Shown here piece by piece: positions 1 through 28,316 of a stretch of DNA of 28,316 nt (its first letter is position 1; each line of letters opens with the position of its first letter). The stretch comes from Candidatus Methanophaga sp. GoMg3.2 (lineage in GTDB: Archaea > Halobacteriota > Syntropharchaeia > Alkanophagales > Methanospirareceae), in the NCBI GenBank assembly GCA_013180565.1, contig QBUN01000422.1:1-28316 (forward strand). The letters are read 5' to 3'. The notes below the pieces were generated by a model. It saw only the letters and a list, made by a program, of their open reading frames with translations, had not been told where the DNA came from and did no database searches. The translations under genes were made by a program, and so were the position numbers.

Positions 1-173
1 GTTCAGAACTTGGCGTGACATCACAGGGCGAATCTCTTGTGGAAGCACAGAAGAATCTCAAAGAAGCTATCGAGCTTTATATCGAGAGTTTCGGGCTTGA
101 AGACCTGCCCGGAGTATCCGTTAACCCCTACTGGACAACAGTGGAAGTAGAGGCAAAAGTAGCTGATGCCTAA
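1..173 (+). CDS. hicB: HicB-family antitoxin, C-terminal part (5' end outside window)
   Basis: The open frame enters at the window edge (first full codon at base 3) and ends at TAA 171-173. The visible 56 residues contain the HicB signature of an ESLVEAQKNLKEAIELY helix followed by a short beta-like tail. HicB proteins carry a degraded RNase H fold and neutralise the HicA mRNA interferase, often also repressing their own operon. The stop overlaps the start of the downstream hicA at 166, which indicates translational coupling. The N-terminal strand cannot be seen, so DNA-binding capacity is unknown. The family call is strong because of both the motif and the adjacent HicA. Confidence 0.85.
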   Translation, partial: SELGVTSQGESLVEAQKNLKEAIELYIESFGLEDLPGVSVNPYWTTVEVEAKVADA

Positions 174-396
174 ACTGCCCATTATCTCAGGAAAGGAACT
201 TATCAGAGCCCTAAAGAAAGAGGGGTTTGTCGAAGTTCGACATAAGGGCAGTCATGTCTCGTTGCAAAAAGCAACAGCAGAGAAAACTTTCAAAACCGTT
301 GTCCCCTTGCATAGAGAACTTGCAAAAGGTACGTTACTTGACATCATACATCAAGCAGGGTTGAATAAGGATGAGCTAATCGAACTTCTTAAATAG
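166..396 (+). CDS. hicA: HicA-family mRNA interferase toxin
   Basis: This 76-aa protein has the typical HicA length and a dsRBD-like alpha-beta fold: MPKLPIISGKELIRALKK, then GFVEVRHKGSHVSLQK with the catalytic GSH histidine near residue 29, then VPLHRELAKGTLLDIIHQAG and a C-terminal helix. HicA toxins cleave mRNA and tmRNA without needing the ribosome. ATG 166 overlaps the hicB stop, the usual hicB-hicA coupling in many archaea. It is the only toxin in the first 5 kb that looks fully intact; everything needed for activity appears present. Confidence 0.92.
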   Translation: MPKLPIISGKELIRALKKEGFVEVRHKGSHVSLQKATAEKTFKTVVPLHRELAKGTLLDIIHQAGLNKDELIELLK

Positions 397-521
397 ATGC
401 TCTTAGTTTCGCGGCGGATGCTTCTGCGGGGCGGTTGGATCAGGGTCAGGCGTAAGGTTTTTGGGTGCATTGGATTTGCCTCTAAAAGATTAGTGTTCCA
501 CTAATAGAATTTTTATCTATA

Positions 522-660
522 TCAAATGCTTGTCTTGTCTAATCTCTGCTGGCAGTTTTTTATTCGCTCTTTACTACTCTTATACTTTTGTTTAGGTCTT
601 TTCTGTTTATCTGGAATAGTTAGCTTTAAAAGACCTTGCTCTATAAGCGGATTAAGAATT
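522..660 (-). pseudogene. Remnant of an AAA_4/AlbA-type ATP-binding protein C-terminus
   Basis: Read on the minus strand, the frame gives NPLIEQGLLKLTIPDKQKRP followed by KQKYKSSKERI. This resembles the winged-helix tail of AAA_4 (divergent AAA/AlbA, often annotated RecG-like) proteins, where a GLLxxTIPDKPxSxxQKY motif is common. Only about 45 residues are left and no ATPase core is nearby, so it is a decayed fragment. The upstream part of the same frame overlaps the plus-strand lectin-like fragment and is not part of this remnant. Family assignment comes from motif memory, not a search. Confidence 0.5.
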
Positions 661-662
661 TC

Positions 663-827
663 CCGTGGGGGACTCGTTATGCAGGGGTAATTTTTGGCAA
701 TGCGGAAAACCGTGTAATTCAACCCGGTAATATCCCTTTCAATTTTGATCAATGGTATCACATAAAAGTGGAAGCCGATATGAATAACGGAGTCTATGAT
801 GTTTGGTTGGATGAAATTTTATCGTGA
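663..827 (+). pseudogene. Fragment of a concanavalin/LamG-like lectin domain
   Basis: The frame reads WGTRYAGVIFGNAENRV, then FNFDQWYHIKVEADMNNGVY and DVWLDEILS, ending at TGA. The WYHIKVEAD...GVYDVWLD pattern is characteristic of jelly-roll (LamG/concanavalin-like) domains of secreted archaeal proteins. No signal peptide or start codon precedes it, and the 5' side abuts an opposite-strand ATPase remnant, so it is a rearranged piece. It may be debris of the same class of surface protein that is intact downstream at 5.5-19.5 kb. The 397-521 stretch to its left holds no recognisable gene. Confidence 0.5.
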
Positions 828-929
828 TGATGAAAAATGAGGAGAGGGTCAAATTTAAATAAATCAACATTCAATATTATTTATGTGGTAGATGAATAAA
901 CTACAAAGGAGGGAGGAAAGTGTAGAAAA

Positions 930-1154
930 ATGGAAAGTGAAACAATAACTCTAACAGAAGAAGCGTATAATGTATTGGTTCAAGAAAAAAAAGATAATGA
1001 AAGCTTTGCTGATGTGATAATCCGGCTATCAAAGCGAGGGAAATTAAAAGATTGTTTTGGTGCTTGGGATATGGATGATGAGGAAGAAAAAGCGATGTTT
1101 GCAAATTTGAGAAGGTTCTGGGGAAAAAGCGAACTTCGGAGAATAAAGCTGTGA
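930..1154 (+). CDS. vapB: VapB-type antitoxin (DUF217 / archaeal UPF0330 family)
   Basis: This 74-aa protein begins METITLTEEAY-like (MESETITLTEEAYNVLVQEK), continues with ESFADVIIRLSKR and ends in an acidic then basic tail. This is the layout of archaeal VapB antitoxins of the DUF217 family: an N-terminal ribbon-helix-helix-like dimer that binds the operator, and a C-terminal peptide that threads into the toxin. A purine-rich ribosome site (GGAGGGAGG, 907-915) lies upstream. The stop at 1152-1154 overlaps the GTG of the following vapC remnant, the normal vapBC arrangement. The antitoxin is complete although its partner is not. Confidence 0.85.
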   Translation: MESETITLTEEAYNVLVQEKKDNESFADVIIRLSKRGKLKDCFGAWDMDDEEEKAMFANLRRFWGKSELRRIKL

Positions 1155-1321
1155 AGTGCTTAGATTCTGATTTTCTTGTGGCTATTTTAAGAGCGAAGAG
1201 TGATGCGGAATCAAAGATGGAATCTTTAGATGCGGAGGGAGATAATGCAACCACTACGATAAATGCATTTGAATTGTTCTATGGCGCACATAAATCAACC
1301 AAGAAATGTCGAGCACTTTAG
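1151..1321 (+). pseudogene. vapC: VapC PIN-domain toxin, truncated after 56 codons
   Basis: The frame starts at GTG 1151, overlapping the vapB stop, and reads KCLDSDFLVAILRAK with the first PIN catalytic aspartate, then TTTINAFELFYGAHKS carrying the usual second acidic residue. It stops at TAG 1319-1321, whereas VapC proteins are about 125-140 aa. Downstream sequence in shifted frames retains scraps of the next helix before switching to an unrelated NosD-like fragment at 1383. The last PIN acidic residues are therefore missing and it should be inactive as a nuclease. Confidence 0.8.
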
Positions 1322-1382
1322 AAGAATAGAAGGGTTGCAGTTAGAAAGCTGGTGATCCCGTGGATGTTATTAACAACCTACT

Positions 1383-1691
1383 GATGACACGGGCACAAAT
1401 TCATGGGATAACTGTCCAACAGAGGGTGGCAATTATTGGTCAGATCATGGCAGTATTGGAAACCTGAGCGCTGAGCATTATTCCATTGACTCCGACGGTG
1501 TAGATCATTATCCATTCCAAGATCCGAATGGGTGTTTAAAAGGAAACCAACCGCCTGTTACCACGGGAAATGCAGGGGTAATCTCAGTACCTCTCTTCCA
1601 TCAATATACCCGATTTCCTTCGCCTAATAACATAAGGCCTTTTCTACGATTTATTTCACTCAACGGAGATAAAAGTGAGTTGCTCTTCTGA
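1383..1691 (+). pseudogene. C-terminal fragment of a NosD/CASH-type beta-helix surface protein
   Basis: An open frame without a start codon reads DTGTNSWDNCPTEGGNYWSD, then SIDSDGVDHYPFQDPNG and NQPPV. The GNYWSDH and IDSDGVDHYPF pair is the standard closing sequence of NosD-like parallel beta-helix (CASH) domains, and NQPPV is typical of the linker into a PKD or Ig-like domain. The same closing signature, GNYWDDY...INSDKDIYPLL, appears intact in the 954-aa protein at 14091-16955. It is a displaced fragment joined to the broken vapC. Confidence 0.75.
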
Positions 1692-1768
1692 GATTTGGTC
1701 GAAGTCGCCATCTAAGGTTAAAAAGTAGTCTCAGGGCCATTAATTTTGGATGGGGCAATATGGCGATG

Positions 1769-1945
1769 TTAAGACAATAATTCCGCAATTTCCGCCTTTG
1801 ACACCTCGCCAACAATTCTCTTAGCTTTATCAGAAACAGCGTCAAGCAAGACGAAATCTTCTAGGAATATGATAATAAAAGTGTTTCCACCTGTGTTTTT
1901 TTCGAGGAAGAACCAGATATTTACCAAATAGCAGATTAGGGCAAA
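1769..1945 (-). pseudogene. Unrecognised 58-residue C-terminal fragment
   Basis: On the minus strand an open frame without start codon reads NTFIIIFLEDFVLLDAV then SDKAKRIVGEVSKAEIAELL and ends at TAA 1769-1771. The amphipathic, charged composition looks like real coding sequence, not a random frame, but I do not recognise the family. It sits between a NosD-like remnant and an ATPase remnant, so decay is likely. No ribosome site or start can be assigned. Confidence 0.3.
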
Positions 1946-2003
1946 TTATAACTATACTGCCGCTCTATTTCCTTTTGTGCAGAAAATTCGTACTTCCACA
2001 TAT

Positions 2004-2040
2004 AGAGAACATACTCTAAAGTATGATACCCGAAAGTATG
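2004..2040 (+). promoter_or_regulatory. Conserved leader of archaeal ATPase remnant, copy 1
   Basis: The sequence immediately before ATG 2038 is nearly the same as that before the ATPase remnant at 19997: AAAGTATGATACCCGAAAGT runs straight into the start codon. It contains an AAAGTATG direct repeat and a perfect 6-bp inverted repeat, CATACT-ctaa-AGTATG. Conservation could mean an operator or promoter, or just that the whole 80-bp segment is a duplication. No regulator is identifiable here. Confidence 0.4.
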
Positions 2041-2245
2041 TTTGTAAATAGGGAACTGGACCTTGGCTTTTTGGATGAGAAATATTAAAGTACTAAAGCG
2101 ACTGGAGGAGAAAGCAGAAGCAGTCGCGATAAAAGGGAAAAGAAGTTATGGGCTTATTGCGAGGAAGATTGGAGATAAGGATAGGCTCGGCGCTTGCATC
2201 TATGATTTGAGCGATCTCGGCTTTCGCCTTCTGAGGGAACAGTAG
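2038..2245 (+). pseudogene. Archaeal P-loop ATPase remnant, N-terminus joined to C-terminus, ending in a DGR-target tail
   Basis: ATG 2038 opens a 16-codon frame, MFVNRELDLGFLDEKY, the classic N-terminus of archaeal ATPase_2-type proteins. It stops at 2086, and the adjacent +1 frame continues as LKRLEEKAEAV...KRSYGLIARKIGDKDRL...YDLSDL, resembling the C-terminus of the same family. The whole Walker A/B core of roughly 300 residues is missing. After YDLSDL the frame runs into LGFRLLREQ and a stop, which is the end of the FGE-sulfatase gene at 19502, not of an ATPase. This is a double-junction chimera and cannot be functional as an ATPase. Confidence 0.65.
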
Positions 2246-2260
2246 CCACTTATTACTTTA
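2216..2260 (+). repeat. 45-bp copy of the 3' end of the FGE-sulfatase/DGR target gene
   Basis: These 45 bases match 19473-19517 at all but two positions, covering the codons for LGFRLL-EQ, the TAG stop and the first bases downstream. The match therefore includes the end of the proposed DGR variable region and the untranslated flank. It is fused to the C-terminus of an ATPase remnant at a short shared CTCGG. Confidence 0.85.
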
Positions 2261-2290
2261 AATCCGTGTTAATCTGCGTAAATCTGCGTC
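2261..2290 (+). repeat. Three-unit tandem repeat with exact 10-bp period
   Basis: Three consecutive 10-mers read AATCCGTGTT, AATCTGCGTA and AATCTGCGTC. Related copies are found at 2744-2772 (opposite orientation), 3884-3903 and 20251-20280, always between genes. No protein or known site is evident. Similar AATCTGTGTTAATCTGTG strings are scattered in many prokaryotic genomes, but I cannot assign a function. Confidence 0.6.
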
Positions 2291-2335
2291 CTAAATAGGT
2301 AGAAGGTATACATTATATACAACAAGAGAGAGGAC

Positions 2336-2683
2336 CTATTTACTTGCAAAAAGGTTTGTATTGTGGTTTTTCAGCTCAGTCATATCAAACACCAAATACC
2401 CATCATTTCTTAATGCCGCTTTCACTTCCTCGCCCATCTTCTTTGCTATTAGCCCAAAATATTCCTCTCTCGCATCGTTAAACCCAGTGACGAACTTAGA
2501 TTTCTCTTTTAGCCCTTCGATAATCTTCTTTGCTTCTTTTACTCGTTCAAACTCGTGCCATTTGACTTCAAAACTGTATTTCTCTTCTACTTTCTCTATC
2601 TCTTCTTCCCTATCTATAAAATTTAGTGCTATGATACTTAGTATGTCATTACTAATATTAAAAGGGTGGTGGGCATGCTTCAA
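2336..2683 (-). pseudogene. Internally deleted archaeal ATPase (N- and C-terminal ends only)
   Basis: The minus-strand frame (115 codons, opening with TTG) has two recognisable parts. Residues about 22-38 read NFIDREEEIEKVEEKY, the N-terminus of archaeal P-loop ATPases. Residues about 39-108 read VKWHEFERVKEAKKIIEGLK, KSKFVTGFNDAREEYFGLIA and GYLVFDMTEL, typical of the C-terminal domain of that family. The Walker A, Walker B and sensor regions in between are absent, without a frameshift at the junction. The first 20 codons look like read-through into leader sequence, so the true start is uncertain. It may still make a small stable protein, but no ATPase activity is possible. Confidence 0.65.
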
Positions 2684-2743
2684 AAATATCTATTGTAGCA
2701 GGGATTTGACTTTGGAAAGAAGTTGTATAGCTAATCTTAAAAA

Positions 2744-2772
2744 CCACAAGATTACACGAGATTAACACAAGA
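2744..2772 (-). repeat. 10-bp-period repeat, inverted copy
   Basis: Read on the minus strand the units are ATCTTGTGTT, AATCTCGTGT and AATCTTGTGG, the same motif as at 2261-2290. The surrounding 2684-2862 stretch shows no credible gene. Confidence 0.5.
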
Positions 2773-2862
2773 TAAAAAGTTTAGGGAACATTTTTGGGCG
2801 ATAAGAGTTATCTTCAATTAAAGGTAATCTTTCGGAGATTATTTCCAGGCAACGAGAAGAGC

Positions 2863-3031
2863 GATGATGAAGACCTATTTTTTTGATACCCGCGCTTTGA
2901 TCAAACGGTATTTTAACAGGGCGAATAATACATGGTATGTTAAAATCGTTGTAAAAACACCAAAAGGAATCATACCTGTGAGCGAGGTCATATTTAATTC
3001 AAAAGGGGATATAATTGACGATGTGCTTTGA
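2863..3031 (+). pseudogene. PIN-domain fragment with a poly-T frameshift, fused to an unknown tail
   Basis: ATG 2863 gives MMKTYFF and then a stop inside a run of eight T (2877-2884). Removing one T would continue in frame as DTRALIKRYFNRANNTWYV, matching the VapC-type opening YFFDTSALVKRY. The frame then changes character to KIVVKTPKGIIPVSEVIFNS and ends at TGA 3029-3031; I do not recognise this tail. It is a frameshifted, truncated PIN remnant joined to another gene's end. Confidence 0.55.
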
Positions 3032-3083
3032 GGTAAGTTGAACTAAAATCAGGGGAATACGATATGATACGATATACCGAACA

Positions 3084-3182
3084 TTTGAAATTGAGACGGA
3101 AACTCATGAACTCGGCACTTATCCGGTGACCCAGCGTGAAGGGGAAGTGGTTATGGGCAATAATCCGTCATATTCACAATAG
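3084..3182 (+). pseudogene. FGE-sulfatase (SUMF1-like) domain fragment
   Basis: The short frame reads HELGTYPVTQREGEVVMGNN followed by PSYSQ and a TAG. The (K/R)YPVTQxEWExVMGxNPSY motif is diagnostic of formylglycine-generating-enzyme/sulfatase-modifying-factor domains. The intact homologue in this window has GRYEVTQKQWRAIMGDKPSH at 18952-19011. Only about 30 residues survive, with no start codon, so it is debris. Confidence 0.75.
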
Positions 3183-3267
3183 AGAAAATGGAATAACGGA
3201 AAACTATAAATAAAGAGGATAGATAATATACACAATCCGTGCTATCAAATCAAAAAAGGAATGAAAG

Positions 3268-3504
3268 ATGGAAAAATTTAATCTGACTGCTACTATATTG
3301 GAAGAAGAAGGCGTATATGTATCGAAATGTCCGGAGTTGAGCGTTGCAAGTTGCGGAGATACACCAGAAGAAGCACTTAGTAATTTGAAAGAGGCTGTAG
3401 AGCTCTATCTTGATAACGCCATTGCGTTAGGGCTTATTGGAGACGTAAAGATGGCTCTTACATCTACGCATAAATTCACGTCGATGATAGAGGTAACTGC
3501 ATGA
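3268..3504 (+). CDS. hicB: HicB-family antitoxin
   Basis: A 78-aa protein with the HicB layout: N-terminal strands FNLTATILEEEGVYVSKCPE, then the loop VASCGDTPEEALSNLKEAVE and the LYLDNA helix. The family is a partial RNase H fold that blocks HicA. A purine-rich AAAAAAGGA lies about 8 nt before the ATG. The stop overlaps ATG 3501 of the following hicA, which is frameshifted, leaving an apparently intact antitoxin without a functional toxin. No clear C-terminal ribbon-helix-helix is present, so autoregulation is doubtful. Confidence 0.88.
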   Translation: MEKFNLTATILEEEGVYVSKCPELSVASCGDTPEEALSNLKEAVELYLDNAIALGLIGDVKMALTSTHKFTSMIEVTA

Positions 3505-3742
3505 AGAAGCTCCCCGTGGTTTCTTCTGATGATGTGATCAGGGTATTGAAGAAAGCGGGATTTGAATATGCACCCAAGCGTGGCAAGGGCAGTCATACGG
3601 CATTTTACAAAATTGATGAGGAAGAGGACATAAATTGCTTGTTATCGTACCAAAACGGAGAGCGTTACCAAAAGGAACACTTTTAGCCATTCTTCAGCAA
3701 GCGAATTTATCGAAGGATAAGTTCACTTCGCTTTTGAAATGA
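3501..3742 (+). pseudogene. hicA: HicA-family toxin disrupted by a frameshift
   Basis: The frame from ATG 3501 reads MKKLPVVSSDDVIRVLKKAG and KRGKGSHTAFYKIDEEE, including the GSH catalytic histidine. Near 3621-3628 the reading frame shifts: the first frame runs off into a non-HicA sequence ending at 3686, while the other frame continues HKLLVIVPKRRALPKGTLLA, then ILQQANLSKDKFTSLLK and stops at 3740-3742. Joined, the two parts form a normal-length HicA of about 80 residues. One indel therefore separates it from an intact gene, so the decay is recent or a sequencing error is possible. Confidence 0.85.
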
Positions 3743-3883
3743 TGGAAGTGGAAAGAGTCATTACATAAGTTACTCCTATATGTCACGTTAGGGTCATTAT
3801 ATCGCGTACCATTTCATTTTTCTTCCATGATTTTTAGGTGCCTTTGACTGGGATTTTTCTCTATCCCTTACATTGATTTAATT

Positions 3884-3903
3884 TTTTCTGCGTTAATCTG
3901 TAT
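3884..3903 (+). repeat. 10-bp-period repeat, two units
   Basis: The units TTTTCTGCGT and TAATCTGTAT match the repeat at 2261-2290. It lies about 45 nt upstream of the CopG/BrnA-like antitoxin start. The rest of 3743-3949 has no recognisable gene. Confidence 0.4.
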
Positions 3904-3949
3904 CTTAAAAATCATTGAAAAATGCTACAGTTCTGGTAAATTATTATTC

Positions 3950-4255
3950 GTGAGTTCCCTTATACAATTAAAAATCGTAAAAAAAAGAAAATATAGCGAA
4001 ATGGGTAAGATACCACGGTTTGAGTGTATAGAAGAGGAAGAAGCGGAATTTTGGGATACGCACGATACAAAAGAGTTTACAGATGAATTTGAGCCCATAA
4101 ATGTAAAATTCGCTTATCCTCTGAAGCATAAGTAGCTGTTAACTATGGGGCGGGATGAAGTGATTTTCAATCAGGTGAAGAAATTAGCTGCAGGTGCTGG
4201 TGAAGAACCCAGTGTTCTCATTCGTACTTGGATTTTAGAGCATCTCAAGCGATAA
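3950..4255 (+). pseudogene. CopG/BrnA-like antitoxin interrupted by an in-frame TAG
   Basis: GTG 3950 opens a 61-codon frame containing IPRFECIEEEEAEFWDTHDT, the conserved opening of a CopG-type antitoxin family that pairs with BrnT-like toxins. A TAG at 4133-4135 ends it. The same frame continues without shift as LLTMGRDEVIFNQVKKLAAG and EEPSVLIRTWILEHLKR to TAA 4253-4255, which is exactly the missing ribbon-helix-helix C-terminus. So a single nonsense codon splits a protein of about 101 residues. An internal ATG at 4145 could still produce the DNA-binding half alone. TAG is the ordinary stop of several other genes here, so suppression is not presumed. Confidence 0.7.
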
Positions 4256-4361
4256 AAAAACAAATGATCTTACATTAATATAGGATTATATATGAAGAGT
4301 GAGAAGATAGTATTATTGTGGTGACTGTGATGGTTGTAAGAAGAATGATGCGGAATCAAAG

Positions 4362-4739
4362 ATGGAATCGTTGAAGCATATATATAGGCATAGCATCTCT
4401 GAGCAAGAAGTAGAAAAAGCCGTAAATGGGAGAATCCTGATACGAAGCACCACAAGAAAAGCAGAGAAGTTAAAAGAAGTTATATATGAGAAGAGGAAAG
4501 TGATATTAATAGAGATGGGAAAAGTAAAAATCGAAACTATGGCGGATTTGGAATCACTCCCTGAAGAGGAATGGGTAGAAGTACCTGAAGGACTACATGC
4601 CAAGTTTGTTTATAGTGTAGATCGCGTGAATAGCAAATTGACCATTACACTCCCGGAAGAGGTTGCTAAAAAGATAGGGAAGCGACTATGCGCTTCTTTT
4701 GAGGATGAGAAGATAGTTATACGAGAGATTAAGGGATGA
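4362..4739 (+). CDS. Hypothetical fusion ORF: BrnT/DUF4258-like part plus AbrB-like part
   Basis: The 125-codon frame has two parts. Codons 5-50 read KHIYRHSISEQEVEKAVNGR and ILIRSTTRKAEKLKEVIYEK, resembling the H..ISEEEVEEA core of BrnT/DUF4258 RNase-like toxins. Codons 52-125, from ATG 4515, read MGKVKIETMADLESLPEEEW and NSKLTITLPEEVAKKIGK, which could be a separate 74-aa antitoxin with a SpoVT/AbrB-like tail. The first codons (ESKMESL) are copied from a VapC: 23 bases at 4347-4369 are identical to 1202-1224 within vapC. The upstream half is therefore probably a truncated toxin and the downstream half the genuine gene. Functions are inferred from motifs only. Confidence 0.45.
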   Translation: MESLKHIYRHSISEQEVEKAVNGRILIRSTTRKAEKLKEVIYEKRKVILIEMGKVKIETMADLESLPEEEWVEVPEGLHAKFVYSVDRVNSKLTITLPEEVAKKIGKRLCASFEDEKIVIREIKG

Positions 4740-5078
4740 ATTCTCTGCTCCCTTGCCAAAAGAAAGCTAACGAAATCAAAGACTTCTGCGAGTTTAGCCT
4801 CTGAGAGACTTCTGATACATATAGCAAAGGATTTTGGACTGAGCAAGTATGAATTGTTCACGAAGAGATTATTAGAGTACTTAAAATCAAAGAAGAGCGA
4901 TTGTATGGCAGATAAACTCGAGCTTTTATCGCGACATGGTGTGTATTCTGCAAGCGAGTTAGAAGAAGCCATTAGAGAGGATAGAGTAACAGAACATCCG
5001 GGCTGGGAGGATTTGATAGTTATAGAAAATCTCGAAGAGAAAATTAAGAAGTTGGACAAAGAAATTGGAGCTATTTAA
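4740..5078 (+). CDS. Conserved-looking hypothetical protein, no clear start codon
   Basis: Immediately after the TGA of the previous ORF and in the same frame, an open frame reads LASERLLIHIAKDFGLSKYE, LFTKRLLEYLKSKKSDCMAD, KLELLSRHGVYSASELEEAI and ends in a basic/acidic coiled-coil-like tail before TAA 5076-5078. No ATG occurs before codon 55; TTG 4854 or a frameshift from ATG 4736 would be needed. The composition is clearly protein-like and the 3' end overlaps a TumE-like toxin frame, suggesting it is the antitoxin partner of that toxin. I do not recognise the family. Confidence 0.45.
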   Translation: MLCSLAKRKLTKSKTSASLASERLLIHIAKDFGLSKYELFTKRLLEYLKSKKSDCMADKLELLSRHGVYSASELEEAIREDRVTEHPGWEDLIVIENLEEKIKKLDKEIGAI

Positions 5079-5235
5079 AGTATATCAGGAACTTGATTTC
5101 TTAGACGTTTGGATTTCTATTTCTGGCAAGTATTCCTATTACTGGGTAAGGAGGCACAATGATGGGAAAATATATCGCCATGATAATGTTGTTTCTATAG
5201 GTAGGGGCGGTAACGAGAAACATCAGAGGGACTAG
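5065..5235 (+). pseudogene. TumE/DUF6516-like toxin fragment
   Basis: A frame from TTG 5065, overlapping the end of the previous ORF, reads LFKVYQELDFLDVWISISGK then YSYYWVRRHNDGKIYRHDN and stops at TAG 5233-5235. The YSYHWxxxHxDGxIYRHDNAPHH pattern resembles TumE-type (DUF6516) toxins, but the following histidine-rich part is degenerate (VVSIGRGGNE). At 56 codons it is roughly half the usual length, so it is probably inactive. Bases 5236-5450 show no further recognisable gene. Confidence 0.4.
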
Positions 5236-5447
5236 AGCAGTGGGATACGTTTTTTAGAACAATTCTTGGCAGACAGGGGGACTGCAATATCTTAGTTAGT
5301 GGGCTCTGCACATGAGGCGTACTTTATGTATTTCAATTGCACGATTATGGCTTGACTGATACAGTTCCAAAATCTTATACGTCTGGAATTGGTTGTGGTG
5401 CATAGTGGAGTTATGTAGTATGGAAATTGAGAAAGGCTACTGAAAGG

Positions 5448-5513
5448 GTTATATTCTATGGTTTTTTAGTATCTTCATACCCTGCGAAAATCTTAGAGAA
5501 AGGGGATAAAAAG
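5448..5513 (+). promoter_or_regulatory. Probable promoter and ribosome site of the surface-protein operon
   Basis: GGTTATATTCTATGG at 5447-5461 is the best TATA-like (BoxA) candidate before the operon. A purine-rich GAGAAAGGGGATAAAAAG precedes ATG 5514 and can serve as ribosome site. A 5' leader of about 30-40 nt is implied. No transcription-factor site is recognisable. Confidence 0.35.
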
Positions 5514-8500
5514 ATGGCGAAGAAGAAACAGATAAGAAATGTATTGTGCTTTTTGGTTATGATTGGGATTTTTATGAGTCTGATGCCTGTTTCGGTCTTT
5601 GCCGTGAATGATAGTGATAATACCACAGGCGTATCAAATCCTTTAAATGCGTTAGAAAACACATTTACGGAAAAATCACCAAGCAGTGGTGATTGTGCGC
5701 CAGTACCCGATGCAGATCTGCCGGAGATATATCTAAATGATACGCAGGAATGTGTATTGAGCTGGGATTCCGGCAACGGTACTAATATCCTCTTTTCAAC
5801 AGACATTTCAAATGGTACACATGAAACGGTAAGCGCGCTTAGCTGCGATGTTTATGTTAAGATAGATGACCCTTGCTGTGTTGGATACCGGGTATATGTA
5901 GATGGTGCGTATCAATTTACAGAGGGCGGAGATGGAACAACACCCGATGGGTTTTGCGCGTTTTATGTGTGTGCTGGGACACATACGATAAAGATAACCA
6001 AGAACGGTCGTTCCGCATCAAAGACTAAAAATTTCCAGTGTGGTTATACCTACCGCTGGACCAGCATGCCCAATTGCTGGTGTGAAGATGGTGGTGGTAG
6101 TGATGATTGTAAATATCCTCCAACAGTCAAATTTGATAAGACAAAATATTACGAAGGGAATACAGTACACGCGACCGTGTCAACATCCCAGAGCTCGGTC
6201 TATTACAAAATCAAGGACTGTGGTGGTACGACTCGTAAAAGTGGATCTACGAGTAACGGCAAGAAAATCTCTTACACAATCCCCAAAGGTGCATCCAAAT
6301 GTTGTTATTGGCAGATTTGTTTTTACTGGGATGAGTATACTCCACCATGGATGGCCTTAGCAGGAGCAGGTGGGGAGGTTACTGCACTGTCTTATGACTG
6401 CACCAAGTGCTACAATTTCTACGTGTGTCCCGTACAAACTTGTGAGGTATATGTTAAAATCGAGGACCCTTGCTGTGTTGGATACAGGGTATATGTAGAT
6501 AATGTGTATCAATTTACAGAGGGCGGAGATGGAACTACACCAGATGGATACTGCGCGTTTCATGTAAAAGAAGGAACGCATACGCTGAAGATAACTAAGA
6601 ACGGCCGCTCTGCCTCGAAAACCATAAAATTCGAGTGTAATATTGTCTACCGCTGGGTCAGCATGCCAAAGAACTGGTGCGGTGATGGTGAGGCATATGT
6701 TGAAATAAAAGACAAATACTGTAAGGGGTACGAGGTCTATGTAGATGGCAAGTATAAATTAACTGAGGGTCGGACCGGAACTCCTGACGGAAACTGCGGG
6801 TTTTTTGTGGGTGAGGGAACACAAACAATCGAGATACGCAAGAATGGCCGATCCGCATCTCTTAATAAGTACTTCGACTGTAGTTATAGATATGTCTGGG
6901 ACAGCATGCCCGATAACTGGTGTGATCCCTGTTATGACCCACCTATTGTTACGTTTGATAACCCACCGGATTACCAAGGAGACAAACCGAAATATTCCGG
7001 AGGAGATAAACTGAGCGCTACTGTATCAACGTCCCAAAGTTCAGTCTATTACGAAATTAAGGACTGTGGTGGCACGGTTCTTACAAATGGATATATGAGT
7101 AATGCTGGAAAGATCTCGTACACCATTCCCACCAGTGTACCCACATGTTGCTACTGGACCATCTGCTTCTACTGGAGTGGCGATGGTGGTGACTGGTTAG
7201 CAACAGGAGTGGATCCTGCGCAGTATTATGATTGCATTATATGCTACACATTCGAGGTCTGTCCTATCTGCACGGCGAACGTCAAAATAGATGATGATAC
7301 ATGTGTCGGCTACAATGTTTATGTAGATGATGTGTATCTACTCACAGAGGGTGTAGGTGAAACTCTGGACGGGTACTGCTCATTTGATGTGACAGAAGGC
7401 GTGCACAGCATTGAGATACGCGATAACGAGTGCTTTGCATCTATTACGAGGAATTTTGAGTGTGGTTCGACCTACCTATGGGTGAGCATGTCCGATAACT
7501 GGTGCAAATGCAAAAACTGCCCGTCCGAAGTTAGATTTGAGGGTACTGCGAAAACAGATGAGCTTGCTGGTTTGGTGTGCTATAAAACCTATTACTGTGA
7601 GGTGATCGCTGACCGGATACTATATGATCCAGATAATACATTACAGGTCGGGAATGTGTATACCGTTGGTTATGGTGATGAACCCAAAAATATAGTGGCC
7701 GGCGATAAAGTTGTAGTCAATGGCACTTATTATCATAATTGTGGTCCTCTTGGTGCTTATGGGCGTATCTGTGGCGATCTGTGGAAAGACTTGCCCGACC
7801 TAATCATAGATGATATTAAGTTGCCTTCCAAAACCGTTTGTCTTGGTGACTTGATACCAATCACAGTGACGGTAAAAAACATTGGTGGTGAGAAAGCAAA
7901 CCAATCGGTGGTAAAATACTATGTGGGCAACAAATACATTGATCGGGATGTTGTGCCCAGCTTAGTTCCCAATGCCACGTCAAACCAGACATTTAACTGG
8001 ACTGCGAATAGTTGTGGCAATATACCGGTCATGGCAATAGCAGATGCTAATCATACGGTACAGGAATGTAATGAGAGCAATAACGATAAACAGAAGCGCA
8101 TAGAAGCGAGTGGTCCTGATTTGATCACGCATATATGGCCTATTGGGGCAACAGGTACAGTTTGTTTGGGCGAACCGATAACATTCACCGTGACCGTTAT
8201 AAACACAGGAGATTGCACGGCCGGTCAATCGGTGGTAAAATACTATGCGGGCGGTGAATACATAGATTCCGAGCTCATCCCGAGCTTGAGCCCCGGTGCA
8301 TCTTCTACCCAGACGTTTACCTGGACTGCAAGTAGCTGTGGCAATGTATCCGTCAGGGCAGTGGCGGATGCCAACCACGAGGTACGTGAATGCAATGAGA
8401 ACAATAACGATAAAGCGAAGAGCATCGAAGTGGATGGTCCTGACCTGATTATCCAGGATAGTACCTTGCCATCGGGAAAGATATGCCTCGGGCAGCCTGT

Positions 8501-11500
8501 TACGATAACCGTAACAGTAAAGAACGAGGGCGGTTGTACAGCAGGTGCATCTACCGTCAAATACTTCGTGGACAACAAATACGTTGATTCTGATAGTATC
8601 CCCAGTTTGGATTCCGATGCAGCTTCATCTCAAACGTTTACCTGGACCGCTGATAGCTGTGGCAATGTTTCGGTCAAGGCGATAGCAGATGCTAACAATG
8701 AGGTACACGAATGCGATGAGAATAACAACGATAACCAGAAGAGCATCGAAGTGGACGGTCCTGACCTGATTATCCAAGATATTACGCTGCCATCAGGCAA
8801 GATATGCCTCGGTCAGCCTGTCACGATAACCGTAACAGTAAAGAACCAGGGCGGTTGTACCGCAGGTGCATCTACCGTCAAATACTTCGTGGATAACAAA
8901 TACGTTGATTCTGACACTGTTCCCAGTTTGGATCTCGCTGCAGCGTCTACTCAAACGTTTACATGGACCGCTGATAGCTGTGGCAATGTTTCGGTCAAGG
9001 CGGTAGCAGATGCTAACAATGATGTACGCGAATGCGATGAGAACAACAACGATAAACAGAAGAGTATCGAAGTGGACGGGCCTGATCTGATTATCGAGAA
9101 TATTACGTGGCCGTCAGGAAAGATATGTCTCGACAAGGAAATAGAGATAGAAGTAACAACAGCGAACGTGGGTAAATGCGATGCTGAAAAGCCGTTCAAG
9201 GTGACACTCTACATAGCGAATAATGAGATAGAAAACGCGACCATTGCTTCCCTCGATGCGGGCCACCAGGAAAAAACAACGTTTAGCTGGAAACCAGATA
9301 CCTGTGGCATCCTCAGTATCAAAGCGGTTGCAGACGTGGATAACACCATACACGAATGCGATGAGAACAACAATGAGAACCAGAAGAGCATCGAAGTGGA
9401 CGGGCCTGATCTGATTATCCAGGACATCTCGTTGCCACCAGGAACTATATGCCTCAACAATCCCGTTAACATAGAAGTAACAACAGAGAATATAGGCAAA
9501 TGCCCTGCGACAAAACAATTCACGGTGATGCTATACGTAGCGAGTAAAGAACTGACAGCCACCATCAAAAACCTGGAAGCGGGTGCAACAACCAAATCAA
9601 CCTTTGATTGGGTACCTGATGCATGCGGTAACCACAATCTCAAAGCGGTCGCGGACATCAACAAAGACATACACGAATGCAATGAGGGCAATAACGAGAA
9701 CCAGAAGGACATTAAAGTTGAGGGTCCTGACCTAATCGTGAAAGAAATCAGTCCCGCCAGCGACCTCATTATTGGCGTCACCACCGACATCAATATAGTC
9801 GTCGAGAACCAGGGGGAATGTAGTGCAATACCATTTGTTATAAACTATTCGATTGATGGGGCCGAAGAGAGTACTATCGCTGTCACATCGTCCATTGGCC
9901 CTCACACTACAGAAACAGTTCATTTCTCCTGGACTCCGAACTCATGTGATATTCATCAGATCACTGCTATGGCTGATTCATCCAACATCGTCCCTGAATG
10001 TGATGAGAATAATAACAAGAAAACGCAATCGGTGGATGTGAAGGGTCCGGATCTTGTAGTAGATCCGATTTCGGTATCATCGCCCACCACAATTGGCAGC
10101 ACGATCAAATTCACGGTTGTAGTCAAGAATAAGGGCACTGCCGCTGCAGGAAAAAGTTCAGATCTGCAATGCTATAGGGATGGTTCGGCTCTTGGGGGTA
10201 AACTATCTGTTCCTAATCTTGCCACTGGTCAATCTTCGACTCATGTCGTTTCCTGGACTGCCAGCGGATGTGGTCCCCATACATTCAAAGCGGTAGCTGA
10301 TGCTGATTTGGATGTTATCGAATGCGATGAAGAGAACAACGATAAACAGGTGTCATTCACGGTGAAATGCCCTGATCTGATCATTGAGAGCATAACCCCC
10401 AGCTCGGGAAGCCCGGCACCAAATCAACAGGTTTCGTTCTCTGTCGTTGTCAAGAATAAGGGAGATGCTGATGCGGATGACTCAACGCTAAAATGCTCTG
10501 TTGGTAGTACCGCGATTTGCACTGAATCTACTGGAAAGATCCCCGCGGGTAAAACTTCGACTCGGTTATGTACATGGACGGGCTCAGGATGTGCTGAGCA
10601 TAACTTCAAGGCTGTTGCTGATGCGGTAGGTAATAAGGTTACGGAGAGTGATGAGACGAACAACGAAAAAATTAGGGCATTTAGTGTTGTTGATAACGTT
10701 AAGCCTAGTATAACAATAGGTAGTCCATTGAAGGGTGCTACATCTGGCAGCAGCACGATAACGGTGGAGGGTAGTGCATCTGACAATTCGGGGGTCGCTA
10801 AGGTAGAGGTTAAGGTTAACGATGGGGGGTGGGAACAAGCGAGTGGGACTACCTCGTGGAGCAAAACCGTGAGTCTATCCGAGGGGGCTAATACGATCAC
10901 GGTGAAGGCTACTGATGTCTGTGGGAATGAACAGAGCAGTTCAATAACGGTACAATATAATCCGTCCACTTCTTCAAACCCGGACTTTACTATTTCTATA
11001 GCGCCTTCTTCATGTACAATTTGTGCGGGTGAGAGCGCAACGTACACTGTTTCACTCACTGCGGAAGATGGTTTCAGCTCGTCCGTGTCATTATCGGTCT
11101 CGGGGCAGCCCAGTGGTGCAACTGCAGTTTTCGATTCTACTTCGGTTACTCCAACTGGATCGACAAGCTTGACCATTGACACACAGACTACAACATCTGA
11201 AGATACATACACAATTACTGTTAAAGGGACCGGAGACGGATGTACTCATCAAGCAACTGCTACGCTTATAATTTCCAGTGAGGCTCTGCCCAACCTACTA
11301 GTTGAGGATATAAGCTGGATTCCCGAGAATCCAGAATCACCGGGAGATTCAGTAGACTTTTATATCACCATAAAAAATGAAGGTCCTGGACATGCTTGTG
11401 ATTATCCAATCTACGTTGACTTCATCTATTGTGAAAATTATTATGACCAGAAAAAAATAGAAAACGGGTTAAAATCCGGTGATACTGCAACGGTAATTTA

Positions 11501-14045
11501 TGAGGGAATGGGTGCATTCTCATGCGAACTCACTGCGATTGTAGACCCGTTCGATGGAATTGAGGAGAGTGATGAAAAGAATAATGAGCGACAAGAGACT
11601 ATGAGTATAAACAATATTGACGCTGAATTCGGTAACATTCATTCCGAACCAAGCGGTACGTACAAACCAGGTGATCCTATTCAACCCCACATTTGGGTAA
11701 AAAATACTGGTGAAGTAACTCATGAATTTTTTGTTAGTATGTATATTGAAAATTGGTATCATTCAAAATATAATGATGAAATTGTTGACGCAATAACCGT
11801 TGATTCTGGTCAGAAAAAAGAAGTAATACTAAATTGGGATGTGCCAAGCAGTGCCCCTGCTGGAACGTATAGTGTTGTTTTTGTTCTGTGGAAATCGAGA
11901 GTTAATGGTGTATTGGAGGGTGAATTAGCGGGAAAAACATTTGACCCGTTCCAAATCGCAGAGAGCGATTATAAGAATTTGGCAAAAGCTGCAAGATTTA
12001 GGGCGAAGACAATGGAATCGATATGGCTATATTATAATGCAAAAGGTGATAACGATAATCTAAATAACGAGGTAAAGAAGATAATCGATGAATCCGTCGT
12101 AAAGGGTTTTAAGGTGTTCAGAGAATCTATTCAGATGGATCCAAAAAGTGGAAATCCTCTTATAGATGGTTGTATCGAGCTTGCGAGCCTTCTTTCCATC
12201 TGTGACCAAGCTACGGCTGATAAAATGCCGCATGAAAAAATGGTGGATATAATCGCGAATATGGGTAAATCAAGTGTGGTTGAGGTTCATAAACATGGAG
12301 CTGCCCAAGCATTACAAAGTGCAGGTATTATTAATAAGGTTTTTGATGGTTCATGTGATTTGAAAGAATTCATTGATGCGTGTAATAAAGAAGCAGAGGC
12401 ATGGGAAGCTAAGGATATGGAAAAAGCCAAAAAAGCATTAGAAGATGAGGCAAAGTGTTTGGGCTGTATAGAATATAAGATGTGTGCATATTGTAGTACC
12501 CAGTACTACTCCAAGGATATAGGCATTCTTAAAGAGATCGTAGGTTGGTCAAAAGGAGATAAAACCAAAGAGATGTATCAAATAGAACTCATGTATTCCA
12601 AATGTGGAGGGAAAGTGTATGATATTTATAATAAATGGTATGAGGGGCGTAGTGGGGGTCGCGCACAGGGCGACTGTCCTGTAAATCTCCATGCGTACGA
12701 TTCCTTTGGTAGACATGTAGGAGCAAACGAGTATGGTAGCGTAGATCTTGAAATTCCAGGTGCATATTATTCTGGTATTGATTCACATCCACAGATAATA
12801 CAAATATATGGGACGACTGATTATTATTTTGTTGTAGAAGCACTCGCTCAAGGAGAATTTAATTTGACAACAGAGAGTCATACGTATGAAAAAACCACTA
12901 CAGTGCAATATGAACACGTTGCTATTGGAAACGACACGATCGCAATAATCAATCTCAGTAAAGAAGGATACACAATTGACATAGATAAAGATGGGGACAA
13001 TATTAATGATTATACAGTCGATCCAACAACGGTCGAGACAAACCATCCACCTGAAGTTTCAATCATGGCAATTACAGATGATGTGATATTCAAGGACGAC
13101 ATATCAATAAGTTATACCCTAAAAGATATTGATACAGATATTTGCAACATAAGTGCACGATACAGTACAGACCAAATGATCTGGCATGATGCTACGATGG
13201 GTAGTGGAGGTGATGGTACCATTGGATTAACAAGCCGTGCTGATGGTGTCACACATACTTACGTGTGGGCAAGTGATGTCGATTTATCTGATATAAGCTC
13301 TGTTGTCTATTTTGAAATTATGCCTAACGATGGCATGATAGATGGTATTCAAGGAATATCCAATGCGTTTTATGTCGGTGAGGTAACTGCTTCTTTCACG
13401 TACAGCCCGTCGAATCCAACCGTAAGTAAACACATTATTTTCGCAGCATATAATTCAATTGGAAACATTACCGATTATACATGGAACTTTGATGATGGAA
13501 ACAATATAAGCACCAATGAGCCAATCATAATGCACTCGTACATTTCAGCAGACGACTATAATGTAATTCTGACTGTAACCGACAGCGGTGGGGCAAGGAA
13601 CACTACAAGCAGAGTAGTACCCGTACTATCGCCGGGAGGCAACGACTTTGACACAGGATTTGGATCCTATCCAAGCGTTATGGGGACGCATACAGGTACA
13701 ATCACGCCAAATAAGGACCTTCAGGTGTCAAAACTTTACACCTATCCCTGTCCGGACACTGGTGGGCATACAGAATACGCAAGGATATGGAACACGACAT
13801 TGAATGCGACTGCAATATGGACAGGTTACGAAGGCGATTGGCACAACATAACCTTTGATAAAGCCTTCACACTGGTAGCCGGTGAAACATATAACTACAC
13901 CATCCGCACAGGCTCTTATCCGCAGATACATCATACGGACAACCTCACGACCTCAAACGGATATATAACCTGCACGGGGTTCATAGACGCAAATGGTAAA
14001 CGAAATAGTACCCGCTGGATACCAGCAATTAAGTTGTTTACTTAG
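5514..14045 (+). CDS. Giant secreted surface protein with Cys-rich modules and tandem CARDB repeats
   Basis: The preferred start is ATG 5514 (2843 aa), since it gives MAKKKQIRNVLCFLVMIGIF and a signal peptide ending near VFA; the same frame is open 29 codons upstream only through a TTG. Order of parts (residues approximate): four copies of a Cys-rich beta module (VGYRVYVDG...GTHTIKITKNGRSA) between 111 and 665, interleaved with two copies of another module (STSQSSVYYKIKDCGG); an OB-like domain 668-758; nine tandem CARDB domains 760-1725, each ending in an acidic ECDENNND-type motif; two Ig-like domains to 1922; two more CARDB-like domains to 2145; an alpha-helical domain to 2390 and its partner beta domain to 2510; an FN3-like domain; a PKD domain near 2624-2705; and a final beta domain. 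No C-terminal membrane anchor or PGF-CTERM is visible. It is likely a cell-surface or matrix adhesin, first gene of a three-gene operon. Confidence 0.88.
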   Translation: MAKKKQIRNVLCFLVMIGIFMSLMPVSVFAVNDSDNTTGVSNPLNALENTFTEKSPSSGDCAPVPDADLPEIYLNDTQECVLSWDSGNGTNILFSTDISNGTHETVSALSCDVYVKIDDPCCVGYRVYVDGAYQFTEGGDGTTPDGFCAFYVCAGTHTIKITKNGRSASKTKNFQCGYTYRWTSMPNCWCEDGGGSDDCKYPPTVKFDKTKYYEGNTVHATVSTSQSSVYYKIKDCGGTTRKSGSTSNGKKISYTIPKGASKCCYWQICFYWDEYTPPWMALAGAGGEVTALSYDCTKCYNFYVCPVQTCEVYVKIEDPCCVGYRVYVDNVYQFTEGGDGTTPDGYCAFHVKEGTHTLKITKNGRSASKTIKFECNIVYRWVSMPKNWCGDGEAYVEIKDKYCKGYEVYVDGKYKLTEGRTGTPDGNCGFFVGEGTQTIEIRKNGRSASLNKYFDCSYRYVWDSMPDNWCDPCYDPPIVTFDNPPDYQGDKPKYSGGDKLSATVSTSQSSVYYEIKDCGGTVLTNGYMSNAGKISYTIPTSVPTCCYWTICFYWSGDGGDWLATGVDPAQYYDCIICYTFEVCPICTANVKIDDDTCVGYNVYVDDVYLLTEGVGETLDGYCSFDVTEGVHSIEIRDNECFASITRNFECGSTYLWVSMSDNWCKCKNCPSEVRFEGTAKTDELAGLVCYKTYYCEVIADRILYDPDNTLQVGNVYTVGYGDEPKNIVAGDKVVVNGTYYHNCGPLGAYGRICGDLWKDLPDLIIDDIKLPSKTVCLGDLIPITVTVKNIGGEKANQSVVKYYVGNKYIDRDVVPSLVPNATSNQTFNWTANSCGNIPVMAIADANHTVQECNESNNDKQKRIEASGPDLITHIWPIGATGTVCLGEPITFTVTVINTGDCTAGQSVVKYYAGGEYIDSELIPSLSPGASSTQTFTWTASSCGNVSVRAVADANHEVRECNENNNDKAKSIEVDGPDLIIQDSTLPSGKICLGQPVTITVTVKNEGGCTAGASTVKYFVDNKYVDSDSIPSLDSDAASSQTFTWTADSCGNVSVKAIADANNEVHECDENNNDNQKSIEVDGPDLIIQDITLPSGKICLGQPVTITVTVKNQGGCTAGASTVKYFVDNKYVDSDTVPSLDLAAASTQTFTWTADSCGNVSVKAVADANNDVRECDENNNDKQKSIEVDGPDLIIENITWPSGKICLDKEIEIEVTTANVGKCDAEKPFKVTLYIANNEIENATIASLDAGHQEKTTFSWKPDTCGILSIKAVADVDNTIHECDENNNENQKSIEVDGPDLIIQDISLPPGTICLNNPVNIEVTTENIGKCPATKQFTVMLYVASKELTATIKNLEAGATTKSTFDWVPDACGNHNLKAVADINKDIHECNEGNNENQKDIKVEGPDLIVKEISPASDLIIGVTTDINIVVENQGECSAIPFVINYSIDGAEESTIAVTSSIGPHTTETVHFSWTPNSCDIHQITAMADSSNIVPECDENNNKKTQSVDVKGPDLVVDPISVSSPTTIGSTIKFTVVVKNKGTAAAGKSSDLQCYRDGSALGGKLSVPNLATGQSSTHVVSWTASGCGPHTFKAVADADLDVIECDEENNDKQVSFTVKCPDLIIESITPSSGSPAPNQQVSFSVVVKNKGDADADDSTLKCSVGSTAICTESTGKIPAGKTSTRLCTWTGSGCAEHNFKAVADAVGNKVTESDETNNEKIRAFSVVDNVKPSITIGSPLKGATSGSSTITVEGSASDNSGVAKVEVKVNDGGWEQASGTTSWSKTVSLSEGANTITVKATDVCGNEQSSSITVQYNPSTSSNPDFTISIAPSSCTICAGESATYTVSLTAEDGFSSSVSLSVSGQPSGATAVFDSTSVTPTGSTSLTIDTQTTTSEDTYTITVKGTGDGCTHQATATLIISSEALPNLLVEDISWIPENPESPGDSVDFYITIKNEGPGHACDYPIYVDFIYCENYYDQKKIENGLKSGDTATVIYEGMGAFSCELTAIVDPFDGIEESDEKNNERQETMSINNIDAEFGNIHSEPSGTYKPGDPIQPHIWVKNTGEVTHEFFVSMYIENWYHSKYNDEIVDAITVDSGQKKEVILNWDVPSSAPAGTYSVVFVLWKSRVNGVLEGELAGKTFDPFQIAESDYKNLAKAARFRAKTMESIWLYYNAKGDNDNLNNEVKKIIDESVVKGFKVFRESIQMDPKSGNPLIDGCIELASLLSICDQATADKMPHEKMVDIIANMGKSSVVEVHKHGAAQALQSAGIINKVFDGSCDLKEFIDACNKEAEAWEAKDMEKAKKALEDEAKCLGCIEYKMCAYCSTQYYSKDIGILKEIVGWSKGDKTKEMYQIELMYSKCGGKVYDIYNKWYEGRSGGRAQGDCPVNLHAYDSFGRHVGANEYGSVDLEIPGAYYSGIDSHPQIIQIYGTTDYYFVVEALAQGEFNLTTESHTYEKTTTVQYEHVAIGNDTIAIINLSKEGYTIDIDKDGDNINDYTVDPTTVETNHPPEVSIMAITDDVIFKDDISISYTLKDIDTDICNISARYSTDQMIWHDATMGSGGDGTIGLTSRADGVTHTYVWASDVDLSDISSVVYFEIMPNDGMIDGIQGISNAFYVGEVTASFTYSPSNPTVSKHIIFAAYNSIGNITDYTWNFDDGNNISTNEPIIMHSYISADDYNVILTVTDSGGARNTTSRVVPVLSPGGNDFDTGFGSYPSVMGTHTGTITPNKDLQVSKLYTYPCPDTGGHTEYARIWNTTLNATAIWTGYEGDWHNITFDKAFTLVAGETYNYTIRTGSYPQIHHTDNLTTSNGYITCTGFIDANGKRNSTRWIPAIKLFT
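7791..10690 (+). repeat. Nine tandem CARDB-encoding repeats, period 321 or 324 bp
   Basis: Unit starts (codon before PDLI) fall at 7791, 8112, 8436, 8757, 9078, 9402, 9723, 10044 and 10368, so spacings are 321 or 324 bases. Most units carry cysteines (CLG, GGC, SCGN, EC). Units three and four (8436-9077) are nearly identical at DNA level, pointing to recent duplication or gene conversion. The units code for protein and are not CRISPR or intergenic repeats. Confidence 0.9.
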
Positions 14046-14090
14046 GGATAATACCTAACTCTTTTCTATTTACTTATGTAGGCTAAAAAG

Positions 14091-16955
14091 ATGACGAAAA
14101 AGGAGATAATGAAGGTATTGGTTTGTTTTGTTCTATTAGTGGTAACGAGCACAATGCCAGCTTCAGTTTTTGCACTGTCCGATGACATAACAAGTGTAAG
14201 TGATAATTCTGTTCGTGGTTCTAATGAAATGGTCTCCGCACTGCAAGCAGACGAAGAAGTCAAATTTGACGGAACAGCAATTGAGTACTTCTCGTCTACA
14301 GGCACTTGTAGCTGGAAAGTACGAGTAGATACGATTGTTAGCGGACCGTCAGAGCGGCAAGGGCATACGGTGACGGTCGCGCTATGGACAGGAGATTCTG
14401 GCGAGTTTCCTTCTGGATCTATGGATCCTGAGATCGGACCAGGCGACAAAGTAGGCGTTTTCGGGTTGTACGTAGGCGACGATTATGTGACGCTATCAGG
14501 TTCTGAAAAGTATTATATAAAGGTAATAGCGACGGGCAGTCCTACGGCTAATTTCGACTATGCACCAAAGGATATTTTTGCGAATCAGAAGGGCACCTTC
14601 GATGCATCCTCAAGCTATGACACAGATGGAGCGATAACAAAGTACGACTGGGATTTTGGTGATGGCACGACAGGGACAGGAGTAATCGTCACGCATTCAT
14701 ATACTGCGCAGGGGAAATACAATGTCGTGTTAACGGTTACAGACGACGATGGCTTAACGAATACAAAGTCGAAGGCGATTACGGTTGAAGAGACAGAGAA
14801 TGCTATTTATGTCCCGGATATTTATCCAACGATTCAACAAGCGGTAGATGCTGCTGAATCAGGAGAGACGATAATCGTAAGAGCTGGGAGCTATACGGAG
14901 AATGTGGTTGTGAACAAACCGCATTTAACGATTCGGTCTGAGAACGGAGCGGGGGCAACGATTGTTCAGGCTGCAAATTCAAATGATAAAGCTTTTGAAG
15001 TGACTGCGGATTATGTGTCTGTTAGTGGATTCACATTTAAAGGGGCGAATTACACAGAAAAAGCTGGAATATACCTTACTAATGCAAATTATTGTAATGT
15101 TTCGGATAATACTGCATATGCGAACTATGTTGGGATCTACTTATGGAAGTCCAACAATAACACGGTAATTAAAAATACTCTATGTAGTAATGACAATGCA
15201 GGCCTTCGATCATATCATTCAAGTGGTAATATCATTACCAAAAACAATGTATCCCGCAATTACTGGAACGGCATAGTTATTGATGGGGCCTATAATAGAG
15301 TATCGGATAACGCTGCATCGTCTAATAGCTACTCAGGCATCCTTGTCAGCACGGGTAGTAATAACATAATATGTAACAATGATATAAGGTCAAACAAATA
15401 CTATGGCATCTGCTTCAGCCCATTGTGGGATTCGTGCAATAACATAATTTATCTTAACAGCTTTGTGGATAATAGTGCTAATTTCTATTCTAACAATGCA
15501 ACTAATATCTGGAACTCCCTTTCAAAAATAACCTACACGTACAATGGCAATACGTACACAAGCCATTTAGGTAACTATTGGGATGATTACATCGGACCGG
15601 ATGCAAACGATGATGGGATAGGTGATACTGCTTACAGCATAAATTCCGATAAGGACATTTATCCTTTATTAATGCCTGTGGAGAACTACATTAAAAAGCA
15701 AACAATAACTATCGACACTACGCCTCCTGAAGTGGCAATTATCTCGCCAGAAGAGGGAGTAACATATGAAATAACTGAAATAGCGCTGGAGGTAGCTGCA
15801 AACGAACCGATAGCAAAATGGAGCTACAACCTTAACGGCGCAGGACCATTCTCTTTCACGCCTAACATAACATTAACAGCTAGTGAAAGAGGGAACTCAT
15901 TGGTAGTATATGCAGAAGACTTTGCGGGAAACATAGGAGTAGGTACCGTCAGCTTCAGGGTTTTTATAATAGCTCCAACCATCTCGAATGTAAAAGTAAG
16001 TCCAACATATGCACTTCCTGGTAATTCAATAATCATCTCCGCAGATGTATTTGATTCTTCTGGAGTAAGATTGGTCAATGCTTTCGCTACTAAAGGTGGA
16101 GAGGGCGTATGCACAATTTTCATGTTAGGACCCGGAGGAACAGGTGGATTTTATACGGGAACCTGGCGCACAATGATCTCCACAGAAGGAGGGATTTATA
16201 ATATCACTATACGTGCAACAGACACAGAGGGAAACGAGGCATTAGCGAAGCCATGCAAAGTTGAGATAGCTAGTGTAGCAACAGGGTCTATCTCAGTCAC
16301 TTCTGAACCATCAGGTGCCACAATAGAGTTAGAGTGTTTTGTTGGCCCGACAATAACAACACCCTACACAGTTACGGATGTTCCCGTAGGTACTCATACA
16401 CTAAAACTCACTCTCGATGGCTATTGGGATTGGTCAACAAATGTGCACGTAATTGCGGGCACTACTTCATCAGTACATGCGACATTGGCTCCGATGGCGG
16501 TACAGCCTTCAACAACGCCTCAACCGTCTATTGGAAAAACGCATACGGGAGAAGATCTTTCGTCAATTCCAGCGCAATCGGGAATGATACCTGCAACTGA
16601 GCAGAAAGTGGAAGAAATAGGAGGTACACCATCAGGAGGGGTAACCGGAATAAATCTCTGGGCTCTTTACAATGGTGCCTGGACTAAGGATCCCGCAGCC
16701 ATATATTATGGTGAGTGGACGTATATGCTGCTCTACCTTGATCAGGGGCAATCGGTTTTAATGGGGGTGACATATCCAAGTGGGTGGGTAGACACGAAAG
16801 ATTGGGGATATTTGTCCCAGGGATACCACTATTACAGATGGATCGCCGATGCTGTAGGATGGCATAAGATTGTTGCTGATGGAAGCATAACTGAACAGAG
16901 TAACGAGATAGCCGTCTACGTATGGCCTATAGGAAACAAACCCCAAAGGAGGTAA
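14091..16955 (+). CDS. Secreted beta-helix (NosD-like) surface protein with PKD and PEGA domains
   Basis: The 954-aa protein starts with a signal peptide (MTKKEIMKVLVCFVLLVVTS, AxA-type end at VFA). Then come an OB-like domain (about 54-145, EEVKFDGTAIEYF...GDKVGVFGLYV); a PKD domain (149-234, YDWDFGDGTTG and VVLTVTDDDG); a right-handed parallel beta-helix of the NosD/CASH type (236-534, opening PTIQQAVDAAESGETIIVRA and closing GNYWDDY...DIYPLL); Ig-like domains (545-730); a PEGA domain (731-801, VTSEPSGATIEL); and a C-terminal beta domain rich in W and Y. Such beta-helices commonly bind or process polysaccharide, but no catalytic residues can be assigned. It lies 45 nt after the giant protein and 3 nt before the next gene, so co-transcription is nearly certain. 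No membrane anchor is visible. Confidence 0.88.
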   Translation: MTKKEIMKVLVCFVLLVVTSTMPASVFALSDDITSVSDNSVRGSNEMVSALQADEEVKFDGTAIEYFSSTGTCSWKVRVDTIVSGPSERQGHTVTVALWTGDSGEFPSGSMDPEIGPGDKVGVFGLYVGDDYVTLSGSEKYYIKVIATGSPTANFDYAPKDIFANQKGTFDASSSYDTDGAITKYDWDFGDGTTGTGVIVTHSYTAQGKYNVVLTVTDDDGLTNTKSKAITVEETENAIYVPDIYPTIQQAVDAAESGETIIVRAGSYTENVVVNKPHLTIRSENGAGATIVQAANSNDKAFEVTADYVSVSGFTFKGANYTEKAGIYLTNANYCNVSDNTAYANYVGIYLWKSNNNTVIKNTLCSNDNAGLRSYHSSGNIITKNNVSRNYWNGIVIDGAYNRVSDNAASSNSYSGILVSTGSNNIICNNDIRSNKYYGICFSPLWDSCNNIIYLNSFVDNSANFYSNNATNIWNSLSKITYTYNGNTYTSHLGNYWDDYIGPDANDDGIGDTAYSINSDKDIYPLLMPVENYIKKQTITIDTTPPEVAIISPEEGVTYEITEIALEVAANEPIAKWSYNLNGAGPFSFTPNITLTASERGNSLVVYAEDFAGNIGVGTVSFRVFIIAPTISNVKVSPTYALPGNSIIISADVFDSSGVRLVNAFATKGGEGVCTIFMLGPGGTGGFYTGTWRTMISTEGGIYNITIRATDTEGNEALAKPCKVEIASVATGSISVTSEPSGATIELECFVGPTITTPYTVTDVPVGTHTLKLTLDGYWDWSTNVHVIAGTTSSVHATLAPMAVQPSTTPQPSIGKTHTGEDLSSIPAQSGMIPATEQKVEEIGGTPSGGVTGINLWALYNGAWTKDPAAIYYGEWTYMLLYLDQGQSVLMGVTYPSGWVDTKDWGYLSQGYHYYRWIADAVGWHKIVADGSITEQSNEIAVYVWPIGNKPQRR
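16944..16952 (+). promoter_or_regulatory. Strong Shine-Dalgarno for the third operon gene
   Basis: AAAGGAGGT is a near-perfect complement of the 16S rRNA 3' end. It overlaps the last codons of the previous gene and lies 6 nt before ATG 16959, fixing that start. Confidence 0.85.
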
Positions 16956-16958
16956 AAG

Positions 16959-19502
16959 ATGAAAAAGGACGTATTGGTTTGGTTGGTCGTATTAGCGATT
17001 ATGATGTGCACATTATCGACTTCAATTTTTGTATTGAATGAGGGGATAGCAACCGTGAGTGGTAATTCTTATTCTGGTTTTAACCAAAAGGTCACCGCAC
17101 TTCAAACCGATCAGGAAGTTAAATTCAACGGAACAGCAATTGAGTACTTCTCGTCTACTGGTTCACGTGGCTGGAACGTACGAGTAGATACGATTGTTAG
17201 CGGACCGTCTGAGCGGCAAGGTCATACGGTGACGGTCGCGCTATGGTCAGGAGATTCTGACGAGTTTCCATCCGGGCACATGGATTCTGAGATTGAACCA
17301 GGCGACAAAGTAGGCGTTTACGGGTTGTACGTAGATGATGATTATGTGACGCTTTCGGGGTCCGAGGAGTATTACATAACTAAAACATCTGTAAGCAATC
17401 AGCCATCGGTGACCGTACGCTATCCAAACGGCGGCGAATCCATATCAATTGGAACGCAAGTGCAGATAAGCGCACACGCAACCGATGATAATGCAGTAAC
17501 TGGTGTATCCTTCTATTATTCATGTGATGGTGGTTCCAATTGGGATATATTAGGTGAAGGAGCTCGAATTTCAGGTACTGCTATAGGTGGAGTTTGGAAT
17601 AGAACTTGGAGCACAAAAGGATTGAGTGCAGGCACGAATTATATGATAAAAGCAGTTGCGAATGATGGTACATCAACAAGCGAAGATCGGTCAGATAGTA
17701 CGTTTTCGTTAGTTGGTACATTAACACCAGTAGAGGAATGGAACAGGACCTTTGGCGGTACCGGCGATGATTTTGCATTTGCAGTCCAGCAGACTTCTGA
17801 TGGTGGTTACATCCTTGCTGGGGCAACAGAATCGTATGGTGCTGGTGACGCGGATTTCTGGCTAGTGAAAACCGATTCAAAGGGATGTGAGCAATGGAAC
17901 AAGACCTTTGGTGGCATTAACTCCGATTCGGCAAACTCTGTCCATCAGACCTCTGATGGGGGCTATATCATTGCTGGTACTACGTACACGTACGGCGCGG
18001 GTGCCGGTGATTTTTGGTTAATTAAAACAGATTCCAACGGAAACAAGCAGTGGGACAAGATCTTTGGTGGTACTTCCTGGGAAGTAGCACATTCTGTCCA
18101 GCGGACTTCAGATGGAGGTTACATCCTTGCTGGTGAGACGGCAGGAGATGCTTGGCTGGTGAAGACTGATCCAAACGGAAATATGCAATGGGAGAAGACC
18201 TTTGGAGGTGCAGATTGGGATATAGCTCATTCCGTACAGCAGACCTCAGACGGAGGTTACATCCTTGCTGGGTCTACTAAATCATATGGTGACGATGGTG
18301 CTTGGGATGGCTGGCTGGTGAAGTCTGATCCAAACGGGAACCAGCAGTGGGTAAAGACCTTTGGAGGAATTGGCTATGGGACTGTAGAATCGGTCCGGCA
18401 GACTTCAGACGGAGGTTACATCCTTGCTGGCGAGACAGCTTCTGATTTTTGGCTGGTGAAGACAGAGTCTAATGGAAACAAGCAATGGGAGAGGACTTTT
18501 GGAGGCGCTTACTTGGACGGAGCAAAAGCAGTCCAACAGACGAGAGACGGCGGATATATCCTTGCAGGCTCAAGGTTGACCTACGGTGCGGGTTCATGGA
18601 ATGGTTTGCTGGTGAGGACAGATTCCAACGGAAACGAGCTATGGGAGAAGACCTTTGGCGGACCTAGCGATGATTGGGTAAAACCGGTCCAGCAGACTTC
18701 AGATGGATGTTACATCCTTGCCGGCGGCACGGACTCGTACGGTGCGGGAGCCTCGGATTTCTGGCTGATAAAGGTAAAAGAAGGGGAAGCAGAGGCCTTA
18801 GGAGAAAATACAATCACAAACACCATCGGCATGGAGTTCGTGCTGATACCCGCAGGCAAGTTTGAGATGGGCTCGCCGTCAGATGAAGAGGGTAGGTATG
18901 AAAATGAAGGACCCGTCCATCATGTAAATATCGAAAAGGCGTTCTACATGGGCAGATATGAGGTCACGCAGAAGCAGTGGCGTGCGATCATGGGCGATAA
19001 ACCTTCCCATTTCAAGGGCGATGATCTGCCGGTTGAGCAGGTTTCATGGGACGATGTGCAGGAATTTATCAAGAAACACAATGAGAAAGAAGGTATAGAC
19101 AAGTATCGGCTGCCATCTGAGGCAGAATGGGAATATGCAGCGCGGGCTGGCACCACCACAAGATATTCATTCGGCGATTCAGGATCAAAACTTGGCGATT
19201 GTGCTTGGTATAATGCTAATTCGGGCGAAAAAACACATCCAGTCGGTCAGAAGAAGCCCAATTCATTGGGGCTTCATGACATGCACGGTAATGTCTGGGA
19301 ATGGGTGCAAGATTGTTGGCATTTCGACTACAACGGCGCCCCCACTGACGGCAGTGCATGGGAAGGAGGTGGTGCCTCTCGGGTCTTCCGCGGCGGTTGC
19401 TGGGACCGCAGCGCCGGGTTCTGCCGGTCTGCTTACCGCTACCCCCGCGGCCCTCGCGACCGCTTCAACGCTCTCGGCTTTCGCCTTCTGAAGGAACAGT
19501 AG
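16959..19502 (+). CDS. Secreted propeller protein with C-terminal FGE-sulfatase/lectin domain, probable DGR target
   Basis: The 847-aa protein has a signal peptide (MKKDVLVWLVVLAIMMCTLS), an OB-like domain almost copied from the previous gene (53-143), an Ig-like domain (146-253, VRYPNGGESISIGTQVQISA), seven repeats of W-x-x-TFGG...QTSDGGYILAG...FWLVKTDSNG (261-609) that predict a seven-bladed beta-propeller, and an FGE-sulfatase domain (617-847: MEFVLIPAGKFEMGSPSDEE, RYEVTQKQWRAIMG, YRLPSEAEWEYAARAG, LGLHDMHGNVWEWVQDCW). In catalytic FGE the end segment has a Cys pair; here the first is Arg (817) and the second is Cys822, so enzyme activity is doubtful. The last 40 codons have DGR variable-region features, described separately. 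The likely role is a surface-displayed ligand-binding protein whose tip can be diversified. Confidence 0.88.
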   Translation: MKKDVLVWLVVLAIMMCTLSTSIFVLNEGIATVSGNSYSGFNQKVTALQTDQEVKFNGTAIEYFSSTGSRGWNVRVDTIVSGPSERQGHTVTVALWSGDSDEFPSGHMDSEIEPGDKVGVYGLYVDDDYVTLSGSEEYYITKTSVSNQPSVTVRYPNGGESISIGTQVQISAHATDDNAVTGVSFYYSCDGGSNWDILGEGARISGTAIGGVWNRTWSTKGLSAGTNYMIKAVANDGTSTSEDRSDSTFSLVGTLTPVEEWNRTFGGTGDDFAFAVQQTSDGGYILAGATESYGAGDADFWLVKTDSKGCEQWNKTFGGINSDSANSVHQTSDGGYIIAGTTYTYGAGAGDFWLIKTDSNGNKQWDKIFGGTSWEVAHSVQRTSDGGYILAGETAGDAWLVKTDPNGNMQWEKTFGGADWDIAHSVQQTSDGGYILAGSTKSYGDDGAWDGWLVKSDPNGNQQWVKTFGGIGYGTVESVRQTSDGGYILAGETASDFWLVKTESNGNKQWERTFGGAYLDGAKAVQQTRDGGYILAGSRLTYGAGSWNGLLVRTDSNGNELWEKTFGGPSDDWVKPVQQTSDGCYILAGGTDSYGAGASDFWLIKVKEGEAEALGENTITNTIGMEFVLIPAGKFEMGSPSDEEGRYENEGPVHHVNIEKAFYMGRYEVTQKQWRAIMGDKPSHFKGDDLPVEQVSWDDVQEFIKKHNEKEGIDKYRLPSEAEWEYAARAGTTTRYSFGDSGSKLGDCAWYNANSGEKTHPVGQKKPNSLGLHDMHGNVWEWVQDCWHFDYNGAPTDGSAWEGGGASRVFRGGCWDRSAGFCRSAYRYPRGPRDRFNALGFRLLKEQ
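17735..18785 (+). repeat. Seven propeller-blade repeats
   Basis: Seven coding repeats of about 46-53 residues each start W-(N/E/D/V)-(R/K)-(T/I)-FGG and contain TSDGGYILAG or a close variant and a closing (F/G/A)W-LVKTD strand. Lengths differ mainly by presence or absence of a SYGAG loop. Seven is the commonest blade number for beta-propellers. Confidence 0.8.
19380..19502 (+). other. Putative DGR variable region (VR) at the 3' end of the FGE-sulfatase gene
   Basis: Residues 808-847 read RVFRGGCWDRSAGFCRSAYR then YPRGPRDRFNALGFRLLKEQ, fitting the frame RVxRGGxWxxxxxxCRSAxR...R...xGFRL of DGR-diversified C-type-lectin-fold targets. From 19380 to 19484, 25 of 35 codons end in C, and the residues at expected variable sites are NNC codons (TTC, TGC, GAC, CGC, AGC, TTC, TAC, TAC, CCC, CGC, GGC, CGC, GAC, CGC, TTC, AAC, CTC), as expected from template AAC codons mutated at adenines. 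Only 7 of the 105 bases at 19381-19485 are A, in an otherwise AT-rich gene. The CGG-CTTTCGCC end could be the initiation-of-mutagenic-homology site. The template and reverse transcriptase are not in the window. Confidence 0.75.
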
Positions 19503-19544
19503 CCACTTACTACTTTACCACTTTACCACTTACATGCTATGTTA

Positions 19545-19617
19545 CGAGGGCGTTGCCTGAAGGCGGTGCGTGTGAAGCCGCACAGTCGAAGGTGCAACGC
19601 CGATGACGCCCACCTCG
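19545..19617 (+). other. GC-rich structured element downstream of the VR
   Basis: GGCGTTGC (19549-19556) pairs perfectly with GCAACGCC (19594-19601) around a 37-base interior that itself holds the hairpin GTGCG-TGTGAAGC-CGCAC (19566-19583). CGAGG (19545-19549) can alternatively pair with CCTCG (19613-19617). This nested arrangement begins 43 nt after the stop. It may be a structured RNA, a terminator-proximal element, or a DGR-associated hairpin; no known RNA family is recognised. Confidence 0.5.
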
Positions 19618-19962
19618 AAGCGGGCACGAAAAATCCGCAGTAATAGATATGCCAAAAAATGCGTTACGAAATGCTAAAACCTGTTAAAAACGTTTATATT
19701 GGAATACGAAGAAAGAACGGTATTCTCTGACGCCGTAAAGCCCAATTTTTTGGCAGACATGGAGATACTGCGATGGATGAGCTAGTTCTTTCTTTTAACG
19801 AAAGAACGAATATACCTGGACGGTTGATCATCGCCCGACTGTAATGCCGCAGACAGAACCAATCAGGAAGACAGGAAAAAAATAGAGACGAAAGCTACAA
19901 ATTAGAATCTTGACGTAAAGAATGCCTTACCAAAGAAATAATATATCATACGTTATTTACAA
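19618..19962. other. Intergenic stretch without recognisable gene
   Basis: No credible reading frame or known RNA was seen. It holds one perfect hairpin at 19785-19807, GTTCTTTC-ttttaac-GAAAGAAC, and the arm AGAAAGAACGG also occurs at 19711. A run of seven A follows at 19876-19882. No reverse-transcriptase coding remnant was found here. Confidence 0.5.
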
Positions 19963-19996
19963 CGAGAACATCCCCTAAAGTATGATACCCGGAAGT
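19963..19996 (+). promoter_or_regulatory. Conserved leader of archaeal ATPase remnant, copy 2
   Basis: AAAGTATGATACCCGGAAGT before ATG 19997 repeats the leader at 2004-2040 with few changes, including the spaced AGTATG direct repeat. The inverted-repeat arm CATACT is altered to CATCCC here. It may be a promoter or operator that came with the duplicated gene start. Confidence 0.4.
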
Positions 19997-20152
19997 ATGT
20001 TTGTAAATAGGGAACTGGATCTTGGTTTTTTGGATGAGAAACATAAATCAAACAAATCGGAATTAATAATCAGCTATGGTAGTAGACGGGTGGGTAAAAC
20101 GCGGCTGCTGCAAGAGTTCGTTACTCACCAGAACGAGTTATCTGTATATTGA
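19997..20152 (+). pseudogene. Archaeal P-loop ATPase, truncated after Walker A
   Basis: ATG 19997 opens a 51-codon frame, MFVNRELDLGFLDEKH, followed by SELIISYGSRRVGKTRLLQE, and stops at TGA 20150-20152. GSRRVGKT is the Walker A motif of archaeal ATPase_2-type proteins, which are normally 350-450 aa. The rest of the gene is absent. The first 15 residues are nearly identical to the remnant at 2038, showing both derive from one duplicated gene. Confidence 0.75.
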
Positions 20153-20250
20153 ACCGCAGAATCTGCTTTTTTAGGTGTTTTAGGGTCACTCGCACTATTT
20201 CGCCATTTTGAATGTGATTGCAGAAGGTGCTTCAACGTCCTGTGAATAGT

Positions 20251-20280
20251 TTTCTGCGTAAATCTGTAGAATCTGTGTCT
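20251..20280 (+). repeat. 10-bp-period repeat near the HsdS 3' end
   Basis: The units TTTCTGCGTA, AATCTGTAGA and ATCTGTGTCT match the repeat family at 2261-2290, with one unit shortened by a base. It lies about 60 nt past the end of the minus-strand HsdS gene. Confidence 0.45.
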
Positions 20281-20290
20281 TTGTATGATA

Positions 20291-20300
20291 AATAAAAAAA
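20291..20300 (-). terminator. Candidate oligo-T terminator of the hsdRS operon
   Basis: On the minus strand the transcript reads TTTTTTTATT about 40 nt after the HsdS stop, preceded by another TTTT. Archaeal RNA polymerase commonly terminates at such T-runs without a hairpin. Assigned by position and composition only. Confidence 0.4.
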
Positions 20301-20339
20301 TATCAAAACTATTTGGGTAAACTATTTACTGGGTGTTCC

Positions 20340-21917
20340 CTAAAAAGATTTTTTAGTTTCTGTTTTCTCTTTCTCCGCATTAATCCGCTCCAGCAGCTTA
20401 TCCGCAGGCTCCCAGTCAGGAGCGTTACGGGCTTCTTCTAGCTCCTTTTCTGAAAGCAGTTCACCCTCAAATGCTTTCTTCAAAATGCTCTGGCGCAGAG
20501 CTTCTGATTTTTGTAGTGATTCCGCTATGGTTGCTTCCATTTTGTCGCAGACTGATAAGCGGGTTTCGATTTCGCAGACGATTTGGTGTTGTTCTTGGAT
20601 GGAACAAATAGGCATTATTAAACTTTTAATTTCACCAGAATTTATGTTATTTACGCCACTTGTAGATTTAGCTTTTGACTGTATTTGATTCCTTAAACAA
20701 ATGGAGGATAAACAGTTTAACAAATATTTTGAATCAATAATACTTAAAGGTCTAAGCCTTATTAAATAGCCAGCGTAAAGAAACTCTTCATCTTGTTTGT
20801 GAATTAGAGCACATTTGCCCACTAAAGCAATACTACCATTAGACCTAATTGTTAATATATCTCCCCCCTTCAGTTTGTATATTTCATTTTCTTCGTCTGA
20901 AAAAGAAGCAAATTTTAAATCTTCTTTATCTATAATACCATTCCCGATATTAGGAATCCGTAAAACTGCTTTTCCAGTAACATCGTAAGAACATTTTTTT
21001 GATGTTCCATATTTGGGTTCTTCTATAATTTGTCCTAATCTACTCCATCCCCCTCCTCCCGGCAATTCCGGCAACTCCTTCAATTCCGCCTCACTCAAAG
21101 GCGGCAGTTCCTTCGGCTTCTTCGGTCTTGACGGTTTCTTCCCCGCTTTTCCTTTATCTTCCCAACCTTTTACAGCTTTTTCCCATTCATCCAGTTGTTT
21201 CTGATAATGCTTTTCCCGTTCTTCTTTAATTTGCAGAAGCAGTTCTTCGGCTGATGGTAAATCGGTCTGTTCTGCCCGCCACTTTCTGGTAAGTTCCCCC
21301 TCAAACGCCTTTTTCAAAACAGCCTGGCGGTAGATTTTAAGCTGTTTCTGCGCTTTTTTCAGGTTTGCTATGCCGTTGTCCAAGTCGCTGAGAAGCTTTT
21401 CGATTTTGGCGACTATGGCTCGTTGTTCGGGGAGAGGAGGGATTGGTATTTCTATCTTTGAAAGATTCTTTCTAGAAATACGTTTCCTAGTTGTACCACT
21501 TTTGTACTTATCTACTTCTACTCTGAATATTGGAGAATTGATAGAGTATAAAAGATACTTATTAAGAATATAATTAGTATTAGGTCTTACAATGCATACA
21601 TCAACAGCCGTAACATATCTTTTGTTTCTATCAAAAGGGACTAGACAAGCTCTACCAAGCGGATCAGGCAATCGTGCAATTAGAATATCATTTTTTTCCA
21701 AATAAGTGCAATTAAGATCTTTGCTTGTTTTTAAAGTTAGAAATTTATGGGATTTGTCCTTAAAAACACCATCACCGATATCTGCTAACTGAATAAGACG
21801 TACTTCACCTTGCGGATCTTGATCTTTACTTTCTACCCAATCACCATCACAGAAAATACCACCATCTGAAATTAAATCATCAATCAAAGAGTATGTCCAA
21901 TTAAATTTATATTCCAT
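20340..21917 (-). CDS. hsdS: Type I restriction-modification specificity subunit
   Basis: The start is ATG 21917 (525 aa), one base past the HsdR stop; an upstream in-frame ATG inside hsdR is less likely. HsdS holds two target-recognition domains that read the two halves of a bipartite DNA site, separated by coiled-coil spacers. Here TRD1 spans about 1-160 and ends IPIPPLPEQRAIVAKIEKLL, the first long helix runs 165-215 (AVLKKAFEGELTRKW), TRD2 spans about 300-445, and the second conserved block reads SIQEQHQIVCEIETRLS with QSILKKAFEGELLSEKELEE. Both halves are complete, so the subunit looks functional. Its normal partner HsdM is not adjacent. The overlap-like spacing to hsdR indicates one transcript. 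Confidence 0.93.
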   Translation of the reverse strand: MEYKFNWTYSLIDDLISDGGIFCDGDWVESKDQDPQGEVRLIQLADIGDGVFKDKSHKFLTLKTSKDLNCTYLEKNDILIARLPDPLGRACLVPFDRNKRYVTAVDVCIVRPNTNYILNKYLLYSINSPIFRVEVDKYKSGTTRKRISRKNLSKIEIPIPPLPEQRAIVAKIEKLLSDLDNGIANLKKAQKQLKIYRQAVLKKAFEGELTRKWRAEQTDLPSAEELLLQIKEEREKHYQKQLDEWEKAVKGWEDKGKAGKKPSRPKKPKELPPLSEAELKELPELPGGGGWSRLGQIIEEPKYGTSKKCSYDVTGKAVLRIPNIGNGIIDKEDLKFASFSDEENEIYKLKGGDILTIRSNGSIALVGKCALIHKQDEEFLYAGYLIRLRPLSIIDSKYLLNCLSSICLRNQIQSKAKSTSGVNNINSGEIKSLIMPICSIQEQHQIVCEIETRLSVCDKMEATIAESLQKSEALRQSILKKAFEGELLSEKELEEARNAPDWEPADKLLERINAEKEKTETKKSF

Positions 21918-21918
21918 C

Positions 21919-24681
21919 CTACACCACCAACGCCGCATTCATTTCACTAATAACAGTATCCATTCCATCACCAAAGAGCTGCCACATCTTTCCACGTCCT
22001 CCATATGCATCAAACGGTGTGTAATCCAGATCATCCAGCTCAATATGAAAACTGGTAGCAATATGTTCTTTTATCATCCTCAGCCAGTTCATCTGCTCTT
22101 CATTAAACTTTAATGCACCTGCCTGCTTTTCAAACACCCAGTTCCGGAAATTCCTGTCCACTGTTTTATCATATGCTGTCAGTTGAGCATCAATACCAGC
22201 TACCCGGCGAATAAGAGAAACAAGAGCAACAAGCTCATTTTTCGGGCTTTTGCCGTTTACGGTTTCAAGTTGCTCGTATGCCTGCCATACCTGCAGCGGT
22301 GCAAGCAGGGGTTTATCGGCTTTCAATTTATCGAGAACATCTTTTATCATACTGAAAGTCAACTCTCGAAGTTTATACGGCTGATCATAGAATATCATAA
22401 GCGCAGTTATTTCGTCTTTATGCTCTTTTAGGTACTCGGAAAAGTCTTTTACCATTTCTCCTGCTTTATCTAGTGCATCCTTGCCCCATTCCACCTTTGT
22501 AACAACATCAATATTCACAGTATCAATAATCTGCTCATGAACCCTGCGGACATTTTCAATGTAGTCATTGAGATCACCGTTAAATGTCGAACTTGCGGTT
22601 TTGCTTAAGATTTCTTTTGCCTGCTCCAGAGCTTCCGTTTCTGTTACTTCTGGATTATCACGCTTTATCTCATCCGCTTTTTCTTCGATTTTATCAGGAT
22701 CATAAGCATTCAAGAGGTCTTTGACAGTCTGATTTATGGTCTTACCTTTTGCCTTTTCTGTATATCTTTGCTTTTCTTTGTCCGTAAGTTGTTTTTCCAA
22801 TCTCGAAAGGCGACTTGCAAGTGACATGAACAGGTCTTCATCCTGTGCGCCCATTGTTACTGCGTCCAGCAAATCCGAAAATGGTGTGGCACGTTTTCGC
22901 TCCAGAGGGCGGCTGTCTGTCTTGACCGATTTGGTAACGCCGACCGCATCAACAATGACAAAATGCGTCTTCGCTGATACTGTCGAAGGGGTGACTTTTC
23001 GCAGGTCGTCAAAGCCGAAGGTACGTGTACCGCGACCTTTCATCTGCTCGAAATAGTTTTTGCTTTTTACATCGCGCATAAATAGCAGACACTCAAGCGG
23101 CTTTACATCTGTACCTACAGAGATCATATCAACAGTGACCGCGATTCTAGGATTATAGGCGTTTCTGAACTGCGCGAGCAGTGATTTCGGGTCCTCTTCT
23201 GTTTTATATGTGACTTTCTTACAGAAGTCATTGCCTTCATTAAATTCCTCGCGGACTATCTGGATAATATCATCTGCATGGCTGTCGCTTTTGGCAAAGA
23301 TAAGAGTCTTTGGGACTTCGGCTCTGCCCGGAAAGAGCTCCGGCAGTTTGTTTTTAAACGTACAGATGATATTCCTTATCTGACTGGGATTCACAACGTC
23401 TCTATCCAGATCCTTTTTTGTATATGCCACTTCCTCATCCAGTTGTGCCCACCGCCTCTTTCTGCTCAGCTTTTCGCGTTTATCTACATACTCCTTTGCT
23501 TTTAGTTTCGCGCCGTATTGTGATATTTCAGTCTCTATTGTGTACACATCGTATCCAACATTAACGCCATCAGCTACCGCTTCTTCATGTGAATATTCAC
23601 TTACTATATTCTCATGGAAAAACCCGAAAGTCCTTTTATCCGGTGTGGCAGTTAACCCGATAAGAAAGGCATCGAAATAATCTAGCACTTGCTGCCACAG
23701 GTTGTATATGGAACGGTGACATTCATCTATAACAATAAAATCGAACTTTTCTATCGGTATCTGAGCATTATAAACAACCGGCATCGGCTCTTTTGGTTGC
23801 CATTCGTTCTCGTTCGGATTTCGCTCTTCTATCTCTTCAGCCAGGTCTTCTCCTTTTAATATAGAATAGAGCCGCTGGATCGTACTAATGCATACCTGAC
23901 TGTCCGAAGCAATATAGTGAGAGCGCAACCGTTGCACATTGTACAGTTCCGTGAATTTACGGTTATCGTCAGAAGGCAGATATGTCATAAACTCCTGCTC
24001 TGCCTGTTCACCGAGGTTTTTGGTGTCAACCAGGAATAATATCCGTTTCGCATCGGCGAATTTAAGTAAACTGTAGATAAAGGTAATTGCAGTGTATGTT
24101 TTACCGGCACCAGGAGCCATCTGTATCAAAGCTCGTGGCTTGTTCGCCTTGAATGATTTTTCAAGGTTATTTATCGCCGTTATCTGGCAGTCTCTCAAAC
24201 CCGCTTCTGGCAGTGCAGGTATATCCAACAGTCTTGCTCTTAATGATTTGGTATCATTCAGCCATGCCACGTACGTTTCCGGTCTATGAAAAGAGAATAC
24301 CGGTCTTGAACGCGGATGTGGATCTCGGCAATCGGTAAAGTTGGTTATAATACCTGTACTTGCATAAACCAATGGTAGCGGGTCGTTGTCCAGGTATTTG
24401 AGTTTGCTTTTTGCATACCCTTCCGTCTGGCTTTCATGAATTGTAAGTCGGTACCCCTCATCTTCTCGTTTCGCCTCTAAAATCCCTACTGGTTTCCGGT
24501 CTACAAATAACACGTAGTCCGCAGGCCCCGCATCAGTCTGATATTCGCGGACTGCAACACCAACGCTCTCGGTCCAGTCAATTTTATTCTTATCCTGTAC
24601 TGCCCATCCGGCGGCATGGAGCTGTTTATCAATATTGTCTCTTGCTATCTGTTCAGGGGATTGGTTTACATAATCCGCCAT
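21919..24681 (-). CDS. hsdR: Type I restriction endonuclease/translocase subunit
   Basis: HsdR (920 aa) cuts DNA after ATP-driven translocation. It begins with a PD-(D/E)xK nuclease domain: D55 in GPADYVLFVD, then E69-x-K71 in GILEAKRE. The SF2 helicase motor follows: Walker A MAPGAGKT (residues 188-195), DECH at 319-322, TATPDKR at 344-350, and the QMKGRGTRTF motif VI in the second RecA-like lobe. A helical C-terminal domain (EcoEI R-type) runs from about residue 640 to the end. All catalytic motifs are intact. It directly precedes hsdS, but there is no hsdM before it: upstream is a 232-base gap and then an unrelated gene on the same strand. Confidence 0.95.
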   Translation of the reverse strand: MADYVNQSPEQIARDNIDKQLHAAGWAVQDKNKIDWTESVGVAVREYQTDAGPADYVLFVDRKPVGILEAKREDEGYRLTIHESQTEGYAKSKLKYLDNDPLPLVYASTGIITNFTDCRDPHPRSRPVFSFHRPETYVAWLNDTKSLRARLLDIPALPEAGLRDCQITAINNLEKSFKANKPRALIQMAPGAGKTYTAITFIYSLLKFADAKRILFLVDTKNLGEQAEQEFMTYLPSDDNRKFTELYNVQRLRSHYIASDSQVCISTIQRLYSILKGEDLAEEIEERNPNENEWQPKEPMPVVYNAQIPIEKFDFIVIDECHRSIYNLWQQVLDYFDAFLIGLTATPDKRTFGFFHENIVSEYSHEEAVADGVNVGYDVYTIETEISQYGAKLKAKEYVDKREKLSRKRRWAQLDEEVAYTKKDLDRDVVNPSQIRNIICTFKNKLPELFPGRAEVPKTLIFAKSDSHADDIIQIVREEFNEGNDFCKKVTYKTEEDPKSLLAQFRNAYNPRIAVTVDMISVGTDVKPLECLLFMRDVKSKNYFEQMKGRGTRTFGFDDLRKVTPSTVSAKTHFVIVDAVGVTKSVKTDSRPLERKRATPFSDLLDAVTMGAQDEDLFMSLASRLSRLEKQLTDKEKQRYTEKAKGKTINQTVKDLLNAYDPDKIEEKADEIKRDNPEVTETEALEQAKEILSKTASSTFNGDLNDYIENVRRVHEQIIDTVNIDVVTKVEWGKDALDKAGEMVKDFSEYLKEHKDEITALMIFYDQPYKLRELTFSMIKDVLDKLKADKPLLAPLQVWQAYEQLETVNGKSPKNELVALVSLIRRVAGIDAQLTAYDKTVDRNFRNWVFEKQAGALKFNEEQMNWLRMIKEHIATSFHIELDDLDYTPFDAYGGRGKMWQLFGDGMDTVISEMNAALVV

Positions 24682-24699
24682 AATATCCCGTATCGGTTT

Positions 24700-24714
24700 T
24701 TCACTATATAATTA
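24700..24714 (-). promoter_or_regulatory. TATA-like promoter of hsdR
   Basis: On the minus strand the sequence TTATAATTATATAG is centred about 27 nt before ATG 24681. This places the expected transcription start at or very near the ATG, suggesting a leaderless or near-leaderless mRNA; no ribosome site is seen. The rest of the gap 24715-24913 has no gene. Confidence 0.5.
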
Positions 24715-24913
24715 TAACTTAGCATGGACGGCGAGTTTCAAATTAGTCATATAATTAGAAATCCGCCTGGCTTGTTGAAGTTAATGTATAAAAGCATCAG
24801 ATTCTTTATCGTAGGATGTCCAAATCCTTAAATACTGGACTCCCAACAACTTTGGTACAAGAGTCAATATATTTTTTATGAATATTTCATCTTACACGCT
24901 GTCTATATCCTAT

Positions 24914-27900
24914 TTATAAATCCCATAATGCCTTAACATTATCTACCGAGCACCTGCCTAGATTCAGTTTTTGAATAGCCTCGATACGTTTTCGGTCAAG
25001 TTCAGATAAGCTCGAAAGTGCAGGCGCAATATCGGAATAATCCCAATGTGAATTTTGTAGCGTGAAATCATTGATGAATGAATGAACAAATTTTCTGGCT
25101 TTTTCATATCCTTCGATTATCATAATAAATGTTATTCGCATGACTTCCATGCCCTGCCTTTCTTCCTGCGAGGAACATAATTCTATCGTCTTTTCAATCG
25201 ATTTCCTTGCATCTCCGAACTTGCCCAGTGCAATGAGTAGTTCCGAGTAATTCGATCTCAAAGATAGATTTTTTGGGAATAGCTCTATGGCTTCTTCAAA
25301 TGTTTGTTTGGCTTTTTCCATCTTATTGATTCTCCAAAACAGTATACCTTTTCCATTCCATGGATATGCATACTTCGGATCGAGTTCTATTGCCTTGTCG
25401 TATGCTTTGATGGCTTCTTCCTTCTCCCCTAACTCACTGAGAGCAGCACCTTTTCCATGCCATGGATATGCATACTTCGGATCGAGTTCTATTGCCTTGT
25501 CGTATGCTTTGATGGCTTCTTCCTGCTTCCCTAACTCACTGAGAGCATTACCTTTTCCATTCCATGGATATGCATACTTCGGATCGAGTTCTATTGCCTT
25601 GTCGTATGCTTTGAGGGCTTCTTCCTGCTTCCCTAACTCTCTGAGAGCATTTCCTTTTCCATGCCAGGGATATGCAAACTTCGGATCGAGTTCTATTGCC
25701 TTGTCGTATGCTTTGATGGCTTCTTCCTGCTTCCCTAACTCACGGAGAGCATTTCCTTTTCCATTCCATGGATATGCAAATTTCGGATCGAGTTCTATTG
25801 CCTTGTCGTATGCAACTAATGCATAATCAAATATTTTCAAATTATTAAGATTCTCACCCAAGTTATGCAACTGTTCTCCATTTGGGACTAAGTCAACAAT
25901 ATCAGAGAACGCTTTATTTTCTGCTTTGTTTTCACCTGATTGTGCAATCGCAATTCCAAAATTGATGATAACCTTACCAAAGAGCCATTCGTTTGGTGCA
26001 TTATCTTTTTGCTGGACGAGTTCTTTCCAATATTCCGTGAGCGATGGATTTTCTCGTGCTAAGTAACTTAGAATATGAAAGTTCATGAATTCATCACGAC
26101 ATCGTAATACTAGTTCAACGAATGCATTCAGAAGCGTTTTACTCATAACTGTTCGTGTACTGAAAAAGTAGGGAATGGAACTGCAGGCTTTTTCCGAATC
26201 TGTCTCGAAAAATGTTCTTAGTATACTTGAACAAGTATTCACTATGGAATCATAAGTTCTATATTTTTCTAATATTTTCCTCGATTCATCATTAAGATGA
26301 ATGCCGGTGATTCCCAACCAACGTTCTTCCTTTTTCATTATGGGATGCAAGCCAATTTCAATTTTTCCTTCTTTAGCCATTTGATCTATGTAATCCATTT
26401 CTTCATTTTCAAAAACCGATATTATATTGTTCGCAATGTCCTTGAAAATCCCATGGAACTTATAGGCTAAACAATAAATATTGTATTCCCATGAATTCAG
26501 AGTACGATAGATTTTATCATACCTGGAAGAAGTCCTTTTAAGATTGTCTTTGACAATGCCTTTAACCTCCTCATCAGTCAATTTCATTTCTTTTCCTTGT
26601 AGCGCAACATATAACTGACTAAATGAATCTGTCTCAATTTCATCTTCTTCAAGCACCAGCTCCCAAAATTTTGACTGCTCTTTTTCATCTGAGAAAAACT
26701 CCTCAAATTTTGGTCTGAATTTTTTAATATCGGTCCCTTTAAGTAGTTCTGGTAACTTATGAATCTCAAAATTTTCTTCAATGGCTTTCTTCCATGTTTC
26801 AGTGAATTGGAATTCTTCCCATGTCCTCCCGGCACCCCACACAACATGATGATTATTTCTGAGCGATCGTATAAGTTCCTTCAATGGCTCTGGGTCTGGT
26901 ATGTTTGAAGGTATATGTTCCATACGGTCAAATATGCATATGAAGTCCTCATCTTCCACATAATAGTATTTCCTCAGATGTTCGATTAATTCGTCATAGG
27001 TCGGTATTTTCTTATCGATCAGGATTACATAAGATCGGATGCCATTCCTATTTTTAAATAACTCCCATGAAGCAACATTCAGAAGTGTTGATTTCCCGGT
27101 GTTAGCAGGAGAAATCAAGTAATAAGGTTTTGCGTATTCTTTGTAAACAAGGTCCAAAAATTCTTGAGTTTTACTGGTATTCACAAAGCAGCTTTGAATT
27201 TCAGAATAATTTGTTAGTTCACCTGTTTTCAATTTATCTTTTTTCTCATCCGGAGGACACCACCCAACATTTTCGCGTATCGACCATCCTGAAGGTTCTT
27301 CCTCTTCTTTTGGTCTGAAAATGCGCTCAGGGGCATTTGCGTTCTTTTCGTCATCAATAAAAATGGGATCACTTAGAGCGAATTTGTAGGATTCTGGGAA
27401 ATCAAGATATGAAGGACTGGTTTCACCAGCCACAGATTCTATTTCTGATTTGATATCTTGGGAAACTTGTAATAATATTGAAACCATGTCCCTTTTATGT
27501 ATACCACCTTCTGGGGATTTAGATCTGGAGAATCTGATTTCAATCAACCCACCTTTATCCATGTTGGGAACGATGCTGGTAATTGGGAAGTGTTGATTCC
27601 AGAAGACCTTGCTCAAATATGGCATAGATTCCTTGTTTCTTTCATAAATGAAGAATGGGGCTCTTGTGTTGTCAAGATCTAGGCCATCAGCAATCCTGAA
27701 AACTGCAGCTAAAAACCGTAGGAAAACCCTATTATCCTTCCCATCGCGATCAAAATATTCGTCGACCTCTTTGATCTTCTCTTTTCGTCTGTGGTATTTG
27801 ATAATACTACGAATCGCCTGCTTGTCCTTAGTAGTTAATCTAAATCTGCCTGGAAGTGCTTCCCCTTCTAAATATGTTGGAGCAAACTTTTCTTCGAAGT

Positions 27901-28249
27901 AAACAACACTGCTATTATGATGTTCTTCTCTGGCTTTCAAGGTGTCGTCGCCATAGGGGTGTTCAATCATACCAATGTCGTGTAGCCAAACAGCAGACAA
28001 GATGTAAAAGAGTTCATAAGAATTCAAATTAGCCTTGTCAAGAAGGTAGTTCAACTTTTTAAGGACATTTTCACAATGAGTATAGCCGTGTAGGGTATAG
28101 TAGTCAACAACTGAATCCCAGGGATTGAGGTTTTTTCTCATTTCATAATTCTTCAGAACGATGCTCATGCCGTCTTTGATTTTCAGATACACCCCAAATA
28201 TATCATCATTCTTTTCTTTTAATTGTGTCTCTAATATTGTCAGTGTCAT
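24914..28249 (-). CDS. HD phosphohydrolase-like, STAND-type NTPase and TPR multidomain protein (putative defence)
   Basis: The 1111-aa protein starts at ATG 28249, preceded by AAGGATGG. Residues about 50-240 form an HD-type metal-dependent phosphohydrolase domain: H54/H58 in LHGYTHCENVL, H90-D91 in WLHDIGM, H110-H111 in REEHHNSS and D188 in RIADGLDLDNTR, resembling HD domains known from conflict systems (HD-CE type). Residues about 355-560 look like a STAND/AAA-type P-loop NTPase: SPANTGKST at 380-388 (Walker A, with Ser in place of the first Gly) and hydrophobic strand FICIFD ending in D441 (Walker B). A helical/winged-helix-like region follows, then TPRs at about 795-1000, and a helical end. 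Effector-NTPase-repeat sensor is the plan of Avs/STAND immune proteins. No membrane segment is seen; it would act in the cytosol. It lies in the same direction as hsdRS. Confidence 0.8.
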   Translation of the reverse strand: MTLTILETQLKEKNDDIFGVYLKIKDGMSIVLKNYEMRKNLNPWDSVVDYYTLHGYTHCENVLKKLNYLLDKANLNSYELFYILSAVWLHDIGMIEHPYGDDTLKAREEHHNSSVVYFEEKFAPTYLEGEALPGRFRLTTKDKQAIRSIIKYHRRKEKIKEVDEYFDRDGKDNRVFLRFLAAVFRIADGLDLDNTRAPFFIYERNKESMPYLSKVFWNQHFPITSIVPNMDKGGLIEIRFSRSKSPEGGIHKRDMVSILLQVSQDIKSEIESVAGETSPSYLDFPESYKFALSDPIFIDDEKNANAPERIFRPKEEEEPSGWSIRENVGWCPPDEKKDKLKTGELTNYSEIQSCFVNTSKTQEFLDLVYKEYAKPYYLISPANTGKSTLLNVASWELFKNRNGIRSYVILIDKKIPTYDELIEHLRKYYYVEDEDFICIFDRMEHIPSNIPDPEPLKELIRSLRNNHHVVWGAGRTWEEFQFTETWKKAIEENFEIHKLPELLKGTDIKKFRPKFEEFFSDEKEQSKFWELVLEEDEIETDSFSQLYVALQGKEMKLTDEEVKGIVKDNLKRTSSRYDKIYRTLNSWEYNIYCLAYKFHGIFKDIANNIISVFENEEMDYIDQMAKEGKIEIGLHPIMKKEERWLGITGIHLNDESRKILEKYRTYDSIVNTCSSILRTFFETDSEKACSSIPYFFSTRTVMSKTLLNAFVELVLRCRDEFMNFHILSYLARENPSLTEYWKELVQQKDNAPNEWLFGKVIINFGIAIAQSGENKAENKAFSDIVDLVPNGEQLHNLGENLNNLKIFDYALVAYDKAIELDPKFAYPWNGKGNALRELGKQEEAIKAYDKAIELDPKFAYPWHGKGNALRELGKQEEALKAYDKAIELDPKYAYPWNGKGNALSELGKQEEAIKAYDKAIELDPKYAYPWHGKGAALSELGEKEEAIKAYDKAIELDPKYAYPWNGKGILFWRINKMEKAKQTFEEAIELFPKNLSLRSNYSELLIALGKFGDARKSIEKTIELCSSQEERQGMEVMRITFIMIIEGYEKARKFVHSFINDFTLQNSHWDYSDIAPALSSLSELDRKRIEAIQKLNLGRCSVDNVKALWDL
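25347..25856 (-). repeat. Five near-identical 102-bp TPR-encoding repeats
   Basis: Tandem units of exactly 102 bp (34 codons) begin at about 25347, 25449, 25551, 25653 and 25755. Each encodes a TPR of the form YDKAIELDPKxAYPWxGKGN and ALxELGKQEEAIKA. DNA identity between units is very high, with changes mainly at N/H after PW and F/Y before AYPW. Degenerate TPRs flank both ends. Such uniform units are prone to copy-number change. Confidence 0.9.
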
Positions 28250-28299
28250 CTTCTTACCATCCTTCTCTTATTACACGCCCAATTATTAATTTCGTCTAT

Positions 28300-28312
28300 G
28301 ATTATATATAAC
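28300..28312 (-). promoter_or_regulatory. TATA-like promoter of the HD-NTPase-TPR gene
   Basis: On the minus strand GTTATATATAATC is centred about 57 nt before ATG 28249. With a start of transcription about 27 nt downstream, the leader would be about 30 nt and include the AAGGATGG ribosome site. Confidence 0.5.
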
Positions 28313-28316
28313 ACAG

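Follow-up and report, generated by a model that had tools for sequence, protein, structure and literature searches.

The window analysed here, a 28,316-nt stretch of contig QBUN01000422.1 of Candidatus Methanophaga sp. GoMg3.2, carries on its plus strand a gene whose 3′ end forms the variable region (VR) considered below, hereafter the window VR (Table 1). Compared loci are designated by L-numbers and genomes by G-numbers, G001 and G002 being two Methanophagales isolates. The VR sits at the 3′ end of an FGE-fold gene, as the FGE-sulfatase domain reaches residue 844 of 847; this fold is a variant of the C-type-lectin fold. The solved chains nearest to the domain by sequence are PvdO (5hha, E 2.2e-43) and then Treponema denticola variable protein 1 (2y3c, E 1.4e-33). 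An earlier note on this DNA had described the product as a propeller-lectin protein: the FGE-sulfatase assignment follows from Pfam, but Pfam names only this domain and Big_7, and a propeller is suggested only by visual inspection of the internal repeats.

Table 1. Features of the window associated with the orphaned target gene.
Feature	Position	Strand	Basis or remarks
Target gene, 847 aa	16959..19502	+	ORF list; Pfam Big_7; internal repeats; C-terminal FGE-sulfatase domain
FGE-sulfatase domain, residues 626-844	18834..19490	+	PF03781, E 1.6e-52
Variable region (VR), 33 codons	19389..19487	+	Aligns gap-free with the template repeats of related DGRs from archaea
CCACTTACTACTTTACCACTTTACCACTTAC motif, conserved downstream of the stop codons of DGR target genes	19503..19533	+	Alignment of 11 chosen flanks
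Candidate hairpin behind the VR	19549..19601	+	Conserved in 11 aligned flanks
Frameshifted, stop-containing relic of the N-terminal part of the HRDC accessory gene	19681..19873	+	tblastn, two colinear pieces
Detached copy of VR 3′ end and flank, ending LGFRLLREQ and then a stop	2207..2260	+	54 bp, 91% identity to 19464-19517

The starts of the target gene and of its neighbour (17008-17307 and 14149-14448) are 81% identical across 300 bases, so a duplicated N-terminus is probably common to both. Genes for type I restriction specificity and R subunits lie behind the target gene on the minus strand (20340-24681). The first part of the window (1-5400) is degenerate: its open frames are short and it contains broken pieces, including the VR tail copy listed in Table 1; a broken repeat at 2005-2088 copies 19964-20047.

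The base composition of the gene changes sharply at its end. Positions 19380-19484, which encode the peptide RGGCWDRSAGFCRSAYRYPRGPRDRFNALGFRLLKEQ, contain 7 A per 105 bases, have C as the last base in 25 of the 35 codons and show a G+C content of 0.72. Seven is the minimum for all 105-base windows of the plus strand, reached by those starting at 19368-19382, and the lowest count on the minus strand is 13. Elsewhere in the target gene each such window holds at least 17 A (windows starting before 19300), and C-ending codons reach at most 13 of 35 (windows starting before 19280). The A-poor, C-ending block reported in the earlier note is thus real. The RGG-W/CRSA/GFR frame, to which that note also pointed, is present but not distinctive: a loose RGG...GFR pattern occurs, in a few cases at odd places, in 90 of the 120 homologues listed out of 7998 scored. 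Judged from these alignments, the frame is ordinary FGE-sulfatase consensus, and what is unusual lies at the DNA level, in the NNC codons and the conserved synonymous sites.

The same VR frame was found in two intact archaeal cassettes of diversity-generating retroelements (DGRs), L265 (G452) and L326 (G478), both with the order target, HRDC, Avd, reverse transcriptase (RT) and template. The L265 proteins gave matches to HRDC (E 1.9e-20), bAvd (2.8e-19) and RVT_1 (8.7e-19), and its RT contains the motifs PIGSLTSQ and YMDD. The SQ motif marks RTs of DGRs, while SP is found in other RTs. A conserved tail accompanies the A-rich template in related archaeal DGR loci. Mismatches between template and VR were strictly confined to adenines in four of five pairs from such loci: they occupied 23 of 27 template adenines and none of 72 other positions in L265, 14 of 33 and 0 of 66 in L326, 19 of 26 and 0 of 73 in L224, and 15 of 27 and 0 of 72 in L227. 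In the fifth pair, a second L224 gene, they occurred at 9 of 26 adenines and 4 of 73 other positions. Compared with the L265 template, the window VR differs at 21 of 27 adenines and 10 of 72 other positions, and it differs from that of L326 at 9 of 66 non-adenine positions; both templates belong to other species, for which such non-adenine mismatches are expected, though this is no proof. Adenine specificity is accordingly shown for the relatives and not for the window copy, since no cognate template was found in the Methanophagales genomes searched.

The relic of an HRDC gene lies some 180 bp downstream of the target gene's stop codon. With the HRDC protein of L265 as query, two segments of the window aligned, in adjacent reading frames, at 19681-19791 (40.8 bits) and 19784-19873 (32.3 bits), while the best of 100 shuffled windows scored 28.9 bits. 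HRDC pieces also follow the VRs of L002, L004, L321, L322 and L323, and a weak match (E 0.12) follows one VR of L228; in L322 and L323 the template tail comes directly after the truncated HRDC gene. When 53 Methanophagales genomes were searched with the same protein, 35 matched, in most cases by no more than the HRDC domain of a long frame, and the N-terminal part was present in seven (G001, G002, G034, G035, G039, G040 and G048). The frameshifted relic, located directly behind the VR, documents loss of the DGR core in cis. The earlier note had proposed a DGR target whose RT and template lie elsewhere or were lost; its view of the gene as a target is strengthened by the adenine-specific differences in intact DGRs that share the VR frame and by this relic, which also gives substance to the option of loss.

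The flank between the VR and the relic is itself conserved. Within the candidate hairpin, changes on both sides were seen at two of 15 predicted pairs among the 11 aligned flanks, and the single-strand fold of the window sequence is no better than that of shuffled sequences (z −0.60; 51 of 200 as good). The flank consensus CGTGCGAAGCCG contains GCGAAGC, which as DNA folds into a mini-hairpin of unusual stability; at this place (19549-19601) the window reads GTGAAGC. Rfam at gathering thresholds gave no match in the window, L224, L265, L326 or L323, which argues against remains of a group II intron in the flank.

Neither a template nor an RT was found within the 28-kb window, as the earlier note had stated. 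Template-like copies with up to three mismatches were absent, nor did a repeat search reveal any; tblastn with the L265 RT gave no match at E up to 10, and no Avd match was better than E 1.8. With neither a DGR-type RT nor an A-rich template found, and with the accessory HRDC gene reduced to a broken remnant, the locus is classed as an orphaned DGR target rather than as a DGR. We consider it likely that the feature is the VR of such a target, located in an FGE-sulfatase domain, and that the DGR core was lost in cis.

Alternatively, the gene could be an active remote target whose VR is rewritten in trans by a DGR RT and a cognate template situated elsewhere, on the chromosome, a virus or a plasmid. 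Remote DGR targets have been described (PMC4891356, in its accessible text). The 53 Methanophagales genomes yielded no cognate template in searches with template patterns: at up to three mismatches the first pattern matched three of them, G001 and G002 through their VRs and G018 by an unrelated chance match, and the second matched none. The DGR-RT profile had matches in 26 of the 53 genomes, at DGR level only in G028 (518 bits; next 199.5). This single DGR (L140 193-2710, contig 138), placed at a contig end, comprises an SQ-motif RT, a different template and another target with a VR-like C-terminus. Absence from a single Methanophagales bin is weak evidence, because the bins are fragmented and their completeness is not given, and it gains weight beside decayed relics. 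PF00078 gave 36 matches in six genomes; of the 26 whose loci were read, 18 showed a QG..SP motif, eight no readable motif and none SQ. The Avd model produced 31 matches below the cut-off in 17 of the 53 genomes, none of them in G001 or G002. The family phrog_1423 was set aside, being a general RT family.

In IMG/VR the template patterns had no match, the FGE domain and the archaeal DGR RT gave one unconfirmed stretch each, and nothing was confirmed in the template and RT scans. Seven cyanophage records in a phage collection matched the FGE part, covering 23-25% of the query. Nine AAC-dense stretches among the compared loci were inspected as template candidates: those of L002, L003, L004 and L152 read as asparagine-rich repeat-like protein and those of L085 and L010 as low-complexity sequence, so these six were discarded, and the stretches in L053, L059 and L025 are templates that adjoin RTs of bacterial DGRs.

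Templates persisting apart from any RT lend some plausibility to rewriting in trans. Among 392 genomes of the phylum, a template pattern (up to three mismatches) occurred at five places in four genomes. Three of the five, in G192, G255 and G323, are noncoding templates. The second G192 match is a shortened noncoding template-like piece (L224, near 6881-7010) beside the intact template, and the match in G142 lies inside a gene. No DGR RT accompanies the template and tail in the stretches read of G192 (contig of 4,211,468 bases), G255 (4,137,337 bases) and G323; the DGR-RT profile detected two RTs in G192 and one fragment in G255, all with the QG..SP motif, and nothing in G323. In Methanosarcinales, templates with the conserved tail of about 170 bases and no RT gene were located at L224 9558-9850, L225 9333-9600 and L227 6388-6660. 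With the G192 template and tail as query, 34 of 185 genomes of its order matched, many of them via the VR part alone (up to four candidates scored per genome). Rfam at gathering thresholds does not recognise the tail, and the RNA model R1 built from the tail has no match in the window. The only Methanophagales matches of R1, in G034 and G040, were dropped as independent evidence, since both were training sequences of the model; blastn independently supports the tail in these two genomes.

Comparison with relatives bears on when the VR was rewritten. With one genome per species, the four top relatives among the best 80 of 286 confirmed stretches were Methanophagales, two from G001 (86% and 81%) and two from G002 (77% and 74%). 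In the domain upstream of the VR, the window differs from L002, L003 and L004 at 43 of 192, 53 of 200 and 67 of 191 third positions, with 18-27 first- or second-position differences each. Within the 33 codons of the VR the pattern is shifted: first positions differ 10, 10 and 9 times, second positions 8, 10 and 11 times and third positions 3, 2 and 5 times. The one-sided Fisher test on the pooled comparisons (p 7e-10) serves as a guide only, because all three share the window sequence. Against L001 the differences number 4, 1 and 2, too few to tell, and the shift is faint.

The VR block is present in six of the 53 Methanophagales genomes, at 12 places. A codon table was built from 11 VRs, comprising the window VR and ten of the 12 places (G002:C43, with an insertion, and G035:C92 were left out). 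At least three bases were found in 28 of 99 columns (L323b also left out); 23 of these 28 are among the 34 columns with A in the L265 or L326 template, and three are third positions. Codon 28 has T as its last base in the window and C in the other ten VRs. Codon 22 is CCT, as in the L265 template, and CCC in nine of the ten other VRs.

Twelve of the 15 codons classed as variable are identical in the window and L001, despite differences at 42 of 201 upstream third positions (about 21%), which argues against brisk present rewriting. The earlier note had counted conserved NNC codons in homologues against its own reading; this was observed to a mild degree in the nearest relative. Seven of 99 VR bases separate the window from L001, and codons 26-28 hold five of these seven (5 of 9 bases there, 2 of 90 elsewhere; Fisher p 3e-5, the region having been chosen post hoc), a pattern expected from a short 3′ homing tract. 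These data fit rewriting mainly before the window and L001 split, with perhaps one short 3′ tract afterwards. On balance, continuing rewriting in trans appears distinctly unlikely.

The VR and its flank are common to otherwise different genes, such as those for NACHT proteins, with homology extending past the VR. In two G001 genes (L228) VR and 3′ flank are 79-80% identical to the window, and blastn (E up to 1e-5) aligned nothing of L090 or L093 upstream of 19370. Identity between the window and L001 is 97-98% over 19321-19440 and only 83-95% in earlier 60-base steps of the FGE domain. Such blocks, together with an FGE consensus that itself contains the variable sites, might be explained by gene conversion or the transfer of blocks between FGE genes, combined with ordinary selection on the binding face, with no DGR ever acting on the window copy. 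Conversion, however, copies whole blocks and does not limit differences to the first and second positions of NNC codons, and we regard this explanation as highly improbable. Block conversion between genes is nevertheless likely to have taken place as well, and may have moved blocks already diversified by a DGR.

For the orphaned target, we infer past retrohoming at the window copy, deletion of the core, surface exposure and ligand binding. An ancestor would have carried a complete DGR beside the gene, with target, HRDC protein, Avd, RT, template repeat and conserved tail. Copying of the A-rich template RNA, error-prone at its adenines, would have given a mutated cDNA that then replaced the 3′ end of the target gene, turning AAC codons of the template into NNC codons and leaving non-adenine positions fixed. 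Avd, RT and template would later have been lost in cis and the HRDC gene reduced to a fragment, while the target gene stayed open with its binding face presumably frozen or rarely altered.

A wider, still doubtful proposal is that archaeal DGRs of this lineage act by hit and run, with recurrent deletion of the core that leaves short footprints with shared junctions, while the receptors stay frozen or are rewritten only when an RT and template return. Such footprints would consist of the VR, the truncated HRDC gene and, from the template tail, its 3′ end. On visual inspection, the HRDC start is joined to the tail near the same point, behind different VRs, in four loci of G005, G192, G323 and G357, and the Methanophagales genomes G034 and G040 share another junction.

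Several known systems resemble the window in part, as far as the accessible text of the cited reports goes. Degenerate DGR loci of Thiohalocapsa PB-PSB1 likewise retain targets, in that case putative sensor proteins, with the RT or template missing or pseudogenised; this bacterium, unlike the Methanophagales, where none of the window type was found, keeps one complete locus per DGR class (PMC10907252). Treponema denticola shares an HRDC accessory gene, an FGE-like target (2y3c), remote targets and remnants in isolates lacking the core, but it is bacterial and has an accessory gene placed between template and RT, unlike the order in L265 and L326 (PMC4891356). The DGR of the archaeal virus ANMV-1, with RT, Avd and target, is also tied to methane-oxidising archaea; it is a viral cassette beside tail-fibre genes, whereas the window holds an FGE target without a cassette (PMC4372165). 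Adenine mutagenesis and an element just behind the VR that is required for homing are known from the complete, active cassette of Bordetella phage BPP-1, where the hairpin was demonstrated experimentally; that of the window is only conserved (PMC3240598). Further DGR literature includes PMC8144416 and PMC7159879. No paper joining diversity-generating retroelements with Methanophagales was found; subscription titles were thinly covered, and no priority is claimed.

The window VR is best read, from sequence comparison, as a further case of the known DGR targets, in a Methanophagales (ANME-1) relative. DGR-type targets are now placed on contigs of ANME-1 bins, the earlier ANME-1 report being, in its accessible part, of a virus only (PMC4372165). 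Beyond mere absence, a gene relic shows that a DGR core can vanish while the target gene stays open. Genes combining a TIR or metallophosphatase part with NACHT and FGE parts and ending in a DGR-type VR were observed at L228 12779-16600 and 8056-11448, L321 8932-12249 and L322 9063-12434; the L228 pair (G001) encodes proteins of 1130 aa, with the metallophosphatase part, and 1273 aa, with the TIR part. The Methanophagales NACHT-FGE genes are predicted to encode receptor-like proteins with a diversified sensor. With NACHT proteins that carry TIR or phosphatase parts among the related targets, the idea that past hypermutation produced a repertoire of immune-type receptors in archaea becomes testable, and, if DGRs of this lineage do act by hit and run, TIR-NACHT-FGE and metallophosphatase-NACHT-FGE receptors would be kept as frozen variants.
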